Source: a bacterium
Lineage (GTDB): Bacteria; Actinomycetota; Acidimicrobiia; Acidimicrobiales; CATQHL01
Assembly: GCA_026708055.1 (NCBI GenBank)
Contig: JAPOVS010000019.1
Coordinates: forward strand, 188,532-252,531
DNA length: 64,000 nt
Direction: 5' to 3'
Part shown: positions 1 through 64,000 of the stretch, piece after piece
How positions within the stretch are numbered: the stretch's first letter is position 1
Layout of the letters: every line of letters begins with the position of its first letter
The notes under the pieces: model-generated
Database searches by the model: none
Seen by the model: only the letters and a program-made list of their open reading frames with translations
What the model was told of the DNA's origin: nothing
Made by a program: the position numbers and the translations under genes

Positions 1-1295
1 TGGTGGGGGAACTTGTCGCCGTCGGCCTCGCTGAGGTGCACCATCGCCAGGACCTCACGCACCCGCTCGTTCCGCTCGCGGCGTCCCATGCCGCCCACCC
101 GCAGCGGCTCGTCGATGTTGCGCGCCACCGAGGTCGACGGGTTGAGCGAGGCGTGCGGCTCCTGGAAGACCATCTGGATGCGGCTCCGCAGCGGGCGCAT
201 GTCCGCCTCGGACATCTCCGAGATTCGCTCGCCGGCGAAGTCGATGGAGCCGCCGGTCGGCTCGATCAGGCGCAGCACCAGGCGGCCCACCGTCGTCTTG
301 CCCGAGCCACTCTCGCCGACCAGGCCGAGCGCCTCCCCGCGGCCGACCTCGAAGCTGACGCCGTTCACGGCGTGCACCCTGAGGTGGCGGGCGCCCCGCA
401 CCGGGAAGTGCTTGACGAGGTCCCGCACCGCCAGCAGCGGCTCGGCGGCCGGATCCTCGGCGGTGGGGGCGGCGGCCGCCGGGGCGCTCTCGCCGACCGC
501 CGACGTCATCACCCTCCCCAGCAGGTCGCGGCTGTAAGCCTCGCTCGGCCGATCGAAGAACCTCACCACCGGCGTGTGCTCCACGAGGGACCCGTCGCGC
601 ATGACCGCCAGGTCGTCGCAGTACTGGGCGACGATGCCCAGGTCCCGCGTCACGATCATCGTGGCCGACCCCAGGTCCGCCAGCAGTCGCCGCAGGAGGT
701 TGAGCACCTGGCGCTGCACCGTGACGTCGAGGCCGGCGGTGGGCTCGTCGGCGATGATCACGTCGGGCGAGTGCAGCAGCGCCATGGCGATCAGCACCCG
801 CTGGGCCATGCCCACGCTGAGTTCGTGGGGGTGGGCGTCCTTGCGCCGTTCGGGATCGGGGATGCCCACCGATTCCAGAGCCTCGACGGCGCGCACCGTA
901 GCCTCGGGCGCCGTCACCTTCTCATGCGCTGTGATCGCCCGGCCGAGCTGGTCGCCGATCGTGGTCAGCGGATCCAGCGAGGCGCCGGGATTGGAGCCGA
1001 TGATGGCGATCCTCCGGCCCCGCACCCGGCGGAGGGAGCGCTCGTCGAGTGAGAGCAGATCCTCGCCGTCGAGGAGCACCTCCCCGCCTGTGACCTTGCC
1101 GGGGAAGCGCACCTGGTTGACGAGCGAATGCACCAGCACGGACTTGCCGCAGCCGGTCTCGCCGACGAGGCCCAGCATCCGGCCCTTGTGCAGGTCGAGG
1201 GACACGTCGCGCACCGCCTCGACCTCGCCGGCGTGGGTGAAGAACGTCGTCGAGACGCCGCCGGCGGAGAGGACGACGCCGTTGCCGCTGCTCAT
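1..1295 (-). CDS. Peptide-type ABC transporter, fused double ATPase (DppD-DppF-like), partial at left edge
   Basis: Energises uptake by the permeases encoded just upstream in the same operon; it acts on the cytoplasmic face of the membrane. The reading frame starts at ATG 1295 and runs off the window, giving about 431 residues. Two nucleotide-binding domains are fused by an Ala/Pro-rich linker. Domain 1 (about residues 7-250) has Walker A GETGCGKS and Walker [13 protein letters not shown]. Domain 2 (from about 285) has Walker A GESGSGKT and a normal Q-loop VFQEP, and is cut off before its signature motif. Domain 1 is odd: the Q-loop reads IIGSNP instead of IFQDP, the signature is LSVGMAQR instead of LSGGMRQR, and the H-loop reads VTRDLG instead of VTHDLG. 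ATG overlaps the permease stop (ATGA), so translation is probably coupled. The family is clear; the substrate is not. Confidence 0.9.
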
Positions 1296-2212
1296 CGTCG
1301 CTCCAGCGGGTTGATGGCCTGCCCCATGACCTCGCCCAGGAAGGCGAAGCCCAGGATCGTCCCGCCGAGCGCCAGGCCCGGGAACACCGAGGGCCACCAC
1401 TCGCCGGTGATGATGTGGCGGCCGCCGGAGGCCACCATCAAGCCCCACTCGGGCGTGGGCGCGGCCACCCCGGCACCGACGAAGCTCAGGCCGGCGGTCA
1501 GGAGGATGGCGAACCCGAGCGTCACCGAGGCCTGCACGAACGCCGGCGAGATCACGTTGGGCATCACGTTTCCGAAGGCGACGCGCAGAGGTGTCCCACC
1601 GGCGCAGCGGGCGGCCTCCACGAACGGCATGCGCCGCAGTCCCAGGATCTGTCCCCGGATCAGCCGGGCGAAGATGGGCGCGTTGACGAAGGCGATGGCG
1701 ATGCCCACGTTCAGGGCGCCCGAGCCGGCGGCGGCCACGAGCACGAGGGCGAGCACGAAGACGGGGAACGCCTGGAAGATGTCCAGGATGCGCATGATGA
1801 CTTCGGACACGGCGCCGCCGAGGCCGCGCCGCTCGCCGAAGTAGCCGGCGATCACGCCGAGGATCACCCCGATGGCCATGGAGGCGGCGGTGGCCGCGAA
1901 GGCCACGGGTATGTCGGTGCGGGTGGCGGCGATGACCCGCGAGAACACGTCCAGGCCAGTGGCGTCGGTGCCGAACCAGTGGGCACTGCTGGGCGGTTCC
2001 AGGATGAGCCCCGGGAACGTCTTCTCGGGGTCGTACGGGATGATCCACGGGGCGATGATCGTCACGATCAGAACGCCGGACACCATCACGAGACCGAAGA
2101 TCCCGGCGGGACGGCTCAAGACGAACCGCAGGTAGTACCTGAACGGGCTCTCGCGCCGGCCGGTCAGGGGCGCCGGTCCCGCCGTGGTCTCGATGGGCTC
2201 GATGGGGTCCAT
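1292..2212 (-). CDS. Peptide-type ABC transporter permease, DppC-like
   Basis: Inner-membrane permease of the BPD_transp_1 family, 306 residues, forming the channel with the DppB-like protein encoded before it. A cytoplasmic N-terminus is followed by a first membrane helix at about residues 35-57, the family sequence HWFGTDATGLDVFSR, several further helices, and the EAA loop region around RRMPFVEAARCAGG, which docks on the ATPase. The start ATG at 2212 shares one base with the stop of the upstream permease (TGATG). Its own TGA overlaps the ATPase start. Gene order lipoprotein, HyuB, DppB, DppC, ATPase indicates one transcript. The ligand is unknown; the HyuB neighbour suggests a cyclic amide or modified amino acid or peptide (inference). 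Confidence 0.93.
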   Translation of the reverse strand: MDPIEPIETTAGPAPLTGRRESPFRYYLRFVLSRPAGIFGLVMVSGVLIVTIIAPWIIPYDPEKTFPGLILEPPSSAHWFGTDATGLDVFSRVIAATRTDIPVAFAATAASMAIGVILGVIAGYFGERRGLGGAVSEVIMRILDIFQAFPVFVLALVLVAAAGSGALNVGIAIAFVNAPIFARLIRGQILGLRRMPFVEAARCAGGTPLRVAFGNVMPNVISPAFVQASVTLGFAILLTAGLSFVGAGVAAPTPEWGLMVASGGRHIITGEWWPSVFPGLALGGTILGFAFLGEVMGQAINPLERR

Positions 2213-3234
2213 CAGGCTGCCCTGATCCGCGGGTCGACCAGGTAGTGGACGACGTCCACGAGCAGGAAGATGAAGATCGACACCACTGTGGCGACCAGCA
2301 CGAAGCCCTGGATGGCGTTGAAGTCCGAGTTGGAGATTGCGAGCACCGCGTACTGGCCCAGCCCGCCCCACGAGAAGATCGTCTCCACCAGGACGGCGCC
2401 GCCGATCACGAAGCCGTAGGTGATGCCCGCCAGCGTGATGACCGGCGGCAGTGAGTTCTTGAATGCAATCCACAGCTGCGTGCGCTCGCCCACGCCGGCG
2501 GACTTGACCTGCTGGACGAACTCGGAGTCCAGGTTCTTGGTGACGTTGGCCCGGGTCATCTTCAGGATCGGCGCCCCGTAGACGAACACCAGCGTGATGA
2601 CCGGCAGAACGAGGTGTACCACGGCGTCGCGTAATCGCCCCCAGTCGGCGGCGATGATGCTGTCGATGGTGTAGAGACCGGTCACGTCCTCGGGAGGCCC
2701 CATCGCCAGATCCACCCGGCCGAGTGGCGCCGGCGCCCAGCCCATCTTGAAGAAGAACACGAACAGCAGCAGCTGGGCCAACCAGAAGTCCGGCATGGAG
2801 CCGGCGAACAGGCCGTAGGTGAAGACGCTGCGGTTCACAGCGCGGCTGTACCAGCGCTTGGCCATCCGGGCCGTGAACACCCCGAGCGGCACCAGCACCA
2901 CCAGCGCCGCCAACAGCGAGATGGTGATCAACTCGAGGGTGGCGGGTATGCGGTCGGCCAGGTCGGTCGTCACCGCGTTGCCGGTGACGTTGGACCGGCC
3001 CAGGTCGCCCCGGAACAGGTCCCGGATCCAGATGCCGTACTGCACCGGCACCGGGTCGTTGAGGTGCAGGCGCTCCCGCAGGGCCTCGATCTGCTCGGGT
3101 CCGGCGGTCGAGCCGAGCTGCGACACGGCGGGGTCGCCCGGCAACTGCCGCACCAGGGCGAAGATCACGACCGACGCCCCGAAGAGTTGGACGACCGAGA
3201 GCGCCAGCCGCTTCGCGATCAGTCGGCCGAGCAT
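2212..3234 (-). CDS. Peptide-type ABC transporter permease, DppB-like
   Basis: Inner-membrane permease of the BPD_transp_1 family, 340 residues, close to the usual 310-340. The N-terminus has the typical DppB pattern: a first helix around residues 9-30 that ends in RQLPGDP, then a periplasmic segment containing FRGDLGRS, and five further hydrophobic segments. The EAA-like loop is near KSAGVGERTQLW, and the C-terminus ends VDPRIRAA, as is common in the family. ATG 3234 lies 15 bp after the HyuB stop. The pairing with the next gene is tight (one-base overlap). It would form the heterodimeric channel with the DppC-like protein. Confidence 0.93.
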   Translation of the reverse strand: MLGRLIAKRLALSVVQLFGASVVIFALVRQLPGDPAVSQLGSTAGPEQIEALRERLHLNDPVPVQYGIWIRDLFRGDLGRSNVTGNAVTTDLADRIPATLELITISLLAALVVLVPLGVFTARMAKRWYSRAVNRSVFTYGLFAGSMPDFWLAQLLLFVFFFKMGWAPAPLGRVDLAMGPPEDVTGLYTIDSIIAADWGRLRDAVVHLVLPVITLVFVYGAPILKMTRANVTKNLDSEFVQQVKSAGVGERTQLWIAFKNSLPPVITLAGITYGFVIGGAVLVETIFSWGGLGQYAVLAISNSDFNAIQGFVLVATVVSIFIFLLVDVVHYLVDPRIRAA

Positions 3235-3249
3235 CGTGACGACGGCCGC

Positions 3250-5031
3250 TCAGCCGGAGGGCGAAGCGTGTTCGAGTTCCTCCCGTCGACGGGCGGTGGC
3301 GTCGTGATCGATCTCGAACGACTCCGGGTCCACGACGACGCCGAAGACCTCCGCTGCGGTCTCCAGCGACACGAAGCCGTTGCGGGCGTCGTCGCGGACC
3401 GTCTCGACGTCGCGGCGATGGGGCGGGCCGAAGCCGCCGCCGCCGGCGTTGTCGGCCTCGAGCACGGTGCCGGCGGCGAAGCGCGAGGTGGTGTTGGGCG
3501 CCAGGCGCCGCATCTCGGTGCCCGGGGTCTGGACCCGGTACTGGTTCAGCGACGACTGCCCGCCGCCGAACAGCCCGAACGCGGGCGCCCAGTCCTCGCC
3601 GTAGGTCGTGACCTCGGTCTCGGGCGCCTCGAGGGTGTAGCGGAAGCGGATGCCCAGGCCGCCCCGGTAGGTGCCCGGCCCCGCCGAGTCGCACCAGTAC
3701 TCGTGGTGGGCGATACGCACCGGGTTCTGGATCTCGAACATCTCGTAGTCGTTGGCGGCGTAGCCCCCGCCGCAGGCGATCAGGCCGATGAAGCTCCAGC
3801 CGTCGTTCTCCGACGTGGCCCCGGCGCCGCCCTTGTTCGCCAGCAGCGGCGGGCCGTAGAAGCGCTCGCCGGTCCGCGGGTCGAGGCCCTTGATCATGTG
3901 GGACTCGTTGCGGCTCCAGCCGGCGCAGACCCGGTCGGGGAGCACCTCCGAGAGGGCCAGGAAGATGGAGTCCCCCGCCACGTCGGAGGACGTGAAGTTC
4001 CCCTGGACGCAGGGCGAGGGGAACGTGCAGTTCAGGAAGCTGCCCTCGGGCACGATCACGTCGATGCAGCGCAGCACCCCGTCGTTGTGGGGCAGGTCGG
4101 GGTCCACCAGCATCAGCACGACCGCCACGACCGCGGCGAACGTGGTGCCGTAGGCGCAGTTGTAGTAGTAGGGCGTCTGCGGCGAGCTGCCGGCGTAGTC
4201 GACGCTGATGTGGCCGCCGTCTGTGGTGACCGCCAGCTTGGCGGTCACGTCGATCGACTCGCTGCCGTCGTCGCAGCGGTAGACGACCTCGCTGCGGTAC
4301 GTCCCGTCGGGGATCTGCGCCAGCTCCGAGCGCATGCGCCGCTCGGTGGCGTCGAGCAGGAAGTCGAGGTGGTCCTTGAGCGTGCCGACGCCCTGCTCCT
4401 CGGCCAGGGCCTCCAGCCGCAGCCCGCCCGTGCGGCACGCCCCGATGGAGGCCTGGATGTCGCCCAGCACGAAGTGGGGCAGCCGCGTGTTGGCCGCCAG
4501 CAGGTTCCACACGTCGCTCCGGAGGGCGCCGCGGTCGTACAGCCGCAGCGGCGGGATGCGGAAGTTCTCCTGCCAGATGTCGGTGGCCTGAGGGTTGTAG
4601 CCGCCCATGACCGCGCTGCCCAGGTCGGCGAGGTGGCCCTTGGCGGCACCCCAGAAATGGATCTCCCCGTCGACGAACACCGGCATGAAGATGCACGTGT
4701 CGGGCGCGTGGTTGCCCCCGTAGTAGGGGTCGTTCTGGATGAAGATGTCGCCGGGGCCGATGTCGTCGCCGAAGAACTCGATGAGGTGCTCCAGCGAGTG
4801 CACGATGGCGTAGGCCATCTGCGGCAGCCCCTCCTCCTGGCTGAGGATCCTGGCCCGCTCGTCCAGGACGGCCGTGCAGAAGTCCTTCACCTGGAACAGG
4901 GGCGAGCGGGCGGTGCGCTCGAGCACGAGCGACATCTCCTTGGCGATCGCCTCGATCTTCTTGCCGAGGACGACCGCCAGGATCGGGTCGATGTCCTCCC
5001 GGGGCGCTGCGGTCACCCCAGCCCCGCTCAC
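3250..5031 (-). CDS. Hydantoinase/oxoprolinase subunit B (HyuB family)
   Basis: Member of the hydantoinase B/oxoprolinase family, whose partners (HyuA, acetone carboxylase or oxoprolinase subunits) open cyclic amides or activate small carbonyl compounds with ATP. I place the start at GTG 5031, which overlaps the TGA of the lipoprotein gene (GTGA) and gives 593 residues, the family's usual size; an upstream in-frame ATG at 5142 would lie inside the lipoprotein gene. Family sequences visible are FIQNDPYYGGNHAPD, the acidic/His-rich HFWGAAKGHLAD, and the C-terminal Gly-rich NAGGGGFGPPHRRD. No HyuA gene is seen in the window, so the partner may be elsewhere. Its position between the binding protein and the permeases suggests that the imported substrate is processed by it (inference). 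Confidence 0.88.
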   Translation of the reverse strand: MSGAGVTAAPREDIDPILAVVLGKKIEAIAKEMSLVLERTARSPLFQVKDFCTAVLDERARILSQEEGLPQMAYAIVHSLEHLIEFFGDDIGPGDIFIQNDPYYGGNHAPDTCIFMPVFVDGEIHFWGAAKGHLADLGSAVMGGYNPQATDIWQENFRIPPLRLYDRGALRSDVWNLLAANTRLPHFVLGDIQASIGACRTGGLRLEALAEEQGVGTLKDHLDFLLDATERRMRSELAQIPDGTYRSEVVYRCDDGSESIDVTAKLAVTTDGGHISVDYAGSSPQTPYYYNCAYGTTFAAVVAVVLMLVDPDLPHNDGVLRCIDVIVPEGSFLNCTFPSPCVQGNFTSSDVAGDSIFLALSEVLPDRVCAGWSRNESHMIKGLDPRTGERFYGPPLLANKGGAGATSENDGWSFIGLIACGGGYAANDYEMFEIQNPVRIAHHEYWCDSAGPGTYRGGLGIRFRYTLEAPETEVTTYGEDWAPAFGLFGGGQSSLNQYRVQTPGTEMRRLAPNTTSRFAAGTVLEADNAGGGGFGPPHRRDVETVRDDARNGFVSLETAAEVFGVVVDPESFEIDHDATARRREELEHASPSG

Positions 5032-6743
5032 TCGGTGAGCCTCATTTCCCAGAACCGCAGGCCCTCGTCGGGCGGCCAGAGGATGCCCTCGACGCCGGGA
5101 CGGTGCGAGACCACGTACTGCGGCGTGGCGAGCACGATCCACGGCGGATCATCGGCCATGATCCGCTGGATCTCCCGGGCGATGTCGAGGCGGGCGGCGT
5201 TGTCGGTCTCGAAACGGCCCGCGTCGAACAGGGCGTGCACCTCGGCGTTGGCGTAGTTGCCGTAGTTCAGGAACCCGAAGAGGCCGGCGCCGGCGAAGAT
5301 CTCCATGCCGTAGAGGATGTCGATGGCGTGGCTCTGCAGGGCCGCGGTCATGATCATCTCGAAGTCCCGGCTGTTGGAGATGTCGGCGAAGGTGCCGAAC
5401 GTGACCTTGTTCAAGTCGATGTTGACGCCGATCTCCTCCCACGCCGACTTGACGGCCACGGCGACCCGCTCGTTCTCGGGCCGGTGGTCGGCGTAGGTCA
5501 GCGTGGCGCTGATCGGCGTCGCCACACCCGACTCGGCGAGGAGCGCCTTGGCCTTGTCCAGGTCGGTCTCGTACGGGAAGTGCTCGTCGGTGTAGCCGGG
5601 GAACATCGGCGGGATGTAGCTGCGGATCGGCGAGGCCCAGCCGTCGAAGATGGCGATGATCTCGTCGTACGGCGCCGCGTAGGCCAGGGCCTGGCGGACC
5701 AGCGGGTCGTCGAACGGCGGCACCGCGTTGTTGGCGATGATCGTGGTGATGTTGTTGCCCTCGAACGCCGAGAGCTCCACGTTGTCGTTGCCGGCGATGC
5801 TGGACAGCTCGGTGCCCGACAGGGCCAGCGCCATGTCCACGGCGCCGCTGAGCAGGGCGCTCACCCGGTTCGACGACTCGGGCACGGCCCGGTAGATGAT
5901 CCGGTCGATGTCGGGCTTGCCGGCCCAGTAGTTGGGGTTGGCGCGCAGCACGGTCTGCTGGCCGGCCGTGTTCTCCTCGATGTAGTAGGGCCCGAAGCCG
6001 GCCGCGTTGGTGGCCAGCCAGCCGAGCGCCCAGGGGTCGTCGTCGGTGGCGTTGGCCTCCACGATGTCCTTGTTCAGGATCGGGATGAACGACAGGGTGA
6101 AGATCGGCTGCACCAGCGGGCTGAAGTCGGCGAGGGTCATCTTCACGGTGAAGTCGTCGACGGCCTCGAACTGGTCGGCCGACGTGACGTTCATCAGCAG
6201 CAGCAGGAACTGGTTCACGGCCTGCACGCCGAAGGCTCGATCGATGCTGTACATGAAGTCCTCGGTCGTGGCCCGGTCGCCGTTCTCGTCGACCAGGTCG
6301 TCGCGCATGACGAACGTCCACTCGGTGCCGTCCGCGCTGACCTCGGCACTGGCGAACTGCCGCGGCAGGAACTGGTTGAAGTCCCGCTCGGTGCCGTCGT
6401 CGGCGTACCAGAACTTCGTGTCGTAGATGTTGTCGGTCATCTCCCACGACTGGGGCGTGCCGGCGAAGAACTCGGTGTCGAGCGTCGGTGCGGTGTCCAC
6501 CGCAGCCACGACGAGGGTCTTCTCCTCGGCGGGCGCGGCCGGCGGAGGCTCCGGTGCCGGTGCGGGATCCTCGGCCGGTGCCGGCGCGGCGGGCTCGGCC
6601 GGAGCCGGCGCGGGCGCCTCGGGTGCGGGCGCCGGGGCGGCGGGTTCGGCCTCACCGTCGTCGCTGCCGCAAGCGGCGACGATCAGGGCGAGCACCAACA
6701 GCGGTGCAAGGAATCCTCGAACGGATCGTCTCGTGCGCATCAT
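5028..6743 (-). CDS. Extracellular solute-binding lipoprotein, family 5 (DppA/OppA-like)
   Basis: Captures the substrate outside the membrane and delivers it to the permeases encoded downstream. An N-terminal signal with lipobox LIVAAC (Cys about residue 25) predicts lipid anchoring. It is followed by a flexible stretch of about 45 residues made almost wholly of Pro, Ala and Glu, then the SBP_bac_5 domain to residue 571. AGGAGG lies at 6746-6751, only 2 nt from ATG 6743 but 5 nt from the second ATG at 6740, so the shorter start is more likely. The stop overlaps the HyuB start. As first gene of the operon it is probably transcribed from a promoter in 6744-6931, where I could not define one. 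Confidence 0.92.
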   Translation of the reverse strand: MMRTRRSVRGFLAPLLVLALIVAACGSDDGEAEPAAPAPAPEAPAPAPAEPAAPAPAEDPAPAPEPPPAAPAEEKTLVVAAVDTAPTLDTEFFAGTPQSWEMTDNIYDTKFWYADDGTERDFNQFLPRQFASAEVSADGTEWTFVMRDDLVDENGDRATTEDFMYSIDRAFGVQAVNQFLLLLMNVTSADQFEAVDDFTVKMTLADFSPLVQPIFTLSFIPILNKDIVEANATDDDPWALGWLATNAAGFGPYYIEENTAGQQTVLRANPNYWAGKPDIDRIIYRAVPESSNRVSALLSGAVDMALALSGTELSSIAGNDNVELSAFEGNNITTIIANNAVPPFDDPLVRQALAYAAPYDEIIAIFDGWASPIRSYIPPMFPGYTDEHFPYETDLDKAKALLAESGVATPISATLTYADHRPENERVAVAVKSAWEEIGVNIDLNKVTFGTFADISNSRDFEMIMTAALQSHAIDILYGMEIFAGAGLFGFLNYGNYANAEVHALFDAGRFETDNAARLDIAREIQRIMADDPPWIVLATPQYVVSHRPGVEGILWPPDEGLRFWEMRLTE

Positions 6744-6931
6744 CCCCTCCTGGTTGCGCTAGGACGAGTGGGCGGGCGTGACGCTAGTGGTTCCGGCCGC
6801 CCCGTGCTGCGCTGCGGCGAGCCCCGGGGAGGCCGCGACCGCTCCTGTTGCACCATGCCTTGCGCCGGAGACCGCGGCGGTCGGCTGGACCTACGAGCGC
6901 CTCTGACCGGAAAAGTGCCGCCGCGAGGCGA

Positions 6932-7324
6932 TCAGCACATGAGCGGGGTGATGGGCACGAGGCACTGGTTGACGGGATCCACCGCCAAACAGAACCCCTC
7001 GAGGGTGTAGGCGCCCAACAGGGCAGGGGCCTCCTCTGTGCCGAAGACCACGATGGTTACGACGCTCTTGTCACCGATGGTTGCCCAGGCCTGTCCGTAG
7101 TCGAACTCGACTCGGCGCCCGTCGGCCAGCAGGAAGCTCTGGCTGCCCTCGCGGGCAACGCCCAGTTCATTGCAGAGACGCTCGGGGAGGGTGGTGTAGA
7201 ACGCGCCTGTGTCCACCATCGCCTCGATCTCCCGGGCCTCTGGGGTATCCAGACCGGCCAGTCGAATGGGATAGGTGAACGTTCCCACCGCCGTGATGCT
7301 ATCATCGCGCGGCGAGTGAAGCAA
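6932..7324 (-). CDS. Retropepsin-like aspartyl protease family protein
   Basis: Small single-domain clan AA aspartic protease homologue. It shows one catalytic motif MVDTGAFYTTLP, and a C-terminal LLGAYTLEG motif that matches the flap-side hydrophobic-Gly element of retropepsins. Enzymes of this type must dimerise to form the active site. The long frame begins at TTG 7324 (130 residues). GTG 7288 would give 118 residues beginning VGTFTYPI, close to how related proteins usually begin, and I prefer it, although no strong ribosome-binding site decides it. It stands alone between two minus-strand genes; upstream there is an AT-rich promoter-like stretch at 7341-7350. Biological targets of this family in bacteria are mostly unknown. 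Confidence 0.7.
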   Translation of the reverse strand: MLHSPRDDSITAVGTFTYPIRLAGLDTPEAREIEAMVDTGAFYTTLPERLCNELGVAREGSQSFLLADGRRVEFDYGQAWATIGDKSVVTIVVFGTEEAPALLGAYTLEGFCLAVDPVNQCLVPITPLMC

Positions 7325-7340
7325 CAGTGAGTTACAGAAC

Positions 7341-7350
7341 TTTATACTAA
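7341..7350 (-). promoter_or_regulatory. Possible -10 element upstream of the aspartyl protease gene
   Basis: Read on the minus strand the stretch gives TTAGTATAAA, containing TAGTAT and TATAAA, and stands out in otherwise GC-rich DNA. It lies 16 nt before TTG 7324 and 52 nt before GTG 7288. No good -35 hexamer is visible. Confidence 0.3.
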
Positions 7351-7436
7351 ATCTCAGAATCGCCCGCCGACCTGCCTACGAGCATGAGCGGATAGGCGCC
7401 ATTACCGACCGAGAATTCCAATCCGTGACTCCCGTC

Positions 7437-7456
7437 ATTCCGGCGAAGGCCGGAAT
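7437..7456. repeat. Dispersed palindromic repeat, copy 1
   Basis: Perfect inverted repeat ATTCCGGC-GAAG-GCCGGAAT. It lies between two minus-strand genes (7325-7531). The flanks GTC..CCAGGCTCCGGCG and the preceding ACCGACCGAGAATTCCAAT are shared with copy 5 at 32160, so the mobile or duplicated unit is longer than the hairpin, about 70-80 bp. Confidence 0.85.
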
Positions 7457-7531
7457 CCAGGCTCCGGCGGCGCGATCGCACCACTGTGGTAGGACAGCAA
7501 ATCCCCTGTTCAGAGCCTATCCACGAACCCT

Positions 7532-8338
7532 CTAAGGCAGAGCCATGACAGTGCGCCCCGAGCGGAGCGCGTGGACGATGCTGTAGGCGGTCACCAGGGA
7601 GGTCTTGGGGTTGTCGGGCGCGGCCCGGCCTGCCATCTCCACGGTGAGGGTGCCCAGGCGGCCGGACGCCTCGATCCGCCCGACGTTTCCGGTGAGAGCG
7701 GGATCGGCCACGAGGTCAACCTGCGTTCGCTCCAGCCCCAGGCCCGCCAGTGCGATCGTCACGGCCAGGTTGGCGTTCTTGGGGTAGAGGCGGGCGGCCT
7801 CGTGGGCTGGCCCGGAGTCGATCACGGTCGGCTCCGTCAGAGCGTCGAGCCGGAACGCCTGCTCCGCGGGCGTGCCCGACCAGGCGTGCGGAGGCTTCGA
7901 GGAGGTGTAGCGGACCGAGTCGAGCCCGCCCTCGCGCAGCGCCAGCAGCCCGTCGAGCCCGGCCGTGGCGCCCGCGGGCAGCAGAATGAGCCGCCCGGCC
8001 CGGCGCGCCGCAGAGCACATCCGGTCCAGGAAGTCCTGATCGCCGAACGCGCCGGTGGAGACAACCATCAGATCGGTCCCGCAGGCCAGCACCGCCTCCC
8101 CGTACTCCCGGACCGCCGGCTGCCCCGCGCACTCCACCACGAGGTCGGGCGCGGTCGCCCGGAGATCCTCGACCGAAGTCACCACAGCTACCCCCAGCAG
8201 GGCCCGCCGCGTCGATTCCAGGTAACGGTCGCGCACCAGGACCGCCGCCACATCGACCTCGGCAGCGACGACCCGCCCGATCGCCCCGAACCCAATGAGC
8301 GCAATCCGCCGGGTCACGAGACGATTCAAGCCCGCCAA
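7532..8338 (-). CDS. L-aspartate dehydrogenase-like NAD(P)-dependent oxidoreductase
   Basis: Predicted oxidoreductase of the aspartate dehydrogenase (NadX/AspDH) family, which converts L-aspartate to iminoaspartate with NAD(P)+ and can feed NAD synthesis. An N-terminal Rossmann motif IGFGAIG (about residues 15-21) is followed by the C-terminal family signature SGPAHEAARLYPKNANLA and an ADPALTGN segment. Length (268 from TTG 8338, or 261 from GTG 8317) fits the family. The start is unresolved. TTG 8338 has a CATAAT/TAATAC-like -10 just upstream (8342-8349), compatible with a leaderless message, while GTG 8317 lacks a ribosome-binding site. No other NAD biosynthesis gene is nearby, so a role in amino-acid breakdown is equally possible. 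Confidence 0.8.
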   Translation of the reverse strand: MAGLNRLVTRRIALIGFGAIGRVVAAEVDVAAVLVRDRYLESTRRALLGVAVVTSVEDLRATAPDLVVECAGQPAVREYGEAVLACGTDLMVVSTGAFGDQDFLDRMCSAARRAGRLILLPAGATAGLDGLLALREGGLDSVRYTSSKPPHAWSGTPAEQAFRLDALTEPTVIDSGPAHEAARLYPKNANLAVTIALAGLGLERTQVDLVADPALTGNVGRIEASGRLGTLTVEMAGRAAPDNPKTSLVTAYSIVHALRSGRTVMALP

Positions 8339-8639
8339 AACGTATTATGCCAACTCGAACTCGTCGGAATGGATGAAGTTCTCCCGCAGCGTCTGGACAC
8401 GCCTCAAATGCGATGTTGACCCCGTCCGGACTGCTGCGGTCTGCAAACCGGTCCCTCGCGCCTTATTCGGGCAGCGGGTCTCGGCTTCTGCCGACAGTGA
8501 CCGGACGCCGATCTGCTCAGTCGGCATTCTCGTAGAGGTACTTGGCCACGTCGGTGATGGTCACGATGGCTGTGATCGTCTGGCCGTCGTCGTCGGAGAG
8601 GAGCACGAAGTTGTCCGAGCGGATCGAGTCTGTGGGCGC

Positions 8640-8945
8640 GGCGGCGGCTGCGCCGGCGGCGCAGCCGAACGCGGCGAACAGCGCTTTGGTGCCGTGGCGG
8701 CGGTACTCGAACTCCTGCTGGGCGGGGTGCCCCTCGTCGGCGGCGCCGCCGCGGGGCCGGGCGACCTCGGGCATGGACATCGGGCATGGACATGCGGGCC
8801 TTGAGCTGGCGCCCGCCCCCCTGGCCCGCCTCGGGCGGGCGCGTCGTGATCTTCTTGACCAGGGCCAGGCGCTCCGCGGGCCCATACACCCGGGGCCGCC
8901 CCGGCCGCCGCCGACGCGCTTGGCCGGTCCGCTGGCGACATGCCT
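8640..8945 (-). pseudogene. IS630-type transposase remnant
   Basis: Pieces of an IS630-family transposase lie in two reading frames. One frame reads GRPRVYGPAERLALVKKITT, resembling the helix-turn-helix linker of IS630 transposases. The other reads EFEYRRHGTKALFAAF, matching the conserved RHGT..LFAA block before the second catalytic Asp. The stretch between them, which should hold the first Asp and much of the core, is missing or scrambled, and the DDE residues cannot be assembled. No terminal inverted repeats were recognised. An open minus frame continues to 8517, but its last 40 residues do not look like a transposase. Boundaries are approximate. Confidence 0.45.
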
Positions 8946-8950
8946 ACACT
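8945..8950 (+). promoter_or_regulatory. Candidate -10 box of the HicBA operon
   Basis: TACACT lies 43 nt before the first ATG of the three-gene operon. TTGGCC 19 bp upstream (about 8920) could act as a weak -35. Confidence 0.3.
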
Positions 8951-8993
8951 TCGCTACACAGGCGCACCGGCGCCAACGGGAAGGACCAGCCCC

Positions 8994-9242
8994 ATGGAAC
9001 GCAAACGCAAGGTGCAGGGCCCTGACGGCGGTGTCCACGACGCCACCGAAGTCGGTTTCCGCTCCAGCGGCGAGCACTGGAACGAGTACCTGCTCGACGA
9101 CGGCACCGTCGCGCGTCTCAAGCTCGTCGTCACCGGTGTCCTGCGACTCGAAGGCGTGCGTGACCAGAAGGGTCAGCCCGTGTACATCATCGAGTCCACG
9201 AACGTCATGGCGGTCTCCGCCGCTGAGGATGGGGGAAGCTGA
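8994..9242 (+). CDS. Hypothetical small protein, first gene of the HicBA operon
   Basis: I do not recognise a family. The 82-residue product is acidic/basic mixed, with a central segment YLLDDGTVARLKLVVTGVLR that looks like beta strands around a turn, and no membrane helix or Cys. The start ATG 8994 is preceded by GGAAGGA with 8 nt spacing. Its TGA shares one base with the start of the next gene (TGATG), so it is almost certainly co-translated with the HicB-like and HicA-like proteins. It could be an accessory or third component of the toxin-antitoxin module (inference from context only). Confidence 0.7.
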   Translation: MERKRKVQGPDGGVHDATEVGFRSSGEHWNEYLLDDGTVARLKLVVTGVLRLEGVRDQKGQPVYIIESTNVMAVSAAEDGGS

Positions 9243-9721
9243 TGTCCGATACCCGCACACGAGACCACGCCAGGGACGCCAGCAACGCGAGCTTCCTCCG
9301 GCCCACGACCACACCGGAGCGGGTCGCGAGTCAGTTTGCGGAAGACTTCGAGGCCGAGTTTGCGCCCCGCCTCGCGGGTGTCGATCTCACCCGCATGCCA
9401 CGGCTAGCGGACATCGAGCCCCATTTCTCTGGCGGCGCACCCCAAGCCGACTCCCCAGCGGCGGCCGACGTGCGCCACAAGCTCATTGTTCTCTGGGCCG
9501 ACGTCGCTGTCCGACACGCCGTCCTGCGGCGCAGCAAGGACCCCGACGAGTTGATCGCCACCGTCACCGGTCTACCCGGCGCGTGGGGCGCCGGGGCAAC
9601 ACCCGACGAAGCGCTGAGCGATCTACACGCCGTGCTGATCGGCTGGGCGACCCTCAAGCTCGATGACGGCGACCGGGACATCCCCGACATGGAGGGCATC
9701 CGCCTCGTTCTCGACGCATGA
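9242..9721 (+). CDS. HicB-like antitoxin with N-terminal extension
   Basis: The C-terminal part (about residues 105-159) has the HicB fold signature: a strand segment ATVTGLPGAWGAGATPDEAL followed by a helix and LKLDDGDRDIPDMEG, the pattern of HicB-type antitoxins (degraded RNase H-like fold). The N-terminal 100 residues have no recognised domain and are rich in Asp/Glu; they make the protein longer than a simple HicB (usually 70-140). The ATG overlaps the upstream stop and the TGA overlaps the ATG of the HicA gene (ATGA). It is expected to neutralise HicA and repress the operon. The reversed order (antitoxin before toxin) is known in part of the HicAB family. Confidence 0.75.
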   Translation: MSDTRTRDHARDASNASFLRPTTTPERVASQFAEDFEAEFAPRLAGVDLTRMPRLADIEPHFSGGAPQADSPAAADVRHKLIVLWADVAVRHAVLRRSKDPDELIATVTGLPGAWGAGATPDEALSDLHAVLIGWATLKLDDGDRDIPDMEGIRLVLDA

Positions 9722-9945
9722 GCCGGCGGCTCACGCCTGTCAGCCGCACTGAACTGATCGCACGGTTCCGACGGCTCGGTTGGCAGGGCCCCCGCCGCGG
9801 CGGCAAACACGACTACATGAGCCGCGGCACCCATAAGGTCCGCATCCCCAACCCGCACCGCGGCGACATCAGCGCCGGCCGCGTCGCCGATGTCCTGTCC
9901 CAGGCCGGTATCAGCCGCGACGACTGGCACGGCGCGGCGAACTGA
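9718..9945 (+). CDS. hicA: HicA-type mRNA interferase toxin
   Basis: HicA toxins have a double-stranded RNA-binding-like fold and cut mRNA to stop growth. This 75-residue protein matches the family along its length: helix LIARFRRLGW, the conserved GKHDY with the active-site His, the strand HKVRIPNPHRGD, and a final helix ending AGISRDDW. The start is set by the ATGA overlap with the antitoxin gene. Nothing looks broken, so the module is probably functional. Confidence 0.92.
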   Translation: MSRRLTPVSRTELIARFRRLGWQGPRRGGKHDYMSRGTHKVRIPNPHRGDISAGRVADVLSQAGISRDDWHGAAN

Positions 9946-10092
9946 AGCCGAGGCGGGGCCCGGTCGACCGGCAACCCCACGAGTCGCTGGCAGCAATCGT
10001 GACCAGCGTGTCTCTCGAAATGGCCTCCTGCGTGGCCGCTTCGATTCGTGCAGGGCCACAACGTCGCCAACCGACGCCCCGACGGCGTGCAG

Positions 10093-11118
10093 CTAGGAGT
10101 TGGAGCGGGGGCGCATCTCCTCCACGACCACGTCGCCGTCGACCACGATGGGCTCGTCGTCGAGGTAGAGGGTGCAGTTGCGCATGGGGATGTCGAAGTG
10201 GCAGGCCGTGTCGTTGCTGCCTCCCAGCTCCTGGTTCGGGCCGGTGGAGAACAGCACGTTGCCGTAGAAGGCGCGCCCCTCCATGCCGATGCTCTGGGGG
10301 TCGGTGGCGAGCGCCGACCAGCGGCAGCGCTCGTTGAGGCCCCAACCGATGTGGCTGATGCCGTAGGCCTTCTCGTCGTCGAAGCCGGCCATGTAGTCGG
10401 CCATGAGGTCGGCGTCGAGGCCGCCCCTGATGTCGACGATCCGGCCCGACTCGACGGTGAGCTCGACCGGGCTCTGCACGTAGCGGTTGAACGGGTAGAC
10501 GATGTCGCCGGGGGCGATCACCACGCGGCCGTCCACCCCGTCGTCGCGGCCCCCGCTGAACAGGAACCCCGACGGCCAGTGGTCCCAACGGCCCGGCTCG
10601 TCGGTGTAGCCGTACTCGGTCATGACCGGGTAGGCGCCGAGCCGGTAGGTGACGTCGCTGCCGTGGGCGTTCGTGAAGCGGAGCACCTCGGCGCTGGCAT
10701 AGATCTCGGCGGCGCACTCCACGCGCTCCCGCAGTTCCGGCGTCGGCAGCAGCCGGCTGAGCACGTCGAGCGACTCGATGCAGAGCAGGATGCGGGTGCC
10801 CGATTCCTGGATCTCCTGCTGCTCGACCGAGAACAGCAGGAACACCAGATCGACCATGAGGTCGGCCTGCTTCAACGCCTCGATGGCGGCCTGGTTGCCG
10901 GCCAGCGGGTTCACGCCGACGTAGTCCAGACCTCCCGCCTCGCTGTCCGCCGGCAGCCCGACCTCGTAGCTGTGCGCACCCAGGCGCTGGGCCGCGGCCA
11001 GGAAGTCGCGGGCGTAGGCCCGCTGCCGCTCCGTCTGGGACAGCACCGCCACCGTCTCGCCCTCGTGCACCCCGCAGAGACGCAGCTCGGCCTCGAACAG
11101 GTCCACTGCAGATGTCAT
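10093..11118 (-). CDS. NicX-like 2,5-dihydroxypyridine 5,6-dioxygenase (M29-like fold)
   Basis: Strongly resembles NicX, the Fe(II) enzyme that opens 2,5-dihydroxypyridine to N-formylmaleamate in aerobic nicotinate breakdown. NicX belongs to a family related to M29 aminopeptidases. Visible matches are EYGYTDEPGRWDHWPSGFLF, the metal-ligand region YGISHIGWG (His), and ACHFDIPMRN (His and Asp), which correspond to the His/His/Asp iron ligands reported for NicX. Length is 341 residues, against about 350 for NicX. ATG 11118 is preceded by GGAGG with 7 nt spacing. It is divergent from an amidase gene, 90 bp apart. The maleamate steps could be served by that amidase (inference). Substrate could be another hydroxylated N-heterocycle. 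Confidence 0.82.
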   Translation of the reverse strand: MTSAVDLFEAELRLCGVHEGETVAVLSQTERQRAYARDFLAAAQRLGAHSYEVGLPADSEAGGLDYVGVNPLAGNQAAIEALKQADLMVDLVFLLFSVEQQEIQESGTRILLCIESLDVLSRLLPTPELRERVECAAEIYASAEVLRFTNAHGSDVTYRLGAYPVMTEYGYTDEPGRWDHWPSGFLFSGGRDDGVDGRVVIAPGDIVYPFNRYVQSPVELTVESGRIVDIRGGLDADLMADYMAGFDDEKAYGISHIGWGLNERCRWSALATDPQSIGMEGRAFYGNVLFSTGPNQELGGSNDTACHFDIPMRNCTLYLDDEPIVVDGDVVVEEMRPRSNS

Positions 11119-11195
11119 GTCCTCGCCTCCCCCCTCGCCGGTGGGCTCCGGCACGCACCGAGCGCTTCGCAGTTGCCTCGGCCCGCCCCCGATGC

Positions 11196-11201
11196 TAGAC
11201 G
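11196..11201 (+). promoter_or_regulatory. Candidate -10 of a leaderless amidase transcript
   Basis: TAGACG ends exactly 7 nt before ATG 11209, and no Shine-Dalgarno sequence precedes that ATG. The same 7-nt geometry occurs before the genes at 30597 and 31395. Confidence 0.35.
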
Positions 11202-11208
11202 GCTTGTC

Positions 11209-12657
11209 ATGCCCGACGAACAGCTCGCGCAACTGACGGCCCGCCAACTCCGCGAGGGCTACGAGTCGGGGGCGCTGAGTCCCGTTGCGGTGGCCGAGAC
11301 GGTGCTGGGCAGGATCGAGCGGCTGAACGGCGATCTCACGGCGTTCGTGACGGTGACCGCCGACGAGGCGCGGCGGGCGGCTGCGGCCGCCGAGCGGGCA
11401 CTGCGCGGCGACGGCGGTGCCGATGGTGACGGCGGCGCCGGCGGTCCCGGTGGCGCGCTCTGCGGTGTGCCGATCTCGATCAAGGACATGATCGTCACAC
11501 GCGGTGTGCGCACGACGATCGGGTCGCTGCTGCTGGCGGACTGGGTTCCCGAGTTCGACACGCCCACCTCCGAGCGGCTGCGCGCTGCACGAGCCCCGCT
11601 CCTGGGCAAGACGACCACCAGCGAGTTCGGCTGGAAGGGCGACTCCGGCAACAGGGTCAACGGGCCCGCCCGCAACCCGTGGCGGCTCGACCGCACCGCC
11701 GGGGGCTCCAGCGGGGGCGCCGCCGCGGCGGTGGCGGCCGGTCTCGGTCCCGCGGCCATCGGGAGCGACGGGGCCGGGTCGGTGCGGATCCCGGCGGCCT
11801 TCTGCGGGGTCTTCGGGATCAAGCCGTCCTACGGCGTCATCCCCGCCTTCCCGATCAGCCCCATCGAGTCGCTGTCGCACCTCGGCGTGCTCGCCACCAC
11901 CGTCGCCGACGCGGCGGACGTGCTGGACGTCGTGGCCGGACCCGACCCGAGGGACCGGTTCTCGCTCCCCGACACCGGCGCCGACTACGCCGCCGCGCTG
12001 ACCGGGCCGCTCGGGGAGCTGCGCATCGCCTGGAGCCCCGACCTGGGGTATGCGGCGGTCGAACCCGAGGTCCGGGAGTCGACCGCGGCGGCGGCCACCG
12101 TCTTCGAGTCGCTCGGCTGCCGGGTCAGCGAGGTCGTGGGTGGCTGGGACGATCCGTACCCGTTCCTCGATGTGATCTGGTCGGCCGGCAACGCCGGTCG
12201 CCACCGGGACGACCTGGAGCAGGTGCGCCACCTCATCGATCCCGGCCGGCTGGAGATCGTCGAGCGCGGCATGCGGATCACGGGACCGGAGCTGGCGGTC
12301 GCCCATGCCGCCAAGGCCACCTTCGCCGAGACGGTCCGGCAGTTCATGGACGGCTACGACCTGCTGCTGACGCCGACGCTGCCGCTGACCGCCTTCGAGG
12401 CCGGCGCGGACCATCCGGGCGAGGTGGCCGGGAGGCCGACGGAATACCTCAGCTGGACCCCGTTCACGTACCCGTTCAACATCTGTGGGCTGCCGGCGGC
12501 GAGCGTGCCGTGCGGGATGTCCGGCGGCCTGCCGGTGGGTCTGCAGATCGTGGGCGGCTGGCGTCAGGACGCCCTGGTGCTGCGGGCCGCGGCGGCGTTC
12601 GAGGAGGCCGCGCCCTGGCCGCGCCACGCCGCCGGGGAAGGGCTATCGTTCGACTGA
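11209..12657 (+). CDS. Amidase signature family protein
   Basis: Hydrolyses amides to acid and ammonia with the Ser-cisSer-Lys triad of amidase-signature enzymes. The Lys is in SIKDMI (about residue 92), the Gly/Ser-rich core is GGSSGGAAAAVAAG with the cis-Ser in front, and the nucleophile lies in GSDGAGSVRIP. Length is 482 residues, normal for the family. The start ATG 11209 has no ribosome-binding site but a -10-like hexamer 7 nt upstream, suggesting leaderless translation. A Gly/Asp-rich insert (around residues 65-82) is a species-specific loop. Divergent from the NicX-like gene and followed 71 bp later by an amidohydrolase. Maleamate or formyl-maleamate hydrolysis would fit the context, but the sequence alone does not give the substrate. 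Confidence 0.9.
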   Translation: MPDEQLAQLTARQLREGYESGALSPVAVAETVLGRIERLNGDLTAFVTVTADEARRAAAAAERALRGDGGADGDGGAGGPGGALCGVPISIKDMIVTRGVRTTIGSLLLADWVPEFDTPTSERLRAARAPLLGKTTTSEFGWKGDSGNRVNGPARNPWRLDRTAGGSSGGAAAAVAAGLGPAAIGSDGAGSVRIPAAFCGVFGIKPSYGVIPAFPISPIESLSHLGVLATTVADAADVLDVVAGPDPRDRFSLPDTGADYAAALTGPLGELRIAWSPDLGYAAVEPEVRESTAAAATVFESLGCRVSEVVGGWDDPYPFLDVIWSAGNAGRHRDDLEQVRHLIDPGRLEIVERGMRITGPELAVAHAAKATFAETVRQFMDGYDLLLTPTLPLTAFEAGADHPGEVAGRPTEYLSWTPFTYPFNICGLPAASVPCGMSGGLPVGLQIVGGWRQDALVLRAAAAFEEAAPWPRHAAGEGLSFD

Positions 12658-12728
12658 GCGGCCCGCTGGCCTGCTGAGTCAGCCGGGGGCCGCGCTCCGG
12701 GCACGGCACCGGCGCCGGAGGGGGGAGC

Positions 12729-13904
12729 ATGCCACTGCAGGACCACATGAAGATCATCTCGATCGACGACCACGTCATCGAGCACCCGCGGGTCTTCCAG
12801 GACCGGCTGCCGGCGCACGCCCGCGAGGCCGGCCCCCGCGTCATCGAGAAGGAGCTCGACACCACCGACCAGTACGGCAACGCCATTACCGGGTCCCAGG
12901 AGCTCTGGCTCTACGAGGGGCGCGAGTACCCGCAGTTCGCCCTGAACGCGGTCATCGACAAGGACCCGAAGGACTTCGGCCTCGAGCCCTACCGGTTCGA
13001 CCAGATCCTGCCCGGCTGCTACGACCCCGCCGAGCGGGTCAAGGACATGGACATCGACGGGGTGTGGGCGCAGCTGTGCTTCCCGTCGTTCCCCCGCTTC
13101 GGCGGCACGCTGTTCCTGGAGAGCGAGGACCGGGACCTGGCGCTGCTGTGCGTGCAGGCCTACAACGACTTCATCATCGACGAGTGGGCGGGCACCGAGC
13201 CCGAGCGCCTCGTGCCGATGATCATCGTGCCGCTGTGGGACCCCGCCCTGGCGGCGGCGGAGGTGCAACGCGGCGCGGCCAAGGGCGCCAAGGCCGTCAC
13301 GTTCCCCGAGGCGACGACGCCGCTCGGCCTGCCGTCGTTCCACACCGACCACTGGGACCCGTTCTTCGCCGCCGCCCAGGACACGGGGCTGCCGGTGTTC
13401 ATGCACTTCGGCAGCTCGGGCAAGCCGCCCGAGACGGCGCCGGACGCTCCGATCGTGGTGTGGATCTCCACGATGGGCACCAACTCGATGGTGTGCGCCG
13501 CCGACCTGGTGTTCTCGCCGCTCTTCCACAAGTTTCCCGGCCTGCGGGTCGGTCTCGCCGAGGGCGGCATCGGCTGGATCCCCTACCTGCTGCAGCGCAT
13601 GGACTTCGTCTGGGAGCGCCACCGCTGGTACACCGGCATCAACACCGAGGCACCCCCGTCGGAACTGTTCCGCAAGCACATCTGGGGCTGCTTCATCGAG
13701 GACGAGGCCGGGCTGCGGGAGCGGGAGTTCATCGGCATCGACCACATCTGCTTCGAGTCGGACTACCCGCACTCCGACTCGCTGTGGCCCAACGCCCGCA
13801 AAAGACTCTCCGAGATGCTCGCCGGCGTGCCCGACGGCGAGGCCGCCCGCATAGCCGAACTGAACGCCCGCGAACTCCTGAGCTTCGACGCCGATCTCCG
13901 CTAG
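12729..13904 (+). CDS. Amidohydrolase family 2 (TIM-barrel metal-dependent hydrolase)
   Basis: Amidohydrolase_2 family, which includes decarboxylases and hydrolases acting on ring-cleavage products (ACMSD-like). It is 391 residues long. The N-terminal metal motif is IDDHVIEHP, a His-X-X-Glu variant common in actinobacterial members. Further metal or substrate residues are in VFMHFGSSG, the acidic LAEGGIGW segment and ESDYPHSDSLWP near the C-terminus. ATG 12729 follows GGAGGGGGGAGC closely; a TATCGT -10-like element lies inside the end of the amidase gene (about 12645). Together with the NicX-like and amidase genes it may form a small aromatic or amide degradation group (inference). Confidence 0.88.
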   Translation: MPLQDHMKIISIDDHVIEHPRVFQDRLPAHAREAGPRVIEKELDTTDQYGNAITGSQELWLYEGREYPQFALNAVIDKDPKDFGLEPYRFDQILPGCYDPAERVKDMDIDGVWAQLCFPSFPRFGGTLFLESEDRDLALLCVQAYNDFIIDEWAGTEPERLVPMIIVPLWDPALAAAEVQRGAAKGAKAVTFPEATTPLGLPSFHTDHWDPFFAAAQDTGLPVFMHFGSSGKPPETAPDAPIVVWISTMGTNSMVCAADLVFSPLFHKFPGLRVGLAEGGIGWIPYLLQRMDFVWERHRWYTGINTEAPPSELFRKHIWGCFIEDEAGLREREFIGIDHICFESDYPHSDSLWPNARKRLSEMLAGVPDGEAARIAELNARELLSFDADLR

Positions 13905-13956
13905 GAGTGTGCTGCGTGATCCGCGGGCAGCGCCGGTCGGGCGGCGTGGATCCTGG

Positions 13957-13976
13957 GTTCCGGCCTTCGCCGGAAT
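13957..13976. repeat. Dispersed palindromic repeat, copy 2
   Basis: GTTCCGGC-CTTC-GCCGGAAT, reverse orientation to copy 1, with one arm mismatch. It lies 53 bp after an amidohydrolase stop and could also act as a transcription stop. Confidence 0.8.
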
Positions 13977-14128
13977 GACGTGTCAGGGCGTCGGGAGCAT
14001 TGCTCAACAGTCTTCCAGTGGCCTGCACCGACCCGTCGTCGAGGGGCGCCGAGGCTTCGGCGTCGACGGCCCGCGCTGGGGTCTGAGCGCGGTGTACAGT
14101 CCGGGGACGAGCCCGCATCCGGAGTGGA

Positions 14129-14242
14129 GGTCGCATCTGTCGTGAGCAGCGCTTCTCGTTCTCCCCCCAGCGGATGGCGTCGCGGCCGATGGTGCGCTCG
14201 GGGGTCGCATCTGTCGTGAGCAGCGCATCTCGTTCTCCCCCC
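14129..14242. repeat. Pair of 40-bp direct repeats ending in C tracts
   Basis: Units 14129-14168 and 14203-14242 (period 74) differ at one base (CGCTTCTCG versus CGCATCTCG). Unit 1 ends in 6 C, unit 2 in a run of 14 C, so the tract has expanded after duplication. Confidence 0.85.
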
Positions 14243-14250
14243 CCCCCCCC
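14237..14250 (+). repeat. Homopolymer tract of 14 C upstream of the giant secreted protein gene
   Basis: Fourteen consecutive C, 153 bp before the ATG. Tracts of this length slip readily during replication and in other bacteria drive phase variation of surface proteins. Assembly error in homopolymers is also possible. Confidence 0.8.
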
Positions 14251-14330
14251 GGAGATTCTCTGCTGGCCCGATCGGCCGCCGCCGCGGGGGCGGCGGGATA
14301 CTGGGGGTGTCCAGCCCGGCGGTTAGCCTG

Positions 14331-14441
14331 ATGGGCGCCTCCCGGTGCGGCCCGGCGGGCGGCTGCCGGCTCGAGGCGGCCCGGAGCCACTAGGCGGCCG
14401 CCGATGATGGGCGTCTCCCGGTGCGGCCCGGCGGGCGGCTG
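14331..14441 (+). repeat. Duplicated gene start (35-bp direct repeats) before the giant gene
   Basis: Positions 14331-14365 and 14407-14441 are identical except for one base. The downstream copy encodes the first residues of the giant protein's signal peptide (from its second Met). The upstream copy opens a 20-codon mini frame, ATG 14331 to TAG 14391-14393, reading MGASRCGPAGGCR and ending early. It could be a relic of a previous start or an upstream ORF. Confidence 0.8.
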
Positions 14442-17400
14442 GCGGAGGTTGCTGCCGCTCGTCTCGGTGGCGGGGTTGCTGGGCGCTCTGCTGCTGGCGG
14501 CGCCGGCGCCGGCCGCCGCGCAGACCACGCCGACCATTACGGCCGCCTACTCGTCCTTCTTGGGGCCGGAGGGCGACGCGGGCCACACCGACGTGACGGT
14601 GACCTTCACGCTGACCAACCCGAACGATGGCTCGACCAGCTTCCAAGTCTGTCTGAGCGGCACCGCCGCGCTGGGCGACGACTACGAGTACACCGACACA
14701 GCCGGCGACCCGCATATCCTCGACTCGAACGGGTGCCACAACATCAGTTTCTCTTCCGGCGGCACTCACGGGACCGGCCCCCATCAGTACGTCACCAAGC
14801 TGCGGATCATCGGCGACACGGAGAACGAGCGCCGGGACGACACCATCATCGTGACCATCGGATCGGCCACCAACGGGGCCACGGTCCCCCGGCCGACCGA
14901 CATCTACACCATCGTCAACGACGACTGGGAGGCCAACGCCGACGGCAGCTGGCCCGTGCCCGAGAACTGGGGGCTGACTCCCAGCGGCCTCGAGCCGGGC
15001 GACCGGTTCCGGCTGCTGATCAAAACCTGGTGGCGGACGGCGGCCACCCACCACGAAATCGCCAGATACGACGAATTCGTCCACACGGTCCTGCGCAACG
15101 CCGTCCACCCGGTTCTCAAGGACAGACAATTCGTGACGGCCTGGCAGGCCGTGGGCAGCACGCCCACCACCGACGCCCGGGACCACCTGGGCATGTGGTC
15201 CGACGGCGCCTGGACCGACACCAACACCGCCGAGGACCCGAACGCCAACACCGCCGTCTACTGGCTCAGCGGGGCCAAGGTGGCGGACAACTACGCCGAA
15301 TTCTGCAGCGCCTCCTGGGACACGACCGGCCATGTCCCCACGTCCGACGAGAACGGCAACCAGGGCGCCAACGAGAACCCCTGGACCGGCTCCCGACCCG
15401 ATTGCACCGGCAGCAACTTCCAGCTGTCCAAGCAGCACGTCCGGGTGGGCGGCGTCGGCGGGCCGCTGACCGAACCCGGCCCGAACAAGAACTTCCTGCG
15501 CGACGAGCAGCGCCAGATCTTCGGCCTGTCGCCGGTGCTGCTGGTCACCGAAGCGCCCGCGGTGGAGACCGGGCCGAGAGTCACCCTCGCCCTGACGAAT
15601 GCGGCCCGGACGGAGGCAAGGACCGCGGGGCCGGAGGGGAATGCGGGGCTGGACGACGTTTACCTGCGGATCACGGCGCTCGACCTGAACCCCGGCCAGA
15701 CCGACGTCAGAATCTGCCTGGGCGGCGCCGCCACCCTGGGCGTCGACTACAAGTTCACCAACTATCACAACGACAATGATGTATTCGGCGTGGTCAACGG
15801 ATGCCTCACCCACTATATGAGTCGGATCGGCAACCGGGCCGAGGGAGTCGTCGTCCAGCGGCTGCGGGTCGTCGGCGACGCGGTGAAGGAGTCCGACGAG
15901 ACCATCACCGTGACCGTCGTGTCGGCCAGCAACGGCGTCAGCGTCTCCGAGCCCACGGTCACCTACACCATCGAGGACGACGACACGCCCGAACTCTCGG
16001 TGAGCCTGTCCGCCACCGAGGGCGCCGAGGGCGATTCGCCATTCAACGACGTCACGGTGCAGGTGGGCATAGCTCCCACCCACTCCGCCGGCACGGGCAT
16101 AAGGCTCTGCTTCTCCGGCACGGCGACCCGCGGCAGCAGCGGCGACTACCAGATCACCAGTCTCAGCAACAATCCCTGGAGCATCGACGCGGAGGGGTGC
16201 GCAAGGTACAACCTGGCCGGCGGGTCATCGGGCAATTCTCTGAAGTTCCGGATCAGGGGCGACCTGGTAGCCGAACCCGACGAGACGATCATCGTCACGG
16301 TCCACAGCCATACCCCCGGAGTGCGCACAGACGCCGACCGGCGCACCGCCACCTACACCATCACCGACGACGACCCGGAACTCTCGGTGCGGCTGGGTGA
16401 GACCGCGGCGGCCGAGGGCAACACGGGCCATACCGACGTCAGTCTGTTTGCGAACCTATCGGTCACGAAGCTGCAGCACCATCACTTCCGGATCTGTTTC
16501 TCCGGCACGGCGACCCGCGGCTCCGGCGGTGACTACATCGTCATCGGGTTGGACGGGCGGGAGTTGGGGGTCGGCGCCGACGGCTGCGGCCCCACCATCG
16601 GGTACGGCGCCGCCGGGGATCTCCATTTCAAGATCCGGATCCTCGGCGACACGGTGCCCGAACGGGACGAGACGGTGGTCGCTGTCATCGAGAGCCGCTC
16701 GGCCGGTCTGGGCGTCAACCCCGATCAGGAGACGGTCACCTACACCATCGAGGACGACGAACCGAGAATCGGGGTGAGCCTGGGGTCGATCTCTGGCGCA
16801 GAGGGCGACTCCGGCGGGACCGACATCGATTTGAACATCGAAATATCTCCCCCCCTGACCGAGCTCACCTGGATACATCTCTGTTTCACCGGAACGGCGA
16901 CCCACGGCAGCGACGGGGACTGGGTCTACTACAACCCTCCCAACGACACCAGTCTGTGGACGCTCGGAGCCGACAATTGCGAAGCCTTCAGCCTGCCCGC
17001 CACATGGACAGGGCATCGGCTCAAGCTCCGCATTATCGGCGACACGCTGCCGGAACCCGACGAGACGGTGACCGTCACGATCAACAGCCTCACCGAAGCC
17101 ACCGGCGTCGACCTCGACAAGCGCACCGCCACCTACACCATCCGGAACGACGAACCCACGCTCTCGGTACACCTTGCGTCGGACGAGGGAGACGAGGGAC
17201 ACAGCGGCCTGACCGACGTCAACGTGGACGTGAAGTTGTCGCCCTTCCGATCCGAGGCCACCAGCGTGAAGCTCTGTCTGTCCGGCACGGCAACGGAGGG
17301 CAGCAGCGGCGACTACCGGGTCTCGGACCACCACAACCGTGACTGGAGTTTCGACGCCGGCGGGTGCTCCGGCGCCTTTTCCCTGGCGGCCGAAGCAGTG

Positions 17401-20400
17401 GAGCACTCGCTGAAGCTCCGCATTGCCGGCGATACCGTCCCCGAAGCCGACGAGACGGTGACCGTCACTGTGCACAGCGAAACCGCCGCCGTCGGCGTGG
17501 ATCCCGAACGGGGCTCGGCCACCTACACCATCCGCGACGACGAGCCGCGGCTGCGGGTGACCCTGGGGCAGAGCGCGGGCGACGAGGGCGATACGGGTCA
17601 TACCGACGTCAGCGTGCACCTGAACCTTTCGCCGCCCCTGGCGGCGCCCGCGGCCGGCATAAAACTCTGCCTGACCGGCACGGCCGCCCGGGGTGCCGGC
17701 GGGGACTACCAGTTCGTGGATGCCCGCAGCCCTCCCGTGACCATCGGCGCGGACGGCTGCAGCGGCGCGTTCTCCCTGCCCGCCGGAACAACGGGCCGGT
17801 CCTTCAAGCTCCGGATCAGCGGCGACAACGCCGGCGAGGCCCACGAGACGGTGACTGTCACCGCGCGCAGCGACAATGCCGCCGTCGGCGTGGACCCCGA
17901 ACGGGGTTCGGCCACCTACACCATCCGCGACGACGAACCCATGCTCTCGGTGCGCGTCTTGCCGACGTCGGGCACCGAGGGCGACTCCGGCCTGACCGAC
18001 GTGGCCGTGGACGTGGACCTGTCCTCCGCCCGCTCCGAGGCCACCAGTGTGAACATCTGCTTCTCCGGCACGGCAACGCTGGGCGCCGGCGGCGACTACC
18101 GGGTCTCCGACTACAACGACAATTACTGGACGATCAACGCCCAGGGGTGCAGCGGCGCCTTCAACCTGAATGCCGGCGTGACGCACCACGGGCTCAAGCT
18201 CCGCATCAGCGGCGACACGGTTCCCGAAGCCGACGAGACGGTGACCGTCAGCGTTCACAGCGAGACCCCCGGAGTGGGCACAGACGCCGACGGGGGCACC
18301 GCCACCTACACCATCACCGACGACGAACCGCAACTCTCGGTGCGGCTGCCCAGGACCGCGGGGGCCGAGGGCAATACGGGCCATACCGACGTCAGCCTGG
18401 TGACGAACCTCTCGGTCGCGAAGCTGGCGCACCATCACTTCCGGCTCTGTTTCTCCGGGACGGCGACCCACGGCGCCGGCGGGGACTACATCGTCATCTC
18501 GTGGGACGGGCAGGAGATGACGCTCGGCGGCGACGGCTGCGGCCCCACCATCGGGTACGGTCGCGCCGGGGATCTCGGTTTCAGGATCCGGGTCCTGGGC
18601 GACGCGGTGTTCGAACGGGACGAGACGGTGGTCGCTGCCATCGAGAGCCGCTCGGCCGGTGTGGGCGTCCGAACCGGCCGGGGCACGGTCACCTACACCA
18701 TCACCGACGACGACAGCGGCCTCAATCCCGACGGCACCCGGCCGGTCCGCGCCGACTGGGAGCTCAAGCCGGCGGGCTTGGACGTCAAGAGCAAGTTCCG
18801 CCTGCTGTTCAAGACGTCCACCCGCACCCAGGCCGGCGCCGCGGACATCGCCGACTACGACGACTTCATCCGCACCGCCCTGGCCGCCACCGGCCACGGC
18901 CGCGACCCGGCCTACCGGCAGGGCTGGAAGGCCGTCGGCAGCACCGCCGCGGTGGACGCTCGCGAGCACCTGGACATGTGGTCGGGCGGCGCTTGGACCG
19001 ACAAGGACGCCAGCATCCCCATCTACTGGGTGAACGGCAACAAGGCGGCCGACAGCTACGCCGACCTCTGCGACGGCAGCTGGGACAGCGCCGGACAGCG
19101 GGACGCCCGCGACGAGGCCGGCAAAGCCGCACTCATCGACGGGCCCTGGACGGGCTCCGACAACGACTGCACCGGACACGCCAACCACCTGGGCCACGCC
19201 GCCTCGGTGCGGCAGGGCGCCAGCGCCGGCCCGCTGAGCCACGCCGCCGGCCCCCCGGCTGACCGCCACACCATGTTCGCCCTGTCTCCGGTGTTCATTG
19301 TCACGCCGGCCGAGCCTGTCCACGTCTTCTTCGAACCCAGGGACTCGGTCATGACCGAGGGTCTCAGTACGGACCCGGCGGCCGTGGACATGCGGCTGAG
19401 CCGGGCCTTGAGCGCCGGCGAGTCCCTGACTGTCCAGCTCAGCCAGGACCACATCGGCAAGAAATGGGACTACGCCCTGGCCGGCGCGCCCGCCGGGGTG
19501 ACCCTGGACGCCGCCGCCGGGCGGCTCACCATGAACGGCGACGCCGCGCCCCAGACCGTGACCGTCAACGTGATCGCCCGCGACCACCTGGTTGCGGGCG
19601 ACCAGCAGGGCGCCGCCGGCTTCTTCATCCAGCTGGACTCGGTCAAGGGCGGCACGACGGCGGTCACGGCGGACACGGGCGCCGACAACCGGCTGCTGCT
19701 GGCAGTCAACGACGGCGACACCACCGGGCCGAGGGTCCGCGTGTCGGCGTCGCCGACCACGGCGCGGGAGGGCGCCAGCGTCACCCTCACCTTCACCCTG
19801 AGCGCCGGCCGCAGCGAGGACACGGCGGTGCAGTTCGTGGTCGCCCGCAGCGGCCAGGAAGTGGGCGCGCCCACCGGAACCGGGGTCAGCGTCGCGGGCG
19901 GCATCGCCACCGTCTCCATCCCCGCCGGCCAGACCACGGCCACGGCCACCCTGCCCATCGTGGACGACGCCGACATCGAGGACGACCACCACATCTATGT
20001 CATGCTGGGCGACCAGCCGGCCGGGGTGCGCGCCGGCGCCCGCGCCCTCGGGCCGGGCTTCGCCAGGGTCAACATCCAGAGAACGCCCGTGGTCTCGCTG
20101 AACCTGGCGTCCGCCGAGGGGCCGGAGGGCGCCACGGGCTATACCGACGTCAGGGTGGACGTGGACGTGGATCCCACCCACACGCAGGCCATCAGCCTGG
20201 AAATCTGTTTCATCGGAACGGCCACCCGCGGCGCCAGCGCGGACTACCAGGTCACCGGCCTCGTCAACAATCCCTGGACTCTCGACGGCGACGGGTGCAG
20301 TTCCGCCTTCACCCTGCCCCCGGGCGCGGCGGGCGCTTCCCTCAAGCTCCGCATCCGGGGCGACACGGACGTTGAAGACGACGAGACGGTGACGGTCTCC

Positions 20401-23400
20401 CTGCTCACCACCACCGTCGAAATCGCCGTCGACCCGGCCACGGCCACCTACACCATCCGCAACGACGACGTCGGCGTCGCGCTGAGCCTGACGGCCACCG
20501 AGGGGCAAGAAGGCGGCACGGGCTACACCGACGTGGGCGTGCAGGTGAGCATCGCTCCCGTCCACACCGCGGCCGTTTCCCTGAAGCTCTGTTTCACCGG
20601 AACGGCCACCCACGGCGCCAGCGCGGACTACCAGGTCACCGACCTGGCCGACAGTCCCTGGACTCTCGACGGCGACGGGTGCAGTTCCGCCTTCACCGTG
20701 CCCCCCGGCTCGGCGGGCACTTTCCTCAAACTCCGCATCCGGGGCGACGCGGACGTGGAAGACGACGAGACGGTGATCGTCGCCGTTTCCACCACCACCG
20801 CCGGCGTCGGCGTTCACCCCGACCGGTCCACGGCCACCTACACCGTCCAAGACGACGACATCGGATTCTCCATCACCCTGGCGCGAACCGAGGGAGCCGA
20901 GGGCAGTTCGGGCCATACCGACGTCGACCTGACCGTGGGCCTCAACAGAACCTTGGAGTACACCGCCGAGTACCGGCTCTGTCTCGCCGGAACCGCGACG
21001 TACGGCGCCGGCGCCGACTACCAGGTCTGGCGACGCTCCTTTGCGGCGATTCTCGATGACGACGGATGCCTCAGCGGCGGCGTCCGCTTCGGCGACACGA
21101 GCTACACGCTCCGACTCCGGGTCAACGGCGACGCGGACATCGAATTCGACGAGACCGTGGTCTTCACCGTTTCCAGCAGCACCGCAGGCGTCAGCGTCCA
21201 GCCCGGCCGGGACACTTTGACCTACACCATCCGCGCCGACGAACCCGCCTTCTCGGTGAAACTGGCGCAAGCCGAGGGCGTCGAGGGCGATTCAAGCTAT
21301 GCCGAGGTCGGCGTGACGGCGACCCTCTCCGGGGCCGCCTCGGGGACCAAGTGGGCGCGGCTGTGCTTCTCCGGGACGGCAGCCCACGGCAGCGGCGGGG
21401 ACTTCCGGGTCTTCACTGCGGGCGGGGGCGAGCTGGGTGTCGGCGGGAACGGCTGCGCCACGCCCTTCCGGTTCTCCGGCAACGGCGATGTCCTCATCAA
21501 TCTCCGCGTCTCCGGCGACACCACTCCCGAGCAGGACGAGACCATCATCGTCACCATTGTCCCCCACACCCCGGGCGTCGCCGTCGTCCCCGGCCATTCC
21601 ACCGCCACCTACACCATCACCAACGACGAACCGATGTTCTCGCTGAGCCTGCCCACCGCCGAGGGGCCGGAGGGCGATTCGGGCCACACCGACGTCGCCT
21701 TCGCGGTGAACATCCCCACCGCCCTGACGACTGCCCCCCCGTACACTATCTGCTTCGGCGGAACCGCGACGTACGGCGCCGGCGAGGACTTCACGGTCGT
21801 CAACGACCGCGGTGCTCCGTTGGGCGTTACCAACAAGTGCGCCAACCACGCAATACGTCGCAACGAGAGCAGCCGCGCCCTGTTCTTCCGGGTGCGGGGC
21901 GACGCGCAGTTCGAGCCCGACGAGACGATCATCGTCACCATCACCAGCGGGACGGCCGCAGTCGGCGTCGTGGCCGGCCAGTCTTCTGGCACCTACACCA
22001 TCCGGAACGACGAGCAGAAACTCAGCTTTTCCCGCAGCGAATACATAGCGTTCGAGGGCACCGTTCTCGGCGCGGAGATGCGCCTGGCCAAGCCACGCAC
22101 CGAATGGACCAGTTTCACCGTCGTGGTGACCCCCGGCACCGCCACGGCCGGCCAGGACTATGGAACCAGCACGAACACCCGGCTCAGTGTCGGCATCCCG
22201 CCCGGCACGACCGAGAGCGCTTTCAACATAGGAATCAACAACGACCAGACGGAGGATGACGGCGAAACCTTCACGATAGAGATTGACGAGAGCACAGTGC
22301 CCGCCGGAGTCACAGTGGGCAGCCCGAAGCGGGCCACGGTCACCATCCGGGAAGGCATTACGGTAGGCTTCGTCACCTCCACCACGCTTGTGTCTGAGAG
22401 CGCGGGGGATCACGACCTGACGGTCAGCTTCTCCCGAGCGAGCCCCGCCTTCACCCTCCATTACACGACGCCGGGTAGCACGGCGGTCTGCGGCTACGAC
22501 TACACCATCTGGACCCGCGCCGGCGGCAACTGCAGTCGGAGCATCGAGGTGGCCAGCGGGGCGGAATCCGTCCGGATGCCGTTGAGCATCAAGGACGACG
22601 ACGCGCCGGAGCAATCCGAGCTAATCAGGATCAAGCTGCAGTCCGACCATGCCGGCGTCACGGTGACCACGGGCGGTGCAGAAAGTCATGCCGTTCTGAT
22701 CAGCGACAACGACACCCCGCCGGAAGCCCCGAACGTGACGGCGAGCCTGTCCGACGTGGCCTCGGGCCGGGTGGAGAGCGTGATCGAAGGCACGCGCCGG
22801 GTCCTGGACATCGCGGTGGACCCGGCGGCCAAAGCCCGCTTCCACCTGTACGCCACCGTGGCCCACAAGGCCAACCCCGATCCGACCCTGCGCCAGCCCT
22901 TCACCATCGACGACACGGAAAGCGCGGACATGGCGCAGCTGGAGCATGTGATCTACGAGTTCGCGCCGGGCGCCACCGCGGGCGAGCTCGTCTTCGGAAC
23001 CGTCGACGACAACATCGTGGAAGACGACGCGACCATCACCTTCACCCTGAAGAAGAGCGGCGCCGCCCGGGGCGTCGACATCAGCTCCAGCAAGGGTTCC
23101 ATCGACGTATTGGTCCGGGACGACGACTCGGCGGAGGTGTACTTCTACCGGAAAACCGATGGCGGCAATATTTTCGTGCATCTGAAACGGCCGGTGGAGT
23201 TCCGCATCAAGATCAATGTCCACAAGACGGATGGGAGCATCGTCACTGGGGAATTGGGGGATCACAAGAAGGATGCCGCTGACAGACTCCTCGTCGCCGT
23301 GGACACGGAGACCGCCGATTTCGCCGAAATCGATTACGTCCACATCGAGGTGCCGAACTCGGCCCGGCATGACTGGCTCTACACCGGACACCCCTGCATC

Positions 23401-26400
23401 GTGTCTACCGAGATGGACGGGTCCGTCGCGCCCGCCGACCGGCCCGACTGCGGCAGCGACATGAACGCCTACACGGTCCGGCGCGAACTCGCTAAGCCCG
23501 CCGCCACCGCGCCGACGGTGAAACTGGCGGCCGTTGCGCCGGTCCCCGTGTCGGGCGCCCCGTCGCGCAACGCCGACGGCTCCTACACCGTGCCGGCCGA
23601 CTGGCCGCTGGTCCCCGGCAATCTGGAACCCGGCGACAAGTTCCGGCTGCTGTTCCGCACCACTAGCCGGTGGAGTCCGACCGGAACCAGAAACATCTCC
23701 ACCTACGACGGTTACGTGCAGTCCGAGATCACCGGCGGCAGCCTGGACGCCATCAAACCCTACGCCGCGGACTTCAAGGTGGTGGGCTCCACCAGACGCC
23801 AAGGTGTTGGCGTTGACATCCGGACTCACCTGGACCTGCGCTCCGGCGGCAACTGGCGCCCCGGCATACCCATTTTCTGGATGGACGCCCAGGGTGACGG
23901 CAGGCTGGTCGCCGACGATTACGAGGACTTCTGCGACCGGGAGCAGGAACTGGAGGACGCGGACAACAGCCCCCAGATCTGGTGGAAGAACGACAACCTG
24001 GCCGACCAGCGCAACGAGGACGGCGCGAGTCACACCGACAGCAACGCGCCCTTTACCGGCAGCAACAACGACTGCACCCCGCATTTCCGCCACCTGGGCT
24101 ACGCGGGCCACAACGTCTACGGCGCCCACCGCGACGGGCGGAGCGGCGGGCCGCTGAACACCGGGATCCGGTCGGACTACGACCAGGCCTCTCTCTACGG
24201 TATGTCGCCGGTGTTCGTGGTGGGGCCGCCCGCCAGAGTGTTCGAGGGCGGCAGCCTGATCTGGAGCCTGACGGCCACCCCGGCGCCCGCCGAGCCGCTG
24301 GTGGTCTGGGTGTGGGCCAGCCAAGCCGGCGGCGACTTCGTGGACCGCCGCTACCTAACCCGGCGCGACGTGGTCATCCCCACCAGCGGGAGGGCGACCG
24401 TCACCATCCCCACCGTCAACGACGATAAAGAGGAGAACGACGGCTGGGTGGAGCTGGAAATCCTCCGCCTGTACGGCAGCGGCGGCTTCACGGTCGCTGG
24501 GGGAGACGGCGGGCGCAGCCTGCGCCTGCCCGTGCTGGACGACGACGGTGATGGAACTCAGGGAGTGCCGCTGTCGGCGGAGCCCCCGGCCGGCGACCCG
24601 GAGGTGAACATCACGTCCACCCTCACCGCCGGCGTCGAGGGCCGTGCCGTGGAGTACCGCCTGACCGCCAATCCGCGCCCCGCCGCGGACCTGACCGTGA
24701 CGGTGACCATCGGCCAGACCGGAGACTTCGTGGCGGCCGGCGAGCTGGGACGGCGGAAGGTGACCATCACGCCCCGCGGCATCAAGGACATCATCATCCC
24801 CACCGTCGACGATGCAGTGGACGAACCCGACGGCGCGGTGACGCTGACCATCGAGACGGGCAGCGGCTACACCGTGGGACCGTTGTCCGCTGAGACCCTG
24901 ACCGTGGCGGACAACGACGCGCCGCCGCCGCCCGAGCAGCCCCAAGTGGACACCTCGGAAGTGGAGCAGCTGATCCAGCAGATGATCGTCCGGCACCGCG
25001 ACGTGACCGGCAACGCCGGCGCGCTGGCCAACTGGGAGAAGGCCCTCAGGTCGGTGCGCGGCGAGCCCGGCGGCTTCACCATCGCCGAGCTGGAGGCCCA
25101 CGCGGCGTCCGTGGAGGCGGGCGCGCCGCGGGAGCGCTGGCAGAAGGTGCTGGACATCGTGAAGCAACTGGCAGCGGCGGCGCAACAGCAGCTAACGCCG
25201 CCTCCGCTCCCAGAGGTCAGCGTCGCCGCTGGAGCGGGCGTCACCGAGGGCGGCTCGGCCTCCTTCACGGTCACTGCCGACCCGGCGCCGTCGGCCCCGC
25301 TGAGCGTGAGTGTCACGGTCAGCCAGACGGGCGACTTCGGCGCGGCCACCGGCGTCAAGTCGGTGAGCATCCCTACCGGCGGCTCGGCGCAGTACACCGT
25401 CGCCACGGTAGGCGACGAGGTTGACGAGGCCGACGGATCGGTGACCCTCACGGTGAACGCCGGCGAGGGCTACACCGTGTCGTCGAGTCACGGCACCGCG
25501 TCGGTGGCGGTGGCCGACGACGACGACCCGCCGGTGGGGACGCCGGAGATCAGCGTCGCCGCTGGAGCGGGCGTCACCGAGGGCGGCTCGGCCTCCTTCA
25601 CGGTCACTGCCGACCCGGCGCCGTCGGCCCCGCTGAGCGTGAGTGTCACGGTCAGCCAGACGGGCGACTTCGGCGCGGCCACCGGCGTCAAGTCGGTGAG
25701 CATCCCTACCGGCGGCTCGGCGCAGTACACCGTCGCCACCGCAGGCGACGAGGTTGACGAGGCCGACGGATCGGTGACCCTCACGGTGAACGCGGGCGAC
25801 GGCTACACCGTGTCCTCCGGCCACGGCTCGGCGTCGGTGGCCGTCGCGGACGACGACGACCCGGCGCCCGCGGTTGTGCCGACGGTGAGCGTCACCGGCG
25901 GGGCGGGCGTGACCGAGGGCGGCTCGGCCAGCTTCACGGTCACTGCCGACCCGGCGCCGACGGCCGCGCTGACTGTCAGCGTGACGGTCATCGGGAGCGG
26001 CGACTTCGGCGCCGCGGCGGGCGCGGCGACCGTGACGGTCCCCGTCGGCGGCAGCGTGTCCCACGCCGTGGCCACGACCGGCGACAGCGCCGACGAGCCC
26101 GACGGCTCGGTCACGCTCACGGTGGACGCGGGCGGCGGCTACACGGTGTCGCCGGCCCGGCCCGCGGCGACGGTGGCCGTGGCCGACGACGACGACCCGC
26201 CGCCGCCGAGTTGTGTCACCGGCGACGCGGCGCTGCTGGGGCAGGTGCTGGCGAAGACCGCCGATCCGTGGGGCGGGGCGCGCCCGGATCTGGTGGAGAC
26301 GTTCACCCGCGCCTACGACACGATGCTCGGCGACGACGACTACACGGTCGCGGACCTCAAGGCCCGCCCGGACCGCCGGACGCCGAACTGGCAGGGCGCC

Positions 26401-28287
26401 GGCCCCAACGCGCTGTGGCAGAGCATCTACGCCGAGTTGGACAGCCTCGAGGCGTGCCGCGAGTCGGCGGGCACGCCGCCGCCGCCCGCGGCGGCGCCGG
26501 AGGTCAGCGTGACCGCCGGGGCGGGCGTCGCCGAGGGCGCCGCCGCGTCGTTCACGGTGTCGGCGAGCCCGGCGCCGTCGGCGGCGCTGACGGTGGTGGT
26601 GACGGTCACTCAGGCCGGCGAGTTCGGCGCCGCGGTCGGCGCGCGGACCGTTGAGGTCCCCACGGGCGGCAGCGTGAGCCTCACGGTGGCCACGGCCGGC
26701 GACGGCGTCGAGGAGGCCGACGGGTCGGTGACGGTGACGGTCAACGCGGGCAGCGGCTACACCGTGTCATCGACGGGGGGCGCGGCGACGGTCGCGGTCT
26801 CCGACGACGACCAGCAGACCCCCACGCCTCCGCCGCCGCAGGTGCCCGAGGTCGGCGTGACCGCCGGCGGCGGGGTCACCGAGGGCCAGAGCGCCTCGTT
26901 CACCGTCTCGGCGAGCCCGGCGCCGTCGTCCGCGTTGGCCGTGACGGTGACGGTCACCCAGAGCGGCGACTTCGGGGCTTCGACGGGGACGAGGACCGTC
27001 GTCGTCCCCACCAGCGGCAGCAAGTCCTACAGCGTCGCCACCGTCGGCGACGATGCCGACGAGCCGGACGGGTCGGTCACCGTCACGGTGAAGGCGGGCA
27101 GCGGCTACACCGTGTCGTCGTCCCAGGGCGCCGCGACGGTGACCGTGGCCGACGACGACGACCCGCCGCCGACGCCGGTGCCGGTGGTCAGCGTCACCGC
27201 CGGCGGCGGCGTGACCGAGGGCGGCACGGCGCGCTTCACCCTCACCGCCGACAGAGCGCCCGCCTCGCCGCTGTCGGTGCGGGTGACGGTGACCCAGAGC
27301 GGCGACTTCGGCGCCTCCGCGGGCACCAGGACCGTGACGATGTCCGGGCGCGTCGCCCGCGTCAGCGTCGCCACCGTCGGCGACGGCGCCGATGAGGCCG
27401 ACGGGTCGGTCACCGCCACCGTCGAAGCCGGGCAGGGCTACGCGGTCTCGTCGTCCAAGGCGACCGCCTCGGTGTCGGTGGCCGACGACGACGCCACGAC
27501 CGTGGCCCTCGCCGGCGCCGCCGGCGGCAGTGTGGCCGAGGACGGCGGCGCCCGCGAGGTCACCCTCGCCCTCGGCCGCGCCCTCGCCGCCGGCGAGTCC
27601 CTCACGGCGCCGCTGTCGGTGACCGGCGCCGCCGCCGGCGGCCACTACACGCTCGCCCTCAAGCAGGGCCAGGGCCTCAACGGGCACGTGACGCTGCTCA
27701 CGGGTGCGCCCCACAGCGCCCAGAACCCCGCGGTGGCGTTCGCCGCGGGCGCCCGGACGGCGACGCTCGTGCTGACGGCGCTGCCCAACGACGACACCGC
27801 CGAGCGCACCGTGCGCATCGCCTTCGGCGCCGGGCGGCGCGCCCCCACCGGCCAGGGCCTCAACGGCGGCGTCGCCGCCAGCGGCGGACCCGTCGAGGTC
27901 GCCATCGCCAACGACGACGCCCCGCCGCCGCCGGACACCGACCTGCCCACGGTCACCATCGACGACGCCCGCGACGTCGAAGGCGACGTGTTCTACCTCG
28001 GAGGGCTCCTGGAGTTCCGGGTCACCCTCAGCGAGGCGTCCCCCGAGCCGGTCACGGTCACATGGGCCACCGAGGAGGGCACCGCCGACAGCTATGTCGA
28101 CTTCGCCGAGGTCCGCGGCAGGACCCTCACCTTCGAGCCCGGCCGGACCCGCAAGACCATCATCGTGCTCATCTCCGGCGACCGCAGGCGCGAGGCCGAC
28201 GAGACCCTGAAAGTGGTCCTGTCCGGCCCCGTCGGCGCCACCATCGCCCGAGGAACCGCCACCGGCACCATCATCGACGACGACTAG
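14404..28287 (+). CDS. Giant secreted Calx-beta repeat protein, 4627 residues
   Basis: Predicted secreted adhesin or matrix-like protein. A signal peptide (residues 1-39, cleavage near APAAAQ) is followed by 14 repeats of about 120-128 residues resembling Calx-beta domains. Each starts with an EGxxGxTDV segment, carries a Cys in a C(L/F)SGTAT strand and a second Cys about 30-40 residues later, and closes with ETVTVT...YTI.DDE acidic calcium-type turns. They occupy about residues 49-173, 390-1437 and 1895-2535. A 200-220-residue module (W.L.P.GLEPGDRFRLL, VGST, YWxxGxKxADxY, DCTG, SPV) occurs at about 178-384, 1441-1635 and 3053-3274. Residues 2536-3050 hold divergent Cys-free repeats. Residues 3275-4627 hold shorter Cys-free Calx-beta repeats, interrupted by helical inserts at about 3515-3600 and 3936-4021. 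There is no LPXTG motif and no C-terminal membrane anchor; it ends on a complete Calx-beta turn. The start could be ATG 14404 or 14407. Confidence 0.9.
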   Translation: MMGVSRCGPAGGWRRLLPLVSVAGLLGALLLAAPAPAAAQTTPTITAAYSSFLGPEGDAGHTDVTVTFTLTNPNDGSTSFQVCLSGTAALGDDYEYTDTAGDPHILDSNGCHNISFSSGGTHGTGPHQYVTKLRIIGDTENERRDDTIIVTIGSATNGATVPRPTDIYTIVNDDWEANADGSWPVPENWGLTPSGLEPGDRFRLLIKTWWRTAATHHEIARYDEFVHTVLRNAVHPVLKDRQFVTAWQAVGSTPTTDARDHLGMWSDGAWTDTNTAEDPNANTAVYWLSGAKVADNYAEFCSASWDTTGHVPTSDENGNQGANENPWTGSRPDCTGSNFQLSKQHVRVGGVGGPLTEPGPNKNFLRDEQRQIFGLSPVLLVTEAPAVETGPRVTLALTNAARTEARTAGPEGNAGLDDVYLRITALDLNPGQTDVRICLGGAATLGVDYKFTNYHNDNDVFGVVNGCLTHYMSRIGNRAEGVVVQRLRVVGDAVKESDETITVTVVSASNGVSVSEPTVTYTIEDDDTPELSVSLSATEGAEGDSPFNDVTVQVGIAPTHSAGTGIRLCFSGTATRGSSGDYQITSLSNNPWSIDAEGCARYNLAGGSSGNSLKFRIRGDLVAEPDETIIVTVHSHTPGVRTDADRRTATYTITDDDPELSVRLGETAAAEGNTGHTDVSLFANLSVTKLQHHHFRICFSGTATRGSGGDYIVIGLDGRELGVGADGCGPTIGYGAAGDLHFKIRILGDTVPERDETVVAVIESRSAGLGVNPDQETVTYTIEDDEPRIGVSLGSISGAEGDSGGTDIDLNIEISPPLTELTWIHLCFTGTATHGSDGDWVYYNPPNDTSLWTLGADNCEAFSLPATWTGHRLKLRIIGDTLPEPDETVTVTINSLTEATGVDLDKRTATYTIRNDEPTLSVHLASDEGDEGHSGLTDVNVDVKLSPFRSEATSVKLCLSGTATEGSSGDYRVSDHHNRDWSFDAGGCSGAFSLAAEAVEHSLKLRIAGDTVPEADETVTVTVHSETAAVGVDPERGSATYTIRDDEPRLRVTLGQSAGDEGDTGHTDVSVHLNLSPPLAAPAAGIKLCLTGTAARGAGGDYQFVDARSPPVTIGADGCSGAFSLPAGTTGRSFKLRISGDNAGEAHETVTVTARSDNAAVGVDPERGSATYTIRDDEPMLSVRVLPTSGTEGDSGLTDVAVDVDLSSARSEATSVNICFSGTATLGAGGDYRVSDYNDNYWTINAQGCSGAFNLNAGVTHHGLKLRISGDTVPEADETVTVSVHSETPGVGTDADGGTATYTITDDEPQLSVRLPRTAGAEGNTGHTDVSLVTNLSVAKLAHHHFRLCFSGTATHGAGGDYIVISWDGQEMTLGGDGCGPTIGYGRAGDLGFRIRVLGDAVFERDETVVAAIESRSAGVGVRTGRGTVTYTITDDDSGLNPDGTRPVRADWELKPAGLDVKSKFRLLFKTSTRTQAGAADIADYDDFIRTALAATGHGRDPAYRQGWKAVGSTAAVDAREHLDMWSGGAWTDKDASIPIYWVNGNKAADSYADLCDGSWDSAGQRDARDEAGKAALIDGPWTGSDNDCTGHANHLGHAASVRQGASAGPLSHAAGPPADRHTMFALSPVFIVTPAEPVHVFFEPRDSVMTEGLSTDPAAVDMRLSRALSAGESLTVQLSQDHIGKKWDYALAGAPAGVTLDAAAGRLTMNGDAAPQTVTVNVIARDHLVAGDQQGAAGFFIQLDSVKGGTTAVTADTGADNRLLLAVNDGDTTGPRVRVSASPTTAREGASVTLTFTLSAGRSEDTAVQFVVARSGQEVGAPTGTGVSVAGGIATVSIPAGQTTATATLPIVDDADIEDDHHIYVMLGDQPAGVRAGARALGPGFARVNIQRTPVVSLNLASAEGPEGATGYTDVRVDVDVDPTHTQAISLEICFIGTATRGASADYQVTGLVNNPWTLDGDGCSSAFTLPPGAAGASLKLRIRGDTDVEDDETVTVSLLTTTVEIAVDPATATYTIRNDDVGVALSLTATEGQEGGTGYTDVGVQVSIAPVHTAAVSLKLCFTGTATHGASADYQVTDLADSPWTLDGDGCSSAFTVPPGSAGTFLKLRIRGDADVEDDETVIVAVSTTTAGVGVHPDRSTATYTVQDDDIGFSITLARTEGAEGSSGHTDVDLTVGLNRTLEYTAEYRLCLAGTATYGAGADYQVWRRSFAAILDDDGCLSGGVRFGDTSYTLRLRVNGDADIEFDETVVFTVSSSTAGVSVQPGRDTLTYTIRADEPAFSVKLAQAEGVEGDSSYAEVGVTATLSGAASGTKWARLCFSGTAAHGSGGDFRVFTAGGGELGVGGNGCATPFRFSGNGDVLINLRVSGDTTPEQDETIIVTIVPHTPGVAVVPGHSTATYTITNDEPMFSLSLPTAEGPEGDSGHTDVAFAVNIPTALTTAPPYTICFGGTATYGAGEDFTVVNDRGAPLGVTNKCANHAIRRNESSRALFFRVRGDAQFEPDETIIVTITSGTAAVGVVAGQSSGTYTIRNDEQKLSFSRSEYIAFEGTVLGAEMRLAKPRTEWTSFTVVVTPGTATAGQDYGTSTNTRLSVGIPPGTTESAFNIGINNDQTEDDGETFTIEIDESTVPAGVTVGSPKRATVTIREGITVGFVTSTTLVSESAGDHDLTVSFSRASPAFTLHYTTPGSTAVCGYDYTIWTRAGGNCSRSIEVASGAESVRMPLSIKDDDAPEQSELIRIKLQSDHAGVTVTTGGAESHAVLISDNDTPPEAPNVTASLSDVASGRVESVIEGTRRVLDIAVDPAAKARFHLYATVAHKANPDPTLRQPFTIDDTESADMAQLEHVIYEFAPGATAGELVFGTVDDNIVEDDATITFTLKKSGAARGVDISSSKGSIDVLVRDDDSAEVYFYRKTDGGNIFVHLKRPVEFRIKINVHKTDGSIVTGELGDHKKDAADRLLVAVDTETADFAEIDYVHIEVPNSARHDWLYTGHPCIVSTEMDGSVAPADRPDCGSDMNAYTVRRELAKPAATAPTVKLAAVAPVPVSGAPSRNADGSYTVPADWPLVPGNLEPGDKFRLLFRTTSRWSPTGTRNISTYDGYVQSEITGGSLDAIKPYAADFKVVGSTRRQGVGVDIRTHLDLRSGGNWRPGIPIFWMDAQGDGRLVADDYEDFCDREQELEDADNSPQIWWKNDNLADQRNEDGASHTDSNAPFTGSNNDCTPHFRHLGYAGHNVYGAHRDGRSGGPLNTGIRSDYDQASLYGMSPVFVVGPPARVFEGGSLIWSLTATPAPAEPLVVWVWASQAGGDFVDRRYLTRRDVVIPTSGRATVTIPTVNDDKEENDGWVELEILRLYGSGGFTVAGGDGGRSLRLPVLDDDGDGTQGVPLSAEPPAGDPEVNITSTLTAGVEGRAVEYRLTANPRPAADLTVTVTIGQTGDFVAAGELGRRKVTITPRGIKDIIIPTVDDAVDEPDGAVTLTIETGSGYTVGPLSAETLTVADNDAPPPPEQPQVDTSEVEQLIQQMIVRHRDVTGNAGALANWEKALRSVRGEPGGFTIAELEAHAASVEAGAPRERWQKVLDIVKQLAAAAQQQLTPPPLPEVSVAAGAGVTEGGSASFTVTADPAPSAPLSVSVTVSQTGDFGAATGVKSVSIPTGGSAQYTVATVGDEVDEADGSVTLTVNAGEGYTVSSSHGTASVAVADDDDPPVGTPEISVAAGAGVTEGGSASFTVTADPAPSAPLSVSVTVSQTGDFGAATGVKSVSIPTGGSAQYTVATAGDEVDEADGSVTLTVNAGDGYTVSSGHGSASVAVADDDDPAPAVVPTVSVTGGAGVTEGGSASFTVTADPAPTAALTVSVTVIGSGDFGAAAGAATVTVPVGGSVSHAVATTGDSADEPDGSVTLTVDAGGGYTVSPARPAATVAVADDDDPPPPSCVTGDAALLGQVLAKTADPWGGARPDLVETFTRAYDTMLGDDDYTVADLKARPDRRTPNWQGAGPNALWQSIYAELDSLEACRESAGTPPPPAAAPEVSVTAGAGVAEGAAASFTVSASPAPSAALTVVVTVTQAGEFGAAVGARTVEVPTGGSVSLTVATAGDGVEEADGSVTVTVNAGSGYTVSSTGGAATVAVSDDDQQTPTPPPPQVPEVGVTAGGGVTEGQSASFTVSASPAPSSALAVTVTVTQSGDFGASTGTRTVVVPTSGSKSYSVATVGDDADEPDGSVTVTVKAGSGYTVSSSQGAATVTVADDDDPPPTPVPVVSVTAGGGVTEGGTARFTLTADRAPASPLSVRVTVTQSGDFGASAGTRTVTMSGRVARVSVATVGDGADEADGSVTATVEAGQGYAVSSSKATASVSVADDDATTVALAGAAGGSVAEDGGAREVTLALGRALAAGESLTAPLSVTGAAAGGHYTLALKQGQGLNGHVTLLTGAPHSAQNPAVAFAAGARTATLVLTALPNDDTAERTVRIAFGAGRRAPTGQGLNGGVAASGGPVEVAIANDDAPPPPDTDLPTVTIDDARDVEGDVFYLGGLLEFRVTLSEASPEPVTVTWATEEGTADSYVDFAEVRGRTLTFEPGRTRKTIIVLISGDRRREADETLKVVLSGPVGATIARGTATGTIIDDD
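14935..15555 (+). other. Recurring module A, copy 1, inside the giant protein
   Basis: Encodes about residues 178-384: DGSWPVPENWGL, LEPGDRFRLLIKT, AVGSTPTTDARDHL, VYWLSGAKVADNYAEF, paired Cys (SASWD region and DCTGS) and a closing GLSPVLLVTE. I know the pattern from large secreted proteins of environmental bacteria but not a domain name. Copies 2 and 3 follow at 18724 and 23560. Confidence 0.7.
18724..19310 (+). other. Recurring module A, copy 2, inside the giant protein
   Basis: Encodes about residues 1441-1635: GTRPVRADWELKPAGLD, FRLLFKTSTRTQ, AVGSTAAVDAREHLDMW, IYWVNGNKAADSYADLCDG, NDCTGHANHLGH and ALSPVFIVTP. It follows the ninth Cys-type Calx-beta repeat, as copy 1 follows the first. 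Confidence 0.7.
23560..24225 (+). other. Recurring module A, copy 3, inside the giant protein
   Basis: Encodes about residues 3053-3274: GSYTVPADWPLVPGNLEPGD, FRLLFRTTSRWS, VVGSTRRQG, IFWMDAQGDGRLVADDYEDF, NNDCTPHFRHLGY, GMSPVFVVGPP. It has a longer middle than copies 1 and 2 and marks the switch from Cys-type to Cys-free repeats. Confidence 0.7.
25218..25883 (+). repeat. Recent tandem duplication of a Calx-beta repeat (333-bp period)
   Basis: Two units offset by 333 bp (111 codons) are identical for the first 189 bp. They differ at only two bases (25407 and 25409 against 25740 and 25742) over about 240 bp, including synonymous sites. Neighbouring repeats are far more diverged, so this pair arose or was homogenised recently. 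It could also be an assembly weak point. Confidence 0.85.
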
Positions 28288-28324
28288 CGCGTTAGCGGAT
28301 AGGCGGCTGCCACCCAACGACGTC

Positions 28325-28344
28325 ATTCCGGCGAAGGCCGGAAT
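28325..28344. repeat. Dispersed palindromic repeat, copy 3
   Basis: ATTCCGGC-GAAG-GCCGGAAT between the convergent giant gene and an oxidoreductase gene, a position where a hairpin could stop transcription from both sides. The nearby GCGGATAGGCG (28296) is also found before copy 1 (7387). Confidence 0.85.
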
Positions 28345-28380
28345 CCAGCGCTGGCCTGTCGTGGGCTGGCGGCGGGCCGG

Positions 28381-30390
28381 TCAGATCTCGCGTCCGGCCT
28401 TCTCGCCCTCGTAGATGGCGATGATGGTGCGCCGGGGGGCAACGGCGTCACCGACCTGGTGCACGGCGGGGTAGGCGCCCTCGATCTCGCGGAACAACGC
28501 GTCGTTGGGCGTGCGCAGCAGGCTGAGCACCACGGTGTCCACCGTCTCGCTGCGGCGCCAGCCTCCCCACATGCTGTACACCTCGGCCTCGGCGCCGTTC
28601 ACGGCTTCGACGAACGCGTTGGCCGTGAGACGCACGCCCTTGCCCTCCAGGCGGGGATAGATGTGGCTCCCCTCGAGGGCGCCGGCGACGTTCTCGCCGA
28701 CGACGGCGCGGGGGCAGACCACCTCGACGGAGGCCCCATGGTCGGCCAGCAGTTCGGCGAGCCCGAGGGGCAGGTACTCGCCGGTGTCGTCCACGATCAG
28801 CACGCTGCCGCCGAGGGCGGCGGGATCTTCCAGGGCCGCCACGATGGCAGAGCCGATGTCAACGACGTTGTCCTGGTCGGCGCCCGGCAGTTCGTCCCGG
28901 TCGGTGCGGGTGACGCTGAATCCGGTGCAGTCCCAGGTGGATCCGGTGGCGCAGACGACCGCGTCGGGGGCCTCGCCGTCCAGCAGCTCCCGGGTGACGT
29001 CGACGCCCGTGCGCACCTCCACGCCGCCGGTGCGCATCTCCGTCAGGAGGTTGTCGATGGCGTCCTGCCAGGCCGTGCGCGTCGGCAGGTGCTTGATGAG
29101 GTTGATGTGGCCGCCGAGCTCGTCGGACCGCTCGAACAGGACCACCCGGTGGCCGCGCCTGCCGGCCACGGCCGCGCTCTTCATGCCGGCCGGCCCGCCG
29201 CCCACGACCACGACCTTCTTGGCGCGCTCGCTGGCGACCGCTTTCAGCGACCCTTCGCCCCATTCCGCCTCCCGCCCGGTGACCGGGTTCACCATGCAGA
29301 AGATGTCGCGCTGCTGGAAGTTGCGCAGGATGCACTCGTTGGCGCCGACGCAGATGTGCGTCTCGTGCTTGCGCCCTTCCTGGGCCTTGCGGACGAGCGC
29401 GGGGTCGGTGATGTGGGCGCGGGTCATGCAGACCATGTCGGCCCAACCGTTCGCCACGATGTCGGCGGCCATGTCGATATGCCGGATCCGCCCGACGATG
29501 AACACCTTGGCGCGGTCGCCGACCACCTCCTTGGCGCGCCTGCCGAAGGGGATCATGAAGCCGTCGGGGACCGACATGGGTGCAACCGCCAGGTGAAGGT
29601 TGTGGTAGTTGCCCCCCGACAGGTCGAAGAAGTCGAAGTGGCCGGTCTCGGCCAGGATGTCCAGGATCTCCTCGCTCTGTTCGCCGGTGATGCCGGCCTC
29701 GCCGGCGAACTCGTCGAACGACAGGCGGATGCCCATCGTGAAGTCGCCGACCTCGCAGCGGACCGCGTCGGCCACCTCGATGGCGAACCGGCAGCGGTTG
29801 CGCACCGATCCGCCGTACTCGTCGGTGCGGCGGTTGTAGAACGGGCTGAGGAACTGGGCGATGCCGTAGCTGTGGGCGCCGTGCAGTTCCACCCCGTCGA
29901 GCCCCGAGCGCTTGACGTTGCGGACCGACTGCACGTAGCCCTCGATGAGCGAGCGGATCTCCCGCTTGCCGACCACGTGGGGGATCTCGTTGTGGATCAC
30001 CGACGGCACCCGGGAGACGCCCCAGAGGGGATGCCAGGGCGAGAACATGTGGCCTTTGTCCTGCACGCCCATGATGGCGAGTTCGATGAACATGGCGCAG
30101 TCGTGTTCGTGGACGGTCTCGGCCAGGCGCTCCATCTGGGGGATGCAGCGCTCCTCCCAGGCCGTGATGCAGTTGTAGAACGAGCCCAGGCTGAGTTCGT
30201 GGGCGGCGTGCTGCTCGCTGATCAGCAGGGCGAGGCCGCCCTTGGCCCGCTCGCGGTAGTAGGCGATGTGCCGGTCGCTGAGGACGTGGTCCTTGCTGTA
30301 GGCGAGGCTGTGCGCGCTGGTCATCACCCGGTTCTTGAGGGTCGTGGCGCCCACCTCCAGCGGCTGCCACAGGACATCCAGATTCGACAT
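28381..30390 (-). CDS. Old-yellow-enzyme / 2,4-dienoyl-CoA-reductase-type flavoprotein
   Basis: Two-part flavoprotein of 669 residues. Residues 1-345 form an FMN-binding TIM barrel with the family segments ELHGAHSYGIAQFL and NRRTDEYGGS. From about 385 a FAD/NAD(P)-binding half starts with VVVVGGGPAGM. Such enzymes (FadH, trimethylamine dehydrogenase) pass electrons from NAD(P)H or to acceptors through a [4Fe-4S] cluster. Here the cluster motif reads CVGANECILR...FC: three of the four Cys are present, and the second (usually C-X2-C) is Ala. ATG 30390 is supported by GAGGGGGG 6 nt upstream; the in-frame TTG 30396 is less likely. It is monocistronic and divergent from the HupH-like gene. The substrate is unknown. 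Confidence 0.88.
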   Translation of the reverse strand: MSNLDVLWQPLEVGATTLKNRVMTSAHSLAYSKDHVLSDRHIAYYRERAKGGLALLISEQHAAHELSLGSFYNCITAWEERCIPQMERLAETVHEHDCAMFIELAIMGVQDKGHMFSPWHPLWGVSRVPSVIHNEIPHVVGKREIRSLIEGYVQSVRNVKRSGLDGVELHGAHSYGIAQFLSPFYNRRTDEYGGSVRNRCRFAIEVADAVRCEVGDFTMGIRLSFDEFAGEAGITGEQSEEILDILAETGHFDFFDLSGGNYHNLHLAVAPMSVPDGFMIPFGRRAKEVVGDRAKVFIVGRIRHIDMAADIVANGWADMVCMTRAHITDPALVRKAQEGRKHETHICVGANECILRNFQQRDIFCMVNPVTGREAEWGEGSLKAVASERAKKVVVVGGGPAGMKSAAVAGRRGHRVVLFERSDELGGHINLIKHLPTRTAWQDAIDNLLTEMRTGGVEVRTGVDVTRELLDGEAPDAVVCATGSTWDCTGFSVTRTDRDELPGADQDNVVDIGSAIVAALEDPAALGGSVLIVDDTGEYLPLGLAELLADHGASVEVVCPRAVVGENVAGALEGSHIYPRLEGKGVRLTANAFVEAVNGAEAEVYSMWGGWRRSETVDTVVLSLLRTPNDALFREIEGAYPAVHQVGDAVAPRRTIIAIYEGEKAGREI

Positions 30391-30416
30391 CGTCAACCCC
30401 CCTCGGATCGGCCCGC

Positions 30417-30561
30417 ACGCAGGGTGTTCGGCCCCGCCGCCGAACAGTACTCCCCGGATTCTCTGGATCCCGGCCTGCGCCGGGATGACGGTCGGGGCGT
30501 GTTCGGTCCCCCGGCCGACGCAGGGTGTTCGGTCCCCCAGCCGAACAGTACTCCCCGGATT
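30417..30561. repeat. 44-bp direct repeats with internal hairpin in a divergent promoter region
   Basis: Units 30417-30460 and 30518-30561 share nearly all bases. Each contains the inverted repeat GTTCGG...CCGAAC and ends in CAGTACTCCCCGGATT. A third partial copy (GTGTTCGGTCCCCCGGCCGA) lies at 30500-30519. Palindrome copy 4 sits between the two units. Confidence 0.8.
30467..30486. repeat. Dispersed palindromic repeat, copy 4
   Basis: ATCCCGGC-CTGC-GCCGGGAT, a variant with compensating changes in both arms, which argues that the hairpin itself is conserved. It sits in the divergent spacer between 30390 and 30597. Confidence 0.75.
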
Positions 30562-30583
30562 GGCAGCGGGCGCGGGGAGGCGT

Positions 30584-30589
30584 CAGACT
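30584..30589 (+). promoter_or_regulatory. Candidate -10 of a leaderless HupH-like transcript
   Basis: CAGACT ends 7 nt before ATG 30597. The nearest GGAGG is 16 nt upstream of the ATG, too far for normal initiation. Confidence 0.3.
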
Positions 30590-30596
30590 GCCGGGT

Positions 30597-31349
30597 ATGC
30601 GGATCAAGTACATCATTCCGTTCCCTTTCGAGGTGGGTCAGGACATCCGATCCGCTCAGGTTCCCAGCGATCTGCTCGGCGAGGGCACCCACGTGGAGTG
30701 CGTGCCGGTGCGGAACACTGCCACGCTGGTCGACTGCTACTACGAGGACCTCATCTTCGAGATGTACATCGTCGAGGCGGGCCTGCGCGCCGAGGAGGAG
30801 GGCTACGACGCCGTCGTGATGGACACCGTGTCCGACTCGGGGCTGGCGGCGCTGCGCTCGCGCCTGTCCATTCCCGTGTTGGGCCCCGGGCTGGTCTCCT
30901 ACGCGGTCGCCATCATGCTGGGGAGGCGCTTCTCGATCATCACGATGTGGGACCAGTGGCGCCACCTGTACGAGAAGAACCTCGACACCTACCACCTCTG
31001 GGGGCACTGTGCCTCGGTGCGCGCGGCCGGCATCCGCCCCGACATGGAGGAACTGCTGAGCGGCAAGGAGGAGACGGTCTTCCCCCGTCTCACCGAGGAG
31101 GCCCGGCTCGCCATCACCGAGGACGGCGCGGATGTGATCCTGCTCGGCTCCACGACCATGCACCAGGCTGCCGACCACCTCGCTCGCCATCTGGATGCCC
31201 CGGTGATCAACCCCGGCCCGGTCGCCATCAAGATGGCCGAGGCGATGGTTCTGCTGGGTCTCAGCCACTCCAAGGTGGCGTTCCCCTCGCCGGCCGTGAT
31301 CCAGGACGAGAAGTTCTTCTCCCTCGTCTCCGCTCCGAAGCCGGAGTAG
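30597..31349 (+). CDS. Asp/Glu/hydantoin racemase superfamily protein, HupH-like subfamily
   Basis: The 250-residue product has the two-lobed fold sequence of the Asp/Glu/hydantoin racemase superfamily and matches proteins often named hydrogenase expression protein HupH. Ordinary racemases of this superfamily use two Cys. Here the first position reads DTVSDSGLAAL (Thr in place of Cys) and the second LLGSTTMHQ (Ser in place of Cys), so a two-thiol racemase mechanism is not possible. Other conserved parts are PVRNTATLVDCYYE and VINPGPVAIKMAE. No hydrogenase genes are nearby, so the HupH name says little about function. It is divergent from a flavoprotein gene, 206 bp away. Confidence 0.8.
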   Translation: MRIKYIIPFPFEVGQDIRSAQVPSDLLGEGTHVECVPVRNTATLVDCYYEDLIFEMYIVEAGLRAEEEGYDAVVMDTVSDSGLAALRSRLSIPVLGPGLVSYAVAIMLGRRFSIITMWDQWRHLYEKNLDTYHLWGHCASVRAAGIRPDMEELLSGKEETVFPRLTEEARLAITEDGADVILLGSTTMHQAADHLARHLDAPVINPGPVAIKMAEAMVLLGLSHSKVAFPSPAVIQDEKFFSLVSAPKPE

Positions 31350-31381
31350 CCGAGGCGTGGCCTAGCGTCGCGCGAACTACG

Positions 31382-31387
31382 TATACT
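31382..31387 (+). promoter_or_regulatory. -10 box of the VapBC operon
   Basis: TATACT, 5 of 6 matches to the consensus, ends 7 nt before ATG 31395, predicting a leaderless transcript. The surrounding TACGTATACTTAGGCGTAT is rich in CGTAT elements that could bind the autorepressing antitoxin. Confidence 0.45.
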
Positions 31388-31394
31388 TAGGCGT

Positions 31395-31643
31395 ATGCCG
31401 AGGATGCAGGTGTACTTGCCCGAGGATCTTCACGCCGAGGTGAAGGCACACGACCTTCCCGCTTCGGAACTTCTGCAGGAGGCTGTGCGTGTCGAACTCC
31501 ATCGCCGCCAGCTGGCCCGAGCAGGAGAGGAGTACCTGTCGGAGCTGCTCGCAGAGGTGGGAACCCCGGACGCTGCGCAGACCGCGTGGGCGCGGGAGTT
31601 GGCCGAGCGGCTGGCTCGCCGCGCTGACCGGAGGGCGGGCTGA
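31395..31643 (+). CDS. VapB-like ribbon-helix-helix antitoxin
   Basis: An 82-residue protein with an N-terminal ribbon-helix-helix pattern (MPRMQVYLPEDLHAEVKAHD, then a helix from LPASELLQEAV) for DNA binding, and a basic/acidic C-terminal tail that would cover the toxin. The next gene, a PIN toxin, begins at the base after its TGA. It is expected to neutralise VapC and repress its own promoter, where a TATACT -10 box lies 7 nt upstream of the start. Confidence 0.85.
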   Translation: MPRMQVYLPEDLHAEVKAHDLPASELLQEAVRVELHRRQLARAGEEYLSELLAEVGTPDAAQTAWARELAERLARRADRRAG

Positions 31644-32027
31644 TTGGCCTTGGTCCTCGATGCCGGCGCCGTCTCGTTCCTGGCCGGCCGGTCGCTTCGT
31701 GCGGCGGCGCTGATCGAGGCGCTGCGCCAGGAGGGTCTCTGGCCGCCGGTGGTCCCGACGCCGGTGCTCGTGGAGTGTCTGCAGGGTGACCCGGGCAGGG
31801 ACGCGCCGACGAATCGGCTGCTCAAGTCGTGCGACGTCCTCGAACGCGTCGACGAGCGCGTCGCCAGGCGAGCGGCCCGACTCCGGTCCCGGTCCGGGCG
31901 TGGCTCTGCGGTCGACGCGCTCGTCGTGGCCGTCGCCGAGCCGGGCGGCTCCGTTCTGACGACAGACCTCGGTGATCTGCGCGCACTCGCGGCCTGTGCG
32001 GCCGACGTGACGGTCGAAGGTCTGTAG
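31644..32027 (+). CDS. VapC-like PIN-domain toxin
   Basis: PIN-domain ribonuclease of 127 residues. The four acidic residues expected for metal binding are visible: Asp in VLDAGAV (residue 6), Glu in VLVECLQG (about 44), Asp in SAVDALVVA (about 91) and Asp in LTTDLGDL (about 109). The start is a TTG directly after the antitoxin TGA, which keeps the toxin level low and couples it to the antitoxin. VapC enzymes cut tRNA or rRNA at specific sites; the target here is unknown. Confidence 0.88.
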   Translation: MALVLDAGAVSFLAGRSLRAAALIEALRQEGLWPPVVPTPVLVECLQGDPGRDAPTNRLLKSCDVLERVDERVARRAARLRSRSGRGSAVDALVVAVAEPGGSVLTTDLGDLRALAACAADVTVEGL

Positions 32028-32048
32028 AGCGTGCTCGGACAGGACACC

Positions 32049-32215
32049 ACCACCGACCGAGGATTCCGAGCCGTGAACTCCCGCCAAGACGCGGCATTCG
32101 AAAACCGAGAACTGCACCCGCCACCACCGACCGAGGATTCCGAGTCGTGAACCCCCGTCATTCCGGCGAAGGCCGGAATCCAGGCTCCGGCGATGCGATT
32201 CGCGCCGCTGCAGTC
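32049..32215. repeat. Extended dispersed repeat element, partial plus full copy
   Basis: CACCACCGACCGAGGATTCCGAG.CGTGAAC occurs at about 32050 and again at about 32122. Only the second is followed by the palindrome (copy 5). A related sequence precedes copy 1 at 7407. The palindrome is thus part of a longer element, here partly duplicated after the VapC gene. Confidence 0.75.
32160..32179. repeat. Dispersed palindromic repeat, copy 5
   Basis: ATTCCGGC-GAAG-GCCGGAAT between the convergent VapC and E1-beta genes. Its right flank CCAGGCTCCGGCG..GCGAT is the same as in copy 1. Confidence 0.85.
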
Positions 32216-32261
32216 GACTGCAAAGCGGCTGGTCAGAGCCGATCCCCGCACGCTCTCAGGG

Positions 32262-33254
32262 TTACCCGGCCGGGAGCTGTTGGGTCAGGGCCCGGAGAGC
32301 GGCGTCCACGATGGCGTCGGTGCCGGGTACGACGGCGCCCTCGAGGGGTGGGCTGAAGGGGATGGGAGCCCGGGCGGCGCCGACGCGGACGACGGGGGCC
32401 TTCAGGTCCGCGAACAGTTCCTCGCCGATGCGGGCGGAGAGCTCGGCCCCGTAGCCGCCGGTCAGCCAGGCCTCGTGGGCGATGACGACCCTGCCGGTCT
32501 TGGACACCGAGGCGACCACGGTCTCGAAGTCAAGCGGCCACAGGCTGCGCAGGTCGATCAGCTCGGCGGCGATGCCGTGCTCGTCGTTGAGGGTGGCTGC
32601 CGCGTCCGCGCCCCGCAGTGTCATGGCCGAGTAGGTGATCAGGGTCACGTCGGTGCCTTCCCTGGCCACCGAGGCCGAGCCCAGCGGTACTCGATGGTCG
32701 CCCTCGGGCACCGGGCCCCGCTTGGCGGTGATCGACTTGTTCTCGAGGTAGATGACCGGGTCGTCGTCATCCATGGCCGAGCGCAACAGGCCTTTGGCGT
32801 CGGCTGGATTGGATGGCGCCACCACCTTCAGCCCGGCGATGTGGGTGAACAAGGATTCCAGGCTTCCGGAGTGCTGGGCGGCGGACGAGCGCAGGATGCC
32901 GTCGGAGGCCCGCAGGACCAGCGGCACGCTGACCTGGCCGCCGGACATGTAGCGCATCTTGGCGGCCTGGTTGACGATCTCGTCCATGGCGCCCATCGTG
33001 AACTCCAGGAAGCTCATCGACGCCACCGGTCGCAGGCCCGTCATTGCCGCGCCGACGGCGGCGGACATGATGAGCGCCTCGGAGATCGGCATGTCGATGA
33101 TCCGGTCGGGGCCGAACTCGTCGAGCAGGCCCCGGAACTGCCCGAAGTTGCCGCCCCAGCTGATGTCCTCGCCCAGCACGATCACCCGCTCGTCCTCCCG
33201 CATGGCGAGGCGGGTGGCGTCCACAGTGGCCTGGCCGAACGACATCCGCTTCAC
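32262..33254 (-). CDS. 2-oxoacid (pyruvate/acetoin-type) dehydrogenase E1 component, beta subunit
   Basis: Forms with the alpha subunit the thiamine-diphosphate E1 that decarboxylates a 2-oxoacid or acetoin and transfers the acyl group to a lipoyl arm. It is 330 residues, the normal size for AcoB/PdhB. Family parts are VIVLGEDISWGGNFGQF, the dimer/ThDP region DMPISEALIMSAAVGAAMTG, and the C-terminal transketolase part VIAHEAWLTGGYGAEL. GTG 33254 is preferred because GAGG lies 7 nt upstream; ATG 33245 is an alternative. It follows the alpha gene after a 169-bp gap that contains palindrome copy 6, so the pair is separated by a repeat insertion although probably co-transcribed. Confidence 0.92.
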   Translation of the reverse strand: MKRMSFGQATVDATRLAMREDERVIVLGEDISWGGNFGQFRGLLDEFGPDRIIDMPISEALIMSAAVGAAMTGLRPVASMSFLEFTMGAMDEIVNQAAKMRYMSGGQVSVPLVLRASDGILRSSAAQHSGSLESLFTHIAGLKVVAPSNPADAKGLLRSAMDDDDPVIYLENKSITAKRGPVPEGDHRVPLGSASVAREGTDVTLITYSAMTLRGADAAATLNDEHGIAAELIDLRSLWPLDFETVVASVSKTGRVVIAHEAWLTGGYGAELSARIGEELFADLKAPVVRVGAARAPIPFSPPLEGAVVPGTDAIVDAALRALTQQLPAG

Positions 33255-33317
33255 AGGCGGACCTCGGGGTGTGCCGGGAGATCGGCGCGAACGGACCGCC
33301 GTGCCGCTGGAAGGTGC

Positions 33318-33337
33318 ATCCCGGCCTTCGCCGGGGT
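33318..33337. repeat. Dispersed palindromic repeat, copy 6
   Basis: ATCCCGGC-CTTC-GCCGGGGT, with one mismatch in the arms, inside the gap between the E1 alpha and beta genes of one transcription direction. A second half-arm GCCGGAATGG follows at 33351. Confidence 0.65.
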
Positions 33338-33423
33338 GACGGACGTTCTCGCCGGAATGGCGGAGGATGCCGCCGGGGTGGCGGCGTCCCCTGCCGAGCC
33401 GGCGGAGCGCATCGTCTGGAGAT

Positions 33424-34437
33424 TCACGCCAGCGTCCCCCGAGGGTCGTCGGTGTAGACGTAGCGCAGCGCGGTCTCGGGCGCAGGGTCGGGCGAGGTCG
33501 CGGCGAACTCCTCGGCCGCAGCGGTCTCGGCCCGGGCGGCCGCCCAGACCGACTCCACGCCGGCGGCGTCCAGCCACCCCGCCGCAGTGAGGGCCTCCTC
33601 CAGCCGGGTGATCGGATCGGCCGCCTTCCACCGCTCCACCTCGGCGTCGTCACGGTAGACCTCGGCGTCGCCGACGTAGTGGCCGCTGTGGCGGTAGGTG
33701 ACACAGTTGAGCAGCGACGGACCGACGCCGCCGCGGGCCGCCTCGACGGCCGCGCCGACAGCGGCGTACACGGCGCCGGCGTCGTTGCCGTCGACGGTCG
33801 TCCCGGGCATGGCATAGCCGGTTGCACGGATCGCCAGGTCCTGCACCGCAGAGGTGCGGCTGATGGCCGTGAACTGGGCGTACTGGTTGTTCTCGCAGAC
33901 GAAGACGACGGGCAAAGATTTCACCGCGGCGAAGTTGAGCGCCTCGTGGAAGGTGCCCTTGTTGATGCCGCCGTCGCCGAAGAAGCAGACCGTCACCTGC
34001 CCCGAGCCGCGGCGCAACGCCGAGAGTCCGGCGCCGGCGGCGATGCCGAACCCGCCGCCCACGATGCCGTTGGCGCCGAGCATGCCGAGGCTGAAGTCGG
34101 CCACGTGCATCGAGCCGCCCCTGCCGGCGTTGGCGCCCGTCTCCCTGCCGAACAACTCGGCCATCAGCCGGTCGGGACGCATGCCCTTGGCGATGGCGTG
34201 GCCGTGGCCCCGGTGGGTGGAGGTGACGTAATCGTCGTCCCGGAGGTTCTGGCAGATCGCCGCGGCGATCGCTTCCTGGCCGAGGTACGTGTGTACGAAC
34301 CCAGGGAGTTTCCCTGCTGCGAACAACTCCGTGACGCGTGTCTCGAAGACGCGGATGCGGACCATCGTGCGGTGAATGTCCCGAGCGGCCGCATCGGTGA
34401 GGCCGGTGAGCGTCGCAGGACAGGCGGGCGGGCTCAC
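33424..34437 (-). CDS. 2-oxoacid (pyruvate/acetoin-type) dehydrogenase E1 component, alpha subunit
   Basis: ThDP-binding E1 alpha subunit of 337 residues, close to AcoA/PdhA. The ThDP/Mg motif is GDGGINKGTFHEALNFAAV (GDG...N pattern), preceded by RGGSMHVADFSLGMLGANGI, and the loop YRHSGHYVGDAEVYR is typical of the phosphorylation-loop region in alpha subunits. GTG 34437 is supported by AAGGA about 5 nt upstream. The order lipoyl protein, SDR, E1 alpha, E1 beta on one strand suggests an operon. No E2 acyltransferase or E3 gene is in the window. The substrate (pyruvate, acetoin or a branched analogue) cannot be read from sequence. Confidence 0.92.
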   Translation of the reverse strand: MSPPACPATLTGLTDAAARDIHRTMVRIRVFETRVTELFAAGKLPGFVHTYLGQEAIAAAICQNLRDDDYVTSTHRGHGHAIAKGMRPDRLMAELFGRETGANAGRGGSMHVADFSLGMLGANGIVGGGFGIAAGAGLSALRRGSGQVTVCFFGDGGINKGTFHEALNFAAVKSLPVVFVCENNQYAQFTAISRTSAVQDLAIRATGYAMPGTTVDGNDAGAVYAAVGAAVEAARGGVGPSLLNCVTYRHSGHYVGDAEVYRDDAEVERWKAADPITRLEEALTAAGWLDAAGVESVWAAARAETAAAEEFAATSPDPAPETALRYVYTDDPRGTLA

Positions 34438-34609
34438 TTCATCCTTCCGTCTCGGACGTCGCGGTACGCGCCGACAGCGGCCGGCGGGGTCGCGGAGTGG
34501 TCTCCCCGGCCGGACCGGCGGGCCTGGCTCGGCGGCTCGGCGGGCTCACCGGGCTCACCGGGCCGCATCCTCGCCCGACCCGGCTGGCGTGGCGGGGCCG
34601 CTCGGCTGC

Positions 34610-35371
34610 TCACTGGGCCAGGTAGCCGCCGTCGACGGCCAGGATGTGCCCGGTCACCATCGCCGCGGCCTCGGAGGCCAGGAACACGGCAGGACCCACG
34701 ATCTCGTCGGGTTGCCCGATCCGCCCGAGTGGCGTGCGCGACTCCCAGTCGGCCCGCATGTCGGGCTCCTTCTCCCACTGGGCCAGCACGATGGCCGACT
34801 CGAACTGCGACGGGGCGATGGCGTTGACCCGCACGCCCTGCGGTGCCCATTCGATGGCGAGCGTCCGGGTCAGTGCCACCACCCCGCCCTTGGAGGCCTG
34901 GTAGCCGAGGCTGCCCGGGAACCCGGCCAGGCCGCCGACAGAGGCGATGTTGATGATCGACCCCGAGCCCGCGGCCACCATGTGGCGCCCTGCCGCCCGG
35001 CAGGCGAGATAGGTGCCCCGCAGGTTGATCTCCATGACCGAGTCCCACAGGTCCTCGGGGTAGTCCACGGCGGGGGAGCGTCCCCCGACGCCGGCGCTGT
35101 TCACGAGTACGTCGATCCGGCCGGCCTCGGCCACCAACCCGTCGACGGCGGCGGCGACGGCAGCGGCGTCGGTCACATCTGCCGTGACGGCGTCCGCGTT
35201 CTCCCCGATCGATCGAGCCGCCTCGTCGTTCCCGGCGGCGTCGCGATCGACGCAGCGCACCCGGGCGCCCGCCTCGGCGAGCCCGGCGGCGATGGCCCGG
35301 CCCAGCCCGCTGGCGGCGCCGGTGACGAGCGCGACCCGCCCGGCGAGCGAGAAGCGGTCCTGAGCGCTCAT
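34610..35371 (-). CDS. SDR-family NAD(P)-dependent oxidoreductase
   Basis: Classical short-chain dehydrogenase of 253 residues. The cofactor motif is TGAASGLG (near residue 17). NSAG marks the strand after the nucleotide site, with the catalytic Ser in NIASVGG and the catalytic YQASK (Tyr-X3-Lys). The C-terminus ends VDGGYLAQ, as in many 3-oxoacyl or polyol dehydrogenases. The start ATG 35371 overlaps the stop of the lipoyl-domain gene (ATGA). It lies between the lipoyl protein and the E1 genes. It may reduce or oxidise the substrate of the E1 complex, for example an acetoin/diol pair (inference). Confidence 0.92.
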   Translation of the reverse strand: MSAQDRFSLAGRVALVTGAASGLGRAIAAGLAEAGARVRCVDRDAAGNDEAARSIGENADAVTADVTDAAAVAAAVDGLVAEAGRIDVLVNSAGVGGRSPAVDYPEDLWDSVMEINLRGTYLACRAAGRHMVAAGSGSIINIASVGGLAGFPGSLGYQASKGGVVALTRTLAIEWAPQGVRVNAIAPSQFESAIVLAQWEKEPDMRADWESRTPLGRIGQPDEIVGPAVFLASEAAAMVTGHILAVDGGYLAQ

Positions 35372-35616
35372 GTGACCACGTGGCCGATGGTCGCCCCGAC
35401 GTCGACCTCGACATCGTCGTGGGGATCGGCCTCGATGACGATCTCCAGCGTGCCGGTGGCCGGTGCCTCGATCGCCGTCTCGGCCTTCTCCGACTCCACG
35501 ATCACCACCTCCTCGCCCGTCTCGACGCGCGCACCGGACTCGCGAAGCCACTCCACGAGGATCACGCTCTCCACGACGCCGGAGTGCGGCACGAGGATCG
35601 GCGTGCGCCCGCTCAC
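35368..35616 (-). CDS. Free-standing lipoyl (biotinyl/lipoyl attachment) domain protein
   Basis: An 82-residue protein that is almost entirely one lipoyl domain: PHSGVVESVILVEWLRESG, then VIVESEKAETAIEAPATG with the modifiable Lys in ESEKAET, then the second half VIEADPHDDVEVDVGATIG. It has no peripheral-subunit-binding or acyltransferase domain. GTG 35616 is chosen: upstream codons of the longer frame run through palindrome copy 7, and GAGG lies just before this GTG. It could carry the acyl group of the E1 pair encoded 1-3 kb downstream. An actual E2 core would have to come from elsewhere, or the complex works without one (inference). Confidence 0.8.
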   Translation of the reverse strand: MSGRTPILVPHSGVVESVILVEWLRESGARVETGEEVVIVESEKAETAIEAPATGTLEIVIEADPHDDVEVDVGATIGHVVT

Positions 35617-35650
35617 GTCCTCAGTCGCCCTGCTCGTTGCCGGTGCCTGG

Positions 35651-35670
35651 GTTCCGGCCTTCGCCGGAAC
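35651..35670. repeat. Dispersed palindromic repeat, copy 7
   Basis: GTTCCGGC-CTTC-GCCGGAAC, with both outer bases changed so that pairing is kept. It lies upstream of the lipoyl-protein start and overlaps the first of two 36-bp direct repeats. Confidence 0.75.
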
Positions 35671-35775
35671 GACGAGGCAGGTAGCCCGAGGCCCTTGTAA
35701 CTGGACCACCGGAGACGGAGAGGCAGGAACGTGGCGGATGGAACGACGAGGCAGGTAGCCCGAGGACCTTGTAAC
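35666..35775. repeat. 36-bp direct repeats upstream of the lipoyl/E1 operon
   Basis: Units 35666-35701 and 35740-35775 (period 74), both reading GGAACGACGAGGCAGGTAGC then CCGAGG.CCTTGTAAC, differ at one base. The 174-bp spacer 35617-35790 holds little else. Confidence 0.85.
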
Positions 35776-35790
35776 CCGCCTCAGCGGCCA

Positions 35791-36462
35791 TCAGATGTAG
35801 CCGTGCTTCTCGAGCCCCTCGGCGGGGGAGAGGCCGCGGCGCATGTCCTCGCGCACCAGGTCCTCGCCGGCCATCACGGTCTCGGAATCCGCCAGCACCT
35901 GGGCGGCCTCCGCACCCGGGATCACGAGGATGCCGTCGAAGTCGGCGTGGATCACGTCACCCGGGTGGATCTCGACGGCGCCGATGGTCACGGGCACCTG
36001 CGTGGCCGCCATCTCCCAGCGCCCGATGGCGTTCAGCGGCGACATGTCGCGGTAGAAGACCTGCAACCCGATGTCGCGCAGCCCGTCGGTGTCGCGGAGG
36101 TTGCCGTCGAGGATGACGCCCACGCAGCCGTGTACCTGCGCGGCGTTGCCGGTGAGTTCACCGAAGTGGCCCACGGGGCTGTCGCGGTTGACCGACACCA
36201 ACACGTCGTCGGGCTGGATGCCGTCGAACATCCGCAGGTAGGAGTGGATGCGCTCGACGCCCTCGGCCCACGGCAGGCGCTCGTCGAACCCGACGCCGAG
36301 GACCGTTCTGGCTATCCCGACGATCCGTTGTTCGGGGAACAGCGGCCGCAGATACGAGGGCAGGACCTGCTCGCGGCCTCCGGCCCGGTAGATGGCGTCG
36401 CAGACTGCTGTCATCGGTATGCGCCGGAAGCGCTCGCACAACTCCGAACGGGGGACCCCCAC
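35791..36462 (-). CDS. RraA-family protein (4-hydroxy-4-methyl-2-oxoglutarate aldolase-like)
   Basis: Members are either class II aldolases for 4-hydroxy-4-methyl-2-oxoglutarate or oxaloacetate decarboxylases, or RNase E regulators; RNase-E-type control is unlikely to be the role here. The active-site pattern GVILDGNLRDTDGLRD (Asp-Gly-X2-Arg-Asp) is intact, as is the substrate-loop PVGHFGELTGNAA. GTG 36462 gives 223 residues, the family size; longer frames to 36600 have low-complexity Arg-rich N-termini. It is divergent from a RidA gene. Context with RidA and a D-threonine-aldolase-like enzyme suggests breakdown of hydroxy or keto acids derived from amino acids (inference). Confidence 0.85.
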   Translation of the reverse strand: MGVPRSELCERFRRIPMTAVCDAIYRAGGREQVLPSYLRPLFPEQRIVGIARTVLGVGFDERLPWAEGVERIHSYLRMFDGIQPDDVLVSVNRDSPVGHFGELTGNAAQVHGCVGVILDGNLRDTDGLRDIGLQVFYRDMSPLNAIGRWEMAATQVPVTIGAVEIHPGDVIHADFDGILVIPGAEAAQVLADSETVMAGEDLVREDMRRGLSPAEGLEKHGYI

Positions 36463-36573
36463 GGCTTCCGACCGTAGTCGAAGCCTCCTGCGGGCGGGTC
36501 CGGGCCGGTTGGCGCAGGCGAACACCCGCAGGCGGGACCGATCCTCCTGCGTACGGGATGGGGACACCGCGTC

Positions 36574-36579
36574 TACAGT
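36574..36579 (+). promoter_or_regulatory. Candidate -10 box of the RidA gene
   Basis: TACAGT, 35 nt before ATG 36615. The same CTACAGT string occurs upstream of both lipoprotein genes at 41730 and 50265, suggesting a shared promoter type. Confidence 0.35.
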
Positions 36580-36614
36580 CTCCCAACCGACCGCGAGCAC
36601 CCTCGGGAGGGCAC

Positions 36615-37034
36615 ATGATGCGCGTCTACGAGGTCCCGGACGGCCCGCCGGGACATCCGTTCCTGTCGCCGGTGATCAGGGCGGGGGACTTCGTCTTCGT
36701 GTCGGGCAACGCCGGGCTTCTGCCGGGTAGTACGCCGACCGGCGAGGACGGAAGCTGGCAACCGGGCGCCCTCGTGGAGGGTGGCATCGAGGCCGAGACC
36801 CGCCAGACGCTGGAGAACATCAAGACGGCCCTCGAGGCCGCCGGGGCACAGATGTCCGACGTCGTCAAGGTCAACACCTTCCTGCGCGACGTCGACCGCC
36901 ACTTCGCCGCCTACAACGAGGTCTACTTGGAGTACTTCCCGACAGAGCCGCCCACCCGCACCACGATCGGGGCGAAGATCTACGGGAACATCCTCGTCGA
37001 GATCGAGTGTGTGGCCTACGCGCCGGAGTCCTGA
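36615..37034 (+). CDS. RidA family protein (reactive enamine/imine deaminase)
   Basis: RidA (YjgF/UK114) proteins hydrolyse enamine and imine intermediates released by PLP enzymes, protecting other enzymes. This one has 139 residues, with VFVSGNAGLLPG near the N-terminus, TLENIKTALEAAGAQMSDVV in the middle, and the catalytic Arg in PPTRTTIGA. GGGAGG ends 4 nt before ATG 36615 and 7 nt before ATG 36618; the second start is favoured. It lies directly upstream of a PLP-dependent D-threonine-aldolase-like gene, which would produce such intermediates, so the pairing makes sense. Confidence 0.9.
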   Translation: MMRVYEVPDGPPGHPFLSPVIRAGDFVFVSGNAGLLPGSTPTGEDGSWQPGALVEGGIEAETRQTLENIKTALEAAGAQMSDVVKVNTFLRDVDRHFAAYNEVYLEYFPTEPPTRTTIGAKIYGNILVEIECVAYAPES

Positions 37035-37072
37035 GAGCCGGCCAAGTCATGCAGCGGATCGAATCGATCGTC

Positions 37073-37092
37073 ATGCCGGCGAAGGCCGGAAT
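37073..37092. repeat. Dispersed palindromic repeat, copy 8
   Basis: ATGCCGGC-GAAG-GCCGGAAT between two plus-strand genes (RidA and the PLP enzyme), with one arm mismatch. Confidence 0.75.
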
Positions 37093-37150
37093 CCATGCAG
37101 CAGCGACTCGCACGGCGCTGCGGGGCGACAACGCAGGGAGCGAATGAGCC

Positions 37151-38452
37151 ATGACCAGCGAGCAAGCCGGCTGGAGCCGGCACTACGACGTTGCCAACGC
37201 CGATCTCGGGTGGCAGTACAAGGGCTGGCCGCTGTCACCGGGCGTCGCCGACCTCGAGTCGGTCGCCTCGGCGGGCTTGAACCTCTTCGGAGACGACTTC
37301 ATGTTCCCGGTGATGGTGATCTCCCACAGCGATCTGGTGCACAACATCGAGGTCGTCGCCCGGTTCTGCGCCGACAGCGGCGTGTCGCTGGCGCCGCACG
37401 GCAAGACCACCATGTCTCCCGAGTTGTCCCACCTGCAACTCGAGGCGGGCGCCTGGGCCATCACCGCCTCCACCGGCAGCCAGGCCCGCATCTACCGGGC
37501 CTTCGACATTCCCCGGATCCTCATCGCCCACCAGGTGGTGGACCCGGCGGCGGTCACCTGGATGGCCGACGAGCTAGACGCCCATCCCGAGGTGGAGTTG
37601 TTCTGTCTCATCGACTCGGTGGAGTGCGTCGAGGCGATGGAGGCGGCGCTGGTCGGGCGGCCCGCGGGGCGGCCTATCGACGGCCTCGTGGAGCTCGGCA
37701 TGATGGCGGGCCGCACGGGCTGCCGGACGATCGAGGGGGCGGTGCGGGTGGCCGAGCGGATCGCCGCTTCCGACCGGATGCGCCTCGTCGGTGTGGAGGG
37801 CTACGAGGGGATCCTGCACTTCTGTGGAGACGACTTCAGCGAGGTCGACGAGTTCCTGGTCCGCATGCGGGAGCTCACCGATCGGCTCGCCGCCGCCGGG
37901 CACTTCGACCACCTCGACGAGGTGATCGTCACCGCCGGCGGCAGCATGTTCCCCGACCGGGTGGTGGCCATCCTGGGCGGCGACTGGGACATCGGCCGAC
38001 CGGTGCGGCCGGTCATCCGCCCCGGTGGCTACGTGACCCACGACTCGAAGATGTACACCGACTCGGGCCCGTTCGGCGTGCGGGCGCCGATGGACACCTA
38101 CCCGGCGCTGCGCCCCGCGCTCACGCTGTGGTCCTACGTGGTGTCCCGCCCGGAGCCCGACCTGGCCCTGCTGGGTTTCGGCAAGCGCGACGGCTCATAC
38201 GACGTCGACATGCCCATGCCCGAGGTCATCCGTCGCGCCGGCGAGATGCACGACGTGGGCGGCGGGCTCCAGATCTTCGAACTCAACGACCAGCACGCCT
38301 TCGTGCGCATCGCCCCGGGGTTCGACCTCCGAGTCGGCGACCAGGTCGGGTGTGGGATCAGCCATCCCTGCACCTCGTTCGAACGCTGGCGGGCCATCCC
38401 GGTCACCGACGACGACCACAACGTCGTCGGCTCGGTGCGCACCTTCTTCTAG
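37151..38452 (+). CDS. D-threonine aldolase / D-serine dehydratase-like PLP enzyme
   Basis: Fold-type III PLP enzyme (alanine racemase N-terminal barrel plus the DSD1-like C-terminal domain) that cleaves or dehydrates D-3-hydroxy-amino acids. The PLP Lys is in LAPHGKTTMSPEL (about residue 85). Barrel strands continue through VGVEGYEGIL and VTAGGSMFP. The C-terminal metal motif GISHPCTSFERW supplies His and Cys ligands typical of D-threonine aldolases and D-serine dehydratases. It is 433 residues, full length. ATG 37151 follows the weak purine stretch AGGGAGCGA. The choice between aldolase and dehydratase is open. RidA upstream favours an imine-releasing reaction. Confidence 0.85.
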   Translation: MTSEQAGWSRHYDVANADLGWQYKGWPLSPGVADLESVASAGLNLFGDDFMFPVMVISHSDLVHNIEVVARFCADSGVSLAPHGKTTMSPELSHLQLEAGAWAITASTGSQARIYRAFDIPRILIAHQVVDPAAVTWMADELDAHPEVELFCLIDSVECVEAMEAALVGRPAGRPIDGLVELGMMAGRTGCRTIEGAVRVAERIAASDRMRLVGVEGYEGILHFCGDDFSEVDEFLVRMRELTDRLAAAGHFDHLDEVIVTAGGSMFPDRVVAILGGDWDIGRPVRPVIRPGGYVTHDSKMYTDSGPFGVRAPMDTYPALRPALTLWSYVVSRPEPDLALLGFGKRDGSYDVDMPMPEVIRRAGEMHDVGGGLQIFELNDQHAFVRIAPGFDLRVGDQVGCGISHPCTSFERWRAIPVTDDDHNVVGSVRTFF

Positions 38453-38487
38453 TTGCGTCGATAGGCGTGCGTCGAGGCCCGTCCTGC

Positions 38488-38814
38488 TCAGAAGCAGTTG
38501 ACCGCGAACTCCAGCGCTGTGCAGACGTGCCGCCGCCGTTCGGGGCTCAGGGCACCGAGGCGATCGGTAAGCTCCCCGGCGGACACGTTCAGCACGCTGT
38601 CGAGTTGGACGCAGCAGGGCTGCGGCACCGGATCGTCCCCGGGCTCCAGCGGTACTTCCGTCGCAAGGCCTCGCAGGCGGGTCGAGCACGGAGCGACGAT
38701 GACCCGCTTCAGCCGGCCGATCGCCGCATCACGCGACAGGACGACGACAGGCCGGCGCGGCAGATCGGCAGTCTCGCACCACCAGATCTCGCCGTTGCGC
38801 GGTGTTTCCGTCAC
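38488..38814 (-). CDS. MazF/PemK-like mRNA interferase toxin
   Basis: Predicted ribosome-independent RNase of the MazF/PemK family, 108 residues. Family parts are GEIWWCETADLPRRPVVVLS near the N-terminus, VIVAPCSTRLRGLATEVPL (the conserved RG and TEV strand), and CCVQLDSVLNV with the core Gln/Asp. GTG 38814 overlaps the stop of the antitoxin gene (GTGA), which fixes the start. The double Cys in the QPCCVQ segment is unusual. It converges on the PLP-enzyme gene, with 35 bp between stops. Confidence 0.88.
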   Translation of the reverse strand: MTETPRNGEIWWCETADLPRRPVVVLSRDAAIGRLKRVIVAPCSTRLRGLATEVPLEPGDDPVPQPCCVQLDSVLNVSAGELTDRLGALSPERRRHVCTALEFAVNCF

Positions 38815-39047
38815 CGCCTGCGTCTTGCTCTGAGGAACGACTCGACGTCGCCCCAGGCGTCGGGGGCGTCGAGTGGCACGGAGTCATAGGCTTCGTACTG
38901 CTCATCGATCTCTGCTCGGCGACGTTCCCGGCACAGTGCTGCCAGCGCCTCGTCCATGAGGCGCGCATCGCGGGTACCGGGCATTGACTCCCGTGCGGAC
39001 GCCAGCAGCCGCCCGTCGACTGTCGTGCTGATCCGGTGTCGATTCAT
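38811..39047 (-). CDS. MazE-type antitoxin (ribbon-helix-helix-like)
   Basis: A 78-residue protein that precedes and overlaps a MazF-like toxin. The N-terminus (MNRHRISTTVDGRLLASARE) looks like a short DNA-binding ribbon followed by helices, and the C-terminus (AYDSVPLDAPDAWGDVESFL) is acidic and suited to covering the toxin. ATG 39047 has a TACGTT -10-like hexamer ending 6 nt upstream (39054-39059, minus strand) and no ribosome-binding site, pointing to leaderless, autoregulated expression. Confidence 0.8.
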   Translation of the reverse strand: MNRHRISTTVDGRLLASARESMPGTRDARLMDEALAALCRERRRAEIDEQYEAYDSVPLDAPDAWGDVESFLRARRRR

Positions 39048-39095
39048 GCCATAAACGTAGCATGATCCGCATCGGTTCGCGTCGGCGACCCGGCC

Positions 39096-40589
39096 TCAGG
39101 CGAAGACCGTGGGGCCTATCCCGGCGATGTCCTCGTCGAGGGGGAAGAAGGGGCGCTGCATCCGCTCGAACGGCAGTGATCGCACCGAGGCCGGCGTCGG
39201 TCCGGGGGAGTCGATGACGATCACGGGAGCATCGGGGTACGCCATCCGGTAGTTCATCGGGTTCTTGGCGACGGCGAACTTGGAGGTGTGGGCGTCCACT
39301 CCAACCGAGGTGTACTGCTCCCCGGTCCACTCATAGGTGGGGTGCGAGGCGATCACGATCTGTAGGCCGCCGGCGCGCAGTACGGCGGTTGGGCCCATCT
39401 CTCCGACGACGCCCTCCCAGATGCCGCCCTCGTAGACGAACCTGCCGTCGGTGAGCACTTCGACGGTGCCGGTGATCGACATGGGATCGCCCCAGCGGGG
39501 GTCGAGTTGGTGGCCGAGGCGGAGCGTCACTTCGGCTCCGACACCCGCCATGTGGCACTGCGCAGCCGCCTCGGGGTCCACGACCGGCGCCACGGACACC
39601 GCGTCGGGAGCGAGATCCGCCAGCGCGGCGATACAGGCGACGCTGTCGCCGGCTGCCCCGCCGCCACAGGCATCAGCGGTCTCCATCAACACGACCGGGC
39701 TGTCGTCGATCAGGAGACCCCGGCGCACGGCCTCGGCGGGGGTGGACATGTCCGGTTCGAACTCGTGGCGGCGTTGCCAGTACTCCTCGGCCAACGCCAC
39801 GGCGGCCGTCCGTGCCCCGTCCTGGTCGCCGTCGGTGATGACAAGCCCTCCACTGCCCATTCCGGGGCGGTCGATGAAGGGATGGACCAGGAACATGCTG
39901 GTGGACAGCACATCGGGGAGTTCCTCCAGCGCCTTGGCCTTGCGCATCATGTCGGCGAACGGGCCATCACCCTCGGTGGAGCCGTTCACGGCGCCCGTCA
40001 GCACCGGCACCTTGGCCATCACCATCGTCGGACGTGCCGCGCCGACGGCGGTATCGACGAGCAGCGAGGCGCCGCGCCGGCCGGTGGTGTAGGCGTCACG
40101 GTGGGGGTAGGTCTCCCAGGCGACCAGCCCATCGGCGTTGGTGACCATGTCCTCGGTGACGTGGGCGTGGAGGTCGAGCGTGGCAACGATCGGGACGTCT
40201 GGACCGACGAGGGAGCGGGCGTGCGCCAGCAGGTCACCCTCGATGTCGTGCACGGTCTCGGAGACCGCGGCGCCGTGCAGAGCCAGCAGCACCGCATCGA
40301 CCGGCACGACCGCCTCGAGGGCCGCCAGGAGATCGCGGCGCAGCGTCTCGTAGCACTCCGTGGTGAGCGGACCGCCGGGGCTCGTCGAAGCGAACAGCAG
40401 GGGTACCGGTTGCGCCCCGCGCTCGACCAGCACTTCCAGCATCCCGCCCATCACACCCCCGGCGACCTCCAGAACGTCATCGCCGTAGCGGAGCTCGAAT
40501 CGCTCGAAGGCGGCGACGTCGATCGGCCGGCCCCCGAAGTCGTTGCACTCGGTCAGGATCCCGCCGACGGCGATGCGTGGTGCTGGCAT
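39096..40589 (-). CDS. M81 family metallopeptidase, MlrC-like
   Basis: Homologue of MlrC (microcystinase C family), 497 residues, usual size about 500. MlrC was named for linearised microcystin degradation, but most relatives are of unknown substrate and often sit with peptide transporters. Visible motifs are GGILTECNDF at the N-terminus, ATLDLHAHV (Asp and His metal ligands) and WETYPHRDAYTTG (His ligand). The C-terminal MlrC domain begins around residue 305 with ADACGGGAAGDS. ATG 40589 is preceded by GGAGGAGGAG with 7 nt spacing. It is transcribed after the lactonase-like gene (40 bp gap) and divergent from the ABC operon starting at 41730, which may bring in its substrate. Confidence 0.88.
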   Translation of the reverse strand: MPAPRIAVGGILTECNDFGGRPIDVAAFERFELRYGDDVLEVAGGVMGGMLEVLVERGAQPVPLLFASTSPGGPLTTECYETLRRDLLAALEAVVPVDAVLLALHGAAVSETVHDIEGDLLAHARSLVGPDVPIVATLDLHAHVTEDMVTNADGLVAWETYPHRDAYTTGRRGASLLVDTAVGAARPTMVMAKVPVLTGAVNGSTEGDGPFADMMRKAKALEELPDVLSTSMFLVHPFIDRPGMGSGGLVITDGDQDGARTAAVALAEEYWQRRHEFEPDMSTPAEAVRRGLLIDDSPVVLMETADACGGGAAGDSVACIAALADLAPDAVSVAPVVDPEAAAQCHMAGVGAEVTLRLGHQLDPRWGDPMSITGTVEVLTDGRFVYEGGIWEGVVGEMGPTAVLRAGGLQIVIASHPTYEWTGEQYTSVGVDAHTSKFAVAKNPMNYRMAYPDAPVIVIDSPGPTPASVRSLPFERMQRPFFPLDEDIAGIGPTVFA

Positions 40590-40629
40590 GTCCCGGCTCC
40601 TCCTCCGCTTCAGTCCGGGTCGGCTGGGC

Positions 40630-41496
40630 TCAGTCCAGGCCGTAGGCCCGGCAGGCGGAGCGCCAGCGCAGGTCCTCGGTGTCCTCGGCGTCCAGCGGCC
40701 CGATGAGCGACTCGAAGGCCTCGGCCTGACGCCGGTAGCCACCGCCGACGTTGCAGACGGGCCAGTCGCTGCCGAACATCAGGCGGCTCGAACCGAATGA
40801 CTCGAGGGCCACATCGAAGGCGCCTCGCAGATCGTCGGGCGTCCAGTCGGCGTGCGGGGTGACGTTGTGCAGGCCGGAGACCTTGGCGAACACGTTCGGG
40901 AAGCTCGCCGCCGCTCCCATCAGCTCCACCCAGCGGGAGAAATCGTCGGTTCCGATCGGCGGCTTGTTCAGGTGGTCGATCACGATGTGGAGGTCGCCGA
41001 CCGCGGTCGCCAACGTGGGCACGTGTTCCAAGTGGCGCAGCTGCACACCGACGAAGTCGTAGGCCATCCCGTGCTGGGCCAGGACGCCGAGGCTCTCGAT
41101 GACCGCGGGTTGCAGCACCCAGTCAGGATCGGGTTCGTCGTGGATCAGGTGCCGGATTCCCACGACCGCCCCGGCCGACTGCAGCCCGTCGAGCGCAGCG
41201 TCCGCCGCATCCGGATCCAGCAGGTCGAACCAGCCGACCACAGCCACGACTCGGTTGTCTGCTTCTGCCACCGTGAGCATCGCCGCCGTGTCGCCAAAGC
41301 TGTTCTCCGCCTGCACCAGGATCGCCTCGGTCACGCCCGTGGCCTCGATGTGTTGCCGCGCCTCATCGACGAGGAACGTGCGACGCAGCTGATGGAACAC
41401 CGGTGGCAGGTCGGCGTCGAGCCAGTCGTACGCGCACTGGTCGAGGTCCCACTGGTGGAGGTGCGTGTCGATGAGTCGGGTGGCGCGTGCGGTCAT
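40630..41496 (-). CDS. Amidohydrolase family 2, L-fuconolactonase-like
   Basis: TIM-barrel amidohydrolase of 288 residues in the subgroup that includes L-fucono- and L-rhamnono-lactonases and 2-pyrone-4,6-dicarboxylate hydrolase. The metal or active-site strands are IDTHLHQWD (His-X-His), VGIRHLIHDEPD, IVIDHLNKPP and LMFGSDWPVC (Asp). ATG 41496 has GGGAG 9 nt upstream. Followed by the MlrC-like gene in the same direction. Hydrolysis of a sugar lactone is the most common role in the subgroup; proof is lacking here. Confidence 0.88.
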   Translation of the reverse strand: MTARATRLIDTHLHQWDLDQCAYDWLDADLPPVFHQLRRTFLVDEARQHIEATGVTEAILVQAENSFGDTAAMLTVAEADNRVVAVVGWFDLLDPDAADAALDGLQSAGAVVGIRHLIHDEPDPDWVLQPAVIESLGVLAQHGMAYDFVGVQLRHLEHVPTLATAVGDLHIVIDHLNKPPIGTDDFSRWVELMGAAASFPNVFAKVSGLHNVTPHADWTPDDLRGAFDVALESFGSSRLMFGSDWPVCNVGGGYRRQAEAFESLIGPLDAEDTEDLRWRSACRAYGLD

Positions 41497-41729
41497 CTCT
41501 GAGATCTCCCGGAGTTCGTGGCGTGACTGGATTCTTGTCGCTCATCCGAGTGCCATGTCGCCCGGGGGCGTCGAAAATGATGATCCACCTGCAGGGTCGT
41601 TGCTCCGGCGGAGATCGCCGGGCGCCCGTTAGCGGCCGAAAAAGGGTTGAACTACAGTCCTGGCCGCTGGCGCTGACGGGGGGAGGCGCCCCTCCGCATC
41701 GCATATGGCGTTGGCGGAAGGAGATCAAC
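41497..41729. other. Divergent spacer upstream of the second peptide ABC operon
   Basis: A 233-bp spacer without a gene. It contains a TTGAACTACAGT stretch at about 41647-41660 whose TACAGT could be a -10 element, and a GC-rich hairpin GGGAGGCGCCCCTCC near 41680 in the leader. Confidence 0.4.
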
Positions 41730-43736
41730 ATGAATTCGCGACACGGCCGTCTTTGGAGGCGGTTGATCGTGCTCGCTGCTGTACCGATGCTCATCGCCGC
41801 CTCGTGCGCGGCCGATGACTCCGCATCGGAATCCGCCGACGCGGCAATGGCGGAGGCAAGTAGCGCATCCGCCGCTGCCGCCGACGCCATGGCAGAGGCT
41901 CAAGCCACGGCGGCAGCGGCCCGGAGTGCCCAGGCGGACGCCGCCACGGGCATCGCCGACGCGGCCGCCGCGGACGCGGCAGCTGCGGCGGCACTCGCCG
42001 CGGCCGAGGCGGCACAGGCTGCCGCCGACCTGGCACAGGCCACCGCCGAGGGAAATGTGGAGGCGATGGCTGCTGCCGAAGCGGCGCTCGCCGACGCGCA
42101 GGCCGCCGCGGAGGAGGCGCTCTCGGAGGCTGCTGCCGCTCAGGCCGAAGCCGACGTGGCACGCGAAGAGGCCGCCGCCGCGCAGGCCGAAGCCGACGCA
42201 GCACGAGCCGAAGCCGAAGCAGCGGCCGAAAGCGCCGCCGCGCCGGCGGGCGGACCGCAGCGCGGTGGGACGCTCACCTTCGCCCGGTTCTTCGAGACGC
42301 AGAACCTCGACCCGGCGGGGGTGGCCGACAACGGGTCCATCTTCGTGCGGGTGCAGATCTACAACACCCTCGTGGAAGCCGACCCCGACACCCTCCCGAA
42401 CGTGGGCCCGGGGATCGCCGACGAGTGGAGTTCCAGTCCCGATGGCATGACCTGGACGTTCCACATCCGCGACAACGCCAGGTTCTCCAACGGCGAGCCG
42501 GTCACGGCCGAGGACGTGCAGTTCTCACTGGAGCGGTTCGCGGACCCGACGATCAGCGTAAACATCCCGAGCCTCGGCGTCGGCGTCGAGAGCGTGGACA
42601 TCATCGATGACCAGACCGTGCAGGTGAACCTGGACCGCCCGGTCGGTGCGTTCCTCGAGAACATCTCGGTGTTCCCCGCATCGATCATCAACAAGGCCGC
42701 CGTGCTGGCCGAAGGCGACGACCACTGGATGAACCCGCTCGGCACCGGCCCGTTCAAGGTGAAGGAATGGGTGCCCGGCTCGCACATCACCCTCGAGCGC
42801 AACGAGTACTACTGGGAGGAGGGCAAGCCGTATCTCGACGAGATCCGGTTCGACTACATCCCCGACGACAACGCCCGCATCCTGCGCATCCAGGGAGGCG
42901 ACGCCGACCTCGTGGAGGGCGTGCCGTGGACGCAGATCCCCGACCTGTCCCTCAGCGAGGGCTTCAGCATCCACGTCGCCGACATCGTCCGCTACGAGGG
43001 CGTGTTCCTGAACCACACCATCCCGCCGCTGGGCGAGATCGGCGTGCGCCAGGCGCTGAACTACGCCACCAACAAGGCGGCTATCAACGAGGCGGTGTAC
43101 GGAGGCGTCGGCGAGATCGCCAACAGCATGATCCCCAAGGCGCTGTACCACTCCGACTACGACACCCTGCCGGCGTACTTCTACGACATCGAGAAGGCCA
43201 AGGAGCTCATGGCGGCGTCGTCGATGCCCGACGGCTTCGACCTCGCCTACATCTACCCGTCGGGCTCGACGGCCCACGAGCAGCTCGGGACCATCCTCCA
43301 GGCGGACTGGGCGCAGATCGGCGTGAACCTGTCCATCGAGGAGGTCGACACCGGCACGCTGTTCGGTGACCGCTTCTTCACGATGGAGTACGAATCGGGC
43401 GTGCCGCTGCCCAAGTTCACCTCCGACGTGGTCGTGCCCGACGAGGTGGCGCTGCTGTTCTACGACAAGGATCCGAGCAACATCCTCGCCGGGTTCTTCA
43501 CCGGTTGGGAGATCCCCGACGAACTCGAACGTTTCACCGAGGAGGCCGCTTTCACGACCGACGAGGCGATCCGGGCCGAGCTCTGGCCGGAGGTGCAGCG
43601 GATCGCCATGGAGGAGGCGCCCTGGGTGACGCTGTTCTTCCTGCCCACCGTGCACGCGGTGGCCGACCACGTCGAGGGATTCCGGGTCGTGCCCAACGGC
43701 TGGTGGGACCTCGAGGACGTCTGGCTCAGTAACTGA
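41730..43736 (+). CDS. Extracellular solute-binding lipoprotein, family 5, with Ala/Glu-rich coiled stalk
   Basis: Substrate-binding lipoprotein of the second peptide-type ABC transporter, 668 residues. A signal with lipobox LIAASC (Cys about residue 24) is followed by about 140 residues (30-170) made of Ala, Glu, Asp and few others, in patterns such as AQAEADAARAEAEAAAESAA that predict a long helix or coiled coil. The SBP_bac_5 domain follows from about 177 (GGTLTFARFFETQNLDP). Ordinary family members go from lipobox to domain within a few tens of residues, so the helix probably lifts the binding domain away from the membrane or through the cell wall. GGAAGGAG with 6 nt spacing supports ATG 41730; upstream in-frame ATGs are discarded. 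Confidence 0.92.
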   Translation: MNSRHGRLWRRLIVLAAVPMLIAASCAADDSASESADAAMAEASSASAAAADAMAEAQATAAAARSAQADAATGIADAAAADAAAAAALAAAEAAQAAADLAQATAEGNVEAMAAAEAALADAQAAAEEALSEAAAAQAEADVAREEAAAAQAEADAARAEAEAAAESAAAPAGGPQRGGTLTFARFFETQNLDPAGVADNGSIFVRVQIYNTLVEADPDTLPNVGPGIADEWSSSPDGMTWTFHIRDNARFSNGEPVTAEDVQFSLERFADPTISVNIPSLGVGVESVDIIDDQTVQVNLDRPVGAFLENISVFPASIINKAAVLAEGDDHWMNPLGTGPFKVKEWVPGSHITLERNEYYWEEGKPYLDEIRFDYIPDDNARILRIQGGDADLVEGVPWTQIPDLSLSEGFSIHVADIVRYEGVFLNHTIPPLGEIGVRQALNYATNKAAINEAVYGGVGEIANSMIPKALYHSDYDTLPAYFYDIEKAKELMAASSMPDGFDLAYIYPSGSTAHEQLGTILQADWAQIGVNLSIEEVDTGTLFGDRFFTMEYESGVPLPKFTSDVVVPDEVALLFYDKDPSNILAGFFTGWEIPDELERFTEEAAFTTDEAIRAELWPEVQRIAMEEAPWVTLFFLPTVHAVADHVEGFRVVPNGWWDLEDVWLSN

Positions 43737-43778
43737 CGCTCTGACAACGGCGACGTAGTCGCCACGACGCGATACTGG

Positions 43779-43805
43779 TCGGGTCCCCGTGCCGCGGGGA
43801 CCCGA
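43779..43805. terminator. Strong GC hairpin between binding-protein and permease genes
   Basis: TCGGGTCCCCG pairs perfectly with CGGGGACCCGA (11 bp, loop TGCCG). There is no T run. A hairpin here can protect the upstream lipoprotein mRNA or reduce read-through, giving more binding protein than permease. Confidence 0.7.
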
Positions 43806-43831
43806 CCCACGCCGGGAGGTCGTTTTCGCGT

Positions 43832-44779
43832 ATGTGGGGGTTCCTAGGGCGGCGGCTGCTGCACAGCATCTGGGTGCTGGCCGCCATCATCCTCGTGTCG
43901 TTCCTGGTCATCCGGCTCATACCGGGCGACCCGGTCGTGCAGATGCTGGGTCTCCAGGCGACACCCGAGAACATCGCCGCCGTCAACGAGGATCTCGGGC
44001 TCGACCTCCCGATGGGTCAGCAGATCGTGCAGTTCGTGGAGCGCGCCTTCCAGGGCGATCTGGGTTCGTCCATCATCAAGCGGGCGCCCGTGAACGACAT
44101 CGTGTTCGACCGGCTCCTGCCCTCGGTCTACCTGCTCCTGTACGCCACGGTCCTGGCGCTGATCATCTCGGTGCCGCTCGGCGCCCTCTCGGCCATCTAC
44201 CGCAATCGCGTGCCCGACCAGATCGTCCGCCTGACGAGCATGGTGTCCTTCGCCATGCCCCAATTCTGGCTGGGCCTGATGCTGATCCTGCTGTTCGCCA
44301 TCCAGCTCGACGTGCTCCCCAGCGGAGGGTACGGGGAAGGGTTCGGCGGGATCCTCCTGCACCTCACGCTGCCGGCGCTCACGATCGGCCTCTATCTCGC
44401 CCCGCAGCTCATGCGGACGCTGCGGTCGAGCCTCATCGAGGCGATCGACAGTGACTACGTGGAAGCTGCCCGCTCCCGGGGCTACCGGGAGAGCCGGGTG
44501 GTGGGCAAGCTGGCCATGCGCAACGCCCTGGTGCCGCTGATCAGCGTTCTCTCCATCAACATCGGTTTCCTCATCAGCGGCACGGTGATCGTGGAGGTCG
44601 TCTTCCAGGTGCCGGGTCTCGGAGCATTGCTGGTGCAGTCGGTGCTCAACAGGGACTATCCCGTGATCCAGGGGCTGATCCTCGTATTCGGCGCGATGGT
44701 CATCCTCGTCAACATCCTCGCCGACGCCGCCTACGCCGTGGTCGACCCGCGGGTGCGAGCCGGGATGGCGGCCGAATGA
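43832..44779 (+). CDS. Peptide-type ABC transporter permease, DppB-like
   Basis: BPD_transp_1 permease of 315 residues and the first channel subunit of this operon. The N-terminus has the family helix ending LIRLIPGDPVVQMLG, then FQGDLGSSI, and the ATPase-docking EAA loop is DYVEAARSRGYRE. The C-terminus is VVDPRVRAGMAAE. GGGAGG is 12 nt before ATG 43832, slightly far. It is separated from the lipoprotein gene by 95 bp containing a strong hairpin. Its stop overlaps the DppC-like start (ATGA). Confidence 0.94.
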   Translation: MWGFLGRRLLHSIWVLAAIILVSFLVIRLIPGDPVVQMLGLQATPENIAAVNEDLGLDLPMGQQIVQFVERAFQGDLGSSIIKRAPVNDIVFDRLLPSVYLLLYATVLALIISVPLGALSAIYRNRVPDQIVRLTSMVSFAMPQFWLGLMLILLFAIQLDVLPSGGYGEGFGGILLHLTLPALTIGLYLAPQLMRTLRSSLIEAIDSDYVEAARSRGYRESRVVGKLAMRNALVPLISVLSINIGFLISGTVIVEVVFQVPGLGALLVQSVLNRDYPVIQGLILVFGAMVILVNILADAAYAVVDPRVRAGMAAE

Positions 44780-45678
44780 GAACCCTCGCCTGGGCGGGCC
44801 GCCGGGCCGTGGGCCTCCGGGGGGAGGCGGCCGACCTGCTGCGCCAGGCCCAGACGGAGCGGCGCTGGTCGAACGTCACCCTGGGCATCGGGATCGCCAT
44901 CGTGGGCGCGCTCTCGGTCGCCGGGTTCTTCGCCTCTCTGATCGCTTCCGCCGACCCCAATGCCGTCGACCTGACCCAGCGCCTGCTCAGCCCCTCCGGG
45001 AAGCACTGGATGGGGACCGACCCGTTCGGGAGGGACATCTTCACCCGCACGCTCTACGCCATCCGGCTCGACCTGGTGGTGGTGCTCATCATCACGTACG
45101 TGCCGATGGTCTTCGGGATGATCGTCGGAGCGCTCGCCGGCTACTTCCGGGGATGGGTGGACGCCATCACGGTCCGCGTGATCGACGCCTTCATCGCCTT
45201 CCCGTTCATCGTGCTGGTGATCGCCGTGGTGGCGATCCTGGGGCCGGGCCTGAAGGGGGTGTACATCGGCGTCCTCGCCGTGGGCTGGACGCTGTACGCC
45301 CGGCTCACCAGGGGGGACATGCTGGTACTGCGCGAACAGCAGTTCATCCTTGCCGCACGCACGCTGGGCTACTCGCCGCGGCGGGTCATCCTCCGACATG
45401 CCATTCCCAACCTCATCAGGTCGAACCTCGTGTTCTCGATGGCCGACATCGTCCTGAACCTGCTGTTGCTGGCCGGGCTCTCGTACCTGGGGGTCGGCGT
45501 GCAGGCACCGACCGCGGAACTGGGCGCCATGGTTGCCGACGGCCAGTCGTTCCTCCAGCAGGCGTGGTGGGTCACGACGCTGCCGGGCGTGGTGATCGTG
45601 GTCCTCGGAGCCGGCTTCAGCATGATCGGCGATTCGCTGGCCGACCGCCTCGGCCAGAAGTTCGGGGTGGTCGGATGA
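44776..45678 (+). CDS. Peptide-type ABC transporter permease, DppC-like
   Basis: BPD_transp_1 permease of 300 residues with the N-terminal OppC_N segment. Family parts are HWMGTDPFGRDIFTRTLYAI after the first helix, the EAA-type loop FILAARTLGYSPRRV, and GLSYLGVGVQAPTAELGAMV near the C-terminus. Start and stop both overlap the neighbours by 4 nt, so it is translationally coupled. It forms the pore with the preceding protein. Confidence 0.94.
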   Translation: MRTLAWAGRRAVGLRGEAADLLRQAQTERRWSNVTLGIGIAIVGALSVAGFFASLIASADPNAVDLTQRLLSPSGKHWMGTDPFGRDIFTRTLYAIRLDLVVVLIITYVPMVFGMIVGALAGYFRGWVDAITVRVIDAFIAFPFIVLVIAVVAILGPGLKGVYIGVLAVGWTLYARLTRGDMLVLREQQFILAARTLGYSPRRVILRHAIPNLIRSNLVFSMADIVLNLLLLAGLSYLGVGVQAPTAELGAMVADGQSFLQQAWWVTTLPGVVIVVLGAGFSMIGDSLADRLGQKFGVVG

Positions 45679-46697
45679 CGTCGACCGACGCGGCACTCCG
45701 CGCCGGCGGGCCGGAGACCTCGGCGCCGCCGCTGCTGACCATCGAGGGGCTCCGCATCGGCTTCCCCTCGCTGGAGGGCATCGTCCTCGCCGCCAACGAC
45801 GCCCATCTGACCGTCGGTCAGGGCGAGGTGCTCGGGCTCGTCGGCGAGTCGGGGTCCGGCAAGAGCGTTACGTGCCGCGCCATCGTGGGGATGGTCCCCC
45901 ATCCGGGGGCGGTGCTCGGCGGGCGCATCGACTACGACGGGCGCAACGTGCTGGAGTTCAACCGCGCGGAGATGCGCGAACTCCGGGCCCGCGAGATCGC
46001 CATGATCTTCCAGGACCCCGCCAGCGCTCTGAACCCCGTCTTCACGATCGGCCATCAGATCTCCGAGGCCCTTCGCGTCAACGCCGGACTGGGCCGGGCC
46101 GCGGCACGCGCCAGGAGCATCGAGTTGCTCGAGAGGGTGGGAATCCCGGCGCCGGACAGGCGCATGTCGGCGTACCCGCACGAGATGAGCGGCGGCATGC
46201 GCCAGCGCGTCATGATCGCCATGGCACTGGCCGGTGAGCCGCGCCTGCTGCTGGCCGACGAGCCCACCACCGCCCTCGACGTCACGATCCAGGACCAGGT
46301 GCTGCAGCTCCTCGAGGACCTGCGGCACGAGCGGAACATGTCGATGATCCTGGTCTCGCACGACATGGGAGTCATCGGAACCGCCGCCGATCGTGTGGCG
46401 GTCATGTACGCCGGGCGCATCGTGGAGGTGGCTCCCACCGATGTGCTGTTCAGCAGCCCGGACCACCCCTACACGCGGGCACTCATCGACGCCATGCCGC
46501 AGCTCGAGCCGGAGGATCGATCGGAACTGCGGACCATCCCGGGCCAGCCGCCGGATCTGTTGAAGCTGCCGGAGGGATGCCCCTTCGCCCCTCGTTGCCC
46601 GCTGGCGCGCGACGAGTGCGCCGAGGTGTCGATGGAGTTGACCGCCGTCTCGCCGGCGCAGCTCTCGGCGTGCCCGTTCGCGAGGGGCCGATCATGA
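45675..46697 (+). CDS. Peptide-type ABC transporter ATP-binding protein, DppD-like
   Basis: First ATPase of the pair, 340 residues. All motifs are intact: Walker A GESGSGKS, Q-loop IFQDPASALNPV, signature MSGGMRQRV, Walker B LLLADEPTTALD and H-loop VSHDMG. The C-terminal oligopeptide/dipeptide extension carries Cys-rich GCPFAPRCPLARDEC, a [4Fe-4S]-type motif known in DppD/OppD. This contrasts with the degenerate first domain of the ATPase at 1-1295. ATG 45675 overlaps the permease stop. Confidence 0.95.
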   Translation: MTSTDAALRAGGPETSAPPLLTIEGLRIGFPSLEGIVLAANDAHLTVGQGEVLGLVGESGSGKSVTCRAIVGMVPHPGAVLGGRIDYDGRNVLEFNRAEMRELRAREIAMIFQDPASALNPVFTIGHQISEALRVNAGLGRAAARARSIELLERVGIPAPDRRMSAYPHEMSGGMRQRVMIAMALAGEPRLLLADEPTTALDVTIQDQVLQLLEDLRHERNMSMILVSHDMGVIGTAADRVAVMYAGRIVEVAPTDVLFSSPDHPYTRALIDAMPQLEPEDRSELRTIPGQPPDLLKLPEGCPFAPRCPLARDECAEVSMELTAVSPAQLSACPFARGRS

Positions 46698-47713
46698 GCG
46701 CGCTCCTGCCCACCGGTGCCGGCGGTGATCCGATTCTCGTCGTGGAGGCGCTGGAGAAATGGTTCGCCGTCGAGCGCTCACTGCTGGAGTGGATCCGCCG
46801 CAAGCCGCGCGAGCGCGTTCACGCCGTCGACGGGGTCTCGTTGCATCTGCTGCCGAACGAGGTGCTCGGGATCGTCGGAGAATCGGGCAGCGGGAAGAGC
46901 ACCCTGGCCCGTTGCCTGGTCGCCCTCTACCGGCCGGATCGGGGGAGCATCGTCTTCGACGGGCTCGACGTGACCGAGGCCGCGGGGCAGTCGCGCCGCG
47001 ATCTCCACGGACGGATGCAGATGATCTACCAGGATCCGTTCACCTCGCTCAACCCGCAGATGTCGATCGGGGCGGCCATCGAGGAGGCCGGCCGGGTGCA
47101 CGGCCGCGAGGGGGACGCTTTCGTGGGCGACCTCCTCGACGTGGTCGGGTTGCCGCGTTCGTTCGCGCGTCGCCGTCCCCGGGCGCTGAGCGGGGGGCAG
47201 CGCCAGCGTGCCGCCATCGCCAGAGCGCTGGCCGTGCAACCCGAGGTGTTGATCGCGGACGAGGCCGTGAGCGCGCTCGACGTGTCGATCCAGGCCCAGA
47301 TCCTGAACCTGTTCGCCCAGCTGAGCGACGATCTGGGCCTGGCGATGATCTTCATCGCCCACGACCTGGCCGTCGTCTCCCACGTGGCCGACCGCGTGGC
47401 CATCATGTACCTGGGGCGGATCGTGGAGGAAGGGCCGGTCGAGGCGGTCTTCCGGACCCCCCGGCATCCCTACACGAGGGCGCTGCTGGATGCCCATCCC
47501 GATCCCTACTCGCTGGGCGCGGCCGACGAGACCGCCTCCATCTCGGGAGACATTCCCTCGCCCCTCGACATCCCGTCCGGATGCCGCTTCCGGACCCGCT
47601 GCCCCTACGCCACCGACGTCTGCGAGACCGACGACCCGGCGCTCGCGCCCGACGACCTGCCGCACCGGGTGGCCTGCCACGTGCTGCCTTTCGGATCTCC
47701 GACTGAGGGTTGA
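46694..47713 (+). CDS. Peptide-type ABC transporter ATP-binding protein, DppF-like
   Basis: Second ATPase, 339 residues, with Walker A GESGSGKS, Q-loop IYQDPFTSLNPQ, signature LSGGQRQRA, Walker B VLIADEAVSALD (Ala-Val for the usual Pro-Thr/Val) and H-loop IAHDLA. The C-terminal Cys-rich CRFRTRCPYATDVC motif is complete. It overlaps the DppD-like gene by 4 nt and ends the operon. A short stem (CGGCGAG...CTCGCCG, 47716-47738) just after the stop may end transcription. Confidence 0.95.
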   Translation: MSALLPTGAGGDPILVVEALEKWFAVERSLLEWIRRKPRERVHAVDGVSLHLLPNEVLGIVGESGSGKSTLARCLVALYRPDRGSIVFDGLDVTEAAGQSRRDLHGRMQMIYQDPFTSLNPQMSIGAAIEEAGRVHGREGDAFVGDLLDVVGLPRSFARRRPRALSGGQRQRAAIARALAVQPEVLIADEAVSALDVSIQAQILNLFAQLSDDLGLAMIFIAHDLAVVSHVADRVAIMYLGRIVEEGPVEAVFRTPRHPYTRALLDAHPDPYSLGAADETASISGDIPSPLDIPSGCRFRTRCPYATDVCETDDPALAPDDLPHRVACHVLPFGSPTEG

Positions 47714-47715
47714 GA

Positions 47716-47738
47716 CGGCGAGACCGCCTCGCTCGCCG
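47716..47738 (+). terminator. Possible terminator after the ABC operon
   Basis: CGGCGAG pairs with CTCGCCG around a 9-nt loop, 3 bp after the DppF-like stop. No T tract follows, so this is only a candidate. Confidence 0.3.
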
Positions 47739-47804
47739 GACGGCGGTTGCCGAATAGCCCTGTGAACTAGGGTCGCTGTGAGCCGGCGAGGATCGGAGGG
47801 CACT

Positions 47805-48434
47805 GTGGCTGACCTGGTCGCGGCGGAATTGCGCCGCAGCATCACGGTGACGATGAAGCGGCTCTCGGCGTCGTCGCTCATGCCGGCATCGCAGGGCAAC
47901 CTGAGCGCCCGCGACGCCGATACGGGCAACGTGGTGATCACCCCGCACGCCTATCCCTACGAGGACATGACGCCTGACGACCTGGTGGTGCTCGCTGCCG
48001 ACGGGACGCAGATCGACGGCCGCCTCGACCCCTCCTACGACGCGCTCCTGCACCTCGGCGTCTACGCGGCGCGTCCCGAGGTGTGCGCGGTGCTGCACAC
48101 CGAGCCGCCGTATGTGAACGCCTTCGGAGCCCTGAATCGGGCCATCCTGCCCGTGACGACGACGGGCCTGAAGTCGGCCAACGGCAGCATTCCCATCATG
48201 CCGTTCCGTCACCGCCGGGACGAGGCATTCGTCGCCGAGATGCTGGAGATCATGGGCGACCGTCACGGGGTGGTCTGGCAGAACCACGGCCTGCTCGTCG
48301 TCGCCGACACCGTGGAGAACGCCGCCGAACGCACCATCGGCATCGAGTTCAACGCTCAGGTCATGCATCTCGCTCTGCGGGCAGGCGAGCCGCAGACGCT
48401 CGAGCGCGTCGGCGCGGACATGATCGTGGCGTGA
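47805..48434 (+). CDS. Class II aldolase/adducin family protein
   Basis: Family of Zn-dependent L-fuculose-phosphate and L-ribulose-phosphate epimerase/aldolases that split sugar phosphates into dihydroxyacetone phosphate or pyruvate plus an aldehyde. It has 209 residues. GTG 47805 is chosen because GGAGGG lies 4 nt upstream; GTG 47778 is possible. Visible parts are SQGNLSARD, VITPHAYPYEDM, VLHTEPPYVNAF and QNHGLLV. Two key positions differ from the consensus: His-X-His of the zinc site reads HTE, and the catalytic Glu in PSSE reads PSYD. The fold is clear, but aldolase activity is uncertain. First gene of the region-6 cluster, 119 bp before the kinase gene. Confidence 0.85.
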   Translation: MADLVAAELRRSITVTMKRLSASSLMPASQGNLSARDADTGNVVITPHAYPYEDMTPDDLVVLAADGTQIDGRLDPSYDALLHLGVYAARPEVCAVLHTEPPYVNAFGALNRAILPVTTTGLKSANGSIPIMPFRHRRDEAFVAEMLEIMGDRHGVVWQNHGLLVVADTVENAAERTIGIEFNAQVMHLALRAGEPQTLERVGADMIVA

Positions 48435-48553
48435 GGGAATGAACGTCCCGGTTCACGAGGGCTCCTCCCGGGCCGGATGATCTCCACCGGCGTCGCTGCG
48501 GGCTCGGGCACCGGCACACGAATCGCCGGAACGCACGGTCGGGCGACAGGCCG

Positions 48554-50041
48554 GTGACGCTCCTCGGCGTCGACATCGGCACGACCGGGTGCAAGGTGGT
48601 CGCGGTCGACTCCGAGGGGTTGCCGCTGCTCAGCGCATACCGCGAGTACCGCCTGGCGACCCCGCGGCCGGGATGGGCCGAACTGGATCCGGTCGAAGTC
48701 TGGGGCGCGGTCTGCTCGGCCATCCGGGAGGTCACCGCGGCGCTACCCGAGCGGCCCCGGGCCCTGGCGGTCGCCACCCTCGGCGAGGCGGTGACGCCCA
48801 TTGACGCCTCCGGTGCCGCGCTGGCACCGACGATCCTCTCCTTCGACGGCCGAGCCCGGGCCTGCTACGAGCACCTCGTCGGCGCCCTCGGCGCAGCGCG
48901 GCTCACCTCCGTGTGCGGTGTGGAGCCGCAGCCGCACTACTCCGTCGCCAAGTGGTCTTGGATCGCTCGGGAGATGCCCGAGACGTACCGCCGTGCCGCC
49001 ACCCTCGCCTGCTTCGGTGATCTCTGCGCCGTCCGTCTGGGGCTTCCACCGGTCATCGATCACACGATGGCGACGCGGACGCTCGCCTTCGATGCCGCCG
49101 GCGGTTCCTGGTCCCCGGAAGTCCTTGACGCCGCCGGACTCGACATCGGGAAGCTCCCGACTCCTGCTCCCACCGGGACCGTCGTGGGCGCCGTTGCCGC
49201 ACGGCAGGCTCGGGAGCTGGGCCTCGCCGACGGTGCAGTGCTGGTCACCGGCGGGCTGGACCAGGTTTGCGCCGCATACGGCGCCGGCATCGGCGCTGAA
49301 GATGACGGCAGTGCCATGCTGTCGCTCGGGACCGTGGCGGTCTTGGCGGCGGTTCTGCGCGCCGACGAGTCGGGGCGGAACTCAGTGCCAACGGTCCCGT
49401 ACCGGGCGCCGGGCGAGCGGCTCGCCATCGCCGGAACCCCCGCCGGGGGCGCTGTGCTGCGCTGGTACCGCGACCGGTTCGGAGCCGCGGAGGCGGCTGC
49501 GGTGGCCGGCGCCGAGGACGAGTTCTACGACCGGATCGTCGCCGGCACGGCCGATGTCGAGACCGATCTGATTGCCCTGCCGCACTTCGCCGGCTCGCGC
49601 ACGGCCTTCGCCGATCCGCAGGCGACCGCGGCGCTCATCGGCATGACGTTCGCCACCGAGACGCGCCACATCGTCCGCGCCCTGCTGGAGGGCGTGGCGC
49701 TGGAGACCGCCGCAATGGCCGGGAGGCTCACCGAGTCGGGCGCCGCGGTGACATCGCTCCGCGCTGTCGGCGGGGGATCGCGCTCGCCGGTCTGGATGCA
49801 GATCTTCGCCGACGTGCTCGAGGTCCCCGTGGAATCGACCGCCAGCGCGGAAGCCGCGGCCGTCGGTGCGGCACTCATCGCCGGTGCCGCCACGGGCGTT
49901 GGCGCCGGGGATGGTCGGGGCCTCCCCCTGAGTCGGCGGTACGAGCCCGAAGAATCTGCCAGCAGGGGATACCGCGCGAAGCTGACGCGCTACCACGACC
50001 TCCACGGCGCGCTGGCGGCGGTTCGTGACGCCGGCCGGTAG
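48554..50041 (+). CDS. FGGY-family carbohydrate kinase
   Basis: Phosphorylates a sugar or polyol with ATP; xylulokinase-like by layout, 495 residues. The ATP-site motif GVDIGTTGCKVV is at the N-terminus, the catalytic Asp lies in VTGGLDQVCAAYGAG (about residue 239), and the C-terminal FGGY_C signature is RAVGGGSRSPVWMQIFADVL. It starts at GTG 48554 without a clear ribosome-binding site. The class II aldolase upstream and the ribose-type transporter downstream fit a pathway of uptake, isomerisation, phosphorylation and aldol cleavage. Confidence 0.92.
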   Translation: MTLLGVDIGTTGCKVVAVDSEGLPLLSAYREYRLATPRPGWAELDPVEVWGAVCSAIREVTAALPERPRALAVATLGEAVTPIDASGAALAPTILSFDGRARACYEHLVGALGAARLTSVCGVEPQPHYSVAKWSWIAREMPETYRRAATLACFGDLCAVRLGLPPVIDHTMATRTLAFDAAGGSWSPEVLDAAGLDIGKLPTPAPTGTVVGAVAARQARELGLADGAVLVTGGLDQVCAAYGAGIGAEDDGSAMLSLGTVAVLAAVLRADESGRNSVPTVPYRAPGERLAIAGTPAGGAVLRWYRDRFGAAEAAAVAGAEDEFYDRIVAGTADVETDLIALPHFAGSRTAFADPQATAALIGMTFATETRHIVRALLEGVALETAAMAGRLTESGAAVTSLRAVGGGSRSPVWMQIFADVLEVPVESTASAEAAAVGAALIAGAATGVGAGDGRGLPLSRRYEPEESASRGYRAKLTRYHDLHGALAAVRDAGR

Positions 50042-50068
50042 CGCAGCGGAGTGGGGACAGGACGATCC

Positions 50069-50164
50069 ATGAGCAAGCTGCGACTCGGCGTGATCGGCGC
50101 CGGTGCCTGGAGCGTGGCCTCGCACCTGCCACGCTTGGCGCACCACGCACACGTCGTGGCGTGA
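50069..50164 (+). pseudogene. Truncated Gfo/Idh/MocA oxidoreductase N-terminus
   Basis: The frame ATG 50069 to TGA 50162-50164 encodes 31 residues beginning MSKLRLGVIGAGAWSVASHL, the Rossmann GXGXXS start of a Gfo/Idh/MocA dehydrogenase, and then stops. The rest of the gene is gone; the binding-protein gene begins 101 bp later. A complete family member lies at 52454 but starts differently, so this is a relic of another copy. Confidence 0.75.
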
Positions 50165-50264
50165 GCGATCCCGACCGCCGGCGCCGCTAGCGCGGGATTG
50201 TTCCGTTTCCTACAGTTGCAGCACCGCCCGGATCAGCCGGGCCCCAAATCATGGGGGGAGTCTC

Positions 50265-51239
50265 GTGAAGAAACTGTCGGGCCTGCTGGCCCTCACCTTG
50301 GCCGTCGTCCTGATCGCGGCGTCGTGCGGAGGCGAAGACGACGAGAGAACGGTCGGTTTCGCCAACATCCTGCGGACGGGTTGCGAGTTCTGCAACGACG
50401 TCGAGAACGGCGTCACCGCGGAGGTCGCCGATGCGGGTTGGGAGCTGTACGCCCTCGACCACGACCTGGACGCCAACAAGATGCTCGCCAACGCCGACGC
50501 CATGATCACCCGCGAGGTGGACGTCTACCTGAACTTCGACGGCGGCATCACCAACTACGAGACCACGCTGGAGAAGATGGCCGAGGCGGAGATCCCGATG
50601 ATCTTCATCGACGGGCCCATCCCCGAGCCGGCCGATGATGTGTACTGGTTCGGCGCGCACGGCCAGTCGGCGGGCCAGCAGATGGGCGAGTACGCCCTCG
50701 ACTACATCAACAACAACTGGGGCGGCAACGTCGACGGCATCTTCGGCATCTACCAGAGCACCTGGCCCGATGAGACCAAGGCGCGCATGGTCGTGGCCAT
50801 GGACGTGATCTCACAGCAGTTCCCCGAGTGGACGATGGACACGATCACGCTCAACGACGTCGTGCTGGAGGGCTCGGAGACGCAGGCCGCGGCGGCCGCG
50901 TACCTCAACGCCAACCCGGACGCGAAGAACCTGCTGTTCATCGCCACCACCAACGACCTCGCTGGCGTGGCGGTCGTGGCGGCCATGGAGCAGCTCGGGC
51001 GTCTCGACGCCGGTGTGGTGCTGTCCAACGGCGGCGCCTCGGACGCGCTGGCGGAGATCCGGGATCCGGACTCGCCGTTCATCATGTCGATCGGCTACTT
51101 CCCCGACCGCTACGGCGAATTCCTGCGCCCGATCATCGCCACGATCCTCGACGGCGACACGCCCGCGCAGCGGGTGAACCACGTCACCCACGTCCCCATC
51201 GACGCCAGCAACATCGACGAGTGGTACCCCGAGGGCTAA
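50265..51239 (+). CDS. Sugar ABC transporter substrate-binding lipoprotein (ribose/RbsB type)
   Basis: Type I periplasmic binding protein for a sugar, polyol or similar ligand, anchored as a lipoprotein: lipobox LIAASC (Cys about residue 21). It has 324 residues. Two-lobe features are visible (VGFANILRTGCEFCNDVENG, the hinge-side IFIDGPIP, and IATTNDLAGVAVVAAMEQLG). A C-X2-C pair in TGCEFCND near the ligand-side start is unusual and might form a disulfide. GTG 50265 follows GGGGGGAG with 4 nt spacing. CTACAGT at about 50209 may be a -10 element. Works with the ATPase and permeases at 54.2-57.0 kb, from which it is separated by three enzyme genes. Confidence 0.9.
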   Translation: MKKLSGLLALTLAVVLIAASCGGEDDERTVGFANILRTGCEFCNDVENGVTAEVADAGWELYALDHDLDANKMLANADAMITREVDVYLNFDGGITNYETTLEKMAEAEIPMIFIDGPIPEPADDVYWFGAHGQSAGQQMGEYALDYINNNWGGNVDGIFGIYQSTWPDETKARMVVAMDVISQQFPEWTMDTITLNDVVLEGSETQAAAAAYLNANPDAKNLLFIATTNDLAGVAVVAAMEQLGRLDAGVVLSNGGASDALAEIRDPDSPFIMSIGYFPDRYGEFLRPIIATILDGDTPAQRVNHVTHVPIDASNIDEWYPEG

Positions 51240-51260
51240 ACCTCACTGAGTAAGTGGAAC

Positions 51261-51298
51261 GGGTGCGTCCGCGGCATCGCAGGCCGGCGGACGCACCC
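51261..51298. terminator. Strong GC hairpin after the sugar-binding-protein gene
   Basis: GGGTGCGTCCGC pairs perfectly with GCGGACGCACCC (12 bp, 14-nt loop). There is no T run. It lies 21 bp after the stop, and the operon continues beyond it, so mRNA stabilisation or partial termination is likely. Confidence 0.75.
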
Positions 51299-51417
51299 GG
51301 AGCCTCCCGGCAAGCGCACGACCCAGCCTCGGTTACCGTCGTCGCGAGACCGCGGGCGGGCCGTGGGGCGCCCCGCCGGAAGGCGACGAGGTTGATCCGC
51401 ATGAATGGAATGACGCG

Positions 51418-52446
51418 GTGACGAGTGCCGGCCGCTCGCACGGCCCCGCCATGGGGCTCATCGTCCGGATGTTCACCGCCACGAGCGGTCGCCCGGACGA
51501 GACCAAGCCCGAAGTTGCCGGGCCGGCCTGGATGAGCCCCGTCTCCACCCTGGCCGAGTTCGAGGCCCGCCTCGACATCGCCGCGGAGATCGGGGCGATG
51601 GGCATCGAGGTCACCCAGGCCGGACAGCCGTCGGGCGTGCGCCACCTGCTCGAGAGCCCCCGCAGCCGGGCGATGTTCAGCGATGCGTTCGCCCGCCGAG
51701 GCCTGGCGATCTCCGCCCTCAACTGCGCCGGCATGCCCCTGCATCCGCTTCGAGGGCCCGAGCATCGCCGGCTCATCGAGGACACGTTCCGGCTGGCCGA
51801 GCTCCTCGGCGTCGAGAAGATCGTGACCATGTCGGGCACGACCGGCGACGGCGGCGGCGCATCAACCGTCAACTGGGTGTTCTATCCGTGGCCCGACGAC
51901 AGCGTGGCTCTGCTGGAACGCCAGTGGTCGGAGGGAATCGCCCTGTGGGCGGACCTGGCGGGACTCGCCGAGCGTTGCGGCGTCCGTCGCATCGCCTTCG
52001 AACTGCACCCGATCCACCTCGTGTACAACGTGCCCACGCTGGTGCGCATGCGGGAGGCGGTCGGCCCGATCATCGGCGCCAACGTCGACCCCAGCCACCT
52101 GTTCTGGCAACAGATGGATCCGGTGCGGGTCGTGGAGGCCCTCGGCGAGGCGGTCCATCACGTGCAGCTCAAGGACACCGAGATGGTGCCCACCGAACTC
52201 GCCCTTGCCGGCGTCCTGGACCAGCGACCCTTCGGCGATCCCTCGGCGCGCGCCTGGCGCTATCGCACGATCGGACGGGCGCACGATGCCGCTTTCTGGG
52301 GAGCGCTCGTGGACGCCTTGGCGTCGGTCGGCTACGACGACTACGTGAGCATCGAGAACGAGGACCCGTACCAGACCTACGAGGAGGGCGTGCGCGAGGC
52401 GGGGCGCTTCCTGGCGCCGCTCCTGGCCGACGCCGCGGCGGATTGA
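51418..52446 (+). CDS. Sugar phosphate isomerase/epimerase-type TIM-barrel protein
   Basis: AP_endonuc_2 family (xylose-isomerase-like TIM barrel), 342 residues from GTG 51418; M12 (51451) is another possible start. The family includes inosose dehydratases, hydroxypyruvate isomerases and ketose epimerases. Metal-site residues are visible in IAFELHPIHLVYN (Glu and His), GANVDPSHLFWQQMD (Asp and His) and HHVQLKDTE (His), and the terminal Glu in SIENED. Next to a Gfo/Idh/MocA gene, as in inositol and related polyol pathways. Reaction unassigned. Confidence 0.85.
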   Translation: MTSAGRSHGPAMGLIVRMFTATSGRPDETKPEVAGPAWMSPVSTLAEFEARLDIAAEIGAMGIEVTQAGQPSGVRHLLESPRSRAMFSDAFARRGLAISALNCAGMPLHPLRGPEHRRLIEDTFRLAELLGVEKIVTMSGTTGDGGGASTVNWVFYPWPDDSVALLERQWSEGIALWADLAGLAERCGVRRIAFELHPIHLVYNVPTLVRMREAVGPIIGANVDPSHLFWQQMDPVRVVEALGEAVHHVQLKDTEMVPTELALAGVLDQRPFGDPSARAWRYRTIGRAHDAAFWGALVDALASVGYDDYVSIENEDPYQTYEEGVREAGRFLAPLLADAAAD

Positions 52447-52453
52447 GGCGACC

Positions 52454-53587
52454 ATGGCACCGCAGATCGACCTGACTTCCGACATCCCCCCGGTTGATCT
52501 GGGCCCCGTGGCGGCCCTGGACCTCGTGCCGCCACCGCTGCGGCAGGAGATTCCCGGCGACCTGCGGATCGGCCTGGTGGGAGCCGGTCGCATCGTGCAC
52601 AGCGGCGTGATGCCCGCCTACCGGGCGGCCGGTCTCCAACCCGTTGCCGCTTGCGACCCCGACCCGGTCGCAGCCAAGGCGATCCGCGACACCTGGGGCG
52701 TGGAGCAGACCTTCGACGACTACCGGTCGATGATCGACGCGGTCGACGTGGACCTGCTCGACATCAACATCCGCTGGGACGTGGGGCTCTCGCCGCTGCG
52801 CGTGGAGGTGGTGGCCGAGGCTGCTCGACGCGGCATCCACGTCATCATCGCCAAGCCTGTTGCCGAGACACCGCAGCAGTGCCAGGACATCGTGGGGCAC
52901 GCGCGTGAGGGCGGCATCACGTTCGGCGTGGATTTCAACACCCGCTACGCCCCGGCCTTCTACGGCTGCCGGGCCCTCATCCTGGCCGGCTCGCTCGGGC
53001 CGCTCATCTCGGCGGGGATCAACTACCACTCGGGCATCGGGCGCCAGCACACCAACGCCTTCGACGCCGTGCACGACGTCTGCATCCACGCCGTGGACGT
53101 GCTCCAGTCGTGGTTCGGTGAGGCGCCCGAGGAGGTCTACGGCAACTGGTCGCGGCGGGTGGACGGCGTGGGATCGGTGCTCTCGGGCGTCTTCAGCTTT
53201 GCGAGCGGCGCCAACGCCACGCTCTTGTACGACTTCGCCACCCGTCACCGGCGCCGTTTCGAGATGTTCGCCGTGGGCGAGCGGGCGGGCGTCGACGGCA
53301 TCCAGGATCAGGAACTTCCCGGCCCGGCCCGGCTGGTGCGGGCGGAGTTGCGCTACGGGCCGCACGAGCCGCGCGGCTCGGCGCTGGAACTGCCGCTGCA
53401 GTACACGCTGTCGCCCGAGTCGTACCTGGCGACGCGTGCCGACGTGCTGCAGTGCATCGCTGGCGGCGGCGAGCCCTGGGCCAGCGGCACGGACATCCTG
53501 CGCAGCATGAGCACGCTGTTCGCGCTGAAGGAATCCATCCGCAGCGGGCAGCCGGTGCGGCCGTCACTCGATCCGGAGGAGTCATGA
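52454..53587 (+). CDS. Gfo/Idh/MocA family NAD(P)-dependent oxidoreductase
   Basis: Oxidises or reduces a hydroxyl of a sugar, inositol or sugar acid. It is 377 residues, with an N-terminal Rossmann motif LVGAGRI (about residues 40-46) after a 35-residue extension. The usual EKP motif reads AKPVAET, keeping the catalytic Lys. HDVCIHAVDVLQSWFG supplies the Asp-X3-His of the substrate site. It starts 7 bp after the isomerase stop, and its stop overlaps the AllA-like start. Pairing with the TIM-barrel isomerase is typical of inositol- or glycoside-type catabolism. Confidence 0.9.
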   Translation: MAPQIDLTSDIPPVDLGPVAALDLVPPPLRQEIPGDLRIGLVGAGRIVHSGVMPAYRAAGLQPVAACDPDPVAAKAIRDTWGVEQTFDDYRSMIDAVDVDLLDINIRWDVGLSPLRVEVVAEAARRGIHVIIAKPVAETPQQCQDIVGHAREGGITFGVDFNTRYAPAFYGCRALILAGSLGPLISAGINYHSGIGRQHTNAFDAVHDVCIHAVDVLQSWFGEAPEEVYGNWSRRVDGVGSVLSGVFSFASGANATLLYDFATRHRRRFEMFAVGERAGVDGIQDQELPGPARLVRAELRYGPHEPRGSALELPLQYTLSPESYLATRADVLQCIAGGGEPWASGTDILRSMSTLFALKESIRSGQPVRPSLDPEES

Positions 53588-54201
53588 ACGGCGAATCCAC
53601 CGGTGTCCGCCGCCTGGCGGTGGAACGCCTCGACCGGGCCGCCTTCGCGCCCTTCGGGGCGGTCATCGCCCCCGAGACGGCCGACTCGCCCAACCTGAAC
53701 CGGGCGTCCAACAACCTGGGCTACCTCTGGGTGCAGAAGGAGTTGGAGTTCCCCGGCCGGGCCTACATGTGCTCGCTGCGGTACTACTACCGGGGAAACC
53801 GCTGCGAGTTCGTGCAGAAGCATCCGGCCAGCACCGTCACGCTCATCACGCTCGGCATGCACTCGGCCGCCTTCGTGGCCGTGCCCGATGTCGACGGCCG
53901 CCCCGACGTCGATGCGGCCCGTGCGTTCCTGATCACCGGTGGGACGGGCGTGGTGATCAATCGCGGCACCTGGGTGCGCTACGCCTACCCGCTCGGTGCC
54001 TACGTGGACTTCGCCTACGTGACCCAGCGGGTCGACCCTGCCACCGCCAACACCACCGACGACGTGGTACGCGTCAACCTGGACAGCGAACTGGGATTCG
54101 TCTTCGACCTGGAGTTCGCGCCGCCGGCAGACGATGACTACCAGCTTGGACCCAGCGGGGCGGTCGTCGCCGGCCCGCCCCAGGACCCACCGGGAGAGTG
54201 A
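53584..54201 (+). CDS. Ureidoglycolate lyase (AllA)-like cupin protein
   Basis: A 205-residue protein resembling AllA, which releases glyoxylate and urea from ureidoglycolate. It has RAAFAPFGAVIAPET at the start, then QKHPASTVTLITLG, ARAFLITGGTGVVINRGTW and YAYPLG in cupin order. There are no allantoin or urea genes nearby. In a sugar-acid cluster a member might act on another 2-hydroxy-acid adduct (inference). The ATG is fixed by the TCATGA overlap with the previous stop. The stop is overlapped by the ATPase start (GTGA). Confidence 0.75.
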   Translation: MNGESTGVRRLAVERLDRAAFAPFGAVIAPETADSPNLNRASNNLGYLWVQKELEFPGRAYMCSLRYYYRGNRCEFVQKHPASTVTLITLGMHSAAFVAVPDVDGRPDVDAARAFLITGGTGVVINRGTWVRYAYPLGAYVDFAYVTQRVDPATANTTDDVVRVNLDSELGFVFDLEFAPPADDDYQLGPSGAVVAGPPQDPPGE

Positions 54202-55010
54202 TTCACGTGAACGAACACGCCGGCCCGAACGGCAACGGATCGAACGGTGCCCCGCTGCTGCAACTGCGAGGGATCTGCCGCAGCTTCGGTCACATCCGGG
54301 CGGTGCACGAGGTGGACGTGGACCTGCACCGCGATGAGATCCTCGGGATCGTCGGCGACAACGGCGCCGGCAAGTCCACCCTGATGAAGATCATCGCGGG
54401 CACCGTGAGTCCCGACAGCGGCCGGATCCTCATGGATGGCGAACGGGTCGAGATCGCCACCGCCCAGGACTCCCGCCGCCTCGGGATCGAGATGATCTAC
54501 CAGGACCTGGCGCTCTTCGACAATCTGGACGTGGCCGCCAACGTCTTCATCGGGCGTGAGCCGACGAAGGGACTGCCGAGCCTGCTGGGGTTCCTGGAGC
54601 GCCGCCGCATGCACCGCGAAGCAGCCGCTCTGCTGGAACGCCTCAACATCATGATCGGATCCACGAGGCTTCCCGTGGGGGTCCTCTCGGGCGGGCAGCG
54701 GCAGATGGTGGCCATCGCCCGGGCGGTGGCGTTCGAGGAGAACAACCACGTCCTGCTGATGGACGAGCCGTCGGCAGCGCTCGGGGCGACCGAGTCGGCC
54801 ACGGTCACGGAGCTGATCCGGGAGATCCGCCGCGACGGCCTGTCGATCATGATCATCAGCCATCGCATCCCCGAGGTCCTGGACCTCGCCGATCGGGTCA
54901 TGGTCATGAAGCGGGGCGAGCACGTGGCGACGCTCGACGCCCGCGCCACGTCGGTGGAGGAGTGCGTCAACCTCATCGTGGCCGGCGCGCCGGCGGCCGG
55001 GCAGGCGTGA
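54198..55010 (+). CDS. Sugar ABC transporter ATP-binding protein, single-domain
   Basis: ATPase for the ribose-type transporter, 270 residues from GTG 54198; GTG 54207 also fits, with GGGAGA 8 nt upstream. Motifs are Walker A GDNGAGKS, Q-loop MIYQDLALFDNL, signature LSGGQRQMV, Walker B VLLMDEPSAAL and H-loop IISHRIPE. It has one ATPase domain, as in FrcA-type systems, and not the tandem domains of RbsA. With two permease genes behind it, it probably works as a homodimer on a permease heterodimer. Confidence 0.92.
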   Translation: MIHVNEHAGPNGNGSNGAPLLQLRGICRSFGHIRAVHEVDVDLHRDEILGIVGDNGAGKSTLMKIIAGTVSPDSGRILMDGERVEIATAQDSRRLGIEMIYQDLALFDNLDVAANVFIGREPTKGLPSLLGFLERRRMHREAAALLERLNIMIGSTRLPVGVLSGGQRQMVAIARAVAFEENNHVLLMDEPSAALGATESATVTELIREIRRDGLSIMIISHRIPEVLDLADRVMVMKRGEHVATLDARATSVEECVNLIVAGAPAAGQA

Positions 55011-56002
55011 CGGCCACCGCCACCCCGCCGGGCGCTCCCCTCGACAGCCGCGCCCAGGCCGCGGCCCGCGCCCGGCGCCTCCTGCTCGGCCAGCACGTCC
55101 TGCTGCTCATCGCTCTGATTCTGCTGGGGACCTACTTCACGTCCCGGCTCGACTTCTTCCTCACCAGCCAGAACGTCCTCACGATCCTGCGGTTCAGCGC
55201 GGTCACCTTCATCGTCGCCACCGGCTTCACGCTGGTCCTGATCGGAGGCGGCCTCGACCTCTCCATCGGCTCGGGGATGATGGTCGTGGGGGTCACGTCC
55301 GGGAAGCTCTTCCAGGCAGGCGTTCCCCTCGTCCTGGCGTTCCTGATCGGGGTGGTCGTCGGGATCGTGCTCGGGTACGTCAACGGGCTCATCATCACCC
55401 GCTTCCGCATCAACCCGCTCATCGCCACGCTGGCGATGCTGTTCGTACTGCTGGGCGTGGGGTTCATCATCACCGACGGGCGCTCGCAGCAGATCCGCGA
55501 CGACGGCTTCCGCTTCGCCCGGGAGAACGTGGGCGGTGTCCCGGTGCCGGTGTTCTTCCTGATCGCCACCGCCGTGCTGTCGGTGGTCCTGCTGCACACC
55601 ACCAAGGCGGGCCGGCACCTGTTCGCCGTGGGCGGCAATCCGGACGCGGCCCGCCAGGCCGCCATGAACGTCGACCGGTTCCGCCTGGGGATGTACACCG
55701 TGGCCGGTCTCTACACCGGGATCGCCGGTGTCCTGCTGGCATCGGACCTGGGCGCTATCGCCCCCAACTCGGGACGCAACTGGGAGCTGTACGTCGCCAC
55801 GGCCGTCTTCCTGGGCGGCGCCAGCCTCACCGGGGGCCGGGGATCGGTCCTCGGCACGTTCATCGGCGTGGTGTTCGTGCGCACGCTCGACAACGGCCTC
55901 GTCCAGATGGCGGTGCGACCCCAGATCGTCCTGATCGTCGTGGGCACCGCCATGATCCTGGCGGTTGCATTCGACCAGCGACCCAAGGGTGGGTTCCGAT
56001 GA
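55007..56002 (+). CDS. Ribose-type sugar ABC transporter permease 1
   Basis: BPD_transp_2 family (RbsC-like) membrane protein of 331 residues with about 8-10 hydrophobic segments. Family parts are GFTLVLIGGGLDLSIGS, NGLIITRFRINPLIATLA and AVFLGGASLTGGRGSVLGT. The start GTG 55007 overlaps the ATPase stop. It pairs with the next permease, with which it shares the fold but only limited sequence. Confidence 0.93.
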   Translation: MTATATPPGAPLDSRAQAAARARRLLLGQHVLLLIALILLGTYFTSRLDFFLTSQNVLTILRFSAVTFIVATGFTLVLIGGGLDLSIGSGMMVVGVTSGKLFQAGVPLVLAFLIGVVVGIVLGYVNGLIITRFRINPLIATLAMLFVLLGVGFIITDGRSQQIRDDGFRFARENVGGVPVPVFFLIATAVLSVVLLHTTKAGRHLFAVGGNPDAARQAAMNVDRFRLGMYTVAGLYTGIAGVLLASDLGAIAPNSGRNWELYVATAVFLGGASLTGGRGSVLGTFIGVVFVRTLDNGLVQMAVRPQIVLIVVGTAMILAVAFDQRPKGGFR

Positions 56003-57015
56003 CCGCCGTCTTACCGGAGAGCGCCACCACCGAGGGCCCGAACTGGTCGCAGCGCCTGCGTGGCCTGGTGTTCTCCGGGAGGCTCACCTGGGTCACGCTG
56101 GGCACGGTCATCGTGGCGGAGTTCGTGATCTTCAGCATCGCGGCGCCCCGCTTCCTGAGCACTACGAACCTGCTGAACACCGGCCGGGCGACGGCGGTGC
56201 TGATGATCGTCGCCACCGGCGCCACGTTCGGGCTCATCTCCGGCGCCCTCGACATCTCGGTGGGCTCGGTCATGGCGCTCGCGGGCACGATCGGGACGCA
56301 GATCGTCATCGCCGGCTATCCGGCCTCGCTGGCCATCCTGGCGGCCATCGGCTCGGGCGTCGGCGTGGGGCTCGTCAACGGCTTCGTCGTGGTGAAGCTC
56401 CGGGTCAATCCCCTGGTTGCGACATTGGGCATGCTCGGCATCGCCTTCGGGCTGGCGTTCGTCGTGGACGGTGGCGCTGGCATCGCCGGCAACCTGCGCC
56501 AGACCACCGACGCGGCCTACGGCGTGATGAAGAACGACCTCGTGGGGATCCCGCTGCCGCTGGTCTTCGCCGTGCTTTTCGCCGCAGCGGGGTGGGTGCT
56601 GCTCGCCAAGACGCGCTTCGGGCTCTACGCCTACGCCGTGGGCGGCAACGCCTCGGCGGGGCGGTCGGTTGCGCTCCCGGTGGACCGGCTCCGGATGATG
56701 TACCTCGTCTTCAGCGGCGCCTGCGCGGCGACCGGCGGCTACGTGCTGTCGTCCATGCTGGGCGGGTCGGGGGCCGCCAGCGTGCCCGGCACCCTGGTGC
56801 TGACCGTCGTGACCGCCGTGATTCTCGGCGGGGTCGGTCTGCTGGGAGGCACCGGCTCCATGGGTGGGACGATCCTCGGTGTGATCGTGCTGGGCGTCCT
56901 GGAGAGCGGCATGACACTGGCCGGCTGGCCGACCTTCTACCAGTACGTCGTGGAAGGCCTGCTACTCATGCTGGCCGTAGGCTTGGACGCGGTGCGGACA
57001 GGGGGCTACCGCTGA
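55999..57015 (+). CDS. Ribose-type sugar ABC transporter permease 2
   Basis: BPD_transp_2 family permease of 338 residues. The parts corresponding to permease 1 are GATFGLISGALDISVGSVMA, NGFVVVKLRVNPLVATLG and VTAVILGGVGLLGGTGSMGG. ATG 55999 overlaps the previous stop. Last transport gene, followed after 22 bp by the aldehyde dehydrogenase, so transport and oxidation are in one operon. Confidence 0.93.
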   Translation: MTAVLPESATTEGPNWSQRLRGLVFSGRLTWVTLGTVIVAEFVIFSIAAPRFLSTTNLLNTGRATAVLMIVATGATFGLISGALDISVGSVMALAGTIGTQIVIAGYPASLAILAAIGSGVGVGLVNGFVVVKLRVNPLVATLGMLGIAFGLAFVVDGGAGIAGNLRQTTDAAYGVMKNDLVGIPLPLVFAVLFAAAGWVLLAKTRFGLYAYAVGGNASAGRSVALPVDRLRMMYLVFSGACAATGGYVLSSMLGGSGAASVPGTLVLTVVTAVILGGVGLLGGTGSMGGTILGVIVLGVLESGMTLAGWPTFYQYVVEGLLLMLAVGLDAVRTGGYR

Positions 57016-57037
57016 GCGCCGGCCAGGAGGGCACATC

Positions 57038-58552
<1,515 letters not shown>

Positions 58553-58601
58553 GCACGGCCGGGACGCGGGTATCGAGCCGGCTGACCACGGGAGGTCACC
58601 G

Positions 58602-59732
58602 ATGAGTGAGGACAGCCGGCCGCAGGTCACCTCCGGTCTCGAGGGCGTATTGGCCTGCTACTCGTCGGTCTGCTCCATCGACGGTCCCGGTGGCGTCCTG
58701 ACCTACCGGGGCTATGACATCCGCGACTTCGTGACAGACGCCTCGTTCTGTGACGTCGCCTGGCTGTTGTGGCACGCCGACTGGCCGGACGAAGCCGAGA
58801 GCGAGGCATTCGCCGCCGAGGTTGCGTCTCACCGCCACCTGAGTGAGGGCGTGTCGGCACTCCTGGCCGCTGCGCCGCTGGACACTGCGAACCCCATGGC
58901 GGTCTTGCGCTCGGCCGTGTCGCTGGTGGGCGCGGAGGATCCCACGGCCGACGACATCTCGCGGGACGCCGTGGTGGCGAAGGCGGCGAGGCTCGTGGGC
59001 TGCCTGCCGACGATGGTTGCCGCCATGTCACGCTACCTGCAGGGCAACGAGCCGATCGCGGCCGACCCGAGCCTCGACCATGCCGCCAACTTCTGCTGGA
59101 TGCTGACCGGGCGGCAGCCGTCCGAGCAGGAGTCGGGTGCCCTGAACGCGCTGCTGAACACCTATGCCGAGCACGAGCTCAACGCCTCGACCTTCGCGGC
59201 CCGCACCACCGTCGGCACGCTCTCGGACTACTACTCGGCGATGGTCTCGGGCATCGGGGCGGTCAAGGGGCCGCTGCACGGCGGCGCGGTGGACGACGCC
59301 ATGGCGGTGTTCTCCGAGATCGGCGAACCCGGCGGCGTCGTGTCGTTCGTGGAGGCGGCTCTGGCGGCGCGGCGCAAGGTCCCCGGGTTCGGCCACCGCG
59401 TCTACCGCACCCGTGACCCGCGTGCGATCGCCATGGACGTCCTGGCCGCCGAGTTGGGTGCGGAGGCCGGCGAGCCGCACTGGCACGCCACCGCGAGTGC
59501 CCTGGAGGCCGAACTGCACGAGCGCAAGGGACTCAACGCCAACGTGGACTACTACTCGGCGCTGGTGCTGTATCACCTCGGATTCCCGCTGAGCATGTTC
59601 ACCAGCTTCATCGTCTGCAGCCGCGTGGCGGGTTGGACGGCCCACGTGCTCGAGCAGTACGCCGACAACCGTCTCATCAGGCCCCGCGCGCTCTACGACG
59701 GTTCAGCACCGCGGCCGTACCCGGTGGGCTGA
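58602..59732 (+). CDS. Citrate synthase / 2-methylcitrate synthase-like
   Basis: Condenses oxaloacetate with acetyl-CoA, propionyl-CoA or a related acyl-CoA. It is 376 residues, the short bacterial type II-like form that includes PrpC. The catalytic residues are present: His in YAEHELNASTFAAR, His in GFGHRVYRTRDPR and Asp in NANVDYYSALVL. GGAGG about 7 nt before ATG 58602. The following genes are PrpF-like and aconitase-like, as in 2-methylcitrate pathways, which suggests propionyl-CoA or an analogue as substrate (inference). Confidence 0.9.
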   Translation: MSEDSRPQVTSGLEGVLACYSSVCSIDGPGGVLTYRGYDIRDFVTDASFCDVAWLLWHADWPDEAESEAFAAEVASHRHLSEGVSALLAAAPLDTANPMAVLRSAVSLVGAEDPTADDISRDAVVAKAARLVGCLPTMVAAMSRYLQGNEPIAADPSLDHAANFCWMLTGRQPSEQESGALNALLNTYAEHELNASTFAARTTVGTLSDYYSAMVSGIGAVKGPLHGGAVDDAMAVFSEIGEPGGVVSFVEAALAARRKVPGFGHRVYRTRDPRAIAMDVLAAELGAEAGEPHWHATASALEAELHERKGLNANVDYYSALVLYHLGFPLSMFTSFIVCSRVAGWTAHVLEQYADNRLIRPRALYDGSAPRPYPVG

Positions 59733-59734
59733 AC

Positions 59735-60970
59735 GTGGACCGGGCGGTCCCGGCGTCGTTCTGGCGAGGGGGCACGAGCCGCGCCGTTCTCTTCCGGGAA
59801 GATGACCTGAGCGAGTTCCGGCCCGAACAGGTCGAGGCGATCATCCTGGCGGCGCTGGGCAGTCCCGACCCCGACGGGCGCCAGATCGACGGGCTCGGCG
59901 GGGGGATCTCCTCGCTCAGCAAGGCGGCCGTCGTGGGTCCCGCTCCGACCGGCAGCGCCGCCGATGTGGCATTCCGCTTCGCCCAGGTGGAGGTGGCCGA
60001 GCCGCGGGTTGACTTCACGGGCAACTGCGGCAACATCTCCGCCGCCGTCGCCCCGTTCGCCGTCAACGAGGGTCTGGTGGCGGGGGGCGGCGACGTGGCC
60101 GAGGTCGTGGTGCTGAGCCTCAACACCGGCCAGCGGTACCGGGCCCGCGTGCCGCTCAGGGCCGGTCGGTACGACCCGTCCGGGGACTTCGCCATCGCCG
60201 GCGTGCCGGGCACGGGCGCGCGACTGCGACTCGACTACCTGGATCCCGGCGGCTCGATCGGGAGGGGAGCGCTTCCCACCGGCCGTGTCCGCGAGGAGGT
60301 CGGGTTGCCGGATCTGGGCGGGGTGCCGGTGTCCATCGTCGACGTGGGCAATCCCGCCGTGTTCGTGGCGGCTGGCGCGCTCGGTGCTCCCGGCGCCGCC
60401 GCGGCGCCGCCTGCCGCACTCGACGCCGACGAGGCTCTCCAGAGCCAACTCGAAATGATTCGTTGCGAGGCCGCGGTCCGCACCGGCGTCGCCGGCTCGG
60501 TCGACGACGCCCGCCGGCACCGGCGGACCGTGCCGAAGGTGGCGCTGGTCGGCGAATCGAGGGCGTATCGCAGCACCAGCGGCGAGGAGGTTGCCGCCAC
60601 CGATGTGGATCTGCTGGTCCGGCTGATCTCGATGGGGCGGACACACCGCACCCTGGCGATGACCGGCGCGATGGCTTGTGCCGCAGCGGCTGCCATGGAC
60701 GGCAGCGTCGTGGCCGAGCTGGCCGGCGGCTCGATCGAGGCGACGGCGCCGGAGGCCGGCGAGCGTGCCCGAACGGCACGGCGCGTGCGCCTCGGACATC
60801 CGGCCGGCGTTCTGGCGATGGAGGTGACCGCCGAGGGTGCAGCCGGCGCCTGGCGGGTACCGAGCCTCGTCGTGGATCGGACGGCTCGCGAGATCATGCG
60901 CGGCACGGTGCAGGTGCCGCAGGCCTATCTCGACGGCGAGGCCTGGTTCGCCTCCGGTTCGCCTCCGTGA
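59735..60970 (+). CDS. PrpF-family isomerase
   Basis: PrpF proteins isomerise 2-methylaconitate or related unsaturated tricarboxylates (also GalD on oxalomesaconate). This one has 411 residues with two similar halves. VPASFWRGGTSRAVLF is the N-terminal signature. The active-site Cys lies in TGNCGNISAAVAPF. The second half has MGRTHRTLAMTGAM and RLGHPAGVL. GTG 59735 starts 2 nt after the previous stop and overlaps the aconitase start at its own stop (GTGA). With AcnD-type aconitase it would replace PrpD in methylcitrate turnover. Confidence 0.88.
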   Translation: MDRAVPASFWRGGTSRAVLFREDDLSEFRPEQVEAIILAALGSPDPDGRQIDGLGGGISSLSKAAVVGPAPTGSAADVAFRFAQVEVAEPRVDFTGNCGNISAAVAPFAVNEGLVAGGGDVAEVVVLSLNTGQRYRARVPLRAGRYDPSGDFAIAGVPGTGARLRLDYLDPGGSIGRGALPTGRVREEVGLPDLGGVPVSIVDVGNPAVFVAAGALGAPGAAAAPPAALDADEALQSQLEMIRCEAAVRTGVAGSVDDARRHRRTVPKVALVGESRAYRSTSGEEVAATDVDLLVRLISMGRTHRTLAMTGAMACAAAAAMDGSVVAELAGGSIEATAPEAGERARTARRVRLGHPAGVLAMEVTAEGAAGAWRVPSLVVDRTAREIMRGTVQVPQAYLDGEAWFASGSPP

Positions 60971-63636
60971 GCGCATTCGGCTCCGAAGCCGGCCTCGAGA
61001 CAGCCGCCGGGGCGGTGCGCTACTACCGCCTGAGCCGCCTCGAGGAGTTGGGGCTCGCAGCGGTCGACGAGCTGCCGGTGAGTATCAAGGTGCTGCTCGA
61101 GGGCGCGCTGCGTCACGCCGAGGAGGCGCCGGGTGGGGCCGGTGAGCTGGCGGGGGACGTGCAGGCGCTGGCGGGTTGGGGTGCCGCGACGCCACCGGGG
61201 ACGTCGGTGGCGTTCCGTCCCGGCCGGATGATCCTGCAGGACTTCACGGGCATCCCGGCGCTGCTGGGCGTGGCGGCGGTGCGAAGCGCCGTGCAACGAG
61301 CCGGCGGCGATCCGGAGCGGGTCGATCTCTCCACGCCGACCGACCTGGTGATCGACCACTCGCTGCAGGTGGACGTGGCGGGCTCGCCGGGCGCCGACGC
61401 AACCAACCTGGCCATCGAGTACGAGCGGAACGCCGAGCGCTTCGCCTTCGCCCGTTGGGCCGAGCAGGCCTTCGCCAACCTGCGAGTGGTGCCGCCCGGC
61501 AAGGGCATCGTGCACCAGGTGAACATGGAGTTCCTGGCCTCGGTGGTGTCGCTAGATGCGGCCGGAGACGGGGTGATGGCCCGGCCGGACACCGTCGTGG
61601 GCACCGATTCGCACACCACGATGATCGGCGGGATGGGGGTGCTCGGTTGGGGTGTCGGCGGCATCGAAGCCGAGACCGTGATGCTCGGCGAGCCGATCGA
61701 TCTCGTGCTGCCGGAAGTCGTGGGGGTGCGGCTGACGGGACGGCCCGCCGCAGGCGTCACCGCCACCGACCTGGTGCTGGCACTGGCGCGTGCGCTCAGG
61801 CAGGCGGGCGTCGTGGGCGCCTTCGTGGAGTTCTTCGGCGCCGGGGTGGACTTCCTGAGCCTCGAGGACCGGGCCACCGTGGCCAACATGGCTCCGGAGT
61901 ACGGCGCCACGACCGGCTACTTCGCGCCGGACGGCGAGACGCTGCGCTACCTGCGCCGCACGGCGCGATCGGCGGCGCACGTGGACCTCGTCGAGCGTTA
62001 CTGCAGGGCCCAGGGGCTGTTCCGTACCCCCGACAGCCCGACTCCGGCCTTCAGCCGGGTGATGCGCTTCGACCTCGCAGACGTGGCACCGACGGTGGCG
62101 GGGCCCTCGCGGCCCACCCAGACCCTTACCTTGCGGGAAGTCCCGGAGTCACTCGCCGAAGCCCTGGCGGATCGTGGTCCGGCCCGCACGCCGGCCACCA
62201 CCGGCGTGCGCGACGGCGACGTCGTCATAGCGGCGATCACGAGCTGCACCAACACCTCCAATCCTGCGGTGATGATCGGCGCCGGTCTCCTGGCGCGCAA
62301 GGCGGTCGAACGCGGGCTCACGGCGCCGGCACACGTCAAGACCAGCCTGGCGCCCGGATCCCCGGTGGTGGCGGACTACCTGGAGCGGTCCGGACTCCTG
62401 CGCCATCTCGAGAAGCTCGGCTTCGCCATCGTGGGGTACGGCTGCACCACCTGTGCCGGTGGCTCCGGACCGCTGGTTGCGCCGGTGGCAGCGGCCGTGG
62501 CGCAACACGACCTGTCGGTGGCGGCCGTGCTGTCGGGGAACCGGAACTTCGAGGGACGCATCCACCCGCAGTGCCGGCTGGGCTATCTGGCCTCCCCGCC
62601 TCTCGTCGTGGCGTACGCCCTCGCCGGAACGGTCGACATCGATCTGTCGACCGAGCCGATCGCCCTCGATCCCGACGGGACACCGGTGCTGCTGGCCGAT
62701 CTCTGGCCCGACGAGGCGGAGATCCGCACCGAGACCCAGCGGGCTCTTGCCCCCGAGTTGTTCGCCGCCCGCGCCGAGGACATCTTCAGCGGCGATCCTC
62801 GCTGGCGCTCGCCGCTTGCCGAGCCGTCAGCACTGCCTTCCTGGAATCCGGACTCCACCTACATCACCGAGCCGCCCTTCTGTGACTCGGTTCCCGCTGA
62901 GCCACCGCCCATCAGCGACATCCTGGGCGCCCGGTGCCTGCTGCTGCTCGGCGACGGCATCACGACCGACCACATCTCACCCGCCGGGGTGATCGACCCC
63001 GATAGCCCGGCCGGCCGCCACCTCCTTGAACGCGGCGTGACGCCGGAGCAGTTCAACATCCTGGGGGCGCGGCGTGGCAACCACGAGGTCATGGTGCGCG
63101 CCACCTTCGCCAATCCCCGGCTGCGCAACCATCTCGCCGGCGACCGGGAAGGGGGCTGGACGGCCCATCAACCCGGCGGCGAGGTCATGGCGATCTTCGA
63201 GGCCGCCGAGCGCTATCGCCGCCGGTCGACACCCCTGGTGGTGCTGGCGGGCGCCGACTACGGCGCGGGCTCGTCGCGTGACTGGGCAGCCAAGGGCACG
63301 GCTCTGCTGGGCGTGCGGGCGGTGGTCGCGGAGAGCTTCGAGCGGCTGCACCGCCAGAACCTGATCGGTATGGGGGTGCTGCCGCTGCAGTTCGCCGCCG
63401 GGGAGAGTTGGCGCTCCGGAGGAATCGACGGCACCGAGACCTACGACATCACCGGACTGGAGGGACGACTGGTTCCCGGCGCCCCGGCCACGCTGATCGC
63501 GACCTCCCCCGGCGGGGCGTCGCGGCGATTCCCGTTGACGGTACGTCTCGACAGCGACGCCGAGGCGACCCACTGGCGCCACGGCGGCATCATCCCGTTC
63601 GTGTTCCGGCGGCTCCTGCAGGAACTCCCTGGCTAG
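60967..63636 (+). CDS. Aconitase family protein (AcnA/AcnD type)
   Basis: [4Fe-4S] hydro-lyase of 889 residues, full length for the AcnA/AcnD group. Cluster ligands are Cys in ITSCTNTSNP and two in GYGCTTCAGGSG. VGTDSHTTMIGGMGVLGWG and SGNRNFEGRIHP are standard catalytic segments, and the swivel domain has GADYGAGSSRDWAAKG. Its start overlaps PrpF. AcnD-like 2-methylcitrate dehydratases need PrpF as partner, so this pair plus the synthase suggest conversion of methylcitrate or an analogue to the iso form. Methylisocitrate lyase is not in the window. Confidence 0.92.
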   Translation: MSAFGSEAGLETAAGAVRYYRLSRLEELGLAAVDELPVSIKVLLEGALRHAEEAPGGAGELAGDVQALAGWGAATPPGTSVAFRPGRMILQDFTGIPALLGVAAVRSAVQRAGGDPERVDLSTPTDLVIDHSLQVDVAGSPGADATNLAIEYERNAERFAFARWAEQAFANLRVVPPGKGIVHQVNMEFLASVVSLDAAGDGVMARPDTVVGTDSHTTMIGGMGVLGWGVGGIEAETVMLGEPIDLVLPEVVGVRLTGRPAAGVTATDLVLALARALRQAGVVGAFVEFFGAGVDFLSLEDRATVANMAPEYGATTGYFAPDGETLRYLRRTARSAAHVDLVERYCRAQGLFRTPDSPTPAFSRVMRFDLADVAPTVAGPSRPTQTLTLREVPESLAEALADRGPARTPATTGVRDGDVVIAAITSCTNTSNPAVMIGAGLLARKAVERGLTAPAHVKTSLAPGSPVVADYLERSGLLRHLEKLGFAIVGYGCTTCAGGSGPLVAPVAAAVAQHDLSVAAVLSGNRNFEGRIHPQCRLGYLASPPLVVAYALAGTVDIDLSTEPIALDPDGTPVLLADLWPDEAEIRTETQRALAPELFAARAEDIFSGDPRWRSPLAEPSALPSWNPDSTYITEPPFCDSVPAEPPPISDILGARCLLLLGDGITTDHISPAGVIDPDSPAGRHLLERGVTPEQFNILGARRGNHEVMVRATFANPRLRNHLAGDREGGWTAHQPGGEVMAIFEAAERYRRRSTPLVVLAGADYGAGSSRDWAAKGTALLGVRAVVAESFERLHRQNLIGMGVLPLQFAAGESWRSGGIDGTETYDITGLEGRLVPGAPATLIATSPGGASRRFPLTVRLDSDAEATHWRHGGIIPFVFRRLLQELPG

Positions 63637-64000
63637 GAGAGCTGGACCAGGCTGCGGAGCCGGCGGTCGACCCGGGCGAGGAACCCCTGGCGATCCGCCA
63701 AGCTGGAGCGGTCGGAGTCGTAGAAGGCCAGCCACTTCAACCGGCAATGCGCCGGGCAGAGCAGGTGCAGGCTGCGTCGCAGGAAGTGCAGGCCCGCCTC
63801 GCCCTGGACGGCGTTGACCCACTTCGAGGAGCCGTGGCTGGTGACCGCCGCCACGTAGCGCAGGTTCGCCAGGAGCTCGCGGCTCGCCGCGGTCGTCTCC
63901 GGCCTGCCGGGTCGCGGCGTGGATCCGCCGGCCACGACGTGCTCGAGCCAGCCGGTGAGCATCGCCGGCAGGCCGCTCCACCAAGTGGGGTACACCAGCA
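63633..64000 (-). CDS. Flavodoxin-fold NAD(P)H oxidoreductase, C-terminal part (right edge)
   Basis: The frame enters from the right edge, and the visible 122 residues are the C-terminal part of an NAD(P)H dehydrogenase (quinone)-like, FMN-binding protein: the loop VYPTWWSGLPAML followed by a helix, strand RYVAAVTSHGSS, and a helical end. The in-frame GTG at 63995 is inside the protein and not the start. It converges on the aconitase gene: the two stop codons share bases 63634-63635, with no spacer. Confidence 0.8.
   Translation of the reverse strand, partial: LVYPTWWSGLPAMLTGWLEHVVAGGSTPRPGRPETTAASRELLANLRYVAAVTSHGSSKWVNAVQGEAGLHFLRRSLHLLCPAHCRLKWLAFYDSDRSSLADRQGFLARVDRRLRSLVQLS

Follow-up and report, generated by a model that had tools for sequence, protein, structure and literature searches.

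Endostatin, the domain of collagens XV and XVIII (PF06482; structures 1bnl, 1koe, 1dy0, 1dy1, and 1dy2), is basic and heparin-binding, contains two nested disulfides, and sits at the collagen end. Bacteria have secreted or surface-located endostatin-like proteins of their own, and Pfam holds a related family, DUF1554 (PF07588). Among the bacterial proteins are the Len proteins of Leptospira, for which binding to laminin, fibronectin, and complement regulators is known (PMC2063517). Calx-beta domains (PF03160; NCX1/CALX CBD1) occur extracellularly in demosponge aggregation factors (PMC10815962), and Calx-beta is reported as an enriched class of eukaryotic-like proteins in the symbionts of Ircinia (PMC9531527). 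Sponge metagenome-assembled genomes (MAGs) are, in addition, enriched in hydrolases for sialic acids and glycosaminoglycans (PMC8163846). The locus described here shares habitat, cross-phylum spread, and animal-like folds with the eukaryotic-like proteins of sponge symbionts (ankyrin, TPR, fn3, cadherin, Calx-beta); our literature search on these symbionts turned up no mention of an endostatin-like module by name.

We analyzed a 64,000-nucleotide stretch of DNA (the window) from an actinobacterium whose nearest named relatives are Acidimicrobiia. It encodes a giant secreted protein in which three copies of a module, termed module A, are set into long arrays of Calx-beta repeats; the module is predicted to have the endostatin fold.

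Architecture of the giant protein and pairing of its cysteines

The gene occupies positions 14404-28287 of the window on the plus strand, like every feature below, and is a single open frame that starts with ATG and encodes a multidomain protein of 4627 aa. Its codon-position GC of 0.65/0.54/0.91 is typical for coding sequence here and, together with the existence of homologues, rules out a chance ORF. By eye, the translation opens with a Sec-type signal peptide (aa 1-40, 14404-14523) that has an Arg-rich start, a hydrophobic core, and a final APAAAQ.

Cys-type Calx-beta repeat 1 (aa 50-174, 14551-14925, 81 bits against the repeat profile) precedes module A copy 1 (aa 176-388, 14929-15567; profile match, family alignment, and a Cys pair at 301/334), after which come repeat 2 (aa 405-527, 15616-15984, 77 bits) and repeats 3-9 (aa 529-1437, 15988-18714, seven matches at 168-188 bits). 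Copy 2 of module A (aa 1436-1640, 18709-19323, Cys 1556/1589), assigned through its AlphaFold2 model and endostatin match, leads into a Cys-free Calx-beta-like spacer that matches the repeat profile weakly (aa 1641-1894, 19324-20085) and then into repeats 10-14 (aa 1895-2538, 20086-22017, five matches at 156-181 bits). Standard Calx-beta domains follow (aa 2539-2910, 22018-23133), recognized by Pfam Calx-beta, which scores 44 bits in two stretches within 22015-22626, and holding a Cys pair at 2696/2710. Beyond them lie the third copy of module A, whose insert is longer (aa 3052-3280, 23557-24243, profile match, Cys 3177/3224), Cys-free repeats, and a first helix-like insert (aa 3511-3602, 24934-25209, phmmer matches in loci L008 and L084). 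The remainder comprises Cys-free Calx-beta repeats read by eye with weak repeat-profile matches (aa 3603-3930, 25210-26193; 74% protein identity to L028), a second helix-like insert (aa 3936-4025, 26209-26478, Cys 3937/4018, phmmer matches in L028, L093, and L053), and a last run of Cys-free repeats closed by a C-terminal Calx-beta domain ending in GTIIDDD (26491-28287; best Pfam stretch aa 4536-4627). Both inserts are without a Pfam family and are called helical from sequence alone; their recurrence in the relatives just named suggests that they are additional unnamed modules and not linkers.

The initial annotation had proposed a secreted protein of this length with three ~200-residue copies of module A, two helix-like inserts, a Cys-free array, and no sortase motif or membrane anchor, and each of these elements is present as described. 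By eye, no sortase motif, C-terminal membrane helix, or recognized anchor is visible in the window protein, which ends on a Calx-beta repeat, and no catalytic domain emerged when its full length was scanned with Pfam and NCBIfam. The annotated count of 14 Cys-type repeats is likewise exact by the repeat profile, with one, one, seven, and five repeats in the four blocks given above.

To characterize these repeats, we predicted the structure of the one at 15988-16377 (pLDDT 95.8). The model superimposes on CALX-CBD1 (3ead) with a Z score of 13.3 and 2.4 Å over 110 residues, so that the Cys-type repeat is clearly predicted to have the Calx-beta fold, and acidic positions near the repeat start and end are conserved. 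The earlier assignment of the repeats to Calx-beta is thus upheld by predicted structure and less well by profile: Pfam Calx-beta scores 111 bits on the whole window protein and recognizes the later Cys-free repeats, whereas two Cys-type repeats searched singly with default boundaries gave 16.7 bits and no match, respectively, against a cut-off of 27. The likeness to the Calx-beta family lies in the fold; the 14 repeats differ from it in each carrying a covarying Cys pair. This pair, which the initial annotation had noticed in each repeat, is all-or-none: 21 repeats, 14 of which come from the window protein itself, have both cysteines, 7 have neither, and 0 are mixed. In the model one cysteine, residue 41, lies within strand 36-44 and the other, residue 71, opens strand 71-76. 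We take these to be adjoining antiparallel strands in CBD1; a disulfide between the two cysteines is for this reason plausible. All 40 Cys of the mature window protein fall into 20 local pairs.

Predicted fold and ancestry of module A

The AlphaFold2 model of module A copy 2, computed on the family alignment, has a pLDDT of 94.3 and a pTM of 0.90. A Foldseek search with this model placed five endostatin entries on top, all with probability 1.00, and structural alignment to endostatin gave Z scores of 15.8-16.9 and rmsd values of 2.5-3.0 Å over 150-163 residues at 14-17% identity, covering nearly the whole module. The next structures were C-type lectins, a fold that we rejected for module A at Z scores no higher than 5.0; an enzyme was set aside as well, since no enzyme fold appeared among the matches listed. 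No match with E < 0.001 was found in a viral structure library.

Sequence searches place the module outside the named families. The 124 aligned module A copies have no convincing family match in Pfam or NCBIfam and none to Pfam Endostatin, and the module A profile has no match among PDB sequences. DUF1554 has no match in these 124 modules, in the window's genome, or in 149 genomes of one phylum. A DUF1554 search in nine genomes holding a sister clade of the module (see below) did return a weak match, which led to a set of bridging bacterial proteins. These score 13-25 bits against Pfam Endostatin (cut-off 29.4), and one of them matches both Pfam DUF1554 (4.5e-6) and Pfam Endostatin (1.7e-5), in each case slightly below the curated cut-off. 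In hhalign, module A aligns with the bridging bacterial family at 95.4% (E 1.7e-8), and at 94.4% after removal of the non-sponge branch of module A, compared with a maximum of 1.1% in 30 column-shuffled controls. These profile comparisons indicate that module A shares ancestry with a DUF1554/Endostatin-like bacterial family.

Since the predicted structure and an independent profile link agree, we call module A endostatin-like, by modeled fold and by profile, while it lies outside Pfam Endostatin and DUF1554 as these are defined. Recent capture of a gene from an animal was considered and rejected, given the 14-17% identity to endostatin and a sequence link that runs via bacterial families. In a separate observation, a bacterial protein encoded in locus L112 (760-1974) has a DUF1554/Endostatin-like domain after a collagen-like repeat, an order that it shares with the animal collagens XV/XVIII.

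Several features distinguish module A from endostatin. It is acidic where endostatin is basic (net charges of -7, -7, and -10 for the window's three modules; sponge-type median -6), and it sits in a bacterial Calx-beta array rather than at a collagen end. It has one Cys pair, found in 21 of the 124 copies; 103 copies have neither cysteine and 0 are mixed. On the tree, the two positions switched jointly on two independent occasions, and a raw Fisher value for this pairing overstates the evidence, because there are just these two changes. By description, the Len proteins differ from module A in being small surface proteins of a pathogen, as opposed to modules in giant, presumably stalk-like proteins. 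The initial annotation had presented module A as an unnamed module: unnamed it is in Pfam and NCBIfam, but its predicted fold is that of endostatin, a known binding fold, and the notion of structural novelty falls with this match. The earlier interpretation thus holds in part; it had missed the module's own Cys pair, its wide spread, and its occurrence largely in genomes from sponges.

Distribution of module A across genomes and phyla

Module A recurs 12 times on five contigs of the window's own genome, in three of the seven congeneric genomes listed, and in one genome of the same order; five of nine congeneric genomes, some of them incomplete, are without a match. Across the class it occurs in 12 of 296 genomes and 5 of 149 genera. 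On contig C22 of the window's genome we also observed a second giant paralogue (L113; 5018 aa, open at the contig end), which contains several additional copies of module A and, like the window protein, ends on a Calx-beta domain. One congeneric genome (G003) is COS4_bin_33, a Coscinoderma sponge bin (L010 inside L053; L016/L017 inside L041); the window's genus therefore has a member that lives in sponges, and the window's genome probably comes from a sponge as well.

A profile scan of genome contigs yielded 131 stretches that encode module A relatives, of which the best 80, corresponding to 76 loci, were kept, and 124 non-redundant copies were aligned. The resulting tree separates a clade of 108 copies from a clade of 16 with 99% support. 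Among the best 80 of 131 stretches, the smaller clade comprises 14 loci in non-sponge records, mostly single-domain PEP-CTERM proteins (the PEP-CTERM ends were identified by eye, except that of L080). Its small proteins (L080, L086, L092, and others) have a single module A, and one is from Crocosphaera watsonii. Because this sister clade lies in non-sponge records and is mostly PEP-CTERM, the ancestral role of the module would not have been sponge binding.

The larger, sponge-type clade presents a different picture. Among its 62 named loci (again from the best 80 of 131 stretches), 39 are in published sponge MAG sets: 22 are Ircinia bins, for which the jk18x naming matches PMC9531527 and p16x bins are taken as the same study, and 17 bear the prefixes RHO, COS, CAR, or APA, which fit the Rhopaloeides, Coscinoderma, Carteriospongia, and Aplysina aerophoba of PMC8163846. 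Another 20, fifteen in SB06 bins and five in CO36 bins, seem to belong to sponge sets as well, and the remaining 3 of the 62 are otherwise named. The large clade is thus almost wholly confined to sponge-derived genomes of at least eight phyla (Actinomycetota, Pseudomonadota, Chloroflexota, Acidobacteriota, Cyanobacteriota, Nitrospirota, Dadabacteria, and Latescibacteria), although the scan was seeded with sponge-type copies and kept the best 80 of 131, so that the sponge share is not a measure of enrichment.

On the module tree the phylum label changes 30 times, where the minimum is 10; this fits transfer of module A between phyla, and paralogy and misbinning also raise the count. L021 (labeled Gammaproteobacteria) and L093 (labeled Acidimicrobiia), for example, are 96.7% identical over 10.1 kb, which probably reflects a binning error or else a shared strain. 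Other carriers are secure, because long contigs make their assignment safe: L039 (Dadabacteria, 288-kb contig), L062 (Terriglobia, 154-kb), and L076 (Latescibacteria, 6.27-Mb chromosome).

The relatives display the module in ways that differ between lineages. As judged by eye, C-termini resemble autotransporter barrels in L032, L039, and L075, SLH domains in L058 and L078, and cell-wall-binding repeats in L048. The window protein, its own-genome paralogues L113 and L116, and the congeneric L053 all end on a Calx-beta domain; our guess is that this common ending may serve as the retention part. The window protein, having no recognized cell-wall anchor, may also leave the cell.

Proposed role in sponge symbionts

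We propose that the window protein is a secreted, stalk-like adhesin or recognition protein for the sponge matrix, with a Calx-beta rod and endostatin-fold binding heads, and consider this reading somewhat probable. As the best explanation it combines computed results (the folds, the pattern of paired cysteines, the paralogy, and the nearly exclusive presence of the sponge-type clade in sponge-derived genomes) with parts that we infer, namely the rod shape, calcium binding, disulfide formation, the ligand, and the biological role. In such a protein, the long Calx-beta arrays, mostly with one disulfide per domain, would form an extended rod, probably stiffened by calcium; the three endostatin-fold modules along it would act as ligand-binding heads, whose repetition would confer avidity. 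The ligand would most likely be a sponge matrix component or symbiont or host surface glycans, and the protein could hold the cell in the mesohyl or mark it as a resident. Matrix binding by the Len proteins provides a precedent for an endostatin-fold adhesin, as the demosponge aggregation factors do for Calx-beta domains outside the cell, and we count the mounting of the module on the relatives' own surface devices in favor of adhesion or recognition. Because the modules are acidic, we do not expect them to bind heparin the way endostatin does. This charge counts against the proposal, as do the non-sponge records of the sister clade, the missing cell-wall anchor, and the module's rarity in the class and patchy presence among congeneric genomes. 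The separate binding function suggested by the placement of module A is plausible, and the module is a candidate for how symbionts hold onto, or are recognized by, their sponge host.

Several alternatives can be set against this proposal. The modules could instead bind bacterial exopolysaccharide or neighboring bacteria, making the protein part of a symbiont biofilm or sheath rather than a grip on the host. PEP-CTERM proteins are usually linked to exopolysaccharide, and the sister clade consists mostly of small proteins of this kind; acidic modules could also bind glycans via calcium, and the window protein has no visible cell anchor. On its own, however, this explanation leaves the near-confinement of the multi-module clade to sponge genomes across phyla unexplained, and we regard it as rather unlikely. 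It is also quite improbable, in our estimation, that the protein mimics host matrix in order to escape uptake or alter host signaling instead of anchoring the cell. The extracellular Calx-beta domains of demosponge aggregation factors (PMC10815962), the enrichment of Calx-beta in Ircinia symbionts (PMC9531527), and the endostatin fold of module A would all suit mimicry, but identity to animal endostatin is just 14-17%, the surface charge differs, and a sequence link via bacterial families does not indicate recent animal capture.

Food capture, in which the modules would keep matrix glycans close to secreted hydrolases, appears very improbable. It would accord with the hydrolase enrichment of sponge MAGs (PMC8163846); on the other hand, the window protein has no detected catalytic domain, and the adjoining genes that we checked are not glycan enzymes. 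Those checked in the two flanks (2212-13904 and 28381-44779) encode peptide-type ABC transport parts, hydantoinase B, an amidase, an amidohydrolase, an Asp/Glu/hydantoin racemase, aspartate dehydrogenase, and a D-serine dehydratase-like protein, a catabolic neighborhood without an evident tie to the giant protein or clue to its role.

Beyond the sponge-matrix adhesin proposed for the window protein, we tentatively raise a broader idea, to which we give less than even weight: that sponge symbionts share this unnamed endostatin-fold family as a means of attachment or recognition, which would have passed from phylum to phylum inside sponges and which each lineage would carry on its own surface machinery. 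A single domain family with an animal-matrix fold, encoded by sponge-derived genomes from many phyla, offers a concrete protein for sponge-tissue binding tests. It adds a bacterial endostatin-like branch to a fold known chiefly from the collagens of animals, and it bears on the question of how a sponge comes to be settled by, and to tolerate, hundreds of unrelated bacteria.
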